Assembly (NCBI RefSeq): GCF_016902415.1
Contig: NZ_JACJLV010000001.1
Span: 1-64,000 of the forward strand
From: Mordavella massiliensis
Lineage (GTDB): Bacteria; Bacillota; Clostridia; Lachnospirales; Lachnospiraceae
Direction of reading: 5' to 3'
DNA: 64,000 nt
Made by a program: the position numbers and the translations under genes. The notes beneath the pieces were generated by a model that saw only the letters and a program-made list of their open reading frames with translations, had not been told where the DNA came from and searched no databases. Of this stretch, positions 1-64,000 are shown one piece after another (position 1 is the stretch's first letter; each line of letters opens with the position of its first letter).

Positions 1-504
1 GTTCCAAAGACCGCCTGCTGCCGCTGCCAGGAACTTTTGTTCCCGGAATACATACAGCATAAAGATCAGAAGGATCCCGCGGAAATTATAATCCGTTCTT
101 AACACTACCGCCAGCCACATGGCCAGAATCAGGATCGCCGCTTTTTCCGGCCAAAGCCTGGTCACGGAAAGCAGTTTCATCATAACGATGCCGATCAGCA
201 GGGTAAAAAACACATTCTGATATGCGAATTCCAGGCATACGCCGCGGAAGGCAAGATCATAGGGGATCTCAGATATCAGCGCAAAAACTCCCAGCCTTGC
301 CATATACCGGTATACATCATGGGTATGGACAAACCCTTCCACGATCAGGAAACAGAAAATGGGGAAGGCCAGACGTCCTGCGCATCGAAGCCAGATTTCC
401 TGCGGAAAAAGAACCGCTCCGGTATGATCCAGCGCCATGGACAGGATGGCAATGCACTTCAACTGAAATCCGCTCAGACAAGAGATACGTTCAGATACGT
501 TCAT
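1..504 (-). CDS. TraX-like integral membrane protein (3' end beyond window)
   Basis: The minus-strand frame is open from an ATG at 502-504 to the window edge, giving 168 residues without a stop. The protein begins MNVSERISCLSGFQLKCIAIL and continues with SMALDHTGAVLF, an early DH motif followed by several hydrophobic segments (for example AILILAMWLAVVL and GILLIFMLYVF). This is the layout of the TraX family of membrane proteins, related to acyltransferase-like proteins and first named from F-pilin acetylation. In Firmicutes chromosomes the function is unknown. The start lies 7 bases after the stop of the isoamylase-like gene, so the two are probably co-transcribed. The family call rests on the N-terminal motif and hydrophobicity; the C-terminus is not visible. 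Confidence 0.7.
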   Translation of the reverse strand, partial: MNVSERISCLSGFQLKCIAILSMALDHTGAVLFPQEIWLRCAGRLAFPIFCFLIVEGFVHTHDVYRYMARLGVFALISEIPYDLAFRGVCLEFAYQNVFFTLLIGIVMMKLLSVTRLWPEKAAILILAMWLAVVLRTDYNFRGILLIFMLYVFREQKFLAAAAGGLWN

Positions 505-511
505 CTTTCTG

Positions 512-2218
512 TTACCTGCCTGCAAATACCGCAACGGTGCGGGCTTCTATCTCTGTGATGCGCGGATCTTCCGCCGGGATCCCTTCCTGCAGGATCCCTT
601 CCGAAGTAGAAGCAACCCGGTACCACTTCTTTCCTTTGGGAAGAGCCGGCAGCGCAAAGGTATGTTCCAGCCAGTGCATATTATAGGCGATAAACAGATG
701 CTCTTCTTCCCCGGTGCCCGGATCTTCTCCGTTATAAAAGACGCCAAGCTGTCTGCTTGATACCTCACAGGGCACTTTCCATGCGTTTTCTCCGTGGTAG
801 GATACATCCGGGATCCCCCGGTTCCCATAACTCATCCCTGTCATCTCTTCTTCCGGCCACAGGACCGGATGCTTTTTACGCAAAGCGATCAGGGCTTTTA
901 CAAATGCATGCAGTTCCGGATGATTCTTAAGTCCTGCCCAGTTCACCCATCCCACCGGATTATCCTGGCAATAGACATTATTATTTCCCTGCTGGCTGTT
1001 GCCAAATTCGTCTCCTGCGAGAATACAGGGCGTCCCCTGGGATGTCAGAAGCAGGAAGAAGGCATTTCTCACCTGATTTTTCCGAAGTTCCGCCACTGTT
1101 TTTTTCCGTGACGGGCCTTCCGCGCCGCAGTTCCAGCTGTAATTATAATCCGTTCCGTCCTGGTTATCCTCTCCGTTTGCCTCGTTATGCTTTCCGTCAT
1201 AGGACACCAGATCCTGCAGGGTGAATCCGCTCTGCTCAGTGATCGCGTTAAACATCCGGTCTGCTTCCGGCTTGTGACGCAGCCAGTACATCACATCCCG
1301 CACCATGCCCTCGTCTCCTTTCAGGAAACGGCGCATCACGGTCTGATAGCCCAGATCATGCACCAGGATCTTGGTCTTCTTAAGAAGCGGATCTGCGCAG
1401 ACTCCTTCCATAGGAGCCGTAAAAGGATTCAGGATAAATCCGTCCACGTGATACTCCAGAAGATAATACCGCAGGCATTCTTCCATCATCTGTCCCGGCG
1501 TTCCCTGGGCAAAGGGCATCTCCAGCACCACTTCGATGCCCGCTTTATGACAGGCCTTCACCATATCTTTCAGACTCTTTCCGCCGTCGCCGCAGGCGGA
1601 ATAAGCGCTCTTTGGCGCAAAGAACCACCCGGGCCCATATCCCCAGTAATTCCTGCGCCGTCCGCACTCCTCAAACTCATACACCGGCATACAGTGGATC
1701 TGATTGATCCCCAGATCCGTCAGATAAGGAAGTTTTTCAATCACGCCCTCAAAGGTACCCTTCCTTTCCACGCCGGAGGAGCTGTGCTTCGTAAATCCTC
1801 TGACATGAAGGCTGTAGGCCAGTATCTGATTCTGCGGGATCATTAACGGGCGGTCCCCCTCCCAGTCATACCCGTCACATCGGAGCACGCCTCTGACCTC
1901 ATGCTTTTGCGCGTCCCTTTCTGTTCCCCAGGCTTCCCGTCCTGACAGTCCTCTGGCATAAGGATCCACTACGACCTCTCCGTCGATCCGGTAATTATAT
2001 TCATACTCTGCCGGATCCAGTCCTTCCACTGCAAGGAAATGCACTTCTCCTACGGACTCTTCCATTGGGAACTGTTCTGCAGGCGCGGCGCTCCCGGCTT
2101 TGTACAAGAGCAATTCACATTGCTTCCCTTCCGGAACCGCAACGGAAAAATTCACACTGCTTCCTGTTATGCTGATACCTAATGGTAATGGTTTTCCTTT
2201 TTTTGCTCTCATACGCAT
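512..2218 (-). CDS. Isoamylase/GlgX-like GH13 protein lacking catalytic residues
   Basis: This 568-residue protein has an N-terminal isoamylase-type beta-sandwich (about residues 10-110), a GH13 barrel (about 130-450) and a C-terminal beta domain. The stretch around residues 331-368 (GFTLQDLVSY, KHNEANGE, SWNCGAEGP) and GDEFGNSQQGNNN are GlgX/isoamylase hallmarks. The catalytic regions do not fit an active enzyme. Region II reads DGFILN where active enzymes have DGFRFD, so the nucleophile Asp is Asn264 and the Arg is Ile262. Region IV has Gln329-Ser330 in place of His-Asp. Region III has His287 where the acid Glu should be. Region I lacks its Asn-His. A role as a glycan-binding or regulatory pseudo-enzyme is inferred. 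ATGs at 2218 and 2212 are both possible starts. Confidence 0.8.
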   Translation of the reverse strand: MRMRAKKGKPLPLGISITGSSVNFSVAVPEGKQCELLLYKAGSAAPAEQFPMEESVGEVHFLAVEGLDPAEYEYNYRIDGEVVVDPYARGLSGREAWGTERDAQKHEVRGVLRCDGYDWEGDRPLMIPQNQILAYSLHVRGFTKHSSSGVERKGTFEGVIEKLPYLTDLGINQIHCMPVYEFEECGRRRNYWGYGPGWFFAPKSAYSACGDGGKSLKDMVKACHKAGIEVVLEMPFAQGTPGQMMEECLRYYLLEYHVDGFILNPFTAPMEGVCADPLLKKTKILVHDLGYQTVMRRFLKGDEGMVRDVMYWLRHKPEADRMFNAITEQSGFTLQDLVSYDGKHNEANGEDNQDGTDYNYSWNCGAEGPSRKKTVAELRKNQVRNAFFLLLTSQGTPCILAGDEFGNSQQGNNNVYCQDNPVGWVNWAGLKNHPELHAFVKALIALRKKHPVLWPEEEMTGMSYGNRGIPDVSYHGENAWKVPCEVSSRQLGVFYNGEDPGTGEEEHLFIAYNMHWLEHTFALPALPKGKKWYRVASTSEGILQEGIPAEDPRITEIEARTVAVFAGR

Positions 2219-2227
2219 GCCCTCTCT

Positions 2228-3235
2228 CTACTGCCAGCCGTCTACGCCATACATGTCTACATTATCTGCATCGATCATAAAGACCTCTTCAAAGGTCTCT
2301 GTATCGTAATCTTTACCTTCCAGAATATCGATTCCGATCTCTGCGGCAGTCTTGCCCATATTGATCGGAGACTGGGCCGCTGTCCCGGCAATCTGGTTTC
2401 CCGGCTTTTTCAGTTCTTTTTTGATATCCGGCGAACCATCCACGCCGTAGATGATCACCTGCTCGATCTCAGCCAGATTGGCGGCTGTCTTTGCACCTAC
2501 CGCCAGCTGGTCGTTTCCGCACATCACAGCCGTCACATCCGGATACTCTGCGAAGATCTGCTTGGAAGCTTCCAGCGCTTTTTCAAACTCTCCGTTTGTA
2601 TCCTCTCTTGCAACCACAGTAAATCCACAATCCGCGTCTGCCAGCGCATTCTCAAATCCTGTGATCCTGTCATTCATGGAATTCTGCGTCGGGCACTCCA
2701 GGATCGCCACTGTTCCGCCGTCCGGACACTTTTCCACCAGATCCTCGCCGCAGATATAACCGGCCTCATAGTTATCGGATCCCACATAGGCGTCCACATA
2801 ATCCATCTCTTTCACCTGTGTGTCCACATTGATGATATAGATGCCTGCGTCTTTCAGAGCTTCCAGAGACGGCGTGATCTTCTCCCAGTCTACCGGGCAG
2901 AGAAATACCGCGTCCACTCCTTCATCGATCATCTCCTGGATCTGCGCGGCCTGCGTTTCCGGGTCGGATGCAGGATCTTTTGTCACCAGCCGATATTCGT
3001 TTTCCTCGATCACTTCGCGGATCGCCTTCTCCAGTGTGATAAAATATGGATTTTCCATATCAATGCCTGTAAAACCGAAGACAAACGTGCCGTCCTCTTC
3101 TGTTTCGTCCGCATTCTCCCCTTCTTCCGGTACGGCATTGTCCTCCGGCGTCCCCACATTCTGTTTACATCCGGTAAAAAGAAAGGCGCAGGAAAGCAGG
3201 ACTGCCAGCACCGTCAACATTCTTTTTTTCAACAT
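2228..3235 (-). CDS. Sugar-type ABC solute-binding lipoprotein
   Basis: A substrate-binding protein of the RbsB-like periplasmic-binding-protein I fold. The start chosen is the ATG at 3235, seven bases after GGAGG; an ATG at 3241 lies too close to it. The N-terminus MLKKRMLTVLAVLLSCAFLFTGC is a lipoprotein signal ending in a lipobox Cys, so the protein is anchored outside the membrane. An acidic linker is followed by FGFTGIDMENPYFITLEKAI, the usual first lobe start, then DGVDAVFLCPVDWE and GVDGSPDIKKEL. No permease or ATPase gene is adjacent, so it is an orphan binding protein serving a transporter elsewhere or acting as a sensor partner. The ligand cannot be read from the sequence. The isoamylase-like gene starts 9 bases downstream and probably shares its transcript. 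Confidence 0.8.
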   Translation of the reverse strand: MLKKRMLTVLAVLLSCAFLFTGCKQNVGTPEDNAVPEEGENADETEEDGTFVFGFTGIDMENPYFITLEKAIREVIEENEYRLVTKDPASDPETQAAQIQEMIDEGVDAVFLCPVDWEKITPSLEALKDAGIYIINVDTQVKEMDYVDAYVGSDNYEAGYICGEDLVEKCPDGGTVAILECPTQNSMNDRITGFENALADADCGFTVVAREDTNGEFEKALEASKQIFAEYPDVTAVMCGNDQLAVGAKTAANLAEIEQVIIYGVDGSPDIKKELKKPGNQIAGTAAQSPINMGKTAAEIGIDILEGKDYDTETFEEVFMIDADNVDMYGVDGWQ

Positions 3236-3316
3236 TTTCATACCTCCCGTGTGCATCAGCCGCACATACTTACAAATATTTTACACTATTTTCAGTCATT
3301 TGGCTACTCTTCATTC

Positions 3317-3345
3317 TTGCTTTTTCTTCTCTCCTCTGCTACAGT
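3317..3345 (+). promoter_or_regulatory. Putative sigma-A promoter for the DUF1292 gene
   Basis: TTGCTT at 3317-3322 and TACAGT at 3340-3345 are separated by 17 bases. They lie 33 bases before the ATG, which follows AAAGGAG. Assigned by eye only. Confidence 0.4.
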
Positions 3346-3378
3346 AAGAGTATCTACAAAACAAAGGAGATTCATACT

Positions 3379-3666
3379 ATGGACGAGTATATGACAGTCA
3401 CACTGACCCTGGATAACGATGAAGTAGTGGAATGCGCCGTCCTCACCATCTTTTCTGCAGGCGAAAAGGATTATATCGCCCTTCTTCCCCTGGGAGACGA
3501 CGGCGAACCGCAGGATGGCGATGTATATCTTTACCGCTACATCGACCACAGCGAAGAAGAGCCGGAGCTTGAGAACATCGAGGATGACGACGAATACGAA
3601 GCCGTCGCTGATGCGTTTGACGAGTGGATGGACACCCAGGAGTTTGAAGACTTAGACGAGGAATAA
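3379..3666 (+). CDS. DUF1292 family protein
   Basis: This 95-residue, strongly acidic protein starts MDEYMTVTLTLDNDEVVECAVL and carries IFSAGEKDYIALLPL, the conserved core of DUF1292 (YrzB family). The C-terminal third is a run of Asp and Glu. The family is widespread in Firmicutes and its function is unknown. The ribosome site AAAGGAG is well placed. It is the only backbone gene on the plus strand in the first 43 kb. Its last 15 bases overlap the 3' end of the converging helicase gene, so the two 3' ends share codons. Confidence 0.85.
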   Translation: MDEYMTVTLTLDNDEVVECAVLTIFSAGEKDYIALLPLGDDGEPQDGDVYLYRYIDHSEEEPELENIEDDDEYEAVADAFDEWMDTQEFEDLDEE

Positions 3667-5490
3667 TTCCTCTGCAAAACGGGAAGGACGCTGTTCCTTT
3701 CCGTTTTTTTCTTTTACATAGCTGATGGTCAGTTTCTTCTGCGCCCTCGTCATGGCCACATAGAAAAGCCTCCGCTCTTCTTCGATCTCTTCCGGTGTTT
3801 TTGCCTTTTTATAAGGAATGCACCCTTCATTGGCGTGGATCAGAAATACGGTATCGTATTCCAGCCCCTTCGCGCCATGGACCGTCATCAGCCGGATGCT
3901 GTTTTCGTCAGCCCCTTCCTGTTTCTGCGCGCCAAGCGCTTTCCGGTAATCCTCCACATGGGCGAACCAGCTTTCCATATCTTTGTAATGCTTCGCGGCC
4001 TGCTGGATCTCATCCAGCGCCCCGAAAAGTTCCTCTTTGTCCAGTCCCTTAAACTCGGCGTACCCTTTCAGGAATTCATCATATCCCATGCTTTTTCGGA
4101 TGTACTGAATGGCCGCAAACGGCGCTTTTTCGTTCAGCATCTTCATATCCCACTCCCACTGGTCGACCCGGTCCATCATCCACTCTTTGTCACAGTAAAA
4201 GTTCCGGAGCGATTCATAGGAAATGTCCGGCTCCTTCATGGCGTCTCTTCCGATATAGCGGTTGGGACGGTTTGCAACCTGCAGGAAATATTTCCTCTGC
4301 CTGTCTCCCATTGCCAGATGAAAATAACTGCTGATATCAACGGCAGTCATATGGTCATAGAGATTGCGGATCTTCTCCCGCATGAAAAAAGGGATCTGAT
4401 ATTCCGTCAGTGTCTCGGATAAAGCCCTTGCGTCTACATTGGTCCGGTACAGGACTGCGATCCGGGAGGGGCGGATGCTTTGCTCCAGCCGTTTTTTGAT
4501 CTCCTCTGCCACATATCTGCTTTCTTCCAGTGGGTCTTTTACCTCCTGCACATGGACTGTTTCCCCGGTTCCTGCCAGAGCCCGGATCTTCTTATCATAC
4601 CGGTTCCGGTTCCTTCCTATCACCCGGAGGGCGCTTTTTACAATATTACCGGTAGAACGGTAATTGATATCCAGAAGAACGGTTCTGGCCCCCGGATAAT
4701 CCTTCATAAACTGCCGCATCACGCCGGGCCTGGCTCCCCGGAACCCATAGATGGACTGGTCGTCGTCTCCCACCACGAAGAGATTATCCTCCGGCGAAGC
4801 CAGCATACGGATCACGTCATACTGTACCTGGTTGATATCCTGAAATTCATCCACCAGGATGTACCGGAATTTTTCCTGCCATTTTTTCAGGATATCCGGT
4901 CTTTGCAGGAAAAGATCCCTGCAGCGGATCAGCATATCTTCAAAATCGATCTTATGACAGCTGTCTTTTCTGGATTCATAGGCCTGGTAGATCTTGAGAA
5001 ACCTGTCTTTTTCACAGGATGCCGGAGAAAAGGATTCTGCCGGGACCGCCTGATTCTTCAAAGAGGCGATCTCCTCTGCCAGTTCCCGGATCTGTTCTTT
5101 CTGTGATTCCGCTTCTCCCATTTCTTCCCATCCGGCGTCCTCCATAGAAAGGCGGATCAGCTCCGCCTTCTGGTCCTCCGTCAATAGATCCATCTGCCGG
5201 ATCCCGTACGCCCACTTCAGGATGCCATAATAGATCCCATGGAAGGTGCCAAAGGTCACCGTTCCCTGCCCGGTTTTTTTCAGGGCGAAGAAACGCTCCC
5301 TCATCTCTCTGGCAGCATACTTCGTAAAGGTAATGACCAGAATTTCTTCTGGCCTTACCTTATACGTCTGGATCAGATATTCAATTCTTTTTACAATGGT
5401 AAGAGTTTTCCCGGAACCGGGACCGGCAAGGACCATACATGGTCCCCGGTGATGGGCGACCGCCTCTGTCTGAGCCTGATTTAAACTCAT
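3652..5490 (-). CDS. UvrD/Rep/PcrA-family ATP-dependent DNA helicase
   Basis: A superfamily 1A 3'-5' helicase of 612 residues. Visible motifs in order are the Q-motif region LNQAQTEAV, Walker A GPGSGKTLTI (motif I), FTKYAAREM (Ia), LVDEFQDIN (II), GDDDQSIYGFRGA (III), LDINYRST (IV region), MTVHGAKGLEYD (V) and YVAMTRAQKKL (VI). All are intact, so the enzyme should be active. It is about 100 residues shorter than typical PcrA and has a reduced 2B region, so it is probably a paralogue and not the housekeeping pcrA. It starts 10 bases after gltX, suggesting one transcript. The start ATG follows GGGGAA. Confidence 0.9.
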   Translation of the reverse strand: MSLNQAQTEAVAHHRGPCMVLAGPGSGKTLTIVKRIEYLIQTYKVRPEEILVITFTKYAAREMRERFFALKKTGQGTVTFGTFHGIYYGILKWAYGIRQMDLLTEDQKAELIRLSMEDAGWEEMGEAESQKEQIRELAEEIASLKNQAVPAESFSPASCEKDRFLKIYQAYESRKDSCHKIDFEDMLIRCRDLFLQRPDILKKWQEKFRYILVDEFQDINQVQYDVIRMLASPEDNLFVVGDDDQSIYGFRGARPGVMRQFMKDYPGARTVLLDINYRSTGNIVKSALRVIGRNRNRYDKKIRALAGTGETVHVQEVKDPLEESRYVAEEIKKRLEQSIRPSRIAVLYRTNVDARALSETLTEYQIPFFMREKIRNLYDHMTAVDISSYFHLAMGDRQRKYFLQVANRPNRYIGRDAMKEPDISYESLRNFYCDKEWMMDRVDQWEWDMKMLNEKAPFAAIQYIRKSMGYDEFLKGYAEFKGLDKEELFGALDEIQQAAKHYKDMESWFAHVEDYRKALGAQKQEGADENSIRLMTVHGAKGLEYDTVFLIHANEGCIPYKKAKTPEEIEEERRLFYVAMTRAQKKLTISYVKEKNGKEQRPSRFAEELFLV

Positions 5491-5500
5491 GAAATTCCCC

Positions 5501-6961
5501 TTACTTTGTCAATAATTCAATGCCTTTGCGGATCCGTCTAAGAGACTCTTCTTTTCCAAGGATCTCCATGATCTCTGTCGCGCCACCCGGCGTATTCTGT
5601 TTGCCGGACACAGCGGTCCGCACCGGCCACATTACAAATCCTGTCTTTACCCCTGTCTCATCCACATATCCTTTCAGAAGTTCAAACAACGCGTCGTTGC
5701 TGAAGTCTTCCTGGTTTTCCAGAAGCGGCAGGACATCCTGCAATACCTTCAGAGAATTTTCCTCATTGGTCTTCATCTTTTTATGACAGTACATGGATAC
5801 GTCATAATCCGGCAGTTCTTCAAAAAAGTCGATCTGTTCGGTAATATCCGGGAAGATCTCAATCCGGGTCTTTACCAGCGCCGCGATTTTCTTCAGATCA
5901 CAGTCTCTTTTTACCACAGCTTTGATGTAAGGCTCTGCCATTTCGTAGAACCGGTCAAAATCCATGGCTTTCAGATATTCGCCGTTCATCCATTTCAGTT
6001 TCACAATATCAAAGACAGCCGGAGACTTGCTCATGTGGCGGTAGTCAAATTCTTTCACCAGTTCTTCCAGAGAAAAGATCTCCTTTGTTCCTTCCGGACA
6101 CCAGCCAAGCAAAGCCACATAGTTTACCACTGCTTCTGTTACAAATCCCTGCTCGATCAGATCTTCATAGGAAGAATGTCCGCAGCGCTTACTCAGTTTC
6201 TTGTGGGTCTCATCGGTGATCAGCGGACAGTGTACATAAACCGGCACCTCCCAGCCGAACGCCTCATAGATCTTGTTGTACTTGGGCGCAGAGGACAGGT
6301 ATTCATTTCCCCGCACCACATGAGTGATGCCCATCAGGTGATCGTCAATAACATTGGCAAAATTATAGGTCGGATATCCGTCGGACTTGATCAGGATCAG
6401 ATCCTCCAGTTCATTGTTGGGAACCGTGATATCTCCGTAGATCTCATCGTGGAAGGTGGTCTCCCCTTCTGTCGGCATGTTAAAACGGATTACATAGGGC
6501 TTGCCTGCCGCCAGGTTTGCCTCTACTTCTTCTTTGGAAAGTCCCAGGCAGTGTTTGTCATACACCACGATCTCCGGGCCGTCTCCGTCCGCAACCTTTG
6601 TTTTCAGAGAATCGAGACGCTCTTTGTCGCAGAAGCAGTAATAGGCATTTCCCTGCTCGATCAGCTGCTTTGCATATTCCAGATACAGGCCGGACTGATT
6701 CCGCTCACTCTGTACATAAGGGCCCACGCCGCCGTCTTTGTCCGGTCCCTCATCATGAACGAGACCTGTCTCTTCCAGCGTATGATAAATGATATCCAGC
6801 GCCCCTTCCATAAAACGCTCCTGGTCCGTATCCTCAATCCGGAGAATGAAGTCTCCTCCCTCGTGCTTTGCGATCAGATACGCGTACAGCGCTGTTCTTA
6901 AATTTCCCACATGCATCCGTCCTGTCGGACTGGGCGCAAATCTTGTTCTTACTCTTTTCAT
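5501..6961 (-). CDS. gltX: Glutamate--tRNA ligase
   Basis: A class I aminoacyl-tRNA synthetase of 486 residues that charges tRNA-Glu in the cytoplasm. The N-terminus [20 protein letters not shown] carries the HIGH-type signature as HVGN. The KMSKS-type loop appears as HKKLSKRCG near residue 255. The discriminating segment [11 protein letters not shown] is intact. The length is normal for bacterial GluRS. The start overlaps the stop of the preceding ThrE-like gene by four bases (ATGA), indicating translational coupling in a run of exporter genes, gltX and helicase. Confidence 0.97.
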
Positions 6962-7437
6962 TGTTTCTCTCCTGTTCTCATCTTTTCTGTTTTTCTATTT
7001 CTCCAATACTGTCCCTGAAAGACCTCTCTTGGAATGGAAACCACAAATGCTATGCCAAGGACGATCGCAAAGGCGATCTTCAGAGCCCCCAGCCCTCTTT
7101 CCCCTGCCAGAGCGATCTGGTCGGTCACAAGGTAATAGGCCGTATAATAAACACCGGCTCCCGGCACCAGAGGAAAGATACCGGATATCAGGAATACCGT
7201 GATCGGGCACTTCATCCGCACGGTCAGCATCCTGGATATAAATACTACCACAAACGCGCCGACAAAAGAAGCGATCGCAGCGGAAGAAAAGTTTAAAATA
7301 AAAATATATGCCAGCCAGCCTGCCGTTCCGGTCAGTCCTCCTGCCAGATAATATTTTCTCGGGACGTTAAACAGTACGGCAAACGCAACCGTTCCAAGAA
7401 ACGGGCAGATCAGGTTCGCGGCTACATTTCCCATCAT
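6958..7437 (-). CDS. ThrE-type threonine/serine exporter, small subunit
   Basis: A 159-residue membrane protein with four to five hydrophobic segments. It contains the [18 protein letters not shown] segment typical of the ThrE_2 (DUF3815) half of split threonine/serine exporters. It overlaps the stop of the upstream ThrE-domain gene (7434-7437) and the start of gltX. The two ThrE halves together presumably form the exporter. The substrate is inferred from the Corynebacterium ThrE family and not shown by the sequence. Confidence 0.85.
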
Positions 7438-8666
7438 ACCGTGATCCCTCCAATCATATTATTATAGATACTCAGCATCGTACCAACGCCGATCGCGATA
7501 TACACAAATACCATCAGAGCGTCGATCATCCGCACAGTACCTGACAAAAAGTCACTGTTCGCAATATCCCGGATCGCATTGGTAAATGCAAGCCCCGGCA
7601 CCAGAGGCATGATCGCGCCCACGATCATACCGTCCAGCCTCGCAACCCCAAGGGCCGGAACATGCAGCGCAAGAACCGCCAGCAAAGTGATCAGCGCGCC
7701 GCCCACAATATTTACGATAATCTTTGACATATGCAGCTTCTTTGCAAATAATACCCAGAAATACAACAGGCATCCGATCCCAAACGCGACAAGGCTTTCA
7801 TTCACAGACGCGCCCAGAAGGTATCCGAATGCCGCGCTGCCCACGCCGGCTGCAAGGACCTGAAAATATCCTTTTTTCGGCGGGATCTGTTCAATCGCAC
7901 GTAATTTCTCCCACGCCTCGTCGATACCGATCTTTCCTGCGCTGATCTCCCTGGACAGCGCGTTGACTTCGGTAACGATTCCCAGGTGCGCACCGGAAAG
8001 CGGGACATTTTTCACCTTGGTATAGACTTCATTCATTCCCTTTTCCGCCGTAATAAAGATCGCATGGCTCAGGGTAAAGGAATCCACATAATCCACGTGG
8101 AATCTCTTACAGATACGGTCCATAGTCTCTTCTACACGGAAGATCTCCGCCCCGTTCTTTAACAGGATACGGCCCGCCTCTACCGCCAGATCCACCACCT
8201 TTTTGACGTCCAGTTCCGAATCCAGCTTCTTTTTCAGATAGATCATGTCCGTCAGGCGGATCCCGTTTTCATAAATGGGTTCCTCATAGTTGTCTACAAA
8301 GAAATTTGCCACAATATGGGAATTCACAAACCCGCAGGCATGATAAAATCCCAGGGTATCCGGACTGTTGCCGGTCCCCACATACATCAGATCGTACCGG
8401 CCGCTGTAATGTTCGCACAGGAAATGGATCATGTACCTGCCATATCCCTTTCGCTGTTCTTCTGGTATGGTGGATATATTTTTTAATTCACACTTCCCGC
8501 CGCCAAGATCCGCCACCACGGCAGCCGTGACCGCCCGTCCCTGATCGTAGAGCACATACATCTCGCCCTGATCCAGGTATCTGTCGATCATACTTTCCTG
8601 CGGATCGGCCAGAAGCAGCATTTCCATATAGTCTCTTTTTTTATCTGTGATCCGTTCAATATCCAT
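7434..8666 (-). CDS. GNAT acetyltransferase fused to ThrE-domain exporter subunit
   Basis: The N-terminal 150 or so residues form a GNAT domain (EEQRKGYGRYMIHFL is the acetyl-CoA loop; LGFYHACGFV follows). They run in frame into a ThrE/DUF1212 domain with the conserved cytoplasmic segment AGRILLKNGAEIFRVEETM and about five membrane spans ending in [15 protein letters not shown] prefer the ATG at 8666 (MDIERITDKK), preceded by CTGGAG. The ATG at 8702 lies inside TATAAT and has no ribosome site. The partner ThrE_2 subunit overlaps downstream. Fusion of an acetyltransferase to a transporter half is unusual. It might acetylate an exported amino acid or sense acetyl-CoA, which is speculation. Confidence 0.8.
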   Translation of the reverse strand: MDIERITDKKRDYMEMLLLADPQESMIDRYLDQGEMYVLYDQGRAVTAAVVADLGGGKCELKNISTIPEEQRKGYGRYMIHFLCEHYSGRYDLMYVGTGNSPDTLGFYHACGFVNSHIVANFFVDNYEEPIYENGIRLTDMIYLKKKLDSELDVKKVVDLAVEAGRILLKNGAEIFRVEETMDRICKRFHVDYVDSFTLSHAIFITAEKGMNEVYTKVKNVPLSGAHLGIVTEVNALSREISAGKIGIDEAWEKLRAIEQIPPKKGYFQVLAAGVGSAAFGYLLGASVNESLVAFGIGCLLYFWVLFAKKLHMSKIIVNIVGGALITLLAVLALHVPALGVARLDGMIVGAIMPLVPGLAFTNAIRDIANSDFLSGTVRMIDALMVFVYIAIGVGTMLSIYNNMIGGITV

Positions 8667-8719
8667 AACGGTCAACTCCAGTCTTTCATCAATCCCATAC
8701 ATTATAGCACCGGCTTCTC

Positions 8720-8761
8720 AAAAAGAAAAGAGACATCCTGACAGATATCAAGATGTCTCTT
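8720..8761 (-). terminator. Rho-independent terminator of the grd operon
   Basis: The perfect 10-base stem AAGAGACATC/GATGTCTCTT (8728-8737 with 8752-8761) is followed on the minus strand by a T-rich tract. It lies 31 bases after the grdD stop and closes the glycine reductase operon. Confidence 0.85.
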
Positions 8762-8792
8762 CTTTTAAACAATTTTTACAAATTGGCTGAAA

Positions 8793-9947
8793 CTAGCCGA
8801 TGTATCCGGCTTTTTTCAGTTCTTCTTCCGCCTTTGCAAGGTTGGCGTCTGATACACGGATGATCGGTCCGGTACAGCCCATGCCGCTCTCTGCGTAGAT
8901 ATTGATCTTCCACAGGCATTTTACTGCATCGTCCAGATCCATGACCTCGATACCCGGGATCTGTGCGGTTACGATCTCCTTCGGAGGTTCTTTTACCTCT
9001 TCTTCTGCAGCCGCCGGTTTGGAAGCAGCTTTTACGGAATCCAGGATCTGCTGGAATCCTGCCTTCTTAGCCGCCTCAAATTCCTTCTTTGCAACTTCAA
9101 AGACTTTACCTCTTACCAGCTGCGCCGCGTAGCGGATCGCATTGGCAATAACCGGAGCACCGGATGCTCTGGATACGATCATGACTAACTGCTCATATCC
9201 TTCTCCAATACCCGGGCCATAGCCGTAACCGGTTGCCTCAAAGCTTCCGCCTGTATTTGCAGAAGACAGCATTTTCACCAGGATATTTCCGGTCAGAGAG
9301 TCTGTTACCATGATATCCGGGGATGCCTGAAGAACATCATTTCCTCTCATCACGCATCCGCCGTCTGCACGGCTGGACTCTGCAAATGTGATATCATATC
9401 CCTGATCTTTTAACTGCTTTAACGCCTTCTCTGTCTGACGTGCGCCGTCTACATTCAGGATACCAACGGTCGGGTTCTTCTTTCCGCATGCTTTCGCTGC
9501 GATCACACCATATACCGCGTTCTTTACCATACCTTCGATACGGTCCGTACTGGAGGTACCTGTGGTATTGGCGATGTACATTTCTTTTCCTGTGGCCGGT
9601 GTCACACAGCGTCCTACTGTGGATACACCGATGGGGAACGGGAAGTGCATCGTAACGGCAGCGTCGATCTCTTTATTCTTCAGCATCTCTTCCATCTTGT
9701 CGTGGCCCTCTTCATCGTTTGCCACTTTGATGGTTGTAACGCCTTCTGCTTCCAGAGTTCCGATGTAGTATACATCAATGCCGTCTTTTGCAGCTTCAAC
9801 AGCCGCTGCCATGGAGTTTTCCTCTCCATGCTCGCTTCCCATACCGGTCAGCGCAACCTTCGGTCTTTTGCCGAAGCTTCCTGTCTCTAACCCTTCTGCC
9901 ATCTCCATAAATGTGGTGGCGATCATTTTCTCGATATTATTTGCCAT
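8793..9947 (-). CDS. grdD: Glycine reductase complex component C, subunit alpha (GrdD)
   Basis: GrdD forms protein C of glycine reductase with GrdC. Protein C takes the carboxymethyl group from the selenoprotein GrdA and releases acetyl phosphate, conserving energy for the cell. The start at 9947 gives MANNIEKMIATTFMEMAEGLETG, matching the family N-terminus; GTGs further upstream are less likely. The fold is PlsX-like. The C-terminal segment ESGMGCTGPIIRVSDANL carries a conserved Cys in the region reported to be involved in acetyl transfer. The gene begins 12 bases after grdC and is the last of the operon. Residues about 320-340 form an Ala/Lys/Glu-rich linker. Confidence 0.93.
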   Translation of the reverse strand: MANNIEKMIATTFMEMAEGLETGSFGKRPKVALTGMGSEHGEENSMAAAVEAAKDGIDVYYIGTLEAEGVTTIKVANDEEGHDKMEEMLKNKEIDAAVTMHFPFPIGVSTVGRCVTPATGKEMYIANTTGTSSTDRIEGMVKNAVYGVIAAKACGKKNPTVGILNVDGARQTEKALKQLKDQGYDITFAESSRADGGCVMRGNDVLQASPDIMVTDSLTGNILVKMLSSANTGGSFEATGYGYGPGIGEGYEQLVMIVSRASGAPVIANAIRYAAQLVRGKVFEVAKKEFEAAKKAGFQQILDSVKAASKPAAAEEEVKEPPKEIVTAQIPGIEVMDLDDAVKCLWKINIYAESGMGCTGPIIRVSDANLAKAEEELKKAGYIG

Positions 9948-9959
9948 ATTCACCACCCC

Positions 9960-11498
9960 TTACTCTGCCATCAGGGTTGCAGCAAAATCTTTCATTGCTT
10001 TCGCAATGAGTCCCTTTACTTCTTCTTCGGATACTCCTGCAGCCGCCTCTTCTTCTGCTGCTGTATTTCCATGGATCACAAAAGATACACCGTCAAACAG
10101 GTTGGTCATACGTCCAAGGAACAGACTTCCTTTTCCGATGATCATAGCGTTTTTGATCTTGCCTTCCTTGATATCCTCAGCAGCAAATCCTACATAAGGA
10201 ACTCCGGACGGAATGTGTCCCTGTGTGGGAGCCCATCCAGTCAGGCCGTGCTCTTTTGTAAAGTTTGCAAGTTCTTTTCTGTCAAGCTCGCCTCTCTTTA
10301 CAGCAAGAGCTGCGATCATCTTGTAGTTGGCAAGCGGAACATCTCCTGCTCCTGCCGGTTTTGTGATATCCGGGTTCTGCATTTCCGGAGAGAATTTGTC
10401 GATATCTGTGATCTTCATTCCCACTTTGTCAAGCGGATCAGCAACCAGGCTGCCGATTACGTTCTGCGGAGCAGAGCCGGTACCAACACTGTGGCGTCCC
10501 AGCATTCCAAGATCGATCTCCGGGCTTACGCCGTCATTTTCAGAAATGATCACGCAGAAACCGCCCAGGCAGTCTTCCAAGATCGGAAGGCCTTTCTTGA
10601 TGTGGTCTTTTCCGTTCATACCAAGTTTTGCGGTACAGCCTCCGGCTGTAACAGCAACAGTCTTGTATGCTCCGGATTTTACCAGTGCAGCCGCTTCGAT
10701 CAGCGCATGGGTCGGAGCCGCGCAGAATCCTCTTGCGTCAGATCCGCTGGCGCTTACAAGGCCTGCAACCTCTGCTGCAGCCTTTGCGAAGTTTCCGCCG
10801 CCTCTCTGGTTCATATCGCCGCAGGCTTCCTCTGCACAGTCGATGACATACTCAACGTCTGCCTTGTCGATTCCTGCATTGCGTACGCCGTAAAGAAGAG
10901 CCAGTACGCTGGATGCCTTGCTCATCAGGTTCTCATGCATTACATGTGCGGACAGGTTCACGTCGATATCGTGAGCCGGTTTTACACATCCGACCAGCTG
11001 GTTTTCAAAATACAGCGGCTCTGCATGATCGTCATTGATCAGAGCTTCGATTTCGGAAAGCTCTACGCCGTCCTCTGTCAGTGCAACAATATCTTCTGTA
11101 ATGATCGGGTTCTTTGCAAACTGATCTTTGTATTTTTCAACGAATCCCTTCTCCAGTTTTACAACCTCGAACATGTCGCTGGCCTGTACCAGGAACAGGA
11201 ACTCTTCCTCCGGCATGATCTCACCGTATTTTCCGTAACGGTCTGCGCCTTCCATCTTCTTGTCGTACCACGGGAACTCAACTTCTGCAAGCTGATCCGG
11301 GTGTACGTTTCCGATATAGGTCTGGTTCGGCCAGTAAGCAACTACGTCCTCATAGGAACGAAGATGATTCGGCACTTCTTTAAGATACTCAGAATCAGGA
11401 TTTACGATTCTTTCTGTTGTCTGTGTGGTTCCGTTGTATAAAACCATATCCGGAGTATGTACTAATACATAGCTTGCTCCCTTAATTACACTGTTCAT
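9960..11498 (-). CDS. grdC: Glycine reductase complex component C, subunit beta (GrdC)
   Basis: The 512-residue GrdC is the FabH-like beta subunit of protein C. It works with GrdD to convert the Se-carboxymethyl intermediate on GrdA to an acetyl thioester and then acetyl phosphate. The N-terminus MNSVIKGASYVLVHTPDMV and the segment GLVSASGSDARGFCAAPTHALIEAAALV are typical. The length matches the family. It is separated from grdA by 172 bases holding two stem-loops, and from grdD by 12 bases. A 456-codon open frame on the opposite strand is a codon-bias shadow. Confidence 0.95.
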   Translation of the reverse strand: MNSVIKGASYVLVHTPDMVLYNGTTQTTERIVNPDSEYLKEVPNHLRSYEDVVAYWPNQTYIGNVHPDQLAEVEFPWYDKKMEGADRYGKYGEIMPEEEFLFLVQASDMFEVVKLEKGFVEKYKDQFAKNPIITEDIVALTEDGVELSEIEALINDDHAEPLYFENQLVGCVKPAHDIDVNLSAHVMHENLMSKASSVLALLYGVRNAGIDKADVEYVIDCAEEACGDMNQRGGGNFAKAAAEVAGLVSASGSDARGFCAAPTHALIEAAALVKSGAYKTVAVTAGGCTAKLGMNGKDHIKKGLPILEDCLGGFCVIISENDGVSPEIDLGMLGRHSVGTGSAPQNVIGSLVADPLDKVGMKITDIDKFSPEMQNPDITKPAGAGDVPLANYKMIAALAVKRGELDRKELANFTKEHGLTGWAPTQGHIPSGVPYVGFAAEDIKEGKIKNAMIIGKGSLFLGRMTNLFDGVSFVIHGNTAAEEEAAAGVSEEEVKGLIAKAMKDFAATLMAE

Positions 11499-11561
11499 TG
11501 GTTTTCCACCTTTCTTAAATTCATAAATATAAACTGACCCGCAGTTTATGCTTATTTATAC

Positions 11562-11607
11562 AAAAAGGAGCAGCCCATTTCTGGGAACATACTTTGGGGC
11601 TGCCCCT
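11562..11607 (-). terminator. Intra-operon terminator/attenuator between grdA and grdC
   Basis: An 11-base stem with one G-U pair (11597-11607 with 11566-11576) is followed on the minus strand by TTTTTG. It is a classic intrinsic terminator placed inside the operon. Partial termination here would yield more grdE-B-trxBA-A message than grdCD message. Confidence 0.75.
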
Positions 11608-11628
11608 TTCCTAAAATCTTTACAGGGG

Positions 11629-11659
11629 ACGCAAGGCCTTTTCCAGGTCTTACGTCCTA
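11629..11659 (-). other. Second stem-loop downstream of grdA
   Basis: GGACGTAAGACC pairs with GGCCTTGCGTCC across a short loop, just after the grdA stop. With no U-tract it is more likely an mRNA-stabilising or processing hairpin than a terminator. Confidence 0.5.
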
Positions 11660-11670
11660 TTTACAACTGA

Positions 11671-12132
11671 TTAAAGCTGCTCTCTGATTGCGTTCATCTC
11701 ATCACAGATGTCATCAATGTCAAGAACCATCTCCATCATGCCTACCTGCTCGTCATAAACTTCCGGATCAAACTCTTCTTTGATCTCTGGCTCACATACG
11801 TGATATACCGCGAGTCCAAGCTGGACCCCTGTCAACGGACCTGCGAAAGTAGGATCACCAAGGGTTACAGTCTCAGCTGCAAGACCTGCAGCTTCGCCCT
11901 CTGCAGCACCAAGAACTACTACTAAGTTCTCTGCGCCGTATTCCTCAGCGAATTCTTTTACTCTCTTCTGGTTTTCCAGATCCATTGCGCCTGCGCTCGT
12001 TCAGACGAAACACTCCGTGGAGGAGAATACTACTTCAGCACCGGCAGTCTTTACGCATTCTGCGATAGCCGGTCCCGGTACTCCGTCACGGTCTCCGATA
12101 ATTATTGCTTTTTTGCCTTCTAAAATAGCCAT
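11671..12132 (-). CDS. grdA: Glycine reductase selenoprotein A (UGA at codon 44 read as selenocysteine)
   Basis: GrdA is the small selenoprotein that carries the carboxymethyl group between proteins B and C. From the ATG at 12132 the frame reads [20 protein letters not shown], then STECFV, an in-frame TGA at 12001-12003, then [20 protein letters not shown] to a stop at 11671, in all 153 residues. The C-F-V-U motif is the known active site, with U44 at the family position. A conventional gene caller sees only the part after the UGA. The stem TCTGG/CCAGA (11967-11980) downstream of the UGA could belong to the SECIS, but its distance is about 20 bases. No selenocysteine machinery genes lie in the window. 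Confidence 0.95.
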
Positions 12133-12204
12133 AATTATGCGACTCTCCTTTCTTGTGGTTTTACAGGTTGTAATTTATGATTTAGAAAAACATCCGCTCT
12201 GGTC

Positions 12205-12522
12205 TTAGATGTATTTCTTAATCATCGCTTCAATGCTTTCCGGTGTGCAGTCATCTTTTACCAGCTCTTCTACTTTTTCTCCATCTTTGTAGATCGCCAT
12301 AACCGGAAGTCCAAGCACCTTCTGTGCGATAGCCAGACGACGTGCTTTTGTGGTGTTCAGAGATGTGAATTTTAACTTGTCGCCATAAGTATCAGCGAAC
12401 TCATGTACCTTCGGCATCAGAGCCTGGCACGGTACACATCCGTCACCGTAAAAGTCAACGAATACATATCCGTCTGCTTTTAACACTTCGTCTTCAAATG
12501 TTTTCTTATCTAAGTCTAACAT
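12205..12522 (-). CDS. trxA: Thioredoxin (glycine reductase electron donor)
   Basis: A 105-residue thioredoxin that supplies electrons to regenerate the selenoprotein. The start at 12522 follows AAGGAGG; an ATG 9 bases upstream overlaps the ribosome site. The active site is C29-V-P-C32 in GDGCVPCQALMPK, not the usual CGPC. This type of variant is seen in thioredoxins encoded inside grd operons. The rest of the fold (VFVDFYGDGC, KVLGLPVMAIYKDGE with cis-Pro) is normal. It sits between trxB and grdA. Confidence 0.93.
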   Translation of the reverse strand: MLDLDKKTFEDEVLKADGYVFVDFYGDGCVPCQALMPKVHEFADTYGDKLKFTSLNTTKARRLAIAQKVLGLPVMAIYKDGEKVEELVKDDCTPESIEAMIKKYI

Positions 12523-12567
12523 TGGAATCATCCTCCTTATTTGTAAATAAATAATAGTTGTTACTTC

Positions 12568-13512
12568 CTAGAAGTAGTCAGACATGCTTCTTTCTACCTG
12601 GACTGCTGCGATCGCTCCGTCAGCAGCTGCGGTCACTACCTGACGCAGGCTCTTTACACGGACATCTCCTGCCGCATATACGCCCGGGATGTTGGTGTGC
12701 ATGTCATCATCTGTCTTGATGTATCCTCTTTCATCCATGTCGATGATGCCTTCAAACGGCTGAGTGTTCGGAACAGTTCCGATAAATCCGAATACGCCGA
12801 ACATTCCGTCTTCTTCATCTGCCTCTACTGTTGTGATCTCGCCGGTCTTAACATTTTTAACCTTCATCCACTGCAGGATGTCGTCTCCACCGACTTCTTC
12901 CACAACAGAATCCCACATGAAGTGAAGCTTCGGATTCTTGAATGCTTTCTCCTGAATGGATTTTGCTGCACGAAGTTCATTTCTTCTGTGGATGATCGTT
13001 ACTTTTCTTGCGAACTTGGTCAGATACATAGCCTCTTCTACTGCGGAGTCTCCGCCGCCGACTACATATACTTCAAAGTCCTCAAAGAAGTTGGCATCAC
13101 AGGTAGCGCAGTAGGAAACACCCTTGCCCATAAATTCTGCTTCGCCCTTGCATCCGATCGGTCTTGCGTGAGCGCCTGTAGCGATGATCACGTTCTTTGC
13201 CTGATACTCGGCTTTTTCGCTCTTCAGAACTTTTACATCACCATTCAGCTCTACTTCCTTGATCGTGTCAGATACGCGCTCTGCTCCGAATTTCGCAGCC
13301 TGCTCTGTCATTCTCGCGATCAGGGACGGTCCGGACTCTCCTTCTACGATCTGTCCCGGATAGTTCTCGATCTCATCTGTGATCGCGATCTGTCCGCCGT
13401 CCTGTCCTTTTTCAATGATCAGAACAGAGAGGCGGCTTCTTCCTGCATACAGGCCTGCCGCTAAACCGGCAGGACCTGCACCCAGGACGATAACATCATA
13501 AATCTTGCTCAT
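12568..13512 (-). CDS. trxB: Thioredoxin reductase (NADPH)
   Basis: A 314-residue low-molecular-weight flavoprotein that passes electrons from NAD(P)H to TrxA. It has an FAD-binding GxGxxG (VLGAGPAGLAAGLYAG), a redox centre C135-A-T-C138 (SYCATCDANFFED), a nucleotide-binding VVGGGDSAVEEA and the C-terminal GVYAAGDVRVKSLRQVVTAA. All parts are intact. Its placement in the grd operon dedicates it to glycine reduction. Confidence 0.96.
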   Translation of the reverse strand: MSKIYDVIVLGAGPAGLAAGLYAGRSRLSVLIIEKGQDGGQIAITDEIENYPGQIVEGESGPSLIARMTEQAAKFGAERVSDTIKEVELNGDVKVLKSEKAEYQAKNVIIATGAHARPIGCKGEAEFMGKGVSYCATCDANFFEDFEVYVVGGGDSAVEEAMYLTKFARKVTIIHRRNELRAAKSIQEKAFKNPKLHFMWDSVVEEVGGDDILQWMKVKNVKTGEITTVEADEEDGMFGVFGFIGTVPNTQPFEGIIDMDERGYIKTDDDMHTNIPGVYAAGDVRVKSLRQVVTAAADGAIAAVQVERSMSDYF

Positions 13513-13574
13513 GTCTGTCTCGTCTCCTTTTTTAAAGTTTTACCCAACTTTACCTAAAGATAATACCTTTCGTA

Positions 13575-14885
13575 CTATTCAAAGATGGTCTGTCCGTCAA
13601 CTTCTGTAGTAAGGGCTGTCAGAGCCTTCTCTACGATATGACGACGCAGCTTCTTCTCTTCATCCTTATCCAGTGCAGGATTTCCAAGCGGATGAGGAAT
13701 AGCGATAGCCGGAACGATTCTGTTCGCACCAACTGTCATAGAGATCGGAGTTACTGTACAAATGTGTACAACCGGGATGCCGGCTCTCTCGATTTCTTTT
13801 ACCATCGTTGCACCGCAACGAGTACAGGTACCTCAGGTAGAGGTGAGGATCACTGCGTCAACTCCGTCAGCTTTCAGCTTCTGGGAGAATTCATCTGCGA
13901 ATGCTTTTGCAGATGCAACGGCTGTTCCGTTACCGGTTGTGGTGTAGAACAGGTGATGCAGTTCTCCGATGATTCCTTCTTTTTCCATATCGCGAAGCAC
14001 GTCTACCGGAAGTACACGGTCAGCGTCTTCGTTAGCATATACCGGATCGTATCCGCCGTGAGCGGTCTCATAGGTATCTTCTGTCAGATCCATAACGCCT
14101 GTGATGTCGTACTCTCCATAGTGAGAAGCACTGGAGCTTTCGATGTGGTCCGGATTTCCCTTCGGAACAATACCGCCGGAAGTAACCAGAGCGATCTTAG
14201 CGTGTGCCAGATCTTTAACAGCCGGATTAGGCTCTACTCTGTCGAAGTCAGGCATCGGGAACTCTGTGGTGAACGGTTTGTCAGCAAGCTTTTTGATCAG
14301 CATGTCAACCGCTCTCTTGGATCCTCTTTCTTCTTCGAAGAAGTTTACACGAACGCCGTTCGGCATATAACCTTCCTGGCAGGAAGCGCCGATCGGCTCG
14401 CCTTTTGCAAGTTTCAGAGCGAGAGGAGCCATCTTCTTTACAGCATCTCTCATGCCTGCAGCGCTGTTCTTGGTAGCAACCATATATACCTGGTTCTTGA
14501 ACATGTCAGCGCCCGGGTTCTCTACATACATACCGGTCAGGGACGGGATGCCCAGTTCTTCCTGAACTGCTGCTGCGATGGTTCCGCAGGCAACACCGTA
14601 ACGTCCTGCGTTGAAAGCCGGTCCTGCAATGAATACATCCGGAGCCTGTTCCTTTACCATATCCAGGATCTCAGCTTTTGCCTTGTCGATATTTTCATTG
14701 AAGTAAGAGTCACCGCAGATGATCGTTGCAATAATCTCTGCTTCGCCCTTGAAATTCTGTGTCAGCGCCATACCTGGTCCGACTACCTCGCCCTTGCGAA
14801 GCTCAACCGGGTAATCCGCTTTCTCTTCTCCACCAATCTGTGCAAAGAACTGATTGATGTAATGAACAACTTTAATGTTTGCCAT
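13575..14885 (-). CDS. grdB: Glycine reductase protein B, selenoprotein subunit GrdB (UGA at codon 351 read as selenocysteine)
   Basis: GrdB is the substrate-specific selenoprotein subunit that works with GrdE to activate glycine. From the ATG at 14885 the frame runs MANIKVVHYINQFFAQIGGE to GVDAVILTST, meets TGA at 13833-13835, and continues GTCTRCGATMVKEIERAGIP to the stop at 13575, in all 436 residues. The S-T-U-G-T-C-T-R-C-G context is the known GrdB active site, and the total length matches the family. Naive translation splits the gene in two. A 6-base hairpin CGTTGC-GGT-GCAACG lies 12 bases after the UGA. grdE ends 19 bases upstream. Confidence 0.96.
13806..13820 (-). promoter_or_regulatory. 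Candidate SECIS hairpin in grdB
   Basis: The perfect inverted repeat CGTTGC-GGT-GCAACG begins 12 bases downstream of the grdB UGA. It has the short stem, G-containing apical loop and spacing expected for a bacterial SECIS read by SelB. Clostridial SECIS elements diverge from the E. coli consensus, so this is a prediction from position and pairing. Confidence 0.65.
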
Positions 14886-14904
14886 GATTCTTTCTCCTTC
14901 CTTC

Positions 14905-16185
14905 CTATCTTGCGCTCAGTCTGTTGAAGCCAGTCTCATTGGTAGCACCTGTCAGTACCTGAAGCTCAACTTCCAGAGAGCCGTCCTCGTGAAGTGTCTC
15001 TTCACTTGCACCTGCGATCTTTGTTACATAATCCAGGGTTCCGATGACTTTGTCAAGTTTCGGCAGGATGATTACCTGGTTTGCGTTTCCGCCTGTTACT
15101 ACTGCGTCAGCAGCCGGATCGGAGTCAGCCAGTGACTGGGATTTTCCGTCGCGTCCTGCATACTCGTCTGTGATGATAACTGTCTTCACACCTTCTGCTT
15201 CGATCTTCTTGCAGTTCATGATCAGGTCAGTATCCGGGTTACCAAATCCTTCCTGGGAAACGATAACGCCGTCCAGATCCAGCATTCTGCAGAGTTTTGC
15301 TGTCCAGTCAGAGGAACGCATCTTGTCAGCCAGGTATACGTTCTCGTTTGTGATGATGTGAGCCACAAAGTTGAAGGCTTTTCCGTGCTGTGCAAACATA
15401 TCCTCAACTACCGGGTTGTTCTCATGTACATAGGTCGGGTTCTTGTCGCATGCGGATACACAGTTACCGGATACGATCGCGCCGTCCATTACCTCTGTGG
15501 GGCTTAAGATAGTAGGAACGATCTTCTTGGCATCTACACCGTATACATAGGTGTCATGCAGAAGTCCCTGGCTCTGAAGCATCTGTACATAAGCAACTCT
15601 CGGAAGATCCGGATATTTCTCGATGCCTTCTTTGATTCCGCAGGTCTCATAAACCTTGGTCTCGTCCGGTGTCAGGTTGCGTGCCAGCTCACCTAAGTAA
15701 GTAGCAACTCTGAATCCTGCAAATCTTACAGCCTTCTCATAGTCATGCTGTTTGATATCGTCTACAGGCTCACATACCATAACCAGGTTCAGTGTCTTGG
15801 AGAATGGTGTGTAATCTGCTCCAGGGCCTGTCATATCGATGATACCTTCCTGGAATCCAACGATCTTACCAGCGGTAACAACAGCCATTCCCTTCAGTGC
15901 GTAGGTCTTTCCGGAACCTACAGTGTCAACTTTTGCGATCACGCCCGGGAAGATTCCCCCTCTTCCCTCAACCTTTACACGTGGCTCGATGACATCTTTT
16001 ACAGGAGTAATTCTTACAGACTCTCCCGGTTTTGCGATGTCAAAGGATACACTCTTGATCTTCTCATCCTCAAGAGCCACTGCCTTTACAGCCTCTTCGG
16101 ATACATAAAGGACTCCGTTTTCAATTTTGGATTCGGATGCGAACTGAATGTCCTTGATGTAAATGTGTCCTAACTCTAATCTCAC
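14905..16185 (-). CDS. grdE: Glycine reductase protein B, pyruvoyl subunits precursor (GrdE)
   Basis: GrdE is a 426-residue proprotein. In known enzymes it is cleaved at an Asn-Cys bond, leaving an N-terminal pyruvoyl group on the second chain that forms a Schiff base with glycine. Here AIVSGN241-C242-VSACDKNP is exactly that site at the expected residue. The N-terminus MRLELGHIYIKDIQFASESK is canonical. It lies between grdX (66 bases upstream) and grdB (19 bases downstream). The single GrdE/GrdB pair indicates glycine and not sarcosine or betaine as substrate, since no grdF/G or grdH/I homologues are present. Confidence 0.96.
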   Translation of the reverse strand: MRLELGHIYIKDIQFASESKIENGVLYVSEEAVKAVALEDEKIKSVSFDIAKPGESVRITPVKDVIEPRVKVEGRGGIFPGVIAKVDTVGSGKTYALKGMAVVTAGKIVGFQEGIIDMTGPGADYTPFSKTLNLVMVCEPVDDIKQHDYEKAVRFAGFRVATYLGELARNLTPDETKVYETCGIKEGIEKYPDLPRVAYVQMLQSQGLLHDTYVYGVDAKKIVPTILSPTEVMDGAIVSGNCVSACDKNPTYVHENNPVVEDMFAQHGKAFNFVAHIITNENVYLADKMRSSDWTAKLCRMLDLDGVIVSQEGFGNPDTDLIMNCKKIEAEGVKTVIITDEYAGRDGKSQSLADSDPAADAVVTGGNANQVIILPKLDKVIGTLDYVTKIAGASEETLHEDGSLEVELQVLTGATNETGFNRLSAR

Positions 16186-16251
16186 TTTACATTCCCTCCT
16201 TAAAAAATTTGTTTGTATTGTCTAAGCTTCAATGCTTTTACAACCGGATAC

Positions 16252-16638
16252 CTATCTCCACACATCGGCAGAGGTCATACCGCTCTCCAGAAGCGTCCAG
16301 TCGATCATCTGGAAATCTTCATATACATCCGACTGGAACTGATCTCCCCGAAAATGGAACTTCTTGCATGCGTCCAGCGCATACTCGATCAGACGCACAG
16401 ACGCCTGATCCATACGCCCCTTTGACTTTGACAGGAGCATGGACTTATAAGGCGTCTCATTTGGCTTCACACTGCCGGACAAGGGATGGGTCAGAAGCTG
16501 ATGCCCCTGATGGATCATATCTCTTGCCTCTTTCAGGATATCTTCATAGGAAACTTCTCTGTAAATAAGTTCATGGGTGCTGTGCAGTTTTTCAAAAACC
16601 AGCGGGTTATTCGTAAGTACAATATATCCGTCCTGCAA
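16252..16638 (-). CDS. grdX: GrdX, small glycine reductase operon protein
   Basis: A 128-residue soluble protein that commonly heads grd operons in Clostridia. Its function is not established. Recognisable parts are the N-terminus QDGYIVLTNNPLVFEKL and the segment GHQLLTHPLSGSVKPNETPYKS, followed by a C-terminal helical region with YALDACKKFHFRGDQF. The start codon is TTG at 16636-16638, supported by AAAGGAG nine bases upstream; no ATG is suitably placed. It is the first gene after the glycine riboswitch and terminator. Confidence 0.88.
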   Translation of the reverse strand: MQDGYIVLTNNPLVFEKLHSTHELIYREVSYEDILKEARDMIHQGHQLLTHPLSGSVKPNETPYKSMLLSKSKGRMDQASVRLIEYALDACKKFHFRGDQFQSDVYEDFQMIDWTLLESGMTSADVWR

Positions 16639-16701
16639 AGCTCTCTACTCCTTTTCTGATATTTGCCTGAAATCTTACGGGCCGCTTATAGAAATTACCT
16701 A

Positions 16702-16748
16702 TATAAAAGGGCGCCTTATGCACATAACCGTGTGCGTAAGCCGCCCTT
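16702..16748 (-). terminator. Riboswitch-associated terminator hairpin before grdX
   Basis: GGGCGGCTTACGCACA pairs with TGTGCATAAGGCGCCC (two mismatches) and is followed on the minus strand by TTTTATAT. It sits between the glycine aptamer and grdX, so it is the probable expression platform: the transcript stops here unless the aptamer signals glycine. Confidence 0.75.
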
Positions 16749-16812
16749 CCTGTCTTTTGCCCTGCCATACTCAAAAAGTTTTTCATACAGCACAAGATTC
16801 AGAATGTAGTCC

Positions 16813-16904
16813 TTTTCCCCGTCCTTTTGCCTGAAAGTTTCGCCTGTCCGACTATTCTGACAGGTTTGCCTCTTCGGCGGCCGATGCGGCTCTCTCCGGG
16901 AAAA
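16813..16904 (-). promoter_or_regulatory. Glycine riboswitch aptamer
   Basis: On the minus strand the conserved glycine-aptamer segments occur in order: GGAGAGAGCC, GCCGAAGAGGCAAACC, and TTTCAGGCAAAAGGAC. A P1 helix can form from TTTTCCC (about 16898-16904) with GGGGAAAA (about 16813-16820). Only one full aptamer is visible; a GGCAGGGCAAAAGACAGG stretch downstream resembles the 3' part of a second but lacks the 5' half. It lies between a promoter and a terminator ahead of grdX, and should couple glycine supply to expression of the operon. Confidence 0.9.
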
Positions 16905-16965
16905 TATCAACCTACTATATTGTTTTATTGATAAAATATATGTATATGTCTTTTTATCTGTTTTT

Positions 16966-16994
16966 ATAATAACTGATTGTTAATTCATTTTCAA
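16966..16994 (-). promoter_or_regulatory. Probable promoter of the grd operon
   Basis: TTGAAA (16989-16994) and TATTAT (16966-16971) with a 17-base spacer lie about 60 bases before the glycine aptamer. They are downstream of the symporter stop codon, so the operon can be transcribed independently of the symporter gene. Confidence 0.6.
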
Positions 16995-17040
16995 CCGCAA
17001 AAATTCAATCCTGAAAATTTGGTGAAATTATACAATTTAA

Positions 17041-18453
17041 CTAATCATTTTTTGTTGAAAATTCCGACGGCTTTCCTTTCAGGAAATTGTTGAAATAGTC
17101 GTCGTGTACCTTCTTCACCATGCCGCTAAGTGCCAGCAGACCAATGATATTGGGCACTACCATCAGACTGTTGAAGCAGTCAGCCATATTCCATACCAGA
17201 TCTACCTGAGCCAGGGATCCCAGGAATACGCAGACACATACCAGCGCGGAATAAATCGGAACCGCCTTGGATCCAAACAGATACTTGATATTGGCCTGTC
17301 CGAAGAAATACCAGCCAACGATAGTGGAAAATGCGAAGAAGAACATACAGATCGCAATAAAGATCTCTCCGAATTTACCATATACCAGAGAATATGCGAA
17401 CTGACTTAACTCTGCTCCTGTATATCCGCCTTCTACTACGTTGTAGGACTCCGGCAAAGCACGTGTGGTCACGATAACCAGAGCTGTCATGGTCAGTACG
17501 ATAAAGGTATCGATGAAGACACCGATCATAGCCGCATGTCCCTGTTCTACCGGATGCGCTACCTTTGCTACCGCATGCGCATGAGGTGTGGAACCCATAC
17601 CTGCTTCATTGGAGAACAGACCTCTTGCAACACCTTTGGTGATGGCAAGCTTAATGGTTGCGCCCACTGCTCCGCCGGCGATGGAAGCCGGTGCGAACGC
17701 GCCTACAAAGATCTCATAGAAGGCCAGTGGGATATTTCTCCAGTTATAGAAGATTACGATCAGAGATCCCAGGATATAAAGAGCCGCCATGAAAGGCACC
17801 ATGGTCTCTGTTACTTTCGCGATACGCTTCATACCGCCGGAGAAGATAAATACGGCGAGTACTGCCACGATCAGTCCCATGATCCACTGCGGGATTCCAA
17901 ATGCAGTATGGAAGGATGCAGCAATGGAGTTGGACTGTACTGCGTTCCCCATGAATCCAAGAGCAAAGATCAGAAGTACCGCAAAGATACCTGCCAGGAT
18001 CTTGCCAAAGGTTCCCTTGAACGCGCCGCGGATATAGTATACCGGTCCGCCGGTTACGATCCCGTCGTCTCCGATCTTCTTATATCTCTGTGCCATCAGA
18101 GCCTCAGAATAAATAGTAGCCATACCAAGGAAGGCTGCTACCCACATCCAGAAGATCGCGCCCGGTCCGCCGATGGCGATGGCTGTAGCCGCGCCGGCGA
18201 TATTACCGGTACCAACCTGTGCCGCAATGGCGGTTGCCAGAGCCTGGAAAGAACTCATACCGTCATTTCCGGCCTCGCCTTTCTTGCTGAACAGTCCGCC
18301 GAACACCTGCTTGATGCCCCGCTTAAATCCGCGAACCTGGATAAATCCTGTGCGGATGCTGAACCAGATACCGGCTGCTGCAAGAGCAATGATCAGTACA
18401 ATGTTCGACATGTAGTCCTGGATCGTCAGTACGATGTTGTTTAATGTTTCCAA
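17041..18453 (-). CDS. Sodium:alanine/glycine symporter (AGCS family)
   Basis: A 470-residue membrane transporter of the alanine or glycine:cation symporter family with about ten to eleven hydrophobic segments. Signature segments are SSFQALATAIAAQVGTGNIAG, FWMWVAAFLGMATIYSEALMAQRYK and GLFSNEAGMGSTPHAHAVAKV. Placement directly upstream of the glycine riboswitch and grd genes points to glycine as the main substrate. It has its own good promoter (18520-18548), and no terminator lies between its stop and the riboswitch promoter, so some read-through is possible. The C-terminal tail is short and charged. Confidence 0.93.
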   Translation of the reverse strand: METLNNIVLTIQDYMSNIVLIIALAAAGIWFSIRTGFIQVRGFKRGIKQVFGGLFSKKGEAGNDGMSSFQALATAIAAQVGTGNIAGAATAIAIGGPGAIFWMWVAAFLGMATIYSEALMAQRYKKIGDDGIVTGGPVYYIRGAFKGTFGKILAGIFAVLLIFALGFMGNAVQSNSIAASFHTAFGIPQWIMGLIVAVLAVFIFSGGMKRIAKVTETMVPFMAALYILGSLIVIFYNWRNIPLAFYEIFVGAFAPASIAGGAVGATIKLAITKGVARGLFSNEAGMGSTPHAHAVAKVAHPVEQGHAAMIGVFIDTFIVLTMTALVIVTTRALPESYNVVEGGYTGAELSQFAYSLVYGKFGEIFIAICMFFFAFSTIVGWYFFGQANIKYLFGSKAVPIYSALVCVCVFLGSLAQVDLVWNMADCFNSLMVVPNIIGLLALSGMVKKVHDDYFNNFLKGKPSEFSTKND

Positions 18454-18519
18454 AAAATCATCTCCCTTTCTCTCTAGATAAAATCATAGATACCATACAT
18501 ATCTATATTTACTTCGTCT

Positions 18520-18548
18520 ATCATACCACTTTGACATTTTTTTCTCAA
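18520..18548 (-). promoter_or_regulatory. Sigma-A promoter of the symporter gene
   Basis: TTGAGA (18543-18548), a 17-base spacer containing an A7 run, and TATGAT (18520-18525). It lies about 65 bases upstream of the symporter ATG and is one of the best promoters in the window. Confidence 0.65.
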
Positions 18549-18610
18549 TCAAACTTTGAAGTTTTGAAAAAATTTCGTCATTTTTTCATGTGTTTGAACC
18601 CCGGGAATTC

Positions 18611-18647
18611 AAAAAACGGCGCACCCCCCGTGGTTACGCCGTTTTTT
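18611..18647 (-). terminator. Terminator after purB, possibly bidirectional
   Basis: The stem AAAAAACGGCG/CGCCGTTTTTT is perfect over 11 bases and is flanked by A and T runs on both strands. It terminates purB on the minus strand about 100 bases after its stop. The remaining part of the 296-base gap holds only the symporter promoter. Confidence 0.88.
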
Positions 18648-18749
18648 CCTGTCCCTTTTTTGCAAAAAAGACTTGACTTTTTTATTTTTGGTAATATTGC
18701 TAAGATTTTGTTTCTTCTTTAGCATTTCCTATGCAGGCAGACGATCCTT

Positions 18750-20183
18750 TTATACGTTGATCTCCGCCTTTACGCCAAGCAGTTCTTTATTTCTTTCCAG
18801 AAGCGGACGGATCACCTGATTCAGGTAATTGGTCACCTGGATCGGCGCGCGTCCCACATATTTTGCCGGATCCATGGTCTTCTTCAGCTCTTCCTCATTC
18901 AGATTGAATGCCGGGTCTGCTGCGATCAGATCCAGCAGATTGTTATCCAGTCCCTTTTCTTTTACGTTGCGTCCTGCTTCCATGGAAAGCTCCCGGATCC
19001 TCTCATGAAGTTCCTGACGGTCTCCGCCGGCCTTCACTGCATCCATCATGATATTTTCGGTTGCCATAAACGGAAGTTCGCTCATCAGACGCTTTTCAAT
19101 GACCTTGGGATATACCACCAGGCCGTCTACCACATTCAGGCACAGATCCAGGATCCCGTCAATGGCCAGGAAGCCTTCCGGCACACTCAGCCGTTTGTTG
19201 GCGGAATCATCCAGCGTCCGCTCAAACCACTGGGTGGCAGAGGTGATCGCCGGATTCAGCGCGTCGATCATCACATATCTGGACAGAGAGGCGATTCTTT
19301 CGCTTCTCATGGGATTGCGCTTGTAAGCCATGGCAGAAGAACCGATCTGGGTCTTCTCAAAAGGTTCCTCTACTTCTTTCAAATGCTGGAGAAGGCGGAT
19401 GTCATTGGACATCTTGTGTGCGCTTGCCGCGATTCCTGCCAGCACGTTCAGCACACGGGTATCCACTTTTCTGGAATAGGTCTGCCCGGATACCGGATAA
19501 CAGGTCGCAAATCCCATCTTCTCCGCGATCATGGGATCGATCTTGTCAATGGTCTCCTGATCCCCGTCAAATAATTCCAGGAAGCTTGCCTGGGTTCCGG
19601 TGGTTCCTTTGGATCCCAGAAGCTTTAAGGTACTCTTTACATATTCCAGATCCTCCAGATCCATCTCAAACTCCTGCAGCCACAGGGTCGCTCTCTTTCC
19701 GACCGTCGTTGGCTGCGCAGGCTGAAAATGGGTAAACGCAAGGGTCGGAAGTTCTTTGTACTTCTCTGCGAAATCCGCCAGTTCCGCGATCACATTGACC
19801 AGTTTCTTTTTTACGATCTCCAGGGCTTCTGCCATCAGGATAATATCGGTATTATCTCCCACATAACAGGAGGTAGCTCCCAGGTGGATGATGCCTTTTG
19901 CCTTCGGGCACTGCTGACCGTACGCATACACATGGGACATAACATCGTGGCGGACCACCTTTTCTCTTTCCTTTGCCACGTCATAATTAATGTCTTCCGC
20001 ATGGGCTTTCAGCTCGTCGATCTGTTCCTGTGTAATAGGAAGTCCCAGCTCTTTTTCTGTTTCCGCCAGGGCGATCCACAGCTTCCTCCATGTGCGGAAC
20101 TTTTTATCCGGTGAAAAAATATACTGCATTTCCTTACTTGCATAACGCTCGGAAAGCGGGCTCTGATATCTGTCGTTTGCCAT
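18750..20183 (-). CDS. purB: Adenylosuccinate lyase
   Basis: PurB acts twice in purine synthesis, cleaving SAICAR and adenylosuccinate with release of fumarate. The 477-residue protein starts [20 protein letters not shown] at 20183, after AAAAAGGAG; an in-frame ATG 48 bases further upstream overlaps the promoter. The fumarase/aspartase-superfamily signature [16 protein letters not shown] is intact, as are [10 protein letters not shown] and [12 protein letters not shown]. It is monocistronic, with a promoter at 20214-20242 and a strong terminator downstream. The size and motifs match the longer PurB type found in Clostridia and eukaryotes. Confidence 0.95.
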
Positions 20184-20213
20184 TTTTTTATCTCCTTTTT
20201 CGTTAATAAATCC

Positions 20214-20242
20214 AGTATAATACAAGGCCAAAGGAAAAGCAA
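20214..20242 (-). promoter_or_regulatory. Putative purB promoter overlapping the upstream terminator
   Basis: TTGCTT (20237-20242), 17 bases, TATACT (20214-20219). The -35 box lies within the loop and stem of the preceding terminator hairpin, a compact arrangement. Confidence 0.45.
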
Positions 20243-20255
20243 CCTTCCTTTGGCC
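20226..20255 (-). terminator. Terminator of the amino-acid ABC transporter operon
   Basis: The inverted repeat GGCCAAAGGAA/TTCCTTTGGCC begins 15 bases after the ATPase stop. The following T-tract is weak (TTGTATT), so termination may be partial. Confidence 0.6.
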
Positions 20256-20270
20256 CTGTCAGACGATCTG

Positions 20271-20957
20271 TCAGATATTCTCAAATTTTCCCAGAAATCC
20301 ACGAATCCTGGAATTGGAAGAGGCAAACACTTCCTCCGCAGTTCCCTCCAGTTCCACATATCCCTGGTCCATAAACAGGATGTGATCGGAAACATTTCTG
20401 GCAAAACTCATCTCATGCGTCACGATCACCATCGTCATATGTTCTGCCGCCAGGTCTTTGATCACTTTAAGGATCTCGCCGGTCAGTTCCGGATCCAGCG
20501 CGGACGTGGGCTCGTCAAAAAACAGGATATCCGGATTCATGGCAAGAGCCCTTGCGATAGAGACTCTCTGCTGCTGTCCTCCGGACAGCTGACAGGGATA
20601 AGCGTTCTCCTTATCCGAAAGCCCCATTTTAGCTAGCAGCGCCCTGGCTTCCTGATACACCTCGTCTTTTCTTCTCTTCTGCACTTTTATGGGCGCGTCT
20701 GTCACATTCTTTATAACAGAATAATGGGGAAACAAATTAAAGTTCTGGAACACCAGCCCAAACGTCCCCGTGTAGCGGATCTCTCCCGAATCCGGAGTCT
20801 CAAGCCCCGTGGCGCACCGCAGAAGCGTGGATTTCCCGGAACCGGAAGGCCCGATGATGCTTAAGACTTCTCCCTTTTCCACAGTAAGAGAAATATCCCT
20901 TAACACCTCCTGGCCGTTAAAACTTTTTTTGATATGCTTCATTTCCAACAGGCTCAT
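20271..20957 (-). CDS. Polar amino acid ABC transporter, ATP-binding protein
   Basis: A 228-residue ATPase of the GlnQ/HisP type. It has Walker A GPSGSGKSTLLR, Q-loop LVFQNFNLFPH, signature LSGGQQQRVSIARAL, Walker B ILFFDEPTSALDPE and H-loop VIVTHEMSFAR. It energises uptake of a polar amino acid together with the permease 10 bases upstream and the lipoprotein before it. The substrate is not identifiable. It lies near the glycine genes but carries no riboswitch of its own. Confidence 0.93.
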   Translation of the reverse strand: MSLLEMKHIKKSFNGQEVLRDISLTVEKGEVLSIIGPSGSGKSTLLRCATGLETPDSGEIRYTGTFGLVFQNFNLFPHYSVIKNVTDAPIKVQKRRKDEVYQEARALLAKMGLSDKENAYPCQLSGGQQQRVSIARALAMNPDILFFDEPTSALDPELTGEILKVIKDLAAEHMTMVIVTHEMSFARNVSDHILFMDQGYVELEGTAEEVFASSNSRIRGFLGKFENI

Positions 20958-20967
20958 AGGTTTCCTC

Positions 20968-21618
20968 CTAATGATAATAATTCAGCTTCTTTTCGATGCT
21001 TTCCATGAAAAAAGCCACAATAAAGTTAAAGATATAATAGAATACTCCGGCAAATACCAGCGGGAGCAGGGAGGTCTGGGAAGCGCTCAGCGCCTTTGCC
21101 ACCGTAAACATATCGATCACACCGATGGAAAAGGCAAGGGACGTATCCTTGACCAGCGTGATCGTCTCATTGGTCACTGCCGGCAGGATCCGTTTGATCA
21201 CCTGGGGCAGGATAATGCGAAAGAATGTCTGCGCCCGGCTGTATCCCAGTATTTTTGCCGCTTCATACTGCCCCGGGGACATGGACTCAATGCCTCCCCT
21301 GTAGATTTCCGCAAAATAAGCCGCGTAATTCAAAATAAATCCTATGGCTACCGCTGTATTTTTCCACCCCGGAGAATTGGGGATCCCAAGGCCGTAATAA
21401 GGTCCGAAATAAATCGCGATCAGCTGCAGCATCAGCGGCGTGCCGCGCATCACAGAAATATATACTTTTACAATGGTCCGGATCACCGGATTCTTTGACA
21501 TTCTGCCAAAGGATACCAGAAGCCCCAGAGGAAGAGAAAAGATCAGTGTCACGAGGAAGATCATCACGGACACGCCCATTCCTTCCAGGAGCTTCATCAG
21601 CATAACTGAAATTGCCAT
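20968..21618 (-). CDS. Polar amino acid ABC transporter, permease
   Basis: A 216-residue membrane subunit of the HisM/GlnP type with about five spans. It contains FFRIILPQVIKRILPAVTNETITLVKDTSLAFSIG, including the EAA-type cytoplasmic loop (EAAKILGYSRAQTFFRIILPQ). A single permease gene implies a homodimeric channel. It is separated from the binding-protein gene by a terminator-like hairpin. Confidence 0.92.
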   Translation of the reverse strand: MAISVMLMKLLEGMGVSVMIFLVTLIFSLPLGLLVSFGRMSKNPVIRTIVKVYISVMRGTPLMLQLIAIYFGPYYGLGIPNSPGWKNTAVAIGFILNYAAYFAEIYRGGIESMSPGQYEAAKILGYSRAQTFFRIILPQVIKRILPAVTNETITLVKDTSLAFSIGVIDMFTVAKALSASQTSLLPLVFAGVFYYIFNFIVAFFMESIEKKLNYYH

Positions 21619-21636
21619 ATCTTTCCCTCTCTTCGT

Positions 21637-21667
21637 AAAAAGGGGCTGTCCGGGAAGGACAGCCCCT
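21637..21667 (-). terminator. Attenuating terminator between binding-protein and permease genes
   Basis: The perfect 11-base stem AGGGGCTGTCC/GGACAGCCCCT is followed by TTTTTACG on the minus strand. Partial termination here would give the excess of binding protein usual in ABC importers. Confidence 0.8.
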
Positions 21668-21689
21668 GCTTTTCATCGTCTGCTTTCGT

Positions 21690-22538
21690 TTATTTCCCGA
21701 TCGTCGTAATATCCTCGCCAAACCATTTCTCGGAGATCTCCGCCATCGTACCGTCCGCAGCCATCTCCTCCAGCGTCGCCTGCACCGTATCTCTTAACGC
21801 TTCATTGCCTTTTGCGAAACCGATTCCATATTCTTCAGAGGCAATGGATTCATCAAGGATCGTAAAATCCGCACCGCGGGATTCAATCTGATAGCTGGCC
21901 ACCACGATATCCATGGCCACCGCATCCACTGCGCCGCTCTCCAACTCCATAAATCCGGTATCATAATCCGGGATCACCTGCAGCGTTCCAAACGTATCTG
22001 CAAGTTCCGGATTGTCATCAAGCGCCGCCTGGGCCGAGGACTCTGTCTGAACGTCCACGATCTTTCCTGCCAGATCTTCTTCCGATTCAATGCCGGAATC
22101 AGATCTTACCACAAATACCTGCTGGTTATCCAGATAGGGATCAGACCAGGTATACTCATCTTCTCTTCCGTTCATGGTAAATCCGTTCCAGATACAGTCG
22201 ATCTCACCGGAATTTAACGTCGCATCCTTGGTCTCCCATGCAATGGGCTGGGGTACAAACTCCCATCCCTGCCGTTCACAGACCTCTTTTGCCAGATCCA
22301 GGTCGAAGCCGGTATATTCGCCGTCATCTCCTACAAAGCCCATGGGCGGGAAGTTCTGATCGAATCCTACGGTAAAGGTATCCCCTTCCTGCTTTTCTTC
22401 AAATGATGCAGTCTCTTCTTTCGATGTATCGCCGCCGGTCTCTTCTGCGCCTGTGCTCTCGCTGCCGCCGCCACATCCGGCCGCAAGCATTGCTGACGCA
22501 CTCATCAGGGCAAGGAGCAAAGTTACTCTCTTTTTCAT
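21690..22538 (-). CDS. Polar amino acid ABC transporter, substrate-binding lipoprotein
   Basis: A 282-residue binding protein of the SBP_bac_3 family. The N-terminus MKKRVTLLLALMSASAMLAAGC is a lipoprotein signal, followed by a Ser/Gly/Thr/Glu linker. The fold begins TFTVGFDQNFPPMGFVGDDG and includes GFDLDLAKEVCERQG and DCIWNGFTMN, the usual ligand-site region. It is first in the ABC operon and has the ribosome site AAGGAGG. The ligand is unknown; DxDLxxEV with an NGFTMN loop suits a polar or neutral amino acid. Confidence 0.92.
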   Translation of the reverse strand: MKKRVTLLLALMSASAMLAAGCGGGSESTGAEETGGDTSKEETASFEEKQEGDTFTVGFDQNFPPMGFVGDDGEYTGFDLDLAKEVCERQGWEFVPQPIAWETKDATLNSGEIDCIWNGFTMNGREDEYTWSDPYLDNQQVFVVRSDSGIESEEDLAGKIVDVQTESSAQAALDDNPELADTFGTLQVIPDYDTGFMELESGAVDAVAMDIVVASYQIESRGADFTILDESIASEEYGIGFAKGNEALRDTVQATLEEMAADGTMAEISEKWFGEDITTIGK

Positions 22539-22636
22539 CTCTTCATCCTCCTTGAAATCACGCGCAGCAAGAGCCGTGTTTTAGGACAACGCTCTATTAA
22601 CAATTGACTACTTTACTACGCTAAATCGTTGTTATC

Positions 22637-23419
22637 TTAGCATATTCCGGCAGTCTTGTCAATCCTCCGGTATTCTTTTTCCCATTGTTCCAGCTTTTCC
22701 TCCGGAAGATCCGGGTCGATCTCCCGCCTTACTGTCTGCACGCTTTCTCTCACCACCGGGTCCATCGTAAGATAAGCCGGATTACCAGACAGCATCTTCA
22801 CATATTTCTGCTCCGGAAGCGCCCGGCTGCAGCAGTAGAGATAAGCCTTCAGCATATCCGCGTCTTCACAGATCGCGTATGCCTGCTCATACATCCTGGC
22901 CGCCTCCTCATAGAGGAACAGCCGGCCGTAGGCTGCTCCCAGGCAGGCATATACCTTGCCGTAAAAGGTCTTGTCAACCGAATCGTCCCGCTCGCCATGG
23001 ATGATCGACTGGTACACAAGCACTGCAGACTCATATTCCTTGCTCTGCATCAGACTGTCCGCTTTGTGCTTCTTGCGCTCCACATCCTTCTGGTTCTGGA
23101 GACGCTCCAGGATATTCTGGATCCGGTTGATATCGGACTGGGCATAGATCGTAGACTCTCTTAAAATCGTCAGGATAAACTGCTCCATGGAGCAGTTCTT
23201 CCGCAGCTCCTCCCGCAGATGTTCCGACAATTCTTCCATATCCAGCTCTCTTCCGATCCAGTCGCAAAGCTGCTGATTGATGATCGTATAGTCGATCAGA
23301 TACAGGTTGTTGCAGATATAATAACAGAGCTCTTCAATGGTGTAGATCTTCATATGAACCCTGGAAATCACATAGGGTTGTCTGGCTCTCTTTTTATGAC
23401 ATAGAATTAAACTGCCCAT
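22637..23419 (-). CDS. TPR-containing protein of the DUF5716/DUF5717 gene set
   Basis: The 260-residue protein has no signal peptide. An N-terminal segment MKIYTIEELCYYICNNLYLIDYTII looks like a conserved start domain. It is followed by a coiled-coil-like region and TPR-like helices (ESAVLVYQSII, ACLGAAYGRLFLYEEAARMYEQAY). The ATG at 23419 has an excellent TAGGAGG but overlaps the 3' end of the upstream gene. The ATG at 23353 fits the domain start, so the true start is uncertain. The stop and start overlap with the DUF5716 gene implies coupled translation. I do not know its function. Confidence 0.75.
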   Translation of the reverse strand: MGSLILCHKKRARQPYVISRVHMKIYTIEELCYYICNNLYLIDYTIINQQLCDWIGRELDMEELSEHLREELRKNCSMEQFILTILRESTIYAQSDINRIQNILERLQNQKDVERKKHKADSLMQSKEYESAVLVYQSIIHGERDDSVDKTFYGKVYACLGAAYGRLFLYEEAARMYEQAYAICEDADMLKAYLYCCSRALPEQKYVKMLSGNPAYLTMDPVVRESVQTVRREIDPDLPEEKLEQWEKEYRRIDKTAGIC

Positions 23420-24677
23420 GGATGCCTCCTAATTTTAATATCTTCTCCGTGCAGAAATCCGTGGCAGGGAAAAATTCCCCGAATCCCACATCCTTAAATG
23501 TGAGCCGGCAGGTTTTCTCATCCAGGAACATCACGTCGATCTGGATCCTAAGAGAATAATCCTTTCTGTCCGGAAGCCCTTCCAGCGACACCGTTTCTAC
23601 CTGCAGTTCCTCGCCGGCCAGAGATTCCACATGGATCTCTATATCAGAGGTGTCCTCCAGGATCACCTCCCACTGGCCGTCCGCCTCATACCAGTGGGTG
23701 CCCCAGGACACAATGGGATGCCATCCTTCCTGTCCCCCCACACGCATACGCAGGCAGATCTGTTCCGTCATTTTCGTCTCATCCAGGTATACCGGTCCGT
23801 CATCCAGCGCAAAGGATCTGCGCATCGATGTATAGCAGGCTCCCTTGCTGTACAGGTTATTTCCCAGAAACGCTCTTCTTCCGTTGCACAGAACTTTCAG
23901 GGAATTGGGATACCAGTTGTTCTCAAATCCTTCCCCGGTAAGGAATACGGATGAGATCACCTTCTTATCAAAAACATTCTGGATAAAGGATTTGAACTGT
24001 TCGTCCGCATCCTTGGCCTTATCTACATTCAGCACCGGATAGATGGCTTCCAGCTCCTTCATTTTTGCACTTGCCACCTCGTCTACCGTTACAAACAGAT
24101 CTCTGCCTCTTCCGGTCACCGTGTTCAGTTTCCGGAGCATATAAGCGCGGATCTCCTGCGCGTCGCAGTAAAACAGCGCGGCCTCATACTGCCAGAGTTC
24201 TTTGGGCTGGTAGAACATATACTGGCAGAAGCTTTCCTTATAATCCTGCACGTGGATGTTCTCTTTGGGAATCCCGATGTGCCTTCCGATCCCTTTCAGC
24301 ATCTTTGACACGTCAATGTCCGTATAAGGAACCGAAAATGTGATCTCTTCGATCTCCTCAAACTCTTCCAGCGTCAGGCTGATGAACTTGGACAGAAGCC
24401 AGACCGCGTCATGGTCTTTTTCTCCGATATGGATCTTTTCCCGGCGCACAGCCTTCTGATAAAGGTCTGTGACCACTTCACCCTCGCGGACCACTAAAAG
24501 CTTCTTTGCCTCTTTTCCATAGACCCACCGCTCATTATAATACCCCAGCAGCACCGGGATCTGATAATTCTCGATCGCCGTCTCCAGTGTCTCCGGTTCT
24601 TCTTTTTTCTCATCATAGTAGCTGATCTGACAGTTTTTCTCATTCAGATCATACCCCAGAATACTTCCCCTTTGCAT
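23394..24677 (-). CDS. DUF5716 family protein, Hsp70/actin-like
   Basis: From the ATG at 24677 (after GGAGG) the protein starts MQRGSILGYDLNEKNCQISY. This resembles the phosphate-1 loop of Hsp70/actin ATPases, where GIDLGTTNS is usual. It is followed by LLGYYNERWVYGKEAKKL, reminiscent of the Hsp70 GxxAKxQ segment, and later by VFLTGEGFENNWYPNSLKVL and FLGNNLYSKGACY, placed like the adenosine-binding region. The C-terminal 130 residues look like a beta-rich domain. I recall the family as DUF5716. The ATPase-fold reading is my inference. It is sandwiched between a TPR gene and the DUF5717 gene, 12 bases from the latter. Confidence 0.75.
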   Translation of the reverse strand: MQRGSILGYDLNEKNCQISYYDEKKEEPETLETAIENYQIPVLLGYYNERWVYGKEAKKLLVVREGEVVTDLYQKAVRREKIHIGEKDHDAVWLLSKFISLTLEEFEEIEEITFSVPYTDIDVSKMLKGIGRHIGIPKENIHVQDYKESFCQYMFYQPKELWQYEAALFYCDAQEIRAYMLRKLNTVTGRGRDLFVTVDEVASAKMKELEAIYPVLNVDKAKDADEQFKSFIQNVFDKKVISSVFLTGEGFENNWYPNSLKVLCNGRRAFLGNNLYSKGACYTSMRRSFALDDGPVYLDETKMTEQICLRMRVGGQEGWHPIVSWGTHWYEADGQWEVILEDTSDIEIHVESLAGEELQVETVSLEGLPDRKDYSLRIQIDVMFLDEKTCRLTFKDVGFGEFFPATDFCTEKILKLGGIHGQFNSMS

Positions 24678-24689
24678 GAACACGACCTC

Positions 24690-27600
24690 CTAATATGTCT
24701 GGAAGAACTGCTCCGCCAGTCTTTCCTCTTCTTCATATTCCAGCATCGCCAGATGTCTTGCCGCAGGTCCTAAACACGCCATATCGTTAAGCTTCCCATA
24801 CTTTCCTGCCCCTACGGCGCTTTTCCTGTTGTCCAGGATCTGTTTGTCCGTTGTCCGGCTCTTTTTGCCTCTGATCTCCTGGAAATAGTAATTGACAGAC
24901 TCGTCGCTGTAGAGGATAAACTGCTTCACATACAGGTTCTCATACACCGGCATCAGAACTTCTGTATGATACCCCAGTTCCTCTCTCTTTCCTTTCCGCA
25001 CCTTGTAGAACATTTTCACCCTGCTGCCCGGCGCGGCCTGATATTCGATCATAGACTTATCATGGAGCTGGACCTCCCGGATCCATTCTTCTTTATACTG
25101 CAGATAAAACGGAAATACAATCTGCTTTTCACACATTTCCCGCAGCACCGCGTGGAGCACCTGTTCCACATCGGTCTGATAATCCTGGCCGGAATAAAAC
25201 TTCAAAAGAGCGATCTTGCAGATATCCGGCAGATCCTCCTTCTTGTCACATTCATTGGCAATGATCTCAAAGACGCTGCGCTCCAGTTTTCTTCCTCTGA
25301 CCACATACTCCCTTGCCGCATAGGCAAGATACGCCTGCTTCAGCCGGAAGTATACATTTCCGGACAGATAATAGTCCTCAAAAATCTTTTCTTCCTCAAA
25401 CAGATTTTCCGAGAAGACCATCTGTGTGATGATCCGTTCTCCCACCTTAAAGGCCGGGATCCCGTAATCCTGCAGCGCATGCCACAACGCTTTCATATCT
25501 CTGGTGGCTCCGCAGAAATAATTGGACAGATACATCAGAGTGACTTTATCGTACTGCTGTCTTTTAAACAGTTCAAAACACAGATAAGTCAGAAATTCAT
25601 CCTCTTCATAGTTGTCCTCCCTGATCCTGCGGCTGCAGAGACGGAAGACGTCCCTTTCGTCAAAGAGTTCCAGGCCTTTTTCCCGGATATTTTCAAAACT
25701 CAGTTCTTCTTTTTCCCGCTCCCGTTCCCAGATTCCTTCGGACGCCGCATATTTCCGGCACATATCCAGGAATCTCGGCTCATAGAATAACCGTCTGGTC
25801 TCATAGGCGATGGAGTCCGTATAGTGTCTTCCCTCTATTGACTCCCATACGATACGGGATTCTTTATCATAAAGACAGATCACCGCCCCGTTCTTTGGAT
25901 CATAGGGCACTCTCTGGCGGATCTGCCCGTCTTTTTCAATGACCAGCACGCAGTTCATGTTCTGCACCTTTGTGCGCACTTCATAGGCATAGCAGACGTC
26001 CCGCATGGCTTCCATGCGCTCCGCGTCCATCTCCTCTTCCGTACAGAACCGTTTATACAGGATCCTGAGAGACTCCGTAATGTGCCGCTTCAGGAGCTGA
26101 TCCCAGGTAAATTCCACCATCTGCTCCCGGTAGCTTAAGTAAAGATCTCCCGCCTGCTCCTCATAGGTCACCAGGTTCGCGTACAAAAGCGCGGCCTTTT
26201 TATAATTCAGCGTATTGCCGTGCATAAAGTACAGAAGGATCGACTTTGGAAGCGGTCCTTTTACATTCTCCTCATCCAGAGTCATCATATAATATTCATA
26301 AAGCTGGGCGATCTTAAGCTCTGCGTCCACCGCCCGCTGATACCACGCAAAATACCGTCCCTGGGTCTTATTTCCCTTGATCAGGAGGGTACAGATGGTA
26401 TTGAGGATCATAGGCTCGCTGTACATCTTGTAAACCCGCTCCAGGATCCGGAACATCGGCTCATGGAACCGTTTTTGCTGACTGACAAAGTTGGACACAT
26501 AGAGCGCCAGTTCTTTGGTCATCAGCCGGTATTTGGAAGCAAAGTTCAGCACCTGCAGTTCAAATGGTCCAAGCTTCTTAAGAAGGGTCGGCTTCTCCTG
26601 ATAACACAGATACGCCTCCAGGTAAAAGGATACGCTGTGGATCTCATATTCAAACTGCTGCTCTAATACTTCCAGCCTTTTGTAGGCATTTTTATATTTG
26701 GGATCCAGATTCAAAAGCATATATAAGAGCAGCCAGGAATCCTGATGCCTCATATAGGTTTTCCCGATCTCATCCAGCACGCGCTCGATATGGTTGCCCT
26801 GTCCCCGCACCAATGCCGTCAGATACAGGTAATAGCAGTTTGTGATGGGGTCTTTTCCGATGGCAAACCGGTTGTAATTGTAATTTTCCAGGATCCACTT
26901 TGCCTCCTCGGTCCGGTGTCCCAGAAGATAGATATTCGCCTGGTAAAGCTGATACATCTCGCTTAACGGATCCAGTTTCCGCAGGGTGTTCATCTTTTCC
27001 ACCGCGCCGTCCACCCAGGCGGATAAAGAGATCCGTCCCGCCACATAGCTTACATACTCTTTCAGGATCTGCGCCTGTAAAAGTTCCGGCAGCCTCCGGT
27101 CCTCATTGTAGTCCTTCTGGTTCTGCAGTACCTCGATCTCATAGGTAAGCGTCTCATAAGGCGTGATAAACCGGAGCTTTCCGAAGTTGCGTCCGCCATG
27201 GAGATACTCCGGACGGATCAGATACTCCACCTCATGGGTATTGCCCACAAAGTCCTCGGTGCTGATCTCCGACCTGCTGAGCCGGATAAAGGGTCCTTCC
27301 GCCTCGATCCGGATCGGCATATATCCCCAGGTATTTTTCATCAGGGTAAGCGTTCCCTTCGCCGGTTCCTCCACGTCCTCAAACAGCATTCCCTCGCCGG
27401 GAAGCGTCAGGAAAATGCATTCCTTCTGCTTGATCCCTACCAGGAACTCTTCCATAGCCTGGTCTCCCAGGGACCACTTGCGCATATTATCATAGAGATA
27501 AAAGATCCGCTCATTTTCATATTTCAGGATCTCATAAAACTCCCTGGAACGGAACAACCTGCCCGCCTCGGAAAAATCTTTGATGGCAAGCTTGCGGAAG

Positions 27601-28019
27601 TCGTCGGTACTCTGCACCTTTCCATAAGAGGTCATCACATACGGCTTTTCGATAATGGCTGTAAAGGAAAGCTCGTATTCACCTCCCGTGCAGACCACGG
27701 TAAACTTGCCTTCCTCCACATGTCCCGGCCGCAATCCCCGTCCGTCATACGTAAACTCCACCTTTGCGGGATTCCCTTCAAATCCCTGGTCTTTAAAATG
27801 CACACGAAAAGAAGACGGGTACACCAGTCCCCGTATCGTTCCCTTCGTGTCTGCTTTCATGGTAAAACTTCCCCTGTATACTTCCCCTTCCCCGATTATG
27901 AGAACCAGATTTGTTTCATCAAATGTGACATCAGGTCGTATTAACTGAAAGTCTCCTTTAGAAAATTTCTGGATTTTGTTCTTCAAGTCTGACACCTGCT
28001 TCTTTCGTTTGTTTTTCAA
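24690..28019 (-). CDS. DUF5717 family giant protein
   Basis: The 1,109-residue cytoplasmic protein has no signal or membrane segments. Residues about 1-320 are beta-rich, with immunoglobulin-like strands such as VLIIGEGEVYRGSFTMKADTKG and LRPGHVEEGKFTVVC. Residues about 320-950 are helical repeats with many YxxxL pairs. The end is again beta-rich (MIEYQAAPGSRVKMFYKVRKG). This matches my recollection of DUF5717, found next to DUF5716 in Lachnospiraceae. It is the first gene of the three-gene set, and about 107 bases with no visible feature separate it from marR. Function unknown. Confidence 0.78.
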   Translation of the reverse strand: MKNKRKKQVSDLKNKIQKFSKGDFQLIRPDVTFDETNLVLIIGEGEVYRGSFTMKADTKGTIRGLVYPSSFRVHFKDQGFEGNPAKVEFTYDGRGLRPGHVEEGKFTVVCTGGEYELSFTAIIEKPYVMTSYGKVQSTDDFRKLAIKDFSEAGRLFRSREFYEILKYENERIFYLYDNMRKWSLGDQAMEEFLVGIKQKECIFLTLPGEGMLFEDVEEPAKGTLTLMKNTWGYMPIRIEAEGPFIRLSRSEISTEDFVGNTHEVEYLIRPEYLHGGRNFGKLRFITPYETLTYEIEVLQNQKDYNEDRRLPELLQAQILKEYVSYVAGRISLSAWVDGAVEKMNTLRKLDPLSEMYQLYQANIYLLGHRTEEAKWILENYNYNRFAIGKDPITNCYYLYLTALVRGQGNHIERVLDEIGKTYMRHQDSWLLLYMLLNLDPKYKNAYKRLEVLEQQFEYEIHSVSFYLEAYLCYQEKPTLLKKLGPFELQVLNFASKYRLMTKELALYVSNFVSQQKRFHEPMFRILERVYKMYSEPMILNTICTLLIKGNKTQGRYFAWYQRAVDAELKIAQLYEYYMMTLDEENVKGPLPKSILLYFMHGNTLNYKKAALLYANLVTYEEQAGDLYLSYREQMVEFTWDQLLKRHITESLRILYKRFCTEEEMDAERMEAMRDVCYAYEVRTKVQNMNCVLVIEKDGQIRQRVPYDPKNGAVICLYDKESRIVWESIEGRHYTDSIAYETRRLFYEPRFLDMCRKYAASEGIWEREREKEELSFENIREKGLELFDERDVFRLCSRRIREDNYEEDEFLTYLCFELFKRQQYDKVTLMYLSNYFCGATRDMKALWHALQDYGIPAFKVGERIITQMVFSENLFEEEKIFEDYYLSGNVYFRLKQAYLAYAAREYVVRGRKLERSVFEIIANECDKKEDLPDICKIALLKFYSGQDYQTDVEQVLHAVLREMCEKQIVFPFYLQYKEEWIREVQLHDKSMIEYQAAPGSRVKMFYKVRKGKREELGYHTEVLMPVYENLYVKQFILYSDESVNYYFQEIRGKKSRTTDKQILDNRKSAVGAGKYGKLNDMACLGPAARHLAMLEYEEEERLAEQFFQTY

Positions 28020-28126
28020 AAAACATACATATACTAAATTATAGCATTGTTTGCGCAGCTATGGCAATGCCGGACACAGAATTTATTTACGGAAATTATG
28101 GAAAATCCGCGTCCGCGGCCGGTCTG

Positions 28127-28558
28127 TCAGGGCTCTGACACATTATAGAGAACCTTCTCCAGTAATTTTGTCAGAGATTCCTTCTCTTTTCTGGTCATGC
28201 CAAGGGTCAGGCTGCGGTCGATCTTCTTGCGGTCCGCTTCCATTCTCCTCTGGATATCGTACGCTTTTTCGGTCAGATAAACATTTTTGCACCGCCTGTC
28301 CTTATTGCTTGGCACCACAAGGATAAAACCCTTCTCATCCAGCCTTTTGAGAAGTCCTGTCACAGTCGGGTTTTTCAGGCAGAGGGCTTTTTCTATATCT
28401 TTCTGGTTTACTTCTTCTTTTCTGCTGTTGAAAAGATAGTCCAGCACTGCGCACTGGGAAGATGTAACGCCCAGCCTGCGCAGCCGGTTGTTAAAATCCT
28501 TTTCATATACATGGTTGATCTGATTGATCAGAAACCCCACCGGCATCTGTTCCTTCAT
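28127..28558 (-). CDS. MarR family transcriptional regulator
   Basis: A 143-residue winged-helix dimer with LRRLGVTSSQCAVLDYLFNSR, QKDIEKALCLKNPTVTGLLKRLDEKGFI (recognition helix) and the wing VVPSNKDRRCKNVYLTEKA. I chose the ATG at 28558 because GGGGAGG precedes it; an ATG nine codons earlier lacks a ribosome site. It lies between tRNA-Gly and the DUF5717 gene and could regulate the latter. The ligand is unknown. Confidence 0.88.
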   Translation of the reverse strand: MKEQMPVGFLINQINHVYEKDFNNRLRRLGVTSSQCAVLDYLFNSRKEEVNQKDIEKALCLKNPTVTGLLKRLDEKGFILVVPSNKDRRCKNVYLTEKAYDIQRRMEADRKKIDRSLTLGMTRKEKESLTKLLEKVLYNVSEP

Positions 28559-28606
28559 CGCCTGTACCTCCCCTTTTCTTTTCATCAGTATAACACGGGT
28601 GTATAC

Positions 28607-28635
28607 AAAAAAAGAATCTTCTCAACAGAAGATTC
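28607..28635 (-). terminator. Terminator after tRNA-Gly
   Basis: The stem GAATCTTCT/AGAAGATTC with a short loop is followed by T7 on the minus strand, 10 bases beyond the tRNA 3' end. Confidence 0.85.
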
Positions 28636-28644
28636 CTTTTTCAG

Positions 28645-28717
28645 AGCGACAGACGGGGCTCGAACCCGCGACCCCGACCTTGGCAAGGTCGTACTCTACC
28701 AACTGAGCCACTGTCGC
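28645..28717 (-). tRNA. tRNA-Gly (anticodon GCC)
   Basis: A 73-base cloverleaf. The acceptor stem is GCGACAG/CTGTCGC, the D arm contains GGCTCAGTTGGTAGAG, the anticodon arm is CGACC-TTGCCAA-GGTCG with anticodon GCC, and the T arm is GCGGG-TTCGAGC-CCCGT. CCA is not encoded. Confidence 0.97.
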
Positions 28718-28799
28718 ATATCTAGTAGTTACTGTTCATCAGAACAATAACTACTATACTATAGGTTTTTAGAAATGTCAACAACTTTTTTTCATTTTT

Positions 28800-30611
28800 T
28801 TATAAGCTTTTTTCATCCGCAGTTTTCTCTTCTTTTTTCACCAGAAGTCCCAGCTCTTCCAGCTGCTTCTGATCTGCCGGCGTAGGCGCTTCTGTCATCA
28901 GGCAGGAGGCGTCTTTTACCTTCGGGAATGCGATCACGTCACGGATGCTTTCCTGACCGGCCATCAGCATGACCAAACGGTCCAGTCCGTAAGCAAGCCC
29001 TGCATGCGGGGGCACACCATACTTAAAGGCGTCCAGAAGGAAGCCGAACTGGCTGTATGCCTGTTCTTTGGTAAATCCCAGCACCTCAAACATTTTTTCC
29101 TGTACATCGTCCTGGTGGATCCGGACGCTTCCTCCTCCGATCTCATTGCCGTTCAGGACGATATCGTAAGCCTTTGCCCTGACTTTTCCGGGATCTGTAT
29201 CGATCAGCGGCAGATCTTCCTCCATCGGCATGGTAAACGGATGATGCATGGCCACATACCGGTTCTGCTCCTCGCTCCATTCCAGAAGGGGGAATTCTGT
29301 GATCCAGACAAAGCAAAATGCGTTCTTGTCAAAAAGTTCCAGCTGCTTTCCAAGCTCTACTCTCAAGGCTCCCAGAGAGTCCCAGACTACTTTCTGCTTA
29401 TCTGCCGCAAACAAAAGAAGGTCCCCCGGCTCTCCGTCCATGGCACGGATCAGAGATGCCATCTCTTCTTCTGTCATGAATTTTGCAAAGGAAGATTTCA
29501 CGCTTCCGTCTTCCTGGATCGCCACGTAGGCCAGTCCTTTTGCACCATAATCCTTTACAAAAGCAGTCAGTTTATCGATCTTCTTTCTTGGCATAGCGCC
29601 CTGCCCTTTTACATTCAGGCCGCGCACGGTCCCTCCCTGATCCAGAGCGCCGGTAAACACGCCAAATCCGCAGTCTTTCACCACGTCGGACACATCGGTA
29701 AGCTCCATGCCAAAGCGAAGGTCCGGTTTGTCGGAGCCAAAACGGTCCATGGCTTCCTGCCAGGTCATGCGCCGGATGGGCAGCTGCACTTCTATCCCCA
29801 GCACCTCCCGGAAAAGCCTGGAGAGATATCTTTCATTGACTTCGATCACGTCATCTACATCCACAAAGGAAAGTTCCATATCGATCTGCGTAAATTCCGG
29901 CTGCCGGTCCGCTCTTAGATCTTCATCCCTAAAGCATCTGGCGATCTGAATATAGCGGTCCATTCCCGCGCACATCAGAAGCTGCTTATATAACTGCGGA
30001 GACTGGGGAAGGCCGTAAAAACATCCCGGATGGATCCGGCTTGGCACCAGGTAATCTCTGGCTCCTTCCGGTGTGGTCTTTCCAAGCATGGGAGTCTCTA
30101 CCTCCAGAAATCCCTCTTCCGCAAAAAACTGACGCGTCAAAGTCATCACCCGGCTTTTCAGCATCAGGTTTCTTTGAAGATCCGGTCTTCTAAGGTCCAG
30201 ATAGCGGTACTTCAGACGTACCTCTTCCCTGGTCTTGGTATGTTCCTCGATCGGAAACGGCGGCGTCTGGGACTCGGACAGAACACGGAGCCCCTCGGGA
30301 ATGATCTCAATCTCCCCGGTGGCGAGACTTTCATTGACAGCGCCGGATCGTTTTTCCACGGTTCCGGTTACCGCCACTACATATTCCGCACGAAGCTTTG
30401 CCGCTTTTTCCAGCAGACCTGCCTCTGTCTTTCCTTCCTCAAAAACCACCTGGATCACTCCGGAACGGTCTCTGACATCTACAAACACCAGGCCGCCTTT
30501 GTTCCGGTTCTTCTGCACCCATCCCATCACCGTAACCTGTTGTCCTTCCAACGCTGCGGTAAGTTCTCCGCAGCGGTGCGTTCTCTTTAAGCCCTGCATT
30601 GACTCTGCCAT
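28800..30611 (-). CDS. aspS: Aspartate--tRNA ligase
   Basis: A class IIb synthetase of 603 residues, the bacterial type with a GAD insertion. It has an N-terminal OB anticodon-binding domain (QVTVMGWVQKNRNKGGLVFVDVRDRSG), motif 2 (FRDEDLRADRQPEFTQIDME) and motif 3 (AGLAYGLDRLVMLMAG). The C-terminal tail is Lys/Glu-rich. It is downstream of hisS in a tRNA-charging pair, 43 bases apart. The AspRS/HisRS pairing is common in Firmicutes. Confidence 0.97.
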   Translation of the reverse strand: MAESMQGLKRTHRCGELTAALEGQQVTVMGWVQKNRNKGGLVFVDVRDRSGVIQVVFEEGKTEAGLLEKAAKLRAEYVVAVTGTVEKRSGAVNESLATGEIEIIPEGLRVLSESQTPPFPIEEHTKTREEVRLKYRYLDLRRPDLQRNLMLKSRVMTLTRQFFAEEGFLEVETPMLGKTTPEGARDYLVPSRIHPGCFYGLPQSPQLYKQLLMCAGMDRYIQIARCFRDEDLRADRQPEFTQIDMELSFVDVDDVIEVNERYLSRLFREVLGIEVQLPIRRMTWQEAMDRFGSDKPDLRFGMELTDVSDVVKDCGFGVFTGALDQGGTVRGLNVKGQGAMPRKKIDKLTAFVKDYGAKGLAYVAIQEDGSVKSSFAKFMTEEEMASLIRAMDGEPGDLLLFAADKQKVVWDSLGALRVELGKQLELFDKNAFCFVWITEFPLLEWSEEQNRYVAMHHPFTMPMEEDLPLIDTDPGKVRAKAYDIVLNGNEIGGGSVRIHQDDVQEKMFEVLGFTKEQAYSQFGFLLDAFKYGVPPHAGLAYGLDRLVMLMAGQESIRDVIAFPKVKDASCLMTEAPTPADQKQLEELGLLVKKEEKTADEKSL

Positions 30612-30654
30612 TTCTGCTGTATCCTCTCTTTCCTGATTCTCTTATTCCCTTTTC

Positions 30655-31920
30655 TTACAGCTTATCTATGAAATCCGGATAACAGTCGATGATCTGCCCG
30701 TATCCTTCCTTCGCAAGCTGTTCCTTCTGAAACTTTTTATTTTTCTTCATCTGGGCGATCAGCACCTGTTCGCCTTTTGCCCGGTCTTCTTTTGCCTTTT
30801 CCAGCACCTTAAGAAGCGCGCTTCCCGGAAGCTTCCTGTCCAGCAGGTATGCCTTTTTCTCCTGGTTTCCCGGAACCTGATATCCGCTTTCCAGAAGCAG
30901 CATCACAATCCGCTCAAATCCGATGGAAAATCCGCAGGCCGGCGTATCCTGCCCGGTAAACTTCCCGATCATTTTATCGTAACGGCCGCCTCCTGCTACA
31001 GAACCGCCGTACTCGTCCATCCGGATCTCAAAGATCGTGCCCGTATAATAGGACTGCCCTCTGACCATCGTAGGATCAAACCGGACAGAAAATTCGCACT
31101 CTTTTGCCGCTTCCACACTGGAAATGATCTGTTCCATGCTTTCCGCTGTCTCATCACTTAAGAAACCGCCCAGCTTTTCCTTCAGATAGCGGATGCCGGA
31201 CACATCCCCCGGAGTCTCGTCGAAAAGTCCCAGATACTGATCTACAGCCTGCTTGTCATATCCCATTTCCTCAAGTTCTTTTGCCACGCCGTCCCGGCCG
31301 ATCTTATCCATCTTGTCCAGTATGATGAAAACCTCGTCATAGTCGTCCTCTTTAAAACCACTATAGGCAGCCATTGCCTTCAGGATATTCCGGTCATTGA
31401 TGCAGACCGTAAACCCGCTGAACCGGATCTTTCCAAGAACCGCCGTAGTGGCAAGGATCAGTTCGATCTCCGCAAGGTTGCTTCCCTCTCCCAGGATATC
31501 AATATCACACTGGGTAAACTGGCGGAATCTTCCCCTCTGGGGACGGTCCGCTCTCCATACGCTTCCAATCTGAAGCGCCTTAAAAGGAGAAGGCAGTTCA
31601 TTGGCATGATTGGAATAATACCTGGCCAGAGGAACGGTAAGATCATAGCGAAGACCGCTGTCCGCCAGATCATTTTCCTCTTTTGCCCCGGCAATCTTCA
31701 GCTTCTCTCCTCTTTTCATGATCTTAAAGATCAGTTTCTCATTATCTCCGCCCTGCTTGCTACAAAGATTCTCAATATGCTCTACACAGGGCGTCTCCAT
31801 AGACTGAAATCCGTAACTTCTGTAAGTCTCTTTGATCAGTCCGATCAGGTAATCCCGGATCTCCATTTCCTGTGGAAGGATATCTTTCATCCCTGTTACG
31901 GGCTTTTTCTTTAATGCCAT
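30655..31920 (-). CDS. hisS: Histidine--tRNA ligase
   Basis: A class II synthetase of about 421 residues. The start ATG at 31920 sits 8 bases after AAGGAG. Motif 1 region GMKDILPQEMEIRDYL, motif 2 VWRADRPQRGRFRQFTQCDIDI, histidine loops VRGQSYYTGTIFEI and AGGGRYDKMI are intact. Its start overlaps the end of hemZ, so it is translationally coupled to the hemZ-MBL-relA run. Confidence 0.95.
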   Translation of the reverse strand: MALKKKPVTGMKDILPQEMEIRDYLIGLIKETYRSYGFQSMETPCVEHIENLCSKQGGDNEKLIFKIMKRGEKLKIAGAKEENDLADSGLRYDLTVPLARYYSNHANELPSPFKALQIGSVWRADRPQRGRFRQFTQCDIDILGEGSNLAEIELILATTAVLGKIRFSGFTVCINDRNILKAMAAYSGFKEDDYDEVFIILDKMDKIGRDGVAKELEEMGYDKQAVDQYLGLFDETPGDVSGIRYLKEKLGGFLSDETAESMEQIISSVEAAKECEFSVRFDPTMVRGQSYYTGTIFEIRMDEYGGSVAGGGRYDKMIGKFTGQDTPACGFSIGFERIVMLLLESGYQVPGNQEKKAYLLDRKLPGSALLKVLEKAKEDRAKGEQVLIAQMKKNKKFQKEQLAKEGYGQIIDCYPDFIDKL

Positions 31921-33338
31921 AACCATTCTCCTTTTCGTTCTATCATCTCATCGATCCTGCTGATATAGGCGTCAATCGCCTTTACATTTTCAATCCGCAG
32001 AAACTTTGTCATCTTCCCTTTTCTGCTCCCCGGCGCTTTCACTTCCTCCTTCAGGACCAGTTTGGAAGAGGCGCCTGCCCCGGCGGCAAGGATCGTCTGC
32101 TTTTCTTCCATAATAAGTATATTGTATATTCCTGCGTTGTCAACCTTTGCGTAGCCCACATTCTCAAAATTGCCCGCAATATTCTTCTGCCGGTACAGAT
32201 AGTAGGGCTTCAGTCCCATTCGCTCAGCTCCAAGCGCAGCCTCGCGGATCATGGCGCCGATCTCCGATCCCATCCTTGCCTTCCTCTCTTCCTGCCCCAT
32301 CTTTGCGGCCCGCTTGATCGCAAGCGCATGAACGGTCAGACTGTCCGGAGCAAGGGCTTCTATCTGACGCAGGGTGTCCTGCATCTCTTCCGGCCCTTCT
32401 CCCGGAAGTCCGGCGATCAGATCCATATTGATATTGTCAAATCCCAGACGCCTGGCCATCCGGAACACCTCTACCGTGTCCTGCACAGTATGTCTTCTTC
32501 CCACCAGATCCAGCGTTTTCTGCTGCATGGTCTGCGGATTAATGGAGATTCTGGTCACTCCGTATTTTTTTAAGACCTGAAGCTTCTCTTCTGTAATCGT
32601 ATCCGGACGGCCGGCTTCCACGGTATATTCCAATAGCCCGCTTCTGTCGAACCGCTCGTCAACAAAAGACAGGAGCCGTTCCATCTGGGAAGCACTAAGG
32701 GACGTGGGCGTCCCTCCGCCGATATAGACTGCGTCCAGCTTCTTATCCCCGAACCGGTCTGCCAGAAATCCCAGTTCCAGGCACAAAGCGTCCAGATAAT
32801 CGTCTACCCGGTCCTGCCAGTCCGAAAGCGCCCCGGAACTGAAAGAACAATAGCTGCAGACTGTAGGGCAGAAGGGAATCCCGATATAGAGACTGTATCC
32901 GTTCTCCAGATCCAGTTTCTCCAGGATCTTCGCCTCCCGTCCTGCAATCTCCCACGCAAGCTTTGCCTTTTCTTCACTGACCAGATATTCTTTCTGGAAC
33001 CAGTCCAGAAACGCCCCGGCTTCCCAGCCCTCCATGCGTTTCTGCATGGCCAGCTTGGTCGGCCTTACACCCAGCAAGATCCCCCAGGACAGGATTTTCC
33101 CTGTCCTCCTGGACAACATCCGGTACCAGCGCCTGTCCGTCTCCCGCCTGGATCCGGGATCCTCCCCTGTCTCACAGGCATCCAGTACAAGGGAGGAACC
33201 ATCCGGAAAATCCGCCCTGGCAAAATGAGAGGCTTTCTCCTCTGCCAAAGAGACCACCTCTTCTTCCGGGAAAAAAGCCTTCACCATATGATATGCATTA
33301 TATAAATAGGATTCTTCTTTACACGAAACTCTGATCAT
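31911..33338 (-). CDS. hemZ: HemZ-type coproporphyrinogen dehydrogenase-like radical SAM protein
   Basis: The 475-residue radical SAM enzyme has the cluster motif FCPTVCSYCSF (CxxxCxxC), GGGTPTSLSASQMERLL and RISINPQTMQQKTLDLVGRRH, as in the HemN/HemW/HemZ group. A roughly 150-residue N-terminal extension with LLGVRPTKLAMQ is typical of HemZ. True coproporphyrinogen oxidation is not shown for clostridial HemZ and heme-chaperone roles are possible. It overlaps hisS by 10 bases and starts 3 bases after the MBL hydrolase gene. Confidence 0.88.
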   Translation of the reverse strand: MIRVSCKEESYLYNAYHMVKAFFPEEEVVSLAEEKASHFARADFPDGSSLVLDACETGEDPGSRRETDRRWYRMLSRRTGKILSWGILLGVRPTKLAMQKRMEGWEAGAFLDWFQKEYLVSEEKAKLAWEIAGREAKILEKLDLENGYSLYIGIPFCPTVCSYCSFSSGALSDWQDRVDDYLDALCLELGFLADRFGDKKLDAVYIGGGTPTSLSASQMERLLSFVDERFDRSGLLEYTVEAGRPDTITEEKLQVLKKYGVTRISINPQTMQQKTLDLVGRRHTVQDTVEVFRMARRLGFDNINMDLIAGLPGEGPEEMQDTLRQIEALAPDSLTVHALAIKRAAKMGQEERKARMGSEIGAMIREAALGAERMGLKPYYLYRQKNIAGNFENVGYAKVDNAGIYNILIMEEKQTILAAGAGASSKLVLKEEVKAPGSRKGKMTKFLRIENVKAIDAYISRIDEMIERKGEWLWH

Positions 33339-33341
33339 CGC

Positions 33342-33968
33342 CTACTCCTGGATAAATGGATTATTCTCTCTCTCATATCCGATCATCGTCTCTCCCATAT
33401 GTCCGGGATAAACATGGGTGTCATCCGGAAGAGTCATCAGCTTTTCCCGGATCCCCCGGATCAGGGCCGAGGTACTGCTGCCCTCAAAATCCGTCCTTCC
33501 GACGCTCCTCTGAAACAGCGTATCCCCGCTGAAAAGCACATGTTCCGAAGCCACATAGTAACAACAGCCGCCCGGCGTATGTCCCGGCGTATGCAGCACC
33601 TGGAAATCATACCCTGCATAAGAGAGCACCTGGCCGTCCTTTACCGGCACTGCGCCGGAAAAGGTATAGCCTGTGGTATAGATGGACGACTGATTCCACT
33701 GGGGATCTTCCATCATCGGCAGATCATCTTCATGCACATACACCGGCACCTGATATTCTTTCAGGAAACCGTCAATGCCCATAATATGATCGAAATGTCC
33801 GTGTGTCAGGAGGATGGCCTCTATCTTCAGCCCCTCCTCCCGGATCTGGTTCATCATACGCACGGAAGCCGATGCAGGATCGATCACCACCGCCTGTTTT
33901 GTCTCCTCATTCACTGCAACATAGCAGTTGGTACTGATAATACCTGTCACAAATAACTCAACCTTCAT
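33342..33968 (-). CDS. MBL-fold metallo-hydrolase (glyoxalase II-like)
   Basis: About 208 residues starting MKVELFVTGIISTNCYVA. It has the metal motif LTHGHFDHIMGID (HxHxDH), LHTPGHTPGGCCYYV, LFSGDTLFQRSVGRTD and VYPGHMGETMIG, all binding residues intact. This is the YcbL/GloB-like single-domain family, which hydrolyses thioesters; the physiological substrate is unknown. I chose the ATG at 33968, one base after the relA stop; a TTG seven codons upstream is possible. Confidence 0.88.
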   Translation of the reverse strand: MKVELFVTGIISTNCYVAVNEETKQAVVIDPASASVRMMNQIREEGLKIEAILLTHGHFDHIMGIDGFLKEYQVPVYVHEDDLPMMEDPQWNQSSIYTTGYTFSGAVPVKDGQVLSYAGYDFQVLHTPGHTPGGCCYYVASEHVLFSGDTLFQRSVGRTDFEGSSTSALIRGIREKLMTLPDDTHVYPGHMGETMIGYERENNPFIQE

Positions 33969-33969
33969 T

Positions 33970-36315
33970 TTAACCCGTCGTCCTTTCAATATCGATCACA
34001 CCGTCCAGCTGGCGGAGCTTTTCAATGATCTTTGCCAGTTCGTCCCTTCCGTGGACGATAAATCCTGTTTCTATTGTAGCGGTGCCTTTTTTGCTGGTCC
34101 TTACATTCATAGATTTTACATCTACCTCTGCCTCGGTAAAGATTCTGGACATTTCCATCAGAAGTCCCTGTCTGTCATAGGTATACATCTTGATCTCTGC
34201 CAGATACTGTCCGCCGTCTTTTTCCGCAACGTCGCTTTCCCATTCCGCGTCAATCAGTCTGGCCCTTTCCGCCTCGGTCAGATGAATGATGTTGACACAG
34301 TCTGTCCGGTGGATGGAAAGCCCTCTTCCTCTTGTCACAAAGCCAACGATCTCATCTCCCGGAACCGGATTGCAGCACCTGGAAAAACGCACGGCCACAT
34401 CATCGATCCCTTTGACCACGATCCCGCTCTTGGATTTGGCGATATGCACTTTATTTTTGTTCGCTTCCGCCACCCGTTCCAGGACCACTTCATCTGTGAG
34501 CTCCTGTTTATGCTCTTTGTTATATTCTTCCATCAGACGGTTGACAACCTGGCCTTCCTTTAAGCCGCCGTGTCCGATGGCGGCAAGAACAGCGTCCCAG
34601 TCCCGGAAGCCGTACTTTTTCTGAACCACTTCCATGTATTTGGGATTGGTAATGTCAGCCAGATTGATCCCCTTGGATTTACAATAAGCGGCGATCATTT
34701 CCTTTCCGCGGATGATGTTGCTCTCTTTGAATTCCTTCTTAAACCACTGATTGATCTTGTTCTTCGCCTGAGTGCTCTTGACAATATTCAGCCAGTCCCG
34801 GCTGGGACCCTTAGAATTCTGGGAGGTCAGGATCTCGATCCTGTCTCCGTTCTGGATCTTGTAATCAATATTGACCAGCTTGCCGTTGACCCTGGCTCCT
34901 ACCATCTTATTGCCCACCGCGCTGTGGATCGCATAGGCAAAATCAATGGGTGTGGACCCGTTCGGAAGATTCTTTACATCTCCCTGCGGGGTAAAGCAGT
35001 AAACATCTTCTGCAAACAGATCCAGGTCTCCCTTTATGAGATTCAGAAACTCCCGGTTGTCCGACATGTCTCTCTGCCACTCCAGGATCTGTCTAAGCCA
35101 GCTTAATTTCTCCTCTTCCTGCGCCTCGACGCTCTTCTTGCCGTCATTGGATTCTTTGTATTTCCAGTGCGCCGCGATACCGTACTCCGCTGTCTTATGC
35201 ATTTCCTGTGTCCGGATCTGGATCTCAAAAGGCTGACCCACCGAACTCATCAGCGTTGTGTGCAGGGACTGGTACATATTCGGCTTTGGCATGGCGATGT
35301 AATCCTTGAACCTTCCGGGGATCGGCGTATACATCTCGTGGATCACGCCCAGGGCCGCGTAGCAGTCCTTCACCGAATCCACAATGATCCGGACCGCGAA
35401 CAGGTCATAGATCTGATCCACCGTCTTATCCTGATTGACCATCTTCTTATAGATGCTGAAGAAATGCTTCACCCGGCCGTTGACCTCTGCCTTGATATTG
35501 GCATTCTTCATATGTGTGGACACCTCGTCCACGATCTGCTGGACAAACTCCTCCCGCTCCGTCTTTCTGGAATTGATCTGGCGCACCAGATCAAAAAAGA
35601 CTTCCGGCTGGGAGTATTTAAGCGCCAGGTCGTCCAGTTCTGTCTTGATCTTGGAAATACCAAGTCTCTGGGCGATCGGTGCGTAGATGTCCATTGTTTC
35701 CTTGGCTTTTTCTTTTTGCTTGGCTGGGGTCATAAACTGCAGCGTGCGCATGTTGTGCAGACGGTCCGCAAGTTTGATAATGATCACGCGGATATCTTTT
35801 GCCATGGCAAGGAACATCTTCCGCAAATTCTCTGCCTGTACCTCCAGTTTATCGGAAGAATAAGACAATCTTCCCAGCTTGGTAACGCCGTCCACAAGAA
35901 GCGCCACCTCGTCGCCAAATTCCTTGCGGATGTCTTCTTCTGTATATTTCGTATCCTCCACCACATCATGCAGAAGACCTGCTGTAATGGTCTCCTTATC
36001 CATCTCCAGGTCTGCCAGGATGATGGACACCCAGAGGGGATGGATGATATAGGGCTCACCCGATTTCCGGCGCTGGTCCCCGTGGGCGGATTTTGCCATC
36101 TGATATGCTTTTTCCACCATGGACACATCTGTAGACGGGTGGTATTTCCGGATACGGGCGATTAACATGTCATACAGCCGGTCCGGGTCCTCATAGTCCC
36201 CGGGCGCTTTTACCGCATGTCCGTCCACGATCTCCAGCCCGCTCATGGTATCCTCGGTAATGGATTCCGGCGCAATACGGCCGTCTATCGCTTCATAAGT
36301 TGTGGTCTTTGACAT
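33970..36315 (-). CDS. relA: Bifunctional (p)ppGpp synthetase/hydrolase RelA/SpoT
   Basis: A 781-residue Rel protein of the stringent response. The HD hydrolase domain has AGLLHDVVEDT, the synthetase domain RLHNMRTLQFM and MPKPNMYQSLHTTLM, then TGS (VYCFTPQGDVKNLPNGSTPIDFAYAIH) and ACT (EIKMYTYDRQGLLMEMSRIFTE). Both catalytic domains look intact, so it should make and degrade ppGpp. An acidic N-terminal extension of about 40 residues precedes the HD domain. Upstream are three 11-base repeats next to GGAGG. apt starts 68 bases before it. Confidence 0.96.
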   Translation of the reverse strand: MSKTTTYEAIDGRIAPESITEDTMSGLEIVDGHAVKAPGDYEDPDRLYDMLIARIRKYHPSTDVSMVEKAYQMAKSAHGDQRRKSGEPYIIHPLWVSIILADLEMDKETITAGLLHDVVEDTKYTEEDIRKEFGDEVALLVDGVTKLGRLSYSSDKLEVQAENLRKMFLAMAKDIRVIIIKLADRLHNMRTLQFMTPAKQKEKAKETMDIYAPIAQRLGISKIKTELDDLALKYSQPEVFFDLVRQINSRKTEREEFVQQIVDEVSTHMKNANIKAEVNGRVKHFFSIYKKMVNQDKTVDQIYDLFAVRIIVDSVKDCYAALGVIHEMYTPIPGRFKDYIAMPKPNMYQSLHTTLMSSVGQPFEIQIRTQEMHKTAEYGIAAHWKYKESNDGKKSVEAQEEEKLSWLRQILEWQRDMSDNREFLNLIKGDLDLFAEDVYCFTPQGDVKNLPNGSTPIDFAYAIHSAVGNKMVGARVNGKLVNIDYKIQNGDRIEILTSQNSKGPSRDWLNIVKSTQAKNKINQWFKKEFKESNIIRGKEMIAAYCKSKGINLADITNPKYMEVVQKKYGFRDWDAVLAAIGHGGLKEGQVVNRLMEEYNKEHKQELTDEVVLERVAEANKNKVHIAKSKSGIVVKGIDDVAVRFSRCCNPVPGDEIVGFVTRGRGLSIHRTDCVNIIHLTEAERARLIDAEWESDVAEKDGGQYLAEIKMYTYDRQGLLMEMSRIFTEAEVDVKSMNVRTSKKGTATIETGFIVHGRDELAKIIEKLRQLDGVIDIERTTG

Positions 36316-36328
36316 ATTAACGCCTCCT

Positions 36329-36361
36329 CTCTCATTTCTCTCTCATTTCTCTCTCATTTCT
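36329..36361. repeat. Three tandem 11-bp repeats before relA
   Basis: CTCTCATTTCT is repeated three times without a gap, with a degenerate fourth copy to the right. On the relA strand the unit is a purine-rich GAAATGAGAGA, directly upstream of the GGAGG ribosome site. Confidence 0.85.
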
Positions 36362-36383
36362 TCTCATTCAACGGTATTTTCAG

Positions 36384-36908
36384 CTATTTTCCCGGATATG
36401 TGATGACAGCGTCCACATCATATCCTTTCAGACGCTCCCGTCCGTGAAGGCCGGCCAGTTCCATCAAAAACACTGCCTTGATCACTTCCCCGCCCAGACT
36501 TTCCACCAGCTTGATCATCGCTTCATTGGTGCCGCCTGTGGCGATCAGGTCGTCGATCAGTACCACCTTCTGCCCGGGTTTGATGGCGTCCCTGTGGATC
36601 TCCAGCTCAGCCACGTCATACTCCAGTTCATACCGGATCGATACGGTCTCTCTTGGGAGTTTTCCCTTTTTACGGACCGGAACAAAGGGTTTGTGCAGAT
36701 TATATGCCAGCGGAGCCGCAAAAAAGAATCCTCTGGATTCTGCCCCTGCGATCACATCAAACTCCAGGCCTTCCAGTTTTTTCTGCATCAGGTCTACCGC
36801 AAGCCGGAAGCCGTCTTCATCCTGCAGGACACTGGTCACATCCCGGAACATGACTCCTTCCTCCGGAAAATCCGGAATAGTGATAATATAATCTTCGATT
36901 CCTTTCAT
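36384..36908 (-). CDS. apt: Adenine phosphoribosyltransferase
   Basis: A 174-residue purine salvage enzyme that makes AMP from adenine and PRPP. It contains IPDFPEEGVMFRDVTSVLQD, GAESRGFFFAAPLAY and the PRPP loop VVLIDDLIATGGTNEAMIKL. All are intact and the length is standard. It sits between recJ and relA, the usual recJ-apt-relA order of Firmicutes. Confidence 0.97.
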   Translation of the reverse strand: MKGIEDYIITIPDFPEEGVMFRDVTSVLQDEDGFRLAVDLMQKKLEGLEFDVIAGAESRGFFFAAPLAYNLHKPFVPVRKKGKLPRETVSIRYELEYDVAELEIHRDAIKPGQKVVLIDDLIATGGTNEAMIKLVESLGGEVIKAVFLMELAGLHGRERLKGYDVDAVITYPGK

Positions 36909-36995
36909 GGTCTGTTCTCCATTCTCTGACTAAAAATACTAATACATTCTTAAGTATATCATTAGTTTCTGCTATTTTCAAACTATTCTGTACAT

Positions 36996-38705
36996 TTATC
37001 CCTGATAATGGGTGATGATGATCTGCGGCGTCGCCTTCCCCATATATTCATTGATCCCGGGGTAATAAGTCAGTGTAAGTTTCTCTCCGGTTTTCGCATA
37101 AAGATCCTCCACCTCTCCAAAATACAGGGCGTCTATCACCGTACCTGCCTGGTCCTGCGCCTGCATTTTCAGCACGTTGCGATGTTTGCCGAGGATCTTC
37201 GGGTGGGTCAGCCTCACATTTCTGGCTGCAAACACCGGTTTGGTATTGCCTTTTCCAAAAGGCTCCAATAGCTCCAGCTCTTCCACCAGCGCTTCCGTCA
37301 CGCAGGAAAACGGCATCTCCATATCGATCACCACTTTCTCGCTCAAGTCCGCTGCCGAGAGACTGCAGTTTTCGTTAATCGCCTGACGGAAGGGTTCCAG
37401 ATTCTCTCTGCGCATGGACAGCCCGGCTGCCTGCCTGTGGCCTCCGAACCTGGTAAGAAATCCTTTGCACCGGCTCAGTTCCTCGTACATGGAATAGGCT
37501 TCCACCGACCGGCCCGAGCCTTTGATGCCCTCTTGACCTCTGGTAAGCACAAAGACAGGCTTATCGTATCGTTCCCGGATCCGCCCTGCCACGATCCCGG
37601 CCAGGCTCTCATGGCATTCCGGCAGATAGATGACCAGCACCCTGTCATCCTTCAGCGCCGAAGCCTCCACCATGGTCACTGCTTCTTTGACAGCCGCCTC
37701 TGTCATCTCTTTTCGGCTGTCATTGAGGGCTTTGAGATCTCCGGCCAACAGATCCGCTTCTCTTTTGGACCGGGCCCGTAAAAGATCCAGGGCCCGCTTT
37801 GCCGTATCCAGACGCCCGCCTGCGTTGATGCAGGGTCCCAGTACAAACCCGATATGATAAGCGCTGATCTTTTTCCCGCCAAGCCCGGTGCATTCGATCA
37901 GGGACCGCAGGCCCAGGTTTCTGGTCCTTGCCAGCATCTGCAGTCCTTCCTTTACAAAGATCCGGTTTTCATCCTGAAGATCCATCACGTCCCCCACCGT
38001 GGCGATGGCTACATTTTCAATAAGATCGTCCAGATCCTCGGCATCCTTTCCCATGGATTCCCAGAGGGCTTCCATCAGCTTATAGGCCACCGCCGCTCCG
38101 CACAGGCCGGAAAACGGATAGGTGCAGTCCGGTCTTTTGGGATCCACCACAGCGTCTGCCGGAGGGAGCAGATACTGCTTTTCCCCCTTCCACTCTTCAT
38201 AGGGCACTTCATGATGATCTGTCACGATCACTGTCATGCCTTCTTCTTTTGCGAACTCTATCTCTTCCGCCGCTGCAATGCCGTTGTCACAGGTAATCAC
38301 CGTATCCACACCGTCGTCCAGCGCTCTCTGGATCAGATGGACAGACAGTCCGTACCCGTCGGCGATCCGGTCCGGGATATCGCTGTCCGCCTCCACGCCA
38401 AGCCGTCTTAAGCCCTCCAGAAGAATATACGTGGCATTGACGCCGTCAATATCATAATCGCCGATCACACGGATCCGGCTTCCTGCCTCGATCTTTTCCC
38501 GCAGGATCGCAACCGCCTTATCCATATCTTTCATCAGCATACCGTCATAGAGATCTCCCAGCGTTCCGTTCAGATACCGGGAGATCGCCTCGTCGCCGAT
38601 CACGTCCCGGTTGCGGATCAGGCAGGCAAGCCTGGGACTGATCTGATATTTTTCTGCAATTCCTGAAAAATCCGCCCCTTTGCGGAGCATCACCCATCGT
38701 TCCAT
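36996..38705 (-). CDS. recJ: Single-stranded-DNA-specific 5'-3' exonuclease RecJ
   Basis: A 569-residue DHH-family nuclease for recombination and repair. It has RIRVIGDYDIDGVNATYIL (motif I), VIVTDHHEVPYEEW (DHH), the DHHA1 region GSGRSVEAYSMYEELS and GGHRQAAGLSM, and a C-terminal OB-like domain. All metal ligands are present. It is shorter than the Bacillus protein because it lacks the extra C-terminal domain. It is downstream of the secDF gene, with a terminator between them. Confidence 0.93.
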   Translation of the reverse strand: MERWVMLRKGADFSGIAEKYQISPRLACLIRNRDVIGDEAISRYLNGTLGDLYDGMLMKDMDKAVAILREKIEAGSRIRVIGDYDIDGVNATYILLEGLRRLGVEADSDIPDRIADGYGLSVHLIQRALDDGVDTVITCDNGIAAAEEIEFAKEEGMTVIVTDHHEVPYEEWKGEKQYLLPPADAVVDPKRPDCTYPFSGLCGAAVAYKLMEALWESMGKDAEDLDDLIENVAIATVGDVMDLQDENRIFVKEGLQMLARTRNLGLRSLIECTGLGGKKISAYHIGFVLGPCINAGGRLDTAKRALDLLRARSKREADLLAGDLKALNDSRKEMTEAAVKEAVTMVEASALKDDRVLVIYLPECHESLAGIVAGRIRERYDKPVFVLTRGQEGIKGSGRSVEAYSMYEELSRCKGFLTRFGGHRQAAGLSMRRENLEPFRQAINENCSLSAADLSEKVVIDMEMPFSCVTEALVEELELLEPFGKGNTKPVFAARNVRLTHPKILGKHRNVLKMQAQDQAGTVIDALYFGEVEDLYAKTGEKLTLTYYPGINEYMGKATPQIIITHYQG

Positions 38706-38725
38706 CTGTCTGTTCCTTCCCTGTT

Positions 38726-38767
38726 AGAAAGAAACGGCCTGCCATTATTTGTGGCATAGCCGTTTCT
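38726..38767 (-). terminator. Terminator after secDF
   Basis: A long hairpin AGAAACGGC...GCCGTTTCT with an additional inner TGCCA/TGGCA pairing lies 12 bases after the secDF stop, followed by TTTCTAAC. The T-tract is modest. Confidence 0.7.
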
Positions 38768-38778
38768 GATAAGCATTG

Positions 38779-40923
38779 CTATTTCTTTGCACCGATCTTC
38801 GTCTTCATCACATACCAGAGGGCTCCGGTAATGCATACGGAAGAATAGGCTCCCCAGACGATACCTACCATCAGAGGCAGGGCAAATTCTTTAATGGAGC
38901 TTACGCCCAGCACATACAATACCGCTACCATGACAAAGGTTGTCAGGTTGGTGTAAATGCTTCGGGTCAGCGTCTCATTGATACTCCTGTTCACCAGCGC
39001 TTCCATATCGGTGGTTCTGGTCTTATAGTGCAGTTCCTCACGGATACGGTCGAAAATAACGATCGTCGCGTTAATGGAGTATCCGACGATGGTCAGGATG
39101 CAGGCAATAAAGGTATTGCCGATGGCGATCCTGGACACTGCATAGAATAAGATTACAACGACCACGTCGTGGAGCAGAGCCAGCACTGCGCTGGTGGCAA
39201 ACCGGAGATCTTTAAACCGCAGCCAGATATAAAGCAGCATAAAGACTGCTGCAGTAAGAACCGCAATGATCGCGTCATGGCGCATCTCGCTGCTGACCGT
39301 AGAGCTGATGTTCTCCGCGGTGATCGTCGCCGGATCCACCTGGAAGTTCTCTGCCAGCGCCTGGTTTAATGCCTCACGCTCGTCAAGATCCAGAGTCACA
39401 GTCTTAATGATCACCTGATTGGTTCCCTCCACCTTCTGGGTCTGTACATTGTGGTCTCCGGTTACTTCCTCTACAACAGGAACGATCTCCTGATCGATCT
39501 CCTTGATGGAATAATCTTTTCCAAAGTCTACGGTAGTGGAAGTTCCGCCTTCAAACTCCAGACCGTAAGCAAAGAATCCTTTTCCCTGGGACTGGTTGAA
39601 TCCCATAATGCCAAGTCCGATCACCATGATGGCTATGGACAGGGTAAAGAAATATTTCTTTCTCTTCAGGAAATTGAACGGCGCCCGTTCCTTTTTCTCA
39701 TGGTAATACAGGTTCTCTTTCTTTAATCCCAGCGCATAGAACGCGAAAATGATCAGTCTGGTGATGACCAGAGCGGTAAACATGGACACGATGATACCGA
39801 TAGCCAGCGTCTGGGCAAAGCCCTTGACTGTACCGGATCCCCTGAACCACAGCACAGCCGCCGCGATCAGCGTGGTCACATTTCCGTCCACGATGGCAGA
39901 CATGGCTTTCTGGAAGCCGGTCTTCAGGGAGTTTTTCACACTCTTTCCTCTTGCCATCTCTTCACGCACACGGGCAAAGATGATGACATTGGCGTCCACC
40001 GCCATACCGATACTTAAGACAATACCGGCAATACCGGGCAGGGTCAGCGTTACATTAAACGCATTCAGGATCACAAGAACCAGCTCAATGTAGATAAAGA
40101 GCGCGATCCCGGATGCCAGTCCCGGCAGATAATATACAAAGATCATAAAGAAAAATACGATCGCAAAGCCAATCGCTCCGGCTAAAAGGCTGGTGCTGAT
40201 GGCCTCCTCGCCAAGCTGCGCGCCCACCACATTGGAGCGGAGCTCGGTAAGCTCTAACTGCAGACCGCCGATCCGGATGGTGGAAGCAAGGTTTTCCGCC
40301 TCTTCATAGGTGAAGTTGCCGGTAATGTAAGCAGTTCCTCCTGTGATCGCAGACTGTACCGTCGGGCTGCTGATGGTTTCTCCGTCATAGATGATGGAGA
40401 TCGGCTGTCCGATGTTCGCCTCCGTCGCATCTGCAAACTTTTTGGTTCCTTCTTCATTTAATACCAGTTCTACCGAATACTCGGCATTTCCCATATCGTC
40501 CTGGCCGGACTGTACACTGGCGGTCTTTACGTCCGCTCCTGTGATCACAGACTCTCCGTCTGAGGTCTGGAATTCCAGGGAGCCCGGTTTTCCAAGCTCG
40601 TCCAGGATGGCGTTGGCATCGGATACGCCAGGAATCTCGATGTTGATCCGGTCGTCGCCTTCCTGATAGACGCTCGCCTCTGTACTGTACTGCTCAACAC
40701 GCAGCTGCAGTTTATAGATGGTGTCGCTCATCTCTTCTGCCGAAGGATTTTTATCTTCTACCTGATAGGTAATGCTGACGCCTCCTGCAAGGTCCAGTCC
40801 AAGCTTGATATTTTTCATGGCTCCGGTTCCGGTCTTTCCGAAACCTACGGCCGTCGTGAAGCCCAGAAGGACCATCACCACAGCGATCAGGATCAGGCTG
40901 ATGATTCCCTTCTTCTTGTTCAT
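38779..40923 (-). CDS. secDF: SecD-SecF fusion protein translocase subunit
   Basis: A 714-residue RND-family membrane protein that pulls secreted proteins out of SecYEG using the proton gradient. The SecD half has LGLDLAGGVSITYQVEDKNP, an external P1 domain and GIVLSIGMAVDANVIIFARVREE. The SecF half begins about residue 425 (KKYFFTLSIAIMVIGLGIMGF) and has FKDLRFATSAVLALLHDVVVV and VGYSINATIVIFDRIREE. Twelve membrane spans are expected. Fusion is normal in Firmicutes. It follows scfB by 6 bases, a placement also seen elsewhere in Clostridia. Confidence 0.95.
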   Translation of the reverse strand: MNKKKGIISLILIAVVMVLLGFTTAVGFGKTGTGAMKNIKLGLDLAGGVSITYQVEDKNPSAEEMSDTIYKLQLRVEQYSTEASVYQEGDDRINIEIPGVSDANAILDELGKPGSLEFQTSDGESVITGADVKTASVQSGQDDMGNAEYSVELVLNEEGTKKFADATEANIGQPISIIYDGETISSPTVQSAITGGTAYITGNFTYEEAENLASTIRIGGLQLELTELRSNVVGAQLGEEAISTSLLAGAIGFAIVFFFMIFVYYLPGLASGIALFIYIELVLVILNAFNVTLTLPGIAGIVLSIGMAVDANVIIFARVREEMARGKSVKNSLKTGFQKAMSAIVDGNVTTLIAAAVLWFRGSGTVKGFAQTLAIGIIVSMFTALVITRLIIFAFYALGLKKENLYYHEKKERAPFNFLKRKKYFFTLSIAIMVIGLGIMGFNQSQGKGFFAYGLEFEGGTSTTVDFGKDYSIKEIDQEIVPVVEEVTGDHNVQTQKVEGTNQVIIKTVTLDLDEREALNQALAENFQVDPATITAENISSTVSSEMRHDAIIAVLTAAVFMLLYIWLRFKDLRFATSAVLALLHDVVVVILFYAVSRIAIGNTFIACILTIVGYSINATIVIFDRIREELHYKTRTTDMEALVNRSINETLTRSIYTNLTTFVMVAVLYVLGVSSIKEFALPLMVGIVWGAYSSVCITGALWYVMKTKIGAKK

Positions 40924-40929
40924 CTTTCT

Positions 40930-42408
40930 TTACTTCCTTTCTTCGTTTTCCTGTGCGGACGCTGCGTCTGCCAGCGCGGCCTTGATCATAATGGCGCACT
41001 CCACACGTTTGCGCTGCATCTCACAGCCGATATCGTAAGTATCATGAATGGTTCCATGGAAATGATAGGCATTTGCCATGCATCCGCCGCTGCAGTAGAA
41101 TTTTGCAAAACAGTTTCTGCACTTTTCTTTGGAGTAGACGTTGCAGCTTCTGAAATCATCCGCAATCTCAGGCTTCACGATCCCTTCGTCCACATTTCCC
41201 ATCAGGAACTCTTCCTGTCCCACGAACTGATGGCAGGGATACAGATCCCCCCACGGGGTCACTGCCAGGTACTCGGTTCCGGATCCGCATCCGGAAAGCC
41301 GTTTTGCCAAGCACGGCCCACCGTCTAAGTCTATCATAAAATGGAAGAAATTAAAACCTTTCCCTTCCTTTTCTCTCTGGATCATGATCTTTGCCAGTTT
41401 ATCATACTCTTCGCAGATCTTCGGAAGATCTTCCTTCCGGATGGCGTAAGGATCGGATTCGTCTCCCACCACCGGTTCGATGGACATCTGTTTAAATCCA
41501 AGGTCCGCGAAATGCAGGATATCCTCGGAAAAGTCCAGGTTGTTTCTGGTAAAGGTCCCGCGTACATAATAACGCTCCTGATCCCGGCTTTCGGCCAGCT
41601 TCTGGAACTTGGGCACGATCAGGTCGTAGCTGCCTTTTCCGTTCCGGAAAGGACGCATGCGGTCATTAACCTCTTTCCTTCCATCCAGACTTAAGACCAC
41701 ATTATCCATTTCTTTATTAATAAACTCCTGGATCTCGTCATTTAAAAGCACTCCGTTGGTGGTAACGGTAAAGCGGAAATGTTTATCGTGGAGCTTCTCC
41801 TGTTCTCTTCCGTATGCCACCAGATCTTTCACAACCTGCCAGTTCATCAGCGGTTCCCCGCCAAAGAAGTCCACTTCCAGGTTGCGGCGGTTTCCGGAAT
41901 TTCTGATCAGGAAATCCAGCGCCTTTTTCCCCACTTCATAACTCATCAACGCACGGCGTCCATGATATTCGCCTTCTTCCGCAAAGCAGTATTTGCAGGC
42001 CAGATTGCAGTCATGGGCAATATGAAGGCACAACGCCTTTACTACCGTTTTGCGCTTCTTGACTTCTCCGACCATACATTCATATGTATCCGGCACAAAG
42101 AGCTGGCCGGCTCTAGTAAGTTCTGCCAGATCGCCAAGCGCGTCCGAAAGTTCTTCTTCCGGGTAACGGCCCGCAAGCTTTTCCTGTACAAGCGCCTGTA
42201 CCCCGGCGCTTTCCAGTTCCTCTGCCGTATAGTCTTTTCCCGGCTCCTCTGTAAGAAGGACCTCCAGCACGTCATAGCACAGGTCGTCCAGCACATGAAC
42301 GGCTCCGCTGCATACGTCCAGCACGATATTGTATCCATTGTTTTTATATTGATGAATCAAGGTGATACCCCTTCCTGTTCTCTCGTATTTTGTCTCCGGG
42401 AACAACAT
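40930..42408 (-). CDS. scfB: SCIFF peptide maturase, radical SAM/SPASM (ScfB)
   Basis: The 492-residue enzyme forms thioether crosslinks in the small SCIFF peptide. The N-terminal 100 residues form a peptide-recognition domain (GYNIVLDVCSGAVHVLDDLCYDVL). The radical SAM motif is HDCNLACKYCFAEEGEYHG, followed by LEVDFFGGEPLMNW. C-terminal SPASM cysteines lie in SGCGSGTEYLAVTPWGDLYPCHQF and RNCFAKFYCSGGCMANAYH. The substrate gene scfA lies 83 bases upstream with a hairpin between, giving a substrate-rich, enzyme-poor operon. Confidence 0.95.
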   Translation of the reverse strand: MLFPETKYERTGRGITLIHQYKNNGYNIVLDVCSGAVHVLDDLCYDVLEVLLTEEPGKDYTAEELESAGVQALVQEKLAGRYPEEELSDALGDLAELTRAGQLFVPDTYECMVGEVKKRKTVVKALCLHIAHDCNLACKYCFAEEGEYHGRRALMSYEVGKKALDFLIRNSGNRRNLEVDFFGGEPLMNWQVVKDLVAYGREQEKLHDKHFRFTVTTNGVLLNDEIQEFINKEMDNVVLSLDGRKEVNDRMRPFRNGKGSYDLIVPKFQKLAESRDQERYYVRGTFTRNNLDFSEDILHFADLGFKQMSIEPVVGDESDPYAIRKEDLPKICEEYDKLAKIMIQREKEGKGFNFFHFMIDLDGGPCLAKRLSGCGSGTEYLAVTPWGDLYPCHQFVGQEEFLMGNVDEGIVKPEIADDFRSCNVYSKEKCRNCFAKFYCSGGCMANAYHFHGTIHDTYDIGCEMQRKRVECAIMIKAALADAASAQENEERK

Positions 42409-42410
42409 AA

Positions 42411-42434
42411 GAGAGCCTGGCTTCCCAGACTCTC
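42411..42434 (-). terminator. Stem-loop between scfA and scfB
   Basis: GAGAGTCTGG-GAAG-CCAGGCTCTC is a near-perfect hairpin followed by TTATGTTGTT. It probably attenuates transcription into scfB or protects the scfA mRNA. Confidence 0.6.
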
Positions 42435-42491
42435 ATTCACGCTGTGCGTTCCCGCGCATTTTGGTATCCTGTTCGGACTCCCATGAACTGC

Positions 42492-42635
42492 TTATTTCTT
42501 CTGCTCGCAGGTCTGATTTCCTACTGTACAGGATGTCTTGCATGCAGACTGGCAGGATGTCTGGCACTCGCCGCATCCGCTCTTTTTCAGATTGTTGTTC
42601 ATGGTCTGTGTATTTAATGTTTTCACGTGTTTCAT
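42492..42635 (-). CDS. scfA: SCIFF ranthipeptide precursor (six cysteines in forty-five)
   Basis: A 47-residue peptide starting MKHVKTLNTQTMNNNLKKSG at 42635, behind AAGGAGG. Cysteines fall at residues 21, 24, 28, 32, 36 and 43, the six-Cys pattern that names the family. The N-terminal leader is nearly invariant in Clostridia. ScfB crosslinks the cysteines to acceptor residues. The function of the mature peptide is not settled; quorum-sensing-like roles have been proposed. It is short and easily missed by gene callers. Confidence 0.96.
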   Translation of the reverse strand: MKHVKTLNTQTMNNNLKKSGCGECQTSCQSACKTSCTVGNQTCEQKK

Positions 42636-42707
42636 AGCACATTCCTCCTTGTTTTTCCTTAACTTACGTCATTATACCATCTAAAGCCTGATTACGCAAT
42701 GGATTTT

Positions 42708-43082
42708 TTATGATATCATTGCTCCCGCCATGCCGCCTCCCATACAAAGGATACAGGCGGCGGCCAGATGTATGACGTCCCCGCTCAGCGTATGATAAAC
42801 TCCCAGTGTGATCAGTACAAGAAGCAGAAAATATCCTCCTCCCAGCAAAAGCCCCCACAGGAAGCGGCGGACTTTTGCCAGTTTTCCGATCACGATCCCG
42901 CCGGCCAGCGTAGACAGCACATAGATCGCGGTTACAGCCGCAGATACGCTTTTTTCATTTAATTCCAGCCGGTACAGAGCCATGGCCAGCAAAAGGAGCA
43001 GGATGCCTGTTACCACATAAGCCGTCAGAAGCCCCTTCAGGATCCATAAGATCTTTGTGTCTCGTCGTATCCTCTTTTCCAT
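42708..43082 (-). CDS. TIGR04086-like small membrane protein
   Basis: About 124 residues with four hydrophobic segments (ILKGLLTAYVVTGILLLLLAMALY, AVTAIYVLSTLAGGIVIGKLA, FLWGLLLGGGYFLLLVLITLGVY, LAAACILCMGGGMAGAMI). This matches the TIGR04086/YrzE-type family often found beside scfA. The ATG at 43082 follows AGGAGG with 8-base spacing. No function is known. It lies between scfA and spoVT, so the backbone order is continuous up to the element junction. Confidence 0.8.
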   Translation of the reverse strand: MEKRIRRDTKILWILKGLLTAYVVTGILLLLLAMALYRLELNEKSVSAAVTAIYVLSTLAGGIVIGKLAKVRRFLWGLLLGGGYFLLLVLITLGVYHTLSGDVIHLAAACILCMGGGMAGAMIS

Positions 43083-43142
43083 CCCTCGTCCCTCCTTGTC
43101 TATCACAAGGTATGACGAAAGCATTTGATTTATGCAAGCGAT

Positions 43143-43775
43143 TTACTGCTCCATCTGGCGTCCGAGAAAATCCGCTGCGCAGGAAGCCATCTTCTGCTCC
43201 GCAGCGGTGAGCCGTTTCTTCTCATCCCTGGCAAGAAGGATCACGCCTCCGATCACATCTCCTTCGCAGATGACAGGATGGATGATCCCTCCTGCATACT
43301 CCTGTTCCTGTTCGCTGACGATCCGCACGCCGGTATGTTCCTGATCCGGAAACATCACCGCTGTCCGCTCACTTAAGATCTTTCCCAGCTGGCTGCTGAT
43401 GTATTTGTCCGCCAGGTCTTTTTTCCCTGCACCGGAGGCGGCCACCACCTGATCCATATCGCAGATGCACGCCAGACACCCCGCCGTCTGGGCCAGACTT
43501 TCCGCATACTGGCCGGCAAACGCCGAGAGTTCTCCGATGGGCGAATATTTCTTCAGGATGATCTCGCCCTCCCTGTCGGTAAAGATCTCCAGCGGATCTC
43601 CCTCCCGGATCCTGAGTGTCCGCCGGATCTCCTTTGGGACCACCACTCTTCCCAGATCATCTGATTGTGTCAAGTAAGTGCAAAAAAATTTTTCGGCATC
43701 CTCGAAAACCCTGATAAAATGGGCATTTTCGGGCTTTCGAGGAAGTCGAAAAAACTCATTTTTTGCGGTACCCAT
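43143..43775 (-). CDS. spoVT: spoVT with 5' end replaced by mobile-element DNA
   Basis: SpoVT is a sporulation regulator with an N-terminal AbrB-type DNA-binding domain and a C-terminal GAF domain. From DDLGRVVVPKEIRRTLRIREGDPLEIF onward the sequence is canonical to the stop. The normal first ten residues (MKATGIVRRI in the family) are absent: upstream of Asp39 the frame runs into 38 unrelated residues, to an ATG at 43775 with no ribosome site. The lost segment is the first strand of the interlocked AbrB dimer, so the visible product is probably impaired. A TATAAT lies just before the ATG. Three serine recombinase genes follow immediately, so the break is an integration junction. Confidence 0.85.
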   Translation of the reverse strand: MGTAKNEFFRLPRKPENAHFIRVFEDAEKFFCTYLTQSDDLGRVVVPKEIRRTLRIREGDPLEIFTDREGEIILKKYSPIGELSAFAGQYAESLAQTAGCLACICDMDQVVAASGAGKKDLADKYISSQLGKILSERTAVMFPDQEHTGVRIVSEQEQEYAGGIIHPVICEGDVIGGVILLARDEKKRLTAAEQKMASCAADFLGRQMEQ

Positions 43776-43831
43776 TGTGTGATTATAAGGCTAAAAGCCG
43801 TAATTTTCCGCAAAATCCATGAAATCAGTTC

Positions 43832-45388
43832 CTATGCTGTACGAAAAAGGTCATCGAATTTCCAGACGATTTCAATGTTCTGACCGTCCACAAAATTCAC
43901 TCTCTTGACTGCATCGTACATGATTTCCCGAAGCGATTCTTCATCCAGGGAATCCGTTTTCCTGGTAATCGCTCTTTCTTTTTTTGCCTGTTCCTCAGCG
44001 TCCAGATATTCCTGGTACTCCGCTTCGGTTCGGGCAATTTCCTCTTGCAGCTCCCTGGCACGCTGTTCACGCTGTGCCCGGAGTGCAATAAAATCTTCTC
44101 TGGTAATGCGACCTTCCCGGTAATCCAAATAGCTCTGAACCTTCTGACTGTCGCCGGACTTCAACTCGCCTGTCAGTATTTTCAGCTTCTGTCTGAGCAT
44201 TGTCCCCTTTGGCTGAACCGCTTTGGATTTTCCACGGGACTGAACGGTCATCATGGCGATCTGTGCTTTCAGTGCTTCCAGAACCACTTCTTCAATCCTT
44301 GTTTTATCCCAGCGGACTTCTTTGCAGGAATGTTCTTCCTCATTCCAATAAGGTGTTGCACAGTAGAAATGCACATCATTCCCGAAGGTTTTCTGAAGCT
44401 TTCTGCCGCAGTGAGCACAGTAAAACGGGTAAACATCCCGTTCTGTTTTCTTTTTATAGGGACGAACTTTCCGCAAAGCATCTTTCGCCGCTTCAAATTC
44501 TTCCATCGAAACAATGGCTTCATGAGCGTTCTCATGGATGATCCATTCTTCTTTTGGAACCCTGTACTGAGCTTTGTCCCTGATTTTCCTGCTCTCACGG
44601 GTGTGGTTGACCATACAGCCGGTGTACTTGATGTTCCTCAGCATTTCAAGAATCCGCTGATGTGTCCAGAGAGGTTTTTTGTCAGACTGATTTTTTCTCC
44701 GAACCCCCTTATACTCAAGCGGTGTCGGAACGCCTTCCGCATTCAGTTCTCTTGCCACCTGACTTGTGGATTTACCTGCAATAATTTCCTCAAACACTCT
44801 CCGAACAATAGGTGCGGTTTCAGGGTCAATGACCATTTTGTGTTTTTCCTGCGGCAGTACCCTGTACCCATACAGACAGCAGGAGACGTAACCGCCATCC
44901 CTCTGCTTCACCCGCATTGCCGTTTTTACCTTTTTGGAAAGGTCTTTGCTGTAGTAGTCGTAAATCAAATTTCTGAAGGCGACGTCCATCCCAGCGGTAT
45001 TACCGAGATTCTGTTCACTGTCGTAGTGGTCATTGATGGAAATCATCCGGACTCCCAGAAACGGGAAGATGTGTTCCAGATAATCGCCAACTTCCAGGTA
45101 GTCACGTCCGAAACGGGAAAGGTCTTTGACAATCACAATCTGAATCTTTCCGTCCCGGATCAGGTCAATCATCCTCTGGAAGTCCGGTCGCTGGAAGTTC
45201 GTACCCGAAAAACCATCGTCGCAGAATTCCATCTGTGGCAATCCGGAAAGGTAGGGATTCAGGGCAATGTGCCGCTGGATCAGCTGACGCTGGGCGGCAA
45301 TACTGTTGCTTTCATCCTTTGCCTGATTTGTCCGTTTATCCACATCTTCCAGTGAAAGACGAAGATAAACCGCAATACACTTTTTCAT
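43832..45388 (-). CDS. Large serine recombinase 1 (element-proximal)
   Basis: About 518 residues. The N-terminal resolvase domain has the catalytic Ser in AVYLRLSLEDVD, plus QRHIALNPYLSG, FCDDGFSGTNFQRPDFQRM and VKDLSRFGRDYLEVGDYL. A recombinase domain (IVRRVFEEIIAGKSTSQVARELNAEGVPTP) and zinc-ribbon FYCAHCGRKLQ with CATPYWNEEEHSC follow, then a coiled coil. ATG 45388 follows GGAGG. It is the recombinase nearest the spoVT junction and so a candidate integrase/excisase. Confidence 0.93.
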   Translation of the reverse strand: MKKCIAVYLRLSLEDVDKRTNQAKDESNSIAAQRQLIQRHIALNPYLSGLPQMEFCDDGFSGTNFQRPDFQRMIDLIRDGKIQIVIVKDLSRFGRDYLEVGDYLEHIFPFLGVRMISINDHYDSEQNLGNTAGMDVAFRNLIYDYYSKDLSKKVKTAMRVKQRDGGYVSCCLYGYRVLPQEKHKMVIDPETAPIVRRVFEEIIAGKSTSQVARELNAEGVPTPLEYKGVRRKNQSDKKPLWTHQRILEMLRNIKYTGCMVNHTRESRKIRDKAQYRVPKEEWIIHENAHEAIVSMEEFEAAKDALRKVRPYKKKTERDVYPFYCAHCGRKLQKTFGNDVHFYCATPYWNEEEHSCKEVRWDKTRIEEVVLEALKAQIAMMTVQSRGKSKAVQPKGTMLRQKLKILTGELKSGDSQKVQSYLDYREGRITREDFIALRAQREQRARELQEEIARTEAEYQEYLDAEEQAKKERAITRKTDSLDEESLREIMYDAVKRVNFVDGQNIEIVWKFDDLFRTA

Positions 45389-45389
45389 C

Positions 45390-47096
45390 CTACGCAACCT
45401 CCTTCCTGAGTATTTTGACAGTATCCAGAACTGCCTGGAAGCTGTCCATGTACCTGAACTGGATGCTCAGGGAATTATCCCCGTTCATCTGCATGGATTC
45501 AATCATGGCATCTGCCAGTTCTTCACTGATTTCCTCGGCATGAGCGTACTTTTCAATCAGCGCTTCCCAGATTTTTGCTTCCTGAAGCGGCTCCTCATAT
45601 TCTGCCTTTGAAAATTTCAGTTCTTCAATCTGTTTTTCCAGGCGGCTGATGTCCTCCATCAGGATTTCACGGGTCTGTGCATAGTCCTGATCGTCGATAA
45701 GTCCTTCCCGCAAGTCACGGTACAGCCCGGAAAAAACAGACTTCTTTTTCTCCAGTTGTTTTTTCAGTTCCTTCGCCTGGTCTGACTTTCCAGCCTTTTT
45801 CACCTGTTTCTCTTTGGCTTTCAGCAGGCTGTCCAGTGCTTCCCGGCAGTCCAGAAACAGCTCGAACTGTGCCTTGATGCTGCTGAGCACCGCTTTGTCC
45901 ACATCGGCTTTCCGCATCCGTTTGGCAGTGCAGGCTCTTGCTCCATGCTCTTCATGAGCCGGACACTTAAAGGTAAAATATACCTTATCTTTATTGGTGC
46001 TGAAGGAACGTACCAGCTTCATCACGGAGCCGCAGTCCGCACAGGTAAATTTCTTCCCGTAAATGTTTTTTGCTTTGGGAAGGTGGTCATATTTCCCTCT
46101 GTTTGCCTTCTGTGCCGCCGCAGCTTTCTCGTTGATCGCCTGTACCTTTTCAAACAGCTCCGGCTCAATAATCGCTTCGTGCGTATTTTCAACCAGTATC
46201 CAGTCCTGTTCTTCTGTACGGCTGAACGGAATCCCAGCATATAAACACTGCGTTGTTTTCCGCTGTGCCAGATGCCCCAGATAAGTAATATCCTTCAGGA
46301 TGTCCGTTACCATGTGCTTGTTCCAGAGAATCTTCCGGGGCTTCTGATTATTGTTGGTGACAATCCCCCGGTCTGCCTTGTACTGACCAGGAGAAGGGAT
46401 TCCCATATCATTGAGCTTTTTATTGATTCCCATATAGCTCATGCCTTCGGAACGCCACTGATAAATCATCCTGACTACCGGTGCAGTTTCCGGATTCACG
46501 ATCAGCTGATTTTTGTTCTCCGGTGATTTCACATACCCGTATTTTTCCCATGAGCCGATATATTCTCCCTTTTCCATCTTGCTCCGCAAAGCCGATGTTA
46601 CTTTTCGGGAAATATCTTTGGCATAATAATCGTTGATAATGTTCGACAGCGACACTGAGAGCTGCCCGTTGGCTTCCGCTGTATCCGTATCAAAATTGTC
46701 ATTGACCGCAATGAAGCGGATATCGAAGAACGGACAGATTTTTTCCAGAAACTCGCCGGTTTCGATGTAGTTTCTGCCCAGACGGGACAGGTCTTTTACG
46801 ATAATGCAGTTGATTTTCCTCTGTTGAACCGCTTCCATCAGACGCTGCCATTCCGGTCGTTCAAAATCTGTACCGGTAAATCCGTTATCTGCAAAAATAT
46901 CAGCCAGCTGAAGATAAGGTCGGGCGTCAATGTATCGCTCCAGCAACGCAATCTGGTTTTCAATGGAATCAGAATTGCTTAAGTTATCTTCACGGGATAA
47001 TCGAGCATAAATCGCTGTCTGATAAACTTTGATGCCGGATTCAGCCTTTTGGAGCTGAACACCCTGCCGTTCCCGGCGTTTTGCAACTCTTGCCAA
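45390..47096 (-). CDS. Large serine recombinase 2
   Basis: 568 residues starting with TTG at 47096 after AAGGAGG. Catalytic region AIYARLSREDNL, FADNGFTGTDFERPEWQRL, VKDLSRLGRNYIETGEFL; recombinase domain; zinc ribbon FTCADCGSVMKLV with FKCPAHEEHGARACTAKRM; long C-terminal coiled coil (LLKAKEKQVKKAGKSDQAKEL). It starts 1 base after recombinase 3 ends, and its tail overlaps the region of recombinase 1's start. The three are one transcript and may act together as in other three-recombinase elements of gut Firmicutes. Confidence 0.93.
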   Translation of the reverse strand: MARVAKRRERQGVQLQKAESGIKVYQTAIYARLSREDNLSNSDSIENQIALLERYIDARPYLQLADIFADNGFTGTDFERPEWQRLMEAVQQRKINCIIVKDLSRLGRNYIETGEFLEKICPFFDIRFIAVNDNFDTDTAEANGQLSVSLSNIINDYYAKDISRKVTSALRSKMEKGEYIGSWEKYGYVKSPENKNQLIVNPETAPVVRMIYQWRSEGMSYMGINKKLNDMGIPSPGQYKADRGIVTNNNQKPRKILWNKHMVTDILKDITYLGHLAQRKTTQCLYAGIPFSRTEEQDWILVENTHEAIIEPELFEKVQAINEKAAAAQKANRGKYDHLPKAKNIYGKKFTCADCGSVMKLVRSFSTNKDKVYFTFKCPAHEEHGARACTAKRMRKADVDKAVLSSIKAQFELFLDCREALDSLLKAKEKQVKKAGKSDQAKELKKQLEKKKSVFSGLYRDLREGLIDDQDYAQTREILMEDISRLEKQIEELKFSKAEYEEPLQEAKIWEALIEKYAHAEEISEELADAMIESMQMNGDNSLSIQFRYMDSFQAVLDTVKILRKEVA

Positions 47097-48779
47097 TTAT
47101 CCCACCTCCTTTTCCACAGGCTGTACATTTTTCTGCTGTCCCTGATATTCTTCCAAAAATTCCAGTATCGCCTGGAACTGGTCTGCGTGGTTCAGCGTAA
47201 GCGAAATCTGTTTGTCCGCTGTAATCTCAATCCGTTCCACAAAATGAATCACCACTCTGCGGGTCAGTTCCTGAATGTTCTGATATTTCCGGAACTGAGA
47301 AAGCCAGCTCTGCTGTCCGGTCAGACCGGAATTTACCTTATTCCGATTGCCAATCAAATGGGCAATCGAATCATTTGCATCCTGGATTTTCTGGTCACAG
47401 TCCGCTTTTAAGATTTTATACTCATCCAGCGTGATGACTTCCATCTTGAAGTCTTCGTAAACCATCGCCTTCATCTTCTTGTTGTACTCAATGACTTCTT
47501 CCTGTCGGGCAATTCCCCGTTCAATCCGTTCCAGTTCACGACGTTCCCAGGAAATGCCGTCCAGTTCTTTTAAGGCGGATTCCAAATCCAGCGCCAGTGA
47601 CACCTGCGACTGGATCACTGCCAGCACCGTATCATAGACTGCCTGTTCCGTGATTCTGTGAGGAGAGCATATCTCTTTATTCTGCTTGTTGGCTCCACAG
47701 ATAAAATACACATACTCTTTTCCATGCGATTTTGTTTTTCTCCGGATCATGGAGCTGTGGCAGTCGGCACAGAAAACTTTTCCGGAAAACAAATGGACGG
47801 CTTCCCCTCCAACAGGGCTTCTGCTGTCCTCCAGCATCAGTTTCTGAACCATATCGAAAGTTGCCGGTGGAATAATCGCTTCATGAGCGTTTTCTACCCG
47901 CACCCACTCCGATTCATCCTTTGTACTGCGAACTTTGACCTTATGATTCGGAGTTGTGGTCTTACCCTGTACCAAAGTCCCTGTGTACATCTCGTTTTTC
48001 AAAATCCGGTAGATTGCTACCGGACTCCAGACTGTCCGAGCCTGCTTGCGGAATCCGGACTGATACCTGGAACCGCAGTGCCTTTTATATTCATATGGAG
48101 AAAGAACTCCATCCTGATTCAGCCGGTCAGCTATCTGTGCCGGACTGAATCCGTCAATCTTCATCCGGAAAATGCTCTCCACAACGGGAGCTGCGGTTTT
48201 GTCGATGACCAGCTGATTCTTGTTTTCCTCTGACCGCTGATACCCATATATCGCATGATTGCCGACAAATTCACCGTTCCGTCTTTTGATGTCCAGGTTG
48301 GAACGGACTTTGATGGAAATATCACGGCTGTAGGAATCATTGATCAGGTTCTTAAACGGAAGGATAATTTCATTTCCTGCCTGCTGGTTTGCTGCGGAAT
48401 CGTAGTTGTCATTGATTGCGATAAAACGGATTCCGAGAGCCGGAAAAATCTTCTCAATGTATTTTCCTGACTCAATGTAATCTCGACCGAATCGGGAAAG
48501 GTCTTTGACGATAATACAGTCAATTTCCTTCTTTTTGACCAGCTCAATCATTCGCTGGAAATCCGGGCGGTCAAAATTTGCACCGGTAAATCCATCATCA
48601 CAAAACTCCTGTGTCAGAATGATTTCCGGGTGATGTTTCAAATAGTCTTTAATCAGCTTACGCTGATTTGCAATACTGTTACTTTCTTTCTTTTCTCCTA
48701 ATTGAGAAAAGTCGCCATCTTCCTTCGATAATCTCAGGTAGATGGCGGCATGATAAGTCATGTCTATAAATTTTTGCAT
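47097..48779 (-). CDS. Large serine recombinase 3
   Basis: 560 residues starting MQKFIDMTYHAAIYLRLSKE after AGGAGT. Catalytic Ser in YLRLSKEDGD; FCDDGFTGANFDRPDFQRM; VKDLSRFGRDYIESGKYI; zinc ribbon VFCADCHSSMIRRK with FICGANKQNKEICSPH; C-terminal coiled coil. It is first in the recombinase operon. The three paralogues are clearly divergent, so this is not a recent tandem duplication. Confidence 0.93.
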   Translation of the reverse strand: MQKFIDMTYHAAIYLRLSKEDGDFSQLGEKKESNSIANQRKLIKDYLKHHPEIILTQEFCDDGFTGANFDRPDFQRMIELVKKKEIDCIIVKDLSRFGRDYIESGKYIEKIFPALGIRFIAINDNYDSAANQQAGNEIILPFKNLINDSYSRDISIKVRSNLDIKRRNGEFVGNHAIYGYQRSEENKNQLVIDKTAAPVVESIFRMKIDGFSPAQIADRLNQDGVLSPYEYKRHCGSRYQSGFRKQARTVWSPVAIYRILKNEMYTGTLVQGKTTTPNHKVKVRSTKDESEWVRVENAHEAIIPPATFDMVQKLMLEDSRSPVGGEAVHLFSGKVFCADCHSSMIRRKTKSHGKEYVYFICGANKQNKEICSPHRITEQAVYDTVLAVIQSQVSLALDLESALKELDGISWERRELERIERGIARQEEVIEYNKKMKAMVYEDFKMEVITLDEYKILKADCDQKIQDANDSIAHLIGNRNKVNSGLTGQQSWLSQFRKYQNIQELTRRVVIHFVERIEITADKQISLTLNHADQFQAILEFLEEYQGQQKNVQPVEKEVG

Positions 48780-48929
48780 AGTTCGCCACTCCTGTCTGAT
48801 TTTCGTTTAGAAGCCGAAAACAAACCGGAGTTCCGCTGATTTTTGTCCACTGCAATCGTACCATATTTCAATGTGGAAATCCAGTTTGTCACCTCAAAAG
48901 TAACCCGCCAATTTCTTCCATAAAATGCT

Positions 48930-49145
48930 CTACATTGTGGCAATCATATTGATAAAATTATCTGTAATGGTGTTCTGCGTATTCGCAAAGGATACTTTCA
49001 CTACCGTATCGCCCACTTTAAACTGATACGGATTTTTGATCTGCTCAATGAAAGATTTAATCCGTTCTTCACTGGGCAGAGAACGGTCAATTTTTACATC
49101 TCTGATGTCTACCAGCTGACTGATGTTTTCATTTTCTTTTTCCAT
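48930..49145 (-). CDS. Small mobile-element protein (DUF6870-like by recollection)
   Basis: A 71-residue protein with LVDIRDVKIDRSLPSEERIK followed by SFIEQIKNPYQFKVGDTVVK. The same pattern (VDIRDV, LPxEERI, FIxQIKNPY) is familiar from small proteins beside recombinases in gut Firmicutes elements; the DUF number is from memory. The ORF is preceded by AAGGTGGTGAAAGG. It lies between mazF and the recombinases on the same strand. Function unknown. Confidence 0.65.
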   Translation of the reverse strand: MEKENENISQLVDIRDVKIDRSLPSEERIKSFIEQIKNPYQFKVGDTVVKVSFANTQNTITDNFINMIATM

Positions 49146-49234
49146 TTACCTTTCACCACCTTACTTCATCATTATTGCCAGAAATTTCCTGAACTATTCA
49201 GAAAACATCATCTGCAAAAGAATAGGCAGAGCCT

Positions 49235-49627
49235 TTAAAAGTTCTGCCCATTGTTTTCACAGATGAGATACTTTTTCAAACCCAGGCTGGCAAGCAGTGC
49301 AGAATCTATTTTCTGCATTTCTGTTTGATCTATCTTTCCCAAATATCGCTCGATTCTATGCTTATCAATCGTTCGGAGCTGTTCCAGCAGCACTACCGAA
49401 GAACGGGAGAGCGCCGGATTGTCCCGGAGCAGATAATGGGTCGGCTGACCTGCCTTTTTCTCTTTTTGGGCTGTGATAGCAGCCACGATCAAAGTCGGAG
49501 AATAGTGGTTTCCGGTGTTGTTCTGAATCACGATCACCGGACGGACACCGCCTTGCTCTGAGCCACATACAGGGGACAGGTCTGCCATGTAAAGATCACC
49601 TCTGCGGTACTTCCAATTTTGTTTCAT
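49235..49627 (-). CDS. PemK/MazF-family endoribonuclease toxin
   Basis: 130 residues from the ATG at 49627 (after AAAGGAGG). The hallmark segments are YRRGDLYMADLSPVCGSEQGGVRPVIVIQNN and SPTLIVAAITAQKEK, then QLRTIDKHRIERYLGKI. This is the MazF fold, a toxin that cleaves mRNA. An in-frame ATG 68 codons upstream has no support. No antitoxin gene is recognisable immediately upstream, so it may be an orphan or controlled in trans. Such lone MazF genes recur next to serine recombinases in Clostridia elements. Confidence 0.85.
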   Translation of the reverse strand: MKQNWKYRRGDLYMADLSPVCGSEQGGVRPVIVIQNNTGNHYSPTLIVAAITAQKEKKAGQPTHYLLRDNPALSRSSVVLLEQLRTIDKHRIERYLGKIDQTEMQKIDSALLASLGLKKYLICENNGQNF

Positions 49628-50250
49628 CACCTGCAGCTCCTCCTTTACCGGAAATAAATTTATAGTCGATAAAATCCGCCAAAAATAATTTTGTGGTCTA
49701 TAAACGATAAAAATTACTATGTACAGGGAACCGGCAGTCAAATGCACGGTTCCCTTTATTTGCGTTCGCTCCCATATTTGTCCTCGACACCCCTGGGCGG
49801 CAAGAGCTGTATCTTGCCGGGAAGTCATCAAACGGCTGGCTGCTGACCAGCTCCATAGGAATCCAACCTCCCCGTGGTTCTCACCGGGCTGCCCCCATTG
49901 CGTGATCTTGTTTTCACAAGGCTGTGGCTGGGCAGAAGTATCATTATACCTGTTGCTTTCATTGCCGTACCGGAAGCAATCCGATATTTACAAGCCAATA
50001 GTTCTCGCTCTGACCCTCAGAATGAACAGACAAAATAAGTGACTCTGTGTTTCTGATCGAAATCGTCCTGGCGTATTGCTGATGTGGCTGATGCTTTCGC
50101 ACCGGCAACAGGAACGTGTTTGATGAGTGAGTATTCTGTTTTCAAGGTACATCCAGCCGTTTTCCTTGGCTGTATCTACATTGTACCTGTTCTGAACTCA
50201 ACTTTTTATGACCTTGTACGGCGGTTCACCCACCGTGGTACGGTGGATTT
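49628..50250. other. Long interval without a recognisable gene
   Basis: About 620 bases between mazF and an Xre regulator. Open frames on both strands are short, and none resembles a known family. The stretch is GC-richer than the surrounding element and contains several inverted segments, for example CCACCGTACCACGGTGG near 50,235. It may hold a structured RNA, the mazF leader or a decayed gene. A minus-strand ATGAAAGCAACAGGTAT at about 49,946-49,962 matches the expected spoVT start by chance or by origin (see findings). Confidence 0.3.
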
Positions 50251-50538
50251 TCAGACTTTATGCTTCAGAGCAATCATCTTGGCAATAACAGCATCTATAT
50301 CTGCAACTATTTCCTGACGCTGAATCTCTTCTCCAAGTAATATGTAGTCTGTCGAAACATCAAAGAAGCATCTGATCTCAACCAGCAAGTCGATAGACAG
50401 ACCCTGCAATCCTCTTTCGAGCTTTCCAAGATTGCTGGTGCTGATATTCAGCTTTTCCGCTAGCTGTTCCTGTGTCAGTCCTCTTTCTTTTCTCAATTTT
50501 GCAATTCTTCTTCCGCATTCTTTCGGGTCAAAATACAT
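50251..50538 (-). CDS. Xre-family transcriptional regulator
   Basis: 95 residues starting MYFDPKECGRRIAKLRKERG at 50538, behind GGAGG. The helix-turn-helix is LTQEQLAEKLNISTSNLGKLERGLQGLSIDLL. A C-terminal helix DIDAVIAKMIALKH may dimerise. It is the first gene upstream of the unassigned interval and mazF, so it may control them. Confidence 0.88.
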   Translation of the reverse strand: MYFDPKECGRRIAKLRKERGLTQEQLAEKLNISTSNLGKLERGLQGLSIDLLVEIRCFFDVSTDYILLGEEIQRQEIVADIDAVIAKMIALKHKV

Positions 50539-50560
50539 ACCGTTTCCTCCTTGACGGCGC

Positions 50561-50591
50561 AAAAAAAGAACCGGAGGAAATCTCTGGTTCT
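50561..50591 (-). terminator. Terminator upstream of the Xre gene
   Basis: AGAACC.AGAG/CTCC.GGTTCT hairpin followed by T7 on the minus strand. It isolates the Xre gene from upstream transcription. Confidence 0.65.
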
Positions 50592-50621
50592 CTTTCATGC
50601 AAATGTCTGGAAGACGGCATC

Positions 50622-50652
50622 AAAAAAGCCCCGTACCGCATTGGCACGAGGC
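50622..50652 (-). terminator. Second terminator, 3' of the 185-residue gene
   Basis: GCCTCGTGCC-AATGC-GGTACGGGGC followed by T6 on the minus strand. Two terminators in series lie between the 50,772 gene and the Xre gene. Confidence 0.75.
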
Positions 50653-50771
50653 AAACGTATTTATTCAGTTTCGTATGCTGCGATCTCCCAGCATACCAAT
50701 CTTAGCATCTATCAAGTCGGACTTTCAGTAGGGAAACCATCGGGATTTTGTCGGACTTTCATCGGACTTTT

Positions 50772-51329
50772 TTATAATCCCATATCGTTTTCCTCATTTT
50801 CTGTATCCAGCAAAAGCTGTTTCAACATGGGAATCGAATTTCCCCAAAGAGATAAACCAAACAGTAAAACTGCTTCTTTTTTACGGTCGTAATAGGTACT
50901 CCGTTCCATATTCATAATTTCCAGCATTTCTGCTTCTTTATATTTGAATCGGCTCATATAACATTTGGACAGGATTACACAATACAAATCTCCCCGGCAA
51001 GGGTAATCCCTGACTCGTCCCATCGCATTATCCACCAGTTCAATAAGCCATCTCGTTTCAAACAGGCTGCGGATTCGTTCTTCAAATCGTTCTCTTGCTT
51101 CGTCAGGAGCAAAAGTTTCCAGATAGACAAGAGCACCATCCAAGCCGGAACTGCAATTATAAATCAAATCTTCATGAACTTCTTCAGCTCGTCCGATTGC
51201 TGACCAGCAAACATCCCGATAAATCGACAGAATCAGTCGGGACCGTTCATACAGAATCTTTTCATCCACTTGCTGTATCCGGCACAGCATTCGTATATTA
51301 TGTAACGCCTGTGTACTATTTCTACTCAT
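50772..51329 (-). CDS. Uncharacterised mobile-element protein with ArpU-like C-terminal segment
   Basis: 185 residues, soluble and mostly helical. Near the C-terminus, SRFKYKEAEMLEIMNMERSTYYDRKKEAVLLFGLSLWG resembles the sigma-4-like/ArpU helix-turn-helix of phage late regulators (a region ending in S-x-Y-Y-x-x-K-x-x-A). The N-terminal 120 residues are not recognised. It is divergent from the Xre/ImmA operon, with the GAAGTT-site array between them, so the Xre protein may repress it. Regulator status is an inference. Confidence 0.6.
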   Translation of the reverse strand: MSRNSTQALHNIRMLCRIQQVDEKILYERSRLILSIYRDVCWSAIGRAEEVHEDLIYNCSSGLDGALVYLETFAPDEARERFEERIRSLFETRWLIELVDNAMGRVRDYPCRGDLYCVILSKCYMSRFKYKEAEMLEIMNMERSTYYDRKKEAVLLFGLSLWGNSIPMLKQLLLDTENEENDMGL

Positions 51330-51469
51330 AGCAATCTCCTTTCAAATCTATACCATATGTACTATATCCTTTCTAAGCCCATTTTCAGCCAAAGGGAAAG
51401 AAAATGCCGGATCATGGGCAAAATAACCATTTATCACTCGCTCTGCTTATACTACGGAGCGTATAATCA

Positions 51470-51595
51470 GAAGTTTTCATCGGAAGTTCTTGACTTCCTG
51501 TAACTTCTGATATACAATTATATCGAAGTTAAACTTCTTTAATTAATTCCTATTATACTGATTTTCGGAAGTTTGTCAATGGTTAATCGGAAGTT
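51470..51595. promoter_or_regulatory. Array of GAAGTT operator half-sites
   Basis: GAAGTT occurs at 51470, 51483, 51525, 51568 and 51590, and its complement AACTTC at 51502 and 51532. TCGGAAGTT is repeated exactly three times (51480, 51565, 51587), and GAAGTT-A-AACTTC at 51525-51537 is a perfect dyad. They fill the divergent promoter region between the 51,329 gene and the Xre gene, so they are probable binding sites of the Xre repressor. Confidence 0.7.
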
Positions 51596-51626
51596 ACGAA
51601 AAATTTTTAGAAAGGATGGATCGGAA

Positions 51627-52076
51627 ATGACATTTGGCGAAAAAATAAAGGCAGCTCGATTGGCAATGAATCTTTCTCAGACGGAGCTTGCTCAGATGAC
51701 AGGTATCTCTGAACGCTCTCTCTATACCTACGAACAGCTCGGAACAATCCCTCGTAAAAGCAACATCAGAAAACTGGCTGAAGCACTGAATATTTCTGTT
51801 TCGTACCTTTTGGACGACCAGGAATCTAATACTCAGATCCATAGAGAAGAGGACTTATTCATTGCTGAAGCACGGGAGAAATTCGGCTCAAAAGGTGCAA
51901 AGGAAGCTCAGGAAGTATTGGGACGTGTAAGTTCACTGTTTGCCGGCGGCGATCTGGACGAAGAAGCCAAAGATGTATTTTTCCAGGCTCTTATGTCGGT
52001 GTATATGGACTCCAAAAAGAATGCCAGAGAAAAATTCACTCCGAAAAAGTACAGAAAGCATAGAAAAACAGAATGA
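51627..52076 (+). CDS. Xre-family repressor
   Basis: 149 residues from the ATG at 51627 (MTFGEKIKAARLAMN), behind AAAGGAT. The helix-turn-helix is LSQTELAQMTGISERSLYTYEQLGTIPRKSNIRKLAEAL. The second half is a helical region with KGAKEAQEVLGRVSSLFAGGDLDEEAKDVFFQALM, a segment typical of Xre repressors paired with ImmA peptidases. An upstream frame extends 18 codons but overlaps an operator. The downstream ImmA gene starts 64 bases later, as in ImmR/ImmA control of ICEBs1-type elements. Confidence 0.9.
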   Translation: MTFGEKIKAARLAMNLSQTELAQMTGISERSLYTYEQLGTIPRKSNIRKLAEALNISVSYLLDDQESNTQIHREEDLFIAEAREKFGSKGAKEAQEVLGRVSSLFAGGDLDEEAKDVFFQALMSVYMDSKKNAREKFTPKKYRKHRKTE

Positions 52077-52140
52077 TGCCTGACAGCATCTTTTCTCGTT
52101 TATCATAATGGGTTCTGTGCTCGATTTGGAGGTGAAGCAA

Positions 52141-52695
52141 GTGAGAACCGCAGCACATATTATTGAAGCAGTCGAAAAGCTGGTAAAGAAATATGATACC
52201 AAAGATCCCTATGAGCTTTGTCGGGCTTTAGGGATAAAAATTCATTTCTATAACATGGAAAAGAAATTAAAGGGATTTTTCTTCTATCAGTCAAGACAAA
52301 AGAATATTGTGATTGACAGCAACGTCAATGAAGTGCTGGAGCGCATCTTGATCGCTCATGAATTGGGACACGCAGTGCTTCATACCAAAATCGCCATGAT
52401 GAAAGGTTTTCAGGAAATGGAAGTATTGGACGGCAGTTCCCTGGAAGAAGATGAAGCCAATTTCTTTGCTGCTGAACTTCTTCTTGACGATAACGAAGTC
52501 CTGGAAAATCTATCCGAATACTCTTTCTTTGAAACAGCCCAACGGCTTTTTGTACCGGCTGCATTGCTGGACTACAAATTCAGTTTGCTCCACGAAAAAG
52601 GAAAACGGGTAGATTCCATGTATATCCGGAAATCTGATTTTTTGAAAGAAGATTTGGGAGCCTATGATGATAGTTCCCGTTTTGAATATGAATAA
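52141..52695 (+). CDS. ImmA/IrrE-family metallopeptidase
   Basis: 184 residues starting with GTG at 52141, supported by GGAGG 13 bases earlier. The zinc motif is LIAHELGHAVLH (HExxH), with a downstream Glu in EDEANFFAAELLL. In the ImmA/ImmR pair known from ICEBs1, the peptidase cleaves the repressor and switches on element genes. The adjoining Xre gene makes the same arrangement likely here. Its last codons (GAATATGAATAA) overlap the ATG of the DUF3791 frame. Confidence 0.9.
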   Translation: MRTAAHIIEAVEKLVKKYDTKDPYELCRALGIKIHFYNMEKKLKGFFFYQSRQKNIVIDSNVNEVLERILIAHELGHAVLHTKIAMMKGFQEMEVLDGSSLEEDEANFFAAELLLDDNEVLENLSEYSFFETAQRLFVPAALLDYKFSLLHEKGKRVDSMYIRKSDFLKEDLGAYDDSSRFEYE

Positions 52696-53187
52696 CGGAT
52701 GGATTAGTGCCATTTTAGAAGATGTTAAAATTAAGAACCTGAAAGAGCTGGAATTTGCTGTGTTCTGTATTGAGAATATTGCAATCCGGCTCAAAAAAAT
52801 GCTGAAGAAACATATAAGATGCTGACCGAAGAAAACAATATACTGTCCGGTTACATCATACCAGAGTATGAAATGCTACATACGCAGAGCAAAGACTATA
52901 TTGTTGATGATATTATCGCTGTTATAAAGGAAAACAGCATTGTGTTGACCGTATTGCCCCGAAGACCGACCGATATGACCGCTAATCCTGTTTTACTGCA
53001 AAAGAAATACGCTCGAATCGTTGAACGTTTTTCCGAAAGGCAAAAACTTTCTTTAAATGACGCTCTGGACTGCTTCTATCATTCGGTTACCTATCGCCTA
53101 ATCAGTGAAAGGGTATCCAATCTGCATTGCATGAGCGATGAATATCTGATGGAAGAACTCATTTCGGAATATGACGGTAAAATTTAA
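52688..53187 (+). pseudogene. DUF3791-family gene split by a frameshift at an A7 run
   Basis: The ATG at 52688 overlaps the ImmA stop. The frame reads NNGWISAILEDVKIKNLKEL, then EFAVFCIENIAIRLKK, and hits a TGA at 52823. The next frame picks up at the A7 (about 52,793-52,799) as NAEETYKMLTEENNILSGYI, then IPEYEMLHTQSKDYIVDDII and a C-terminal part. Together the two halves make one DUF3791-type protein (ELEFAVFCIENxA...YxxLTE...HTQSKDYIVDDI). One missing A, or -1 slippage, would join them. It is either a fresh pseudogene, a slippage-switched gene or a sequencing error. The C-terminal part (MLTEENN... from 52819) could be made alone. Confidence 0.75.
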
Positions 53188-53202
53188 AATGCTTCAGGAC
53201 TT

Positions 53203-53244
53203 AAAAAGCAGACCACACCAGCACACTGGATAGGTCTGCTTTTT
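53203..53244. terminator. Bidirectional terminator
   Basis: AAAAAGCAGACC/GGTCTGCTTTTT, a perfect 12-base stem with A and T runs on either side. It closes the Xre-ImmA-DUF3791 transcript. The 214 bases that follow, up to the cysteine desulfurase stop, include a G8 run and no recognisable gene. Confidence 0.88.
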
Positions 53245-53458
53245 AACACCATCAATGCTACATGTGGCGTTATTGGAACTATTGTCACCAATCTGCTTTC
53301 AGTGAAATGCACCTGCAAGCCCGTCCTCTTTTCCGATATCTCCCAATACATCCTTACATTTTCCGGCAGTTTATCGGCGGTTTAACGGCATTATTGGGGG
53401 GGGCAGCAGTGCCGTCAATCTATTCGCCGCACCCTGTTAAAAGCCTATACTACATAGA

Positions 53459-54580
53459 TTAGCGTTTCAGAATTTTCATTAAAGACTGCACAATATAGAA
53501 TATTTCTTCTTCAGTGTTCTCATATCCCAAGGAAATTCGTATTGTTCCTTTGGCATAGTTCTCTGATACATGAACAGCTTCCAAAACATGAGAAATCTGC
53601 GTATTCTTACTATCGCAAGCAGAACCTGTAGAGACGCTTATTCCCATTAAATCAAGTCTATGTAAGAGCATTTCTCCTTCAGCATTTTTGAAAGAAAGGC
53701 TTATATTTCCTGGAATTTTTTTGGGACTTCCATTTTTAATAAAATCTAACTCGGCTTTCTTCAACAAAGATGTCATCAACTTTTCCAATCCTATCAGATG
53801 GTCACTAACTGATTTCATCCTATTGCAATTCTTTTCTAATGCTACAGCCATTGCAACAATGGATGCGATATTTTCTGTACCGGCTCTCATTCCAAATTCT
53901 TGTGCACCGCCATCTGCATAAGGAGCAATCTGAGTTCCTTTCTTTATATACAGAAAGCCAATACCCTTGGGACCATTAAACTTGTGAGCCGAGGCGGAAA
54001 GCATATCTATATCAAGTTCTTTCACATCAATCGGGATGTGTCCAACCGCTTGCACTGCATCTGTGTGAAATAATGCTCCTTTGGAATGAGTGATCTCACA
54101 CAATTTCTTAATCGGCTGTATGGTTCCTATTTCATTGTTGGCATACATGATAGATACCATTTTTGTGCTATCATCAATGTACTCTGACAAGATATCTGGT
54201 TGGACAACACCACTTGAATCTACCGGTAAATAAAACACTGGAATCCCCATACGCTCCACAGCATGGCATGAGCGGAGAATTGCATGGTGTTCAATCTGAG
54301 ATGTAATTATTGCTCGGTGATTTCCGAAAGCGAAGGCGGTAGATTTGATAGCCCAGTTATCGCTTTCTGTTCCACCTGATGTAAAATAGATCTCCTCAGG
54401 TTCTGCATTAATACATTTTGCTATTGTTACACGAGCAGCTTTCAATGCAGCTTTTGCTGTCCGTGCAAAGGAATATTGTTGTGAAGCATTTCCAAAATCA
54501 TTAAGAAGGAATGGCTTCATCGCATTAAATGCATCTATATCTAATGGTGTTGTTGCTGCATGATCCACGTACACTTTCAT
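53459..54580 (-). CDS. Cysteine desulfurase, DndA/IscS-like
   Basis: A PLP enzyme of 373 residues starting MKVYVDHAATTPLDIDAFNA. The PLP lysine is K200 in SASAHKFNGPKGIGFLY. TSGGTESDNWAIK binds phosphate. The persulfide-forming Cys322 lies in STGSACDSKNTQISHVL. It supplies sulfur from cysteine. It is the last gene of the BREX-like operon, abutting the zinc-ribbon gene, and away from isc/suf or tRNA-thiolation genes. A role as the sulfur donor (DndA) for the operon's PAPS-reductase-like protein is inferred. A GTG at 54589 is an alternative start. Confidence 0.9.
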   Translation of the reverse strand: MKVYVDHAATTPLDIDAFNAMKPFLLNDFGNASQQYSFARTAKAALKAARVTIAKCINAEPEEIYFTSGGTESDNWAIKSTAFAFGNHRAIITSQIEHHAILRSCHAVERMGIPVFYLPVDSSGVVQPDILSEYIDDSTKMVSIMYANNEIGTIQPIKKLCEITHSKGALFHTDAVQAVGHIPIDVKELDIDMLSASAHKFNGPKGIGFLYIKKGTQIAPYADGGAQEFGMRAGTENIASIVAMAVALEKNCNRMKSVSDHLIGLEKLMTSLLKKAELDFIKNGSPKKIPGNISLSFKNAEGEMLLHRLDLMGISVSTGSACDSKNTQISHVLEAVHVSENYAKGTIRISLGYENTEEEIFYIVQSLMKILKR

Positions 54581-54585
54581 AATTA

Positions 54586-54795
54586 TCACTCAAACAGTTT
54601 GCAACCTTGATCCTTGAACTCTTCAATCTTATCCAAAATATCCTCAACCGATACTCCAAGATAATCAGCAAGACAATCCATACAGTAAAAGGTTTCTACC
54701 TGTTCCCCTAATAGTTTCTTGTTAATTCCAATTTCGTCCTTTTCAAGTGCTTCCTTCCCGCAAGAAACACAAGATATTTTTTTTACCTTACGCAT
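54586..54795 (-). CDS. Small zinc-ribbon protein of the BREX-like operon
   Basis: 69 residues. Two CxxC pairs, in ISCVSCGKEAL and FYCMDCLADYLGV, are followed by VEDILDKIEEFKDQGCKLFE, a helix with a final Cys. The start lies within the last codons of brxL and the stop abuts the cysteine desulfurase start, so all three are coupled. I do not recognise a named family. A role as an adaptor or sulfur carrier between the desulfurase and BrxP is possible but unproven. Confidence 0.75.
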   Translation of the reverse strand: MRKVKKISCVSCGKEALEKDEIGINKKLLGEQVETFYCMDCLADYLGVSVEDILDKIEEFKDQGCKLFE

Positions 54796-56311
54796 CAATT
54801 ACAGAAAAGCTCGGAACCGTCTTGCCTGCTTCTTTTTCATCAACAATACCCATTTGAATACGAATAATTGCTCGCATATCCATTGCAGGCTGTAAACAGT
54901 AACGATTAAAATCACGAGAAGTAATGTCCTGAGGTCTGCGAACATGCGGGAATAGCAGCTTCAGGTATGCGGTACAGATTCTCTTAATTGCTTCCGTATC
55001 ACGAGTATCTGCTTTAGGCGGCATATCGATAAGAGCATCAACAATCGCTCGGTATGAGGGATCATCTCTTAATTCATGCATAATACTCGAAAAATACTCA
55101 GAATTCAATGCCCAACCAAATGCTTTCAAATCATCATTCATTCTTGGCAAATCCCATCCCTTGATGAAACCATGTATACGGTCTAAAAAAGGAACTCTGT
55201 GGAATGGCTCAGGCAGTTCTAAAAACATATTACTATATTCATCCATTGCACTACCAGAGATATTACCCAAGAACACGATGCCAGCATCAACATTTACTTC
55301 ATGTCCATCGGGGGCATTATACTTCCTGTTCTCCATAATCTGTTGAAGAGCAGAATGAAGCTCAGTATCTTTCATATAATCTGCTTCTCGAATTTCATCT
55401 AATGCAACGAAATCTTTATAGGCTACAATACCATCTGCCTTTTTGCCAATATCGTAAATTAATTTAGCACGTGTAACTTTTCCCGAAACGAGCCACCCGT
55501 AACGACTAATTTGACCGAATAAATATGATTTTCCAGTACCTGGAGGAGCAAGCTCAATCAAATTCAGGTTTTTTTCTACGAACGGTAACAACCGCTGAAT
55601 AACTGATAACTTTTGAGCCCTATTCTCGTATCCAGCAGGATTATAATCAACAGCAGAAAGAACAATATCAAGCCACTCATCCAAAGAAAAGCTTTCACGT
55701 GCAGTTTTATATTCTTCGAGGTCAGTTTCATACGGACAAAAATCTATAAAATCTATTAATTTAATCTTTCCTGGTGTTTTAGAATCATATGGATACTGAT
55801 AACCAAGTTCTATAATCCCCCAGTTTTCTTCTGCTTTCAATAGATTGACACTACAAGCGTCCCAAACATCTCGAGGAATAGTTGTGTCTTTATATCCAAG
55901 ACCAAAATCCGGAAGAGAAAACGAAATATCTCCTGTACGAATATCTATTTCGACGCATACTTTTGCCAAAATTTTAATCGTTTCATTATTGTTAATAATT
56001 CTATTTTTTAAATTTTTCCAGTCTTCCTTTTTAGGAATATAAGTTCTGATAAAATCTGTTGCTCCGTCTACATCAACCTCACCGTCATCATCCTGAAAAT
56101 TTTTTATTACATAGTCTCGCATAAAAGACGGAAGCTTAAAAGAAGAAATAAAATTATTTTGTTGAAGGTCTTTAAACACCACCATTGTATCAAAAGCATC
56201 TTTCAGACGATTGATAAAATCTTCGTTTCCCTCTTTATAACCCCCTTGTTTTTTCTCAGAATTAAGACAATTATCGGTTGTTGTACCTATCTTTACGGCA
56301 AATTCATCCAC
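54788..56311 (-). CDS. brxL: BrxL-like AAA+ ATPase, short form without Lon domain
   Basis: 507 residues from a GTG start (MDEFAVKIGTT) behind GGAGGGG. Walker A is APPGTGKS (255-262) in ELAPPGTGKSYLFGQISRYG; Walker B is FVALDEI (301-307). GIVFLGNISG and LELPEPFHRVPFLDRIHGFIKGW are strongly BrxL-like. The protein stops soon after the AAA+ domain; the Lon-type peptidase domain of longer BrxL proteins is absent. It forms the brxP-brxC-pglZ-brxL order with its neighbours. BrxL is thought to be a DNA-translocating motor in defence. Confidence 0.85.
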   Translation of the reverse strand: MDEFAVKIGTTTDNCLNSEKKQGGYKEGNEDFINRLKDAFDTMVVFKDLQQNNFISSFKLPSFMRDYVIKNFQDDDGEVDVDGATDFIRTYIPKKEDWKNLKNRIINNNETIKILAKVCVEIDIRTGDISFSLPDFGLGYKDTTIPRDVWDACSVNLLKAEENWGIIELGYQYPYDSKTPGKIKLIDFIDFCPYETDLEEYKTARESFSLDEWLDIVLSAVDYNPAGYENRAQKLSVIQRLLPFVEKNLNLIELAPPGTGKSYLFGQISRYGWLVSGKVTRAKLIYDIGKKADGIVAYKDFVALDEIREADYMKDTELHSALQQIMENRKYNAPDGHEVNVDAGIVFLGNISGSAMDEYSNMFLELPEPFHRVPFLDRIHGFIKGWDLPRMNDDLKAFGWALNSEYFSSIMHELRDDPSYRAIVDALIDMPPKADTRDTEAIKRICTAYLKLLFPHVRRPQDITSRDFNRYCLQPAMDMRAIIRIQMGIVDEKEAGKTVPSFSVIDA

Positions 56312-56333
56312 TAAGAATCCCCTCCAATCTTAT

Positions 56334-58667
56334 TTATAGTCCAAATAGATTCTTTTGTTTAGTGGCTCGTTCAATTCTGAAACTGAGTGTTACACCAACA
56401 TTCTTGTCACCATCATAAACGAAAGCTTCATAGGAATTTGTACGCTTTAGTTCAGGCATAACGAATTCTGCGTGTTTCTTATCTCCTACAAATGTACCAT
56501 TATAGAAAATGCCATTCACCTGAATACGAGGTTGTTTCATCGACATATTGGAAAACAGCGTGATTTTTGCATCTTGTCCCATCTTATACTTAATCACAGG
56601 CTCAACAAAACAATAGGTAATATTGTCAGGCTTTCTAACCAATGTAATAACTGGAACAAGAACTTCTTCCAATGTGGCACCACCATGTACTTCCAAGTTT
56701 GCAGCACGGCTTCCTTTGAATCTTTCGTAGTTGGCAAGAACTGCATAGCCATCTTCATAAGATGCCTGGGGAAGATTTGGGTCATCGTCTATTTTACAAC
56801 ATCTTCCACTATGGACACCTTTTTCGCTAAGTTCGATATTAGATGTAGATTCTTTTCCGTACAGTACAGCCAAACGACTTGCACCATGGTCGGAGAGAAT
56901 CACCGCTTTTTCAATAGTTCCCTGTGCGAGCTGAGTCTGAATTCGTCTCAGTTCAGTATCAATAATTTCGAGTTCTCGGAACAAATGGATCGGATAAGGG
57001 CATGTTTCATAATCGTATATCATGCTGTGATGCTTCAACTCATCTAAATCAGAAATCTTCTTTACATTCGGGCAAGTGTTCTCAAACTCCTTGTTTTCCG
57101 AAGTAATAGAAGGTAGTTCACAGCGCCCAACAGAGACCTCAAAAACCAAACCATATCTTTCGCATTTACTTTGAATAAAAGCGAGATATTCGACACCTAA
57201 AGCATCAAAAAAGAAGAACCCTGTTTTATTCTTATCCAGCTTAGAAACGATACTGCTTCTTGGCTGCAATTTCATAAAAGGTCTATCAACCGCATGATTA
57301 TCCACCTTGGTGATAAAATCGTCATAAATACGATTGGTTAACTTCTGCTGTTTATACTGTATGAAGTAATCTGTCAGCTCTTTCCGCAAAGGACTATCTG
57401 CATCAGGCAATTTGGTGTTAAGCACGTCAAAAGTAAAAGGTTGCATATAACAGTAAATATCAGGGAAACCATTTTTGAGAATCTCTGAAACTTCTTCTTC
57501 GCTATAATCATAAATAGACAGACATCTTACAAGTTCATATCGTTCCCTTTCGCTTGTTGAAGTCAAATAGCGGACTGCATACTTCTCATACTTACCAATC
57601 TGATCACAATAATCGTCGATATAAGGCAGATTCTCAGGAATATTATCAAGAATTCTCTTTCTCTCTGCATAATATATATCAAACAATGGATCGTCATATT
57701 TAATATCAAGAAGTTCATTATATAAAGAACGCTCAAACACATCTACAGAGTCAGCATGAGAAATAATACGAGCAACATACTTATTTGTACCAACACCAAA
57801 CACTTGCATAGCAAGCCATAAAAGCCAAAGCATATTTTTGTCGTCACTTTCAAGTACGCTATCCAGATGGGCAATTAAGTTAGTCGTTGCTCCAAAGTGA
57901 GAACATACAAATGCAGAGAAAGTATCGACATCTTTCATTACTTCTAGCAGCCAACTCCATTGTTCCTGTGTTCCATAATTGTTTTTAGTAAGAGTTAAGT
58001 CCGGATACTTTTGACAGATAGCATCATAGATCCCTGTACTTTCAGAGACAGAGTATAAGGACTGTCTGAAAAGTGTGGTCTTGAAATTAGTCAGCACCGT
58101 CAGGGTTGGATGAGCCTGAAGCCTATTATCATCCATTTTCTCCATGTATTTTAATAATCCCTGGATTCCATTCAGAGGCTTGAAACCCACACACACCGCT
58201 TCGTTGTCAGTCAGTTTTATCTGAGGAAGAGGAGATGGACTCCCCGCCACGAGAATAACTCGACGGTCATAACGAAGATCTCTCTGCAAATATCGATCAA
58301 TGAACTTTTTACAATGGCTCAACAAAACAATCGCATGACCGGAGATACTTAACCCGAGTAATTCATCAACAAGTGCATCTACAGCTGTTTCATTTCTGAG
58401 CATAACTGCTTGAGATGTCCCCACCAATACAAAGGTATCCTTTCCGACTATCTTTGCAATAGCATCATCAATTATCGGTAAGCCATTTTTCTGTGTAAAC
58501 TGAGAAACAAATACGCACTGTTTATTGGCATCAGCTTCCAAGCGTTGAAGAACGGTCTGAAAATCATTAAAGTTTTCCGTATTAACTAATAAAGGTTGTC
58601 CCCAAGATTCGCCAGCACAATATGCATTTATTTCTTGAAAGCATTCATTTACAGTCTTGCAGTACAT
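56334..58667 (-). CDS. pglZ: PglZ-family protein (BREX-4-like phosphatase)
   Basis: 777 residues starting at the ATG 58667 behind GGAGGG. The alkaline-phosphatase-superfamily core is in the second half: TGFFFFDALGVEYLAFI (metal Asp), VILSDHGASRLAVLYGK (DHG) and LEVHGGATLEEVLVPVI (HGG). The first half is unusual, with a P-loop-free Rossmann-like region and helices, as in type 4 PglZ. It lies between brxC (11 bases) and brxL (22 bases) on one AT-rich transcript. PglZ is the signature component of BREX systems. Confidence 0.92.
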   Translation of the reverse strand: MYCKTVNECFQEINAYCAGESWGQPLLVNTENFNDFQTVLQRLEADANKQCVFVSQFTQKNGLPIIDDAIAKIVGKDTFVLVGTSQAVMLRNETAVDALVDELLGLSISGHAIVLLSHCKKFIDRYLQRDLRYDRRVILVAGSPSPLPQIKLTDNEAVCVGFKPLNGIQGLLKYMEKMDDNRLQAHPTLTVLTNFKTTLFRQSLYSVSESTGIYDAICQKYPDLTLTKNNYGTQEQWSWLLEVMKDVDTFSAFVCSHFGATTNLIAHLDSVLESDDKNMLWLLWLAMQVFGVGTNKYVARIISHADSVDVFERSLYNELLDIKYDDPLFDIYYAERKRILDNIPENLPYIDDYCDQIGKYEKYAVRYLTSTSERERYELVRCLSIYDYSEEEVSEILKNGFPDIYCYMQPFTFDVLNTKLPDADSPLRKELTDYFIQYKQQKLTNRIYDDFITKVDNHAVDRPFMKLQPRSSIVSKLDKNKTGFFFFDALGVEYLAFIQSKCERYGLVFEVSVGRCELPSITSENKEFENTCPNVKKISDLDELKHHSMIYDYETCPYPIHLFRELEIIDTELRRIQTQLAQGTIEKAVILSDHGASRLAVLYGKESTSNIELSEKGVHSGRCCKIDDDPNLPQASYEDGYAVLANYERFKGSRAANLEVHGGATLEEVLVPVITLVRKPDNITYCFVEPVIKYKMGQDAKITLFSNMSMKQPRIQVNGIFYNGTFVGDKKHAEFVMPELKRTNSYEAFVYDGDKNVGVTLSFRIERATKQKNLFGL

Positions 58668-58678
58668 CAACGCCCTCC

Positions 58679-61600
58679 TTACTTATTTTTAAGTATTTCG
58701 ATACCTACCTTAACATTGTCAGTAATCAAGTCTTTCAAATAGCGACGAAGTTCTGTTGCATCCATTTTTTCGACAACAGACCAAACCTTTTCGCTACCAC
58801 CAGTCTTATATTTCTTTTCTGCAAGCATTCTAATCTGGTTTTGCACGGTAGAGTTGTCCATCCAGTCATACTGGTGTACAGTTACATGGGCAACAAGATA
58901 TTCACGGACTGTTTGAGCATCATCCAGCATCAGAGCATAATCACCAACAACCCGACTCATAAAGCATTTATCTCTGAGTTCGCTATTAGAAAGTTTGTCA
59001 AAATAGGTTACACGATTCAAATATGCAATAGCACGGTTAATGGATACCTCAGAAGGAGAGTTCTCCATCATAATTGCAAAGATTTCCTTGCCTTCAGGAC
59101 GCTCCTCATCATCAAGCATACAGAGAATAGGAGTGTCATATCTTGCAGACCAATCACGAGGATTTTTTGTTCCAGTTTTTTCCAACCATAAATCTTTCAA
59201 GCGCTTTTTAGCCTGATTCTGAAGAAATTCCTTAACAGCGCTCTCAATATAAGTCATGTACTCGGTAGAGGACTTTGTAAACTGTCCCGCAGGAATGTCC
59301 TGATACAGTTTGAGAATGTCATCGGTGTCCATTCCATCAACAAAAATCTCAGCGACAGTTCTGAAATAAGGAATTTGATCACTGTAAAACTCATCAAATG
59401 CATCTCTCTGTGAAACCAAGAGAGAGTAAAAATGCTCTTTGTTCTGATCAGACAAAGAATTTGTCTTCTTCATACGATACAGCTCTTCGAGGAAAAGAGT
59501 CAAATCGCCAGTATATTTTTTAAGTGCTTCAAAGGCGATTTTAATGTTATTTGTACGATTATTCCAACCACTAACAACATCTCTAATACTAGAACAAGCA
59601 GGAATACTTTTTGCGCTTTCAGCGATAATACGATAGTCTAAAATTACATCATTAATCTTATCGTTTGCCGTCTCGGTATTCCAAACCCAGTTTGCAGCAT
59701 CTGCATTGAACTTTTGTTTTACCTGATCGAGATATTCCCCACCATCACCAATCTGAGCTGCAAGAATTTTCAAAACACCGTTCTGGTATGCATCAATGTA
59801 TGCCAACATACCCTTTCTACACATATCGTTTGTAAGCAAACGAGTAAGATCTTCGGTAATAAAAGTGTTTTGGATAACCAAGCGACCGATTGAATCAGCA
59901 AGATCACTTTCAGAAGCCTTGGAGCTGTTTGCGGTATTAGCAATACCACAATAATCATCAATTACTGTAGCGATTATTGTCGTAGGCGTACGAGTCTCTA
60001 CAGTTTCTAGAATGGACTTTACAGACCAAATCGGAAACGAGAGCTTTTTCATACTAATTCGCACCTGATCTCTCGCACTCTCGATTGAACCGCACTGAGT
60101 CATAGGAATACGAAATACTTCAGAAGTACATTTCAAGAAGGAACGCTGTTCTGCACTCATTTCAACAATGTATTCCGGCTTATAGTTCCTGCTAGGGGAC
60201 ACTGTCTGTTTCATGGCGTTAGCAATCGCCATCTTCATCTTGTCAACAGACATACTTTCGCTGGTGGAACCATTGCTCCAGAAATAGTCCGCAGTTGCAT
60301 ATTCTTTTAGAACAAATCCCATCACAAAGGCTGTAAGGTTAGTAGCCCTAAATCCAAAAGGTGCTTGCTCCAGTTCACCGTAGATATCTGAAATGCAGAC
60401 ACGACCAGAAGGCGAATCGAAGCCCTTCCTAATTAACTCCTCGACCTTTATCTTAATCTGAACAATAGTCAAGCTACGCTTAGTTGGATCTTCCCAATAG
60501 TTTTCCACACCCCATGCACCAGCAAGAGCAGTTTCCAATTTTGGCTCTTTGAAAGTTTGTTTTAAGGTTTGCGTCGCACCACACTCTGCCCCCTGGGCAA
60601 GTGCGCTACCAACAAACAGATCACGCTTTACATCATAATTCTCAAGACCATAATAATATTTCTGATGATTAATCAGGCTAAACTCATCCTGCAAAGCGGT
60701 GATATTTGCTAATCGCTTTCCACTTGGATAATCTGTGCTGTACAACATAAATGCGCCGCTGGCAATCTTATTTTTCCAATCAGCTAGGCAATTTACTGCC
60801 TGCTTTTGGAACTCACCAGCACGATGCTTATCATTCTGTGCATAATAACGGCTATACGCCATACTTTCCACATACTGCTCAAACAGGTCTTTGCCCATAG
60901 GAGAAAGACTTGCATCGACATAGATAATGTCATGCTTTCCCGCCTTGATTCCACTAATAATTTGGCTCTTTACTTGTGCTGCTTCATCGTCATTCAGAGC
61001 AAAAGTCACAAGAACAGAGAAACGATTTGAATGAGATGTTGCGGTAAGTTTAGCTACAGCCGGTGTGAAATTACCATAAGCAGCACCATTAAGAATGTAT
61101 CTACCGCTGATTGCAGGAGGCAGTGTAATTGCATCAATTAAATCCGCATTGGTAATCAGATCCTGGGTTTTGGTTTCTCTAATTACGGTATCTTTCAGCT
61201 TTTTAATTGTTGCTGCATCACCTGTGCTATTGGCAATGGTGTATTCAGACTTACCACCACCGACAGTACGCTTAAAGAGTATTCCATCACGAACGAGCTT
61301 TTCAGCAATAGAACGTGCCTTACCTTTTGACCAACCTGTACCGGAGAAAGCAAGGTCAACATTCTGTTCGTTAGGTTTCAGAAGTTCTACATCGCTAATG
61401 CGGAGAGAAATTGCCTGCAAAAGCAGTACGGTTTTCAGTACCTGTTGTTCATCAGGTGTCATCTTATCAGAACGCAGCAAACTATAAGAGTCCAAAATGA
61501 CACGGACATCGTCATTCAATCCATTCTGTCCCTTTCCATAGAAGAAGTCCCATAGCATATCAATCGTCAACAGATTTGGTCTATCTAGAGGACCGTAATT

Positions 61601-62884
61601 GTTGATAAACCATTTGAATGCTTTTGCGTCTGTCATATCATTGCTGATAATGAAGTCAAACATACTTCTTTGGTTAGAGCTAAAAGCAACAGATAGGTGC
61701 TTCAACAACAAAGCAGCATAAGGATGAATCGGCACGATGGCTTTCAATTCCTGTTCGGACAGCACTGTCTTTTGCCCAAGAGTAGACGTGCTTTTTATGC
61801 TGGAGGTAATGTAGCTACATACGCTAGCCAAATCATCAGTTAATTCGCCTTTATATTCTTCCCATTCACTCTTAAGCATTACATCCTGAGTAGTTTTCAT
61901 CGCCTGTGCCATCAAACGGAATGCCATGTTTTCAGGCAATTCGATTTTTACAGGAGGTACGAAACGGTCAAGAATCTTCTTTGCTGTTTCAGCATTCAAG
62001 AATAGGCTTCTACTTTCGTGAGACACAATCATAAAATAAAAAGGATGGGAAAGGCTGATTTCAGCCAAAGTCTGGAAACCAGTAAGGGAGTTTGGATTGT
62101 TCTGGAAGAACTCGGTAAATTCATCCCAAACAAACAGGATAGCCTTAATCTGGTTCTCAGAAATAATATTCTTAATCCAGTTTGCCATACCTTGAATATC
62201 TAGACGTAAAGCAGTAATACCATTGTCTTCTGCAACGGTAATAATGTCTCTCATTGTCTTGGCAATTTGTGCCGGTGTGCCATTTTGCAGGCGATCAATA
62301 ACAGCGTCTACATCATTACCGCCAAAAGTCCATGCATACTGTTCCTCTGCAATCAAAGTATTGAAATAGTCACGATTTGCTTTTTTCTCTAACCATTTGA
62401 GTGCCGCAACACGCAGAGATGCTTCGCCACGGTTAGTGATACCATTCTTCTCCAAGGCAGACATAATACTGTCCTGAACTGCAAGAATCAAATCCTGATC
62501 GGAGCGAATAGAACCCGAACCTATTCTATGGATGGTAATAAGCAGACCATCATTCTTATCTGCGATAATCTTTTGACAGAGATCTTGGCTTAAACCGTAG
62601 TCATTAAAATAGTCTTTTACTTCTTCATCTGTAGCGTCCAGCAAAGATTTTACAGTAAGTGCAGCATGTGACTTACCAGTGCCATATGCCCCTTCAACCC
62701 AAAGAGAGCGAGGGTCTTTACCGGACAATACCGTATGAGTTTTTTCAAGCAGCTTCACAAAAGTATCGTGAGGATAAAAACTTTTCCAGCTTACCATGCC
62801 ACTTTCAATCAAATCTGCGGTTACTGCCGCATAATACTTGGGGTCTATATTAAAATAGTCCCTATAAAGTTTTTTGCCCGCCAT
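58679..62884 (-). CDS. brxC: BrxC-like large ATPase
   Basis: 1,401 residues starting MAGKKLYRDYFNIDPKYYAA. Walker A GAYGTGKS lies at residues 65-72 in SLWVEGAYGTGKSHAALTV; Walker B in IKAILFVWDEFTEFFQNNPN (about 250); the sensor-like YFMIVSHESR follows. The remainder is helical with a winged-helix-like region (KGKARSIAEKLVRDGILFKRT). It matches the large BrxC/PglY ATPases of BREX. It is the second gene of the operon, 17 bases after the brxP stop. Confidence 0.88.
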   Translation of the reverse strand: MAGKKLYRDYFNIDPKYYAAVTADLIESGMVSWKSFYPHDTFVKLLEKTHTVLSGKDPRSLWVEGAYGTGKSHAALTVKSLLDATDEEVKDYFNDYGLSQDLCQKIIADKNDGLLITIHRIGSGSIRSDQDLILAVQDSIMSALEKNGITNRGEASLRVAALKWLEKKANRDYFNTLIAEEQYAWTFGGNDVDAVIDRLQNGTPAQIAKTMRDIITVAEDNGITALRLDIQGMANWIKNIISENQIKAILFVWDEFTEFFQNNPNSLTGFQTLAEISLSHPFYFMIVSHESRSLFLNAETAKKILDRFVPPVKIELPENMAFRLMAQAMKTTQDVMLKSEWEEYKGELTDDLASVCSYITSSIKSTSTLGQKTVLSEQELKAIVPIHPYAALLLKHLSVAFSSNQRSMFDFIISNDMTDAKAFKWFINNYGPLDRPNLLTIDMLWDFFYGKGQNGLNDDVRVILDSYSLLRSDKMTPDEQQVLKTVLLLQAISLRISDVELLKPNEQNVDLAFSGTGWSKGKARSIAEKLVRDGILFKRTVGGGKSEYTIANSTGDAATIKKLKDTVIRETKTQDLITNADLIDAITLPPAISGRYILNGAAYGNFTPAVAKLTATSHSNRFSVLVTFALNDDEAAQVKSQIISGIKAGKHDIIYVDASLSPMGKDLFEQYVESMAYSRYYAQNDKHRAGEFQKQAVNCLADWKNKIASGAFMLYSTDYPSGKRLANITALQDEFSLINHQKYYYGLENYDVKRDLFVGSALAQGAECGATQTLKQTFKEPKLETALAGAWGVENYWEDPTKRSLTIVQIKIKVEELIRKGFDSPSGRVCISDIYGELEQAPFGFRATNLTAFVMGFVLKEYATADYFWSNGSTSESMSVDKMKMAIANAMKQTVSPSRNYKPEYIVEMSAEQRSFLKCTSEVFRIPMTQCGSIESARDQVRISMKKLSFPIWSVKSILETVETRTPTTIIATVIDDYCGIANTANSSKASESDLADSIGRLVIQNTFITEDLTRLLTNDMCRKGMLAYIDAYQNGVLKILAAQIGDGGEYLDQVKQKFNADAANWVWNTETANDKINDVILDYRIIAESAKSIPACSSIRDVVSGWNNRTNNIKIAFEALKKYTGDLTLFLEELYRMKKTNSLSDQNKEHFYSLLVSQRDAFDEFYSDQIPYFRTVAEIFVDGMDTDDILKLYQDIPAGQFTKSSTEYMTYIESAVKEFLQNQAKKRLKDLWLEKTGTKNPRDWSARYDTPILCMLDDEERPEGKEIFAIMMENSPSEVSINRAIAYLNRVTYFDKLSNSELRDKCFMSRVVGDYALMLDDAQTVREYLVAHVTVHQYDWMDNSTVQNQIRMLAEKKYKTGGSEKVWSVVEKMDATELRRYLKDLITDNVKVGIEILKNK

Positions 62885-62901
62885 GCGTCATACCCCCTTA
62901 T

Positions 62902-64000
62902 TTAGAACAGTCGCAATACATCTTCAGAAGTTAACTCAGAACCAGTAGGACGTAGAGTAATAGTGTCCAGGTCAAGAGTGAAGGATGCAGAAATAAACTC
63001 AGGATAGTTTACTGTAAGTCCATTCAGAATGCGAATCATACATTCTCTATCCAACCCGAAAATACGAGTAGGACTTACTCCATCACGCTCAATAGAATCA
63101 TCAAGCAATGTTTCGAGTGTAAACTGGTAGTAGTCACCACAGGCTTCAGCAAATTTGTACAAGCTATACAGAATTACTCTGGCATCCGGAGAATCCCATC
63201 CACATCTCACCAAAGAGTTTAAGGTGATGGTTTCCTTACCAGATGCACTAATCTTTTCCTCCACATCACATTCAGCAAAAATGCGAGAGGTACCGAGAGG
63301 TGTTTTGTCCATGACAATTTTGAAAGCATCCACAACATTTCTTTTACCAAGCCCCTTCAAGTCATTCTCCATGACATCGGAGAGCATCATCTTAATGGAG
63401 TCCGGAGTATAAGAAACGCCCAGCTTCAGATTATTAACAAACCAGTTATATGCTGGAGTATAAACAAGATTACACAAAATCAAAGCCCATGCAGCATCTT
63501 CTGTTGCACCAATTTTGCATACAGCTTCTGCTACTGCGGTAGGAACACACTTACAATATTTGTCTCCTTCTGCTTTTTTATCATACACAACAAGACCGGC
63601 ATCCTGAACGAAATTTTTAAATGCGTCCTTCTTTTTATTCGCTACCAGTCCATCACCATCAGACATCCAAAATTCCGCACCGCAATCATAGTTGCAGAAA
63701 ATATTCATCCATTCAGCACGAGCACCAAAGCTAAAGTACCTATCTAATCCAGTCATCTTTCTCCCCTCCGAAATCTTATTTCTAATTGAATTGTATCTTA
63801 AACAATGTTCATGTATATCATGGCACTTGTGACAGTGAGTACAATTATCACCGATTTTTATGCCATTTGACATATCAATACAATGGCTCTTACACTCTGC
63901 TTCACATACACCACAGCCAATGCAATATAGCGTCTTTACAATAACGCTTCTGAATAGTGAGAAGAACCTGACATCATCCTTGCTCTTTGTACAATTCAAC
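62902..64000 (-). CDS. brxP: BrxP-like PAPS-reductase C-terminus fused to DUF4007 (5' end beyond window)
   Basis: The frame is open at the right edge; 365 residues of the C-terminal part are visible. They begin with a cysteine-rich cluster, TLYCIGCGVCEAECKSHC and DNCTHCHKCHDIHEHC, of the kind that ends PAPS-reductase/DndC-like proteins and would hold iron-sulfur centres. A DUF4007 domain follows, from MTGLDRYFSFGARAEW to LTSEDVLRLF, with DARVILYSLYKFAEACGDYY and GVSPTRIFGLDRECMIRIL. DUF4007 is known from DNA phosphorothioation and BREX type 4 loci. The ATP-pyrophosphatase domain, which would prove the call, is outside the window. Confidence 0.8.
   Translation of the reverse strand, partial: LNCTKSKDDVRFFSLFRSVIVKTLYCIGCGVCEAECKSHCIDMSNGIKIGDNCTHCHKCHDIHEHCLRYNSIRNKISEGRKMTGLDRYFSFGARAEWMNIFCNYDCGAEFWMSDGDGLVANKKKDAFKNFVQDAGLVVYDKKAEGDKYCKCVPTAVAEAVCKIGATEDAAWALILCNLVYTPAYNWFVNNLKLGVSYTPDSIKMMLSDVMENDLKGLGKRNVVDAFKIVMDKTPLGTSRIFAECDVEEKISASGKETITLNSLVRCGWDSPDARVILYSLYKFAEACGDYYQFTLETLLDDSIERDGVSPTRIFGLDRECMIRILNGLTVNYPEFISASFTLDLDTITLRPTGSELTSEDVLRLF

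Follow-up and report, generated by a model that had tools for sequence, protein, structure and literature searches.

What is the function of three adjoining genes, two of which encode members of function-less DUF families, on the reverse strand of a 64,000-nucleotide stretch of Mordavella massiliensis DNA (the window, meaning the whole stretch analysed)? They encode DUF5717, DUF5716 and a TPR protein, in that order, and fill positions 22637-28019 exactly (Table 1). A sequence-only reading of this locus took them for a chaperone or assembly machine specific to this bacterial group, with DUF5716 as an Hsp70-like ATPase. The three genes are confirmed to be real, intact and under purifying selection; in a comparison with a locus of Merdimonas faecis (L058), third codon positions show 0.36-0.42 differences per site and second positions 0.04-0.07 in each of the three, and none contains an internal stop. 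DUF5716 probably starts at ATG 24677, and DUF5717 probably at TTG 27986, because the promoter-like site ends at 28038, so close to 28019 that a ribosome site would hardly fit in between; the resulting 1098 aa is also the length called for DUF5717 in L058. The gap between DUF5717 and DUF5716 is 6 nt. The promoter-like site is a consensus match only, with 13 such sites in the region versus 7.1 expected. Membership of a heat-shock regulon was set aside, since a scan of the 64 kb window that tolerated three mismatches at most turned up no CIRCE element, the mark of one regulator type only. The window proteins match the Pfam DUF5716 and DUF5717 profiles above the curated cut-offs, and NCBIfam gave no match for any of the three. 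A search of the open-access literature for DUF5716 and DUF5717 by name found no relevant paper.

This near-universal, mostly single-copy gene set of function-less families is a clear gap in the biology of the Lachnospiraceae, which the abstract of PMC3971600 counts among the highly abundant families of the human microbiome. DUF5716 is present in 195 of 200 Lachnospiraceae genomes surveyed, nearly always in single copy, and DUF5717 in 196, with seven genomes having no match to one or both. A membrane coiled-coil partner occurs in 92 of the 200, and the fourth gene product usually has two TM-like segments. The 80 named loci are closest relatives only; a further 40 diverse family loci were hand-picked from the matches of the 200-genome survey and from earlier survey genomes, with long contigs favoured and the odd loci L158-L160 included. 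The TPR gene follows DUF5716 in all 40, and DUF5717 directly precedes it in 37 and lies elsewhere in the genome in one (L160). The tight coupling in a single order that had been read from the window alone is thus borne out, and the genes occur together commonly, not rarely, in Lachnospiraceae. Strict restriction to this family was suggested by class surveys, in which PF18980 matched in 9 of 245 genomes and PF18984 in 10, but was overturned by the order survey, where DUF5717_N matched in 94 of 196 genomes, 72 of them outside Lachnospiraceae. Among viral contigs, 33 stretches matched a pattern and none was a relative.

Table 1. Features of the three-gene locus; domain limits in DUF5717 come from the predicted model and refer to the 1109 aa ORF.
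Feature	Position	Strand	Remarks
Promoter-like site TTGCCA-18-TATAAT, TG before second hexamer	28038..28067	-	upstream of DUF5717; 11/12 matches
DUF5717 ORF	28019..24690	-	1109 aa; PF18984 E 1.7e-212, PF18983 E 2.2e-95
DUF5717 putative scaffold gene, probable start TTG 27986	24690..27986	-	1098 aa; longer ORF from TTG 28019
First Ig-like (PapD/ASH/MSP-like) domain, residues 30-135	27615..27932	-	predicted model
Second Ig-like domain, residues 205-299	27123..27407	-	predicted model
First helical (TPR-like) solenoid, residues 306-676	25992..27104	-	predicted model
Inner beta domain, residues 679-743	25791..25985	-	predicted model
Second helical solenoid, residues 748-983	25071..25778	-	predicted model
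C-terminal beta domain, residues 988-1063	24831..25058	-	predicted model
DUF5716 putative pseudo-Hsp70 gene	23394..24677	-	probable ATG 24677; ORF open from GTG 24683 (429 aa); PF18980 E 2.9e-104
Phosphate-1-like motif GYDLNEKNCQIS, residues 8-19 from ATG 24677	24621..24656	-	G8 in 32/32, D10 in 30/32 aligned members
DUF5716 NBD-like part, residues 1-292	23802..24677	-	VIA alignment to DnaK/Hsc70 NBDs
DUF5716 SBD-beta-like part, residues 307-415	23433..23759	-	colinear DnaK match and model alignment
Overlap of DUF5716 end and TPR start	23394..23419	-	26 nt
TPR protein gene	22637..23419	-	260 aa; conserved N-terminal domain, then short TPR region
Best TPR match, residues 155-186	22862..22957	-	TPR_2 E 3.9e-4, under curated cut-off

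Profile comparison and structure prediction together show, computationally, that DUF5716 is a divergent Hsp70 with an NBD and an SBD-beta and no lid. A profile of 32 DUF5716 members had seven matches in the PDB, six of them DnaK (best whole-sequence E 5.7e-4), in which NBD and SBD-beta are colinear, the best single stretch reaching only E 0.064. With hhalign, DUF5716 aligns to the DnaK of its own genome at E 1.9e-7, versus E 0.44 for the MreB-like protein of that genome. The predicted model (pLDDT 79.4, pTM 0.75) has the Hsp70/actin-like core that the sequence-only reading had expected, and whose absence had been named beforehand as a refuting outcome. Foldseek matches to this model go down to E 5.2e-17, and 49 of the best 50 listed are Hsp70-class proteins or complexes; the best VIA match is the RAC chain 5mb9_B (Z 21.3, rmsd 4.0 Å, 282 residues), with DnaK matches tied. 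The NBD-like part aligns by VIA to DnaK/Hsc70 NBDs over a model range of ~3-291 (Z ~20, rmsd 4.1-4.9, 269-286 residues), and the model closes with SBD-beta strands followed by a short tail of low confidence, with no helical lid (SBD-alpha). A single-sequence PDB search with DUF5716 was uninformative (RNase H, E 0.07), and PF00012 gave no match to the window protein at E up to 1 or to the 412 aa orthologue of L195, whereas two orthologues from other families of the order score above both the PF00012 and the PF18980 cut-offs.

The nucleotide site is only partly preserved. All three motifs quoted in the sequence-only reading (GYDLNEKNCQIS, GKEAKKL and VFLTGEGF) are present in DUF5716, and the adenosine-loop Gly is kept in all 32 aligned members. 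None of the 32 has Lys in the K70 column or GGG at phosphate 2, where the GGGT loop is not conserved, and the less certainly aligned E171 column (Q144 or D145) holds Glu in a single member, at Q144. Likewise, K70, E171 and T199 are kept in 0/13 Hsp70b proteins, the order-level orthologues of DUF5716 described below. DUF5716 has therefore apparently lost the residues on which Hsp70s normally rely for ATP hydrolysis, and its description as an ATPase is not supported. Most members have a Glu three positions past the MAFFT-aligned E171 column (E148 in 27/32 DUF5716), and a basic residue lies two positions past the K70 column in 9/13 Hsp70b and 13/32 DUF5716; together with the kept phosphate-1 Asp and adenosine-loop Gly, these leave some room for nucleotide binding, or for hydrolysis by shifted residues. 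Because phosphate 2 and the adenosine loop are separated by ~78 residues in DUF5716 versus 143 in the organism's own DnaK, most of subdomain IIB, the place where GrpE binds in Hsp70s, seems to be absent.

DUF5717 is predicted to be built from two Ig/PapD-like domains, solenoids and beta domains, in agreement with the earlier description of a scaffold that combines beta sandwiches with a helical repeat. The first Ig-like domain of the model aligns by VIA to 7b0x_C, a FimC complex chain (Z 11.1, rmsd 2.0, 92 residues), and the second to 4zmh_A (Z 10.9, rmsd 2.5, 98 residues) and to the HYDIN PapD-like domain 2e6j (Z 9.8, rmsd 2.2, 95 residues); neither has a sequence profile match in Pfam. For the first solenoid, Foldseek gave weak hits on solenoid structures, Ski238 and NatA among them, and a DUF5717 profile search of the PDB was uninformative (BepA, E 0.052). 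The window's putative TPR protein stays below the TPR_2 cut-off; its order-level homologue matches TPR_2 at E 5e-26, far above cut-off, and its family profile finds designed TPR proteins in the PDB down to E 1.5e-34.

The main new result is a larger multi-Hsp70 operon at the matching locus in other families of the order. It encodes an Ig protein, a solenoid protein, Hsp70a, a GrpE-like protein, the DUF5716 orthologue (Hsp70b), Hsp70c, Hsp70d with a VWA domain, and the TPR protein, sometimes with a membrane protein and valS; the Ig and solenoid scaffold is mostly split into two genes in these families, and valS adjoins downstream in several loci of both operon forms. Twenty order loci were hand-picked from matches of the order survey, and 12 of them have the complete set of four Hsp70s plus the GrpE-like gene. 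Hsp70a is found in 18, accompanied in 16 by the GrpE-like gene (one weakly, cut by a contig end), and the two Hsp70a loci without it lie at contig ends. The remaining eight loci comprise L187, L191, L193, L202 and L203, which end at a contig edge or where the stretch read was cut, L190 and L199, whose Ig and solenoid genes have no Hsp70 in their vicinity, and L200, where Hsp70d and TPR are missing beside the remaining genes; these last three loci indicate that parts of the operon can separate. GrpE (E 3.3e-13) and VWA (on Hsp70d, E 1.9e-10) both match above cut-off, and Hsp70c of L188 scores 1013 bits. All ten catalytic positions tested are intact in 18/18 Hsp70a, 12/12 Hsp70c and 11/11 Hsp70d, counts that, like the tree, leave out the canonical DnaK of L203 and all copies that were short, split or truncated. 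A helical lid is missing from the five Hsp70 tails read (two of Hsp70a, two of Hsp70c and one of Hsp70d), the VWA domain taking that place in Hsp70d. The HPD tripeptide of J-domains is absent from all 64 operon proteins of the Ig, solenoid, TPR and GrpE-like types, a count in which overlapping loci enter twice. As judged from titles, abstract starts and passages, none of the open-access papers listed describes the operon; passages of PMC7824862 have no bearing on it, and those of PMC3971600 mention TPR gene clusters only in general.

In the tree, 18 DUF5716 and 12 Hsp70b proteins form one clade with support 0.943, the DUF5716 node itself having 0.58, and computation thereby places DUF5716 in the Hsp70b branch of the larger operon. 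Lachnospiraceae seem to have kept the scaffold and the pseudo-Hsp70 and lost the ATPases, and we infer reduction of the operon rather than growth. The only PF00012 matches in the genome of M. massiliensis are DnaK and one MreB-like protein, and a general DnaJ is also present; these counts were used for this genome only, since DnaK matches often split in two and make per-genome counts unusable for extra Hsp70s. A machine specific to the group, as originally proposed, is partly supported: the multi-Hsp70 operon with GrpE favours descent from a chaperone machine, but the 72 genomes of other families speak against the specificity.

With slightly better than even confidence, we propose that the three gene products form a stable complex, the reduced core of a multi-Hsp70 chaperone or assembly machine. 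DUF5717 would be the platform, offering Ig domains and solenoids for protein contacts, and DUF5716 a fixed, non-cycling subunit whose SBD-beta may hold a partner or client segment at low affinity, by analogy with Ssz1 and Zuo1 in yeast RAC. The TPR protein would serve as adaptor, and the two-TM coiled-coil protein, where present, could anchor the complex in the membrane. The DUF5717-type platform of the larger operon would be acted on by ATP-driven Hsp70 cycles; in Lachnospiraceae, with the ATP-driven Hsp70s apparently gone, the core may work without ATP or borrow DnaK and GrpE. More tentatively, and at somewhat less than an even chance, the order would possess a second dedicated Hsp70 machine of four lid-less Hsp70s (three catalytically intact, one degenerate) with a dedicated GrpE and a VWA domain on a giant Ig/solenoid platform, perhaps linked to the membrane; of this machine Lachnospiraceae would have kept an ATP-independent, almost universal core remnant of platform, degenerate Hsp70 and TPR adaptor. 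If true, a bacterial Hsp70 machine would consist of several paralogues without lids, and evolution would have run a natural experiment by removing the ATPases and keeping the pseudo-enzyme; two DUFs would become testable as a system, for which the larger operon provides a built-in comparison.

Other explanations weigh the same evidence differently. DUF5716 could still be an ATP-cycling Hsp70 with a changed active site, the three genes forming a small stand-alone folding system helped by general GrpE and DnaJ. Its Hsp70 fold, the phosphate-1 Asp (30/32), the invariant adenosine-loop Gly, the Glu and often basic residue close to the lost catalytic columns, and the general DnaK and DnaJ of the genome would suit such a role, which we nevertheless consider unlikely: conservation is lacking at the Lys70 and Glu171 columns and in the GGGT loop, even among orthologues that sit beside intact Hsp70s, most of subdomain IIB seems absent, and there is no lid. 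We give the same low probability to a nascent-chain, ribosome or RNA factor in which a pseudo-Hsp70 like Ssz1 of RAC, or like CnuD, would bind nascent chains or RNA on a platform of DUF5717 and the TPR protein. The best VIA match is indeed the RAC chain, albeit tied with DnaK, valS lies next door in several loci, and the passages of PMC11090510 available describe a degenerate Hsp70 with helical repeats, CnuD of CoCoNuT systems, as a proposed RNA binder. However, the three proteins contain no RNA- or ribosome-binding Pfam domain, valS is a housekeeping neighbour and not among the window neighbours read, and the two TM-like segments usual in the fourth gene product fit poorly.

Somewhat less probable still is a defence or conflict system related to the Ter, GAP1-N2 or CoCoNuT systems, which use Hsp70, GrpE, VWA and TPR parts. 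Three Hsp70s encoded by a Ter operon from the same class branch among the operon paralogues in the tree, Hsp70d bears a VWA domain, and GAP1-N2 loci can hold Hsp70, GrpE and FNIII/TPR according to the available passages of PMC7159879; against this stand the occurrence of DUF5716, in 195 of 200 Lachnospiraceae genera and nearly always as one copy, and PADLOC, which found only two weak matches in the three window proteins, one to Csm2 (E 0.042) and one to a TPR model (E 6.8e-4). An actin-like cytoskeletal or division/secretion scaffold of the FtsA, PilM or MreB type, not derived from Hsp70, is very improbable. The fold is actin-like in general and a membrane coiled-coil partner is frequent, but an SBD-beta colinear with DnaK, the far poorer score of the MreB-like protein than of DnaK, and the two orthologues above the PF00012 cut-off strongly disfavour it; filament-type proteins are absent from the best 50 VIA matches listed, which by itself excludes nothing.

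Comparable parts occur in several known systems. In CnuD of the type III CoCoNuT systems, also bacterial, a degenerate Hsp70-like NBD/SBD is joined to helical repeats (passages of PMC11090510); it is part of a restriction system with a McrB-like GTPase, whereas DUF5716 is near-universal in its family. GAP1-N2 systems group Hsp70, GrpE and a beta-domain/TPR protein, also in Firmicutes (passages of PMC7159879), but are GTPase-centred conflict systems, and no GTPase was noticed by eye in the loci read here; nor were TerD/TerF, the GAP1-N2 GTPase or McrB/McrC noticed by eye among the neighbours. The Ter operon L237 likewise has three Hsp70s close together, one scoring 271 bits to Hsp70a versus 209 for the next match of that survey, a DnaK-sized ORF, and the 476 aa protein encoded between them resembles GrpE very weakly at one end (E 0.054); unlike our operon, it is linked to TerD/TerF and shows no DUF5717-type scaffold in the 19.5 kb read, and its genome is not among the nine PF18980 matches of the class survey. 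Ssz1 of yeast RAC, an Hsp70 with a complete SBD-beta and no lid that, as passages of PMC7083937 have it, binds but does not hydrolyse ATP, resembles DUF5716 in these domains and supplies the best VIA match, but has the J-protein Zuo1 as its partner and acts at the ribosome, whereas the partners of DUF5716 would be an Ig/solenoid scaffold and a TPR protein. Measured against the Hsp70 chaperones proper (DnaK with GrpE; PF00012), DUF5716 differs in having no lid, conserved Lys70 and Glu171, or GGGT loop, and seemingly little of subdomain IIB, and no J-protein was seen in the order-level operon by the HPD count given above; yet DUF5716 shares their NBD fold and SBD-beta, and its order-level relatives stand beside catalytically intact Hsp70s and a GrpE-like protein.

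The sequence-only reading had placed a three-gene set here, comprising DUF5717, DUF5716 and a TPR protein, and the observation is confirmed: three intact minus-strand genes lie at exactly that place, the DUF5716 and TPR genes overlapping by 26 nt. The set is flanked on the left by an amino-acid ABC transporter cluster and on the right by a MarR-type gene, both named from sequence reading, and a tRNA-Gly. Amino-acid identity to the nearest named relative, Merdimonas faecis, is 87-90%, and in each of the three genes the changes relative to that locus cluster at codon position 3, so each is under purifying selection.

Features of the three-gene set in the window and of the larger operon in other families of the order
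Feature	Position	Strand	Length	Remarks
DUF5717 gene	28019..24690	-		intact; start more probably TTG 27986
DUF5716 gene	24683..23394	-		intact; start more probably ATG 24677
TPR protein gene	23419..22637	-		intact
Promoter-like site	ends at 28038			11/12 consensus bases
Hsp70a			~559 aa	
GrpE-like protein			279-645 aa	long N-terminal extension; PF01025 E 3.3e-13 and 5.4e-12 (two tested)
Hsp70b (DUF5716 orthologue)			412-542 aa	
Hsp70c			~545 aa	
Hsp70d			~692 aa	HSP70 then VWA domain, E 1.9e-10 (one tested)
Order-level TPR protein			~387 aa	

DUF5716 is a divergent Hsp70. DnaK accounts for six of the seven PDB matches of a 32-member DUF5716 profile (best whole-sequence E 5.7e-4; best single stretch alone 0.064), in two colinear stretches that correspond to the start of the nucleotide-binding domain (NBD) and to SBD-beta. 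Within its own genome, profile comparison gives E 1.9e-7 with DnaK versus 0.44 with the MreB-like protein; a shallow alignment (A3) reached only E 0.0024. The structure model, built from 62 sequences with 59-89% identity to the window protein (pLDDT 79.4, pTM 0.75), matches Hsp70s with Foldseek E-values down to 5.2e-17; TM-scores to the query are only 0.43-0.56 and rmsd is large, which we put down to differing placement of the two domains. Against a chain of RAC, the Ssz1-Zuo1 complex, VIA gives Z 21.3 with rmsd 4.0 over 282 residues, DnaK and Hsp110 rows being tied with it. The protein ends after SBD-beta and so lacks the lid. Two orthologues clear the curated cut-offs of both PF00012 (HSP70) and PF18980 (DUF5716), so the link between the DUF and the Hsp70 family shows at sequence level as well; a very divergent third (L195) matches neither.

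A larger operon was read from 20 loci of the order outside Lachnospiraceae, plus flanking stretches of 13. Its order is Ig/solenoid, Hsp70a, GrpE-like, Hsp70b, Hsp70c, Hsp70d, TPR protein and, in some, a fourth gene and valS (named by NCBIfam in two loci). The Ig and solenoid parts are mostly separate genes (~400 and ~900 aa) and sometimes a single one. Hsp70a occurs in 18/20 loci, 16 of which carry the GrpE-like gene, the remaining two lying at contig ends. All four Hsp70s and the GrpE-like gene are present in 12/20, counting one weak Hsp70b call (G558, 41 bits) and one split Hsp70d (G444). Among the order loci outside the family, that of G444 (L184/L204) scores highest for DUF5716 (494 aa, E 5e-103); it has the full operon, with Hsp70d and the TPR gene spread over several ORFs through decay or assembly error. 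In two genomes of family f77 (G618, L190 7471-13550; G591, L199 8525-12419) the Ig and solenoid genes stand with no Hsp70 nearby, and a gene before or after the solenoid gene resembles a PAS-GGDEF protein, as named from sequence. At L237 (G168:C1:688500-708000, 2959-13304), a Ter operon (TerD, TerF-vWA) precedes three Hsp70 genes; the last two of these flank a 476 aa ORF whose C-terminus is very weakly GrpE-like (hhalign E 0.054).

DUF5716 had been taken for an ATPase, which it probably is not. In the 32-member alignment the column of catalytic Lys70 holds no Lys and phosphate 2 has no GGG; the phosphate-1 Gly (32/32) and Asp (30/32) and the adenosine-loop Gly (32/32) are kept. As caveats to the loss, 27/32 have a Glu near the Glu171 column (E148), and 13/32 carry a basic residue two places beyond the Lys70 column. 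Phosphate 2 and the adenosine loop are ~78 residues apart, versus 143 in the genome's own DnaK, which we take to mean that subdomain IIB has largely been lost. Ten active-site positions, aligned to DnaK, are all intact in Hsp70a (18/18), Hsp70c (12/12) and Hsp70d (11/11). Lys70, Glu171 and Thr199 are missing from all 13 Hsp70b, with the first tested phosphate-2 Gly retained in 9/13 and a basic residue two positions past the Lys70 column in 9/13. Since Hsp70b lacks catalytic residues beside intact paralogues, the machine already included the pseudo-enzyme among its subunits.

In a 63-sequence tree, Hsp70a, c and d each form one clade (support 1.0, 0.994 and 1.0), and 18 DUF5716 and 12 Hsp70b share another (0.943), with Hsp70b outside DUF5716. 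Orthology of the reduced and large loci is supported by a valS-signature gene within five genes after DUF5716 in 8/40 Lachnospiraceae loci, a diverse set picked by hand. The TPR gene follows DUF5716 in all 40 (in L154 across a small, probably spurious antisense ORF), and DUF5717 immediately precedes DUF5716 in 37; the exceptions are L158, where a membrane-protein gene is inserted, L159, which lies at a contig end, and L160, where DUF5717 is located elsewhere. The L158 insert (8355-9167) encodes 270 aa with several hydrophobic stretches. The fourth gene lies downstream in 24/40 and encodes a coiled-coil protein, usually with two TM-like segments (18/21); its profile matches 92/200 family genomes, two weakly, and finds no match in the window's own genome. 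There, PF00012 matches only DnaK and one MreB-like protein. The simplest reading is that in Lachnospiraceae three Hsp70s and the GrpE-like protein disappeared from the locus and that the scaffold, the pseudo-Hsp70, the TPR protein and, in some members, the membrane protein stayed. A genome from another family (G593, L241) also has the reduced form, its contig beginning within the solenoid gene, as does a divergent Lachnospiraceae genome (G440, L240), where no Ig gene was found.

The window's family was identified as Lachnospiraceae through its named relatives. Among 200 family genomes, one per genus, 195 match DUF5716_C and 196 match DUF5717_N, nearly always singly; counting from listed absences, 193 have both. 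Neither is matched in two (G272 and G334), fairly complete genomes (93% and 98%) that are candidates for natural loss. In a class-wide draw of 245, PF18980 matched nine genomes, all Lachnospiraceae, and PF18984 (DUF5717_N) ten, the tenth through a short sub-cut-off match in another family (G116, L020 1501-1746: a 206 aa ORF covering only profile positions 793-869, E 8e-5). The family restriction this suggested was overturned by an order-wide draw, where PF18984 matched 94/196 genomes, 72 of them outside Lachnospiraceae.

The predicted model of DUF5717 (pLDDT 81.0, pTM 0.43) opens with two Ig-like domains and closes with a C-terminal beta domain; between them lie two helical solenoids, the first of them long, separated by a small beta domain. 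Given the pTM, the model defines the individual domains better than the way they are arranged. Single domains of the Ig pair resemble PapD/ASH/MSP domains (HYDIN, CEP192, FimC; rmsd 2.0-2.5 over 92-98 residues, Z 10-11), and structure matches of the solenoids are weak. The window protein (24690-28019), like some from other genera, lacks PF18984 positions 780-875 (~95), which most listed family members have. The TPR protein joins a conserved N-terminal domain, for which Pfam gave no convincing match, to a short TPR part. The proposal of a group-specific chaperone machine with a very large scaffold was right in part: its chaperone derivation stands on the Hsp70 ancestry of DUF5716 and on the Hsp70 and GrpE-like genes of the larger operon, and its scaffold character on the predicted build of DUF5717; the ATPase probably falls away, and group specificity holds for the reduced form only.

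The products may assemble into a fixed scaffold complex, with DUF5716 as the subunit that would hold a client or a segment of a partner at low affinity; where the larger operon is present, its ATP-driven Hsp70s would dock on the same platform, and a membrane link and a client are presumed. No published description of the operon was found in the titles, abstract starts and passages of open-licence PMC literature. According to PMC7083937, Ssz1 is an Hsp70 with a complete SBD-beta and no lid, and it binds ATP without hydrolysing it. In outline DUF5716 is the same. Among the papers found, the nearest published relatives in kind are CnuD of CoCoNuTs (PMC11090510) and GAP1-N2 loci bearing Hsp70/GrpE (PMC7159879).
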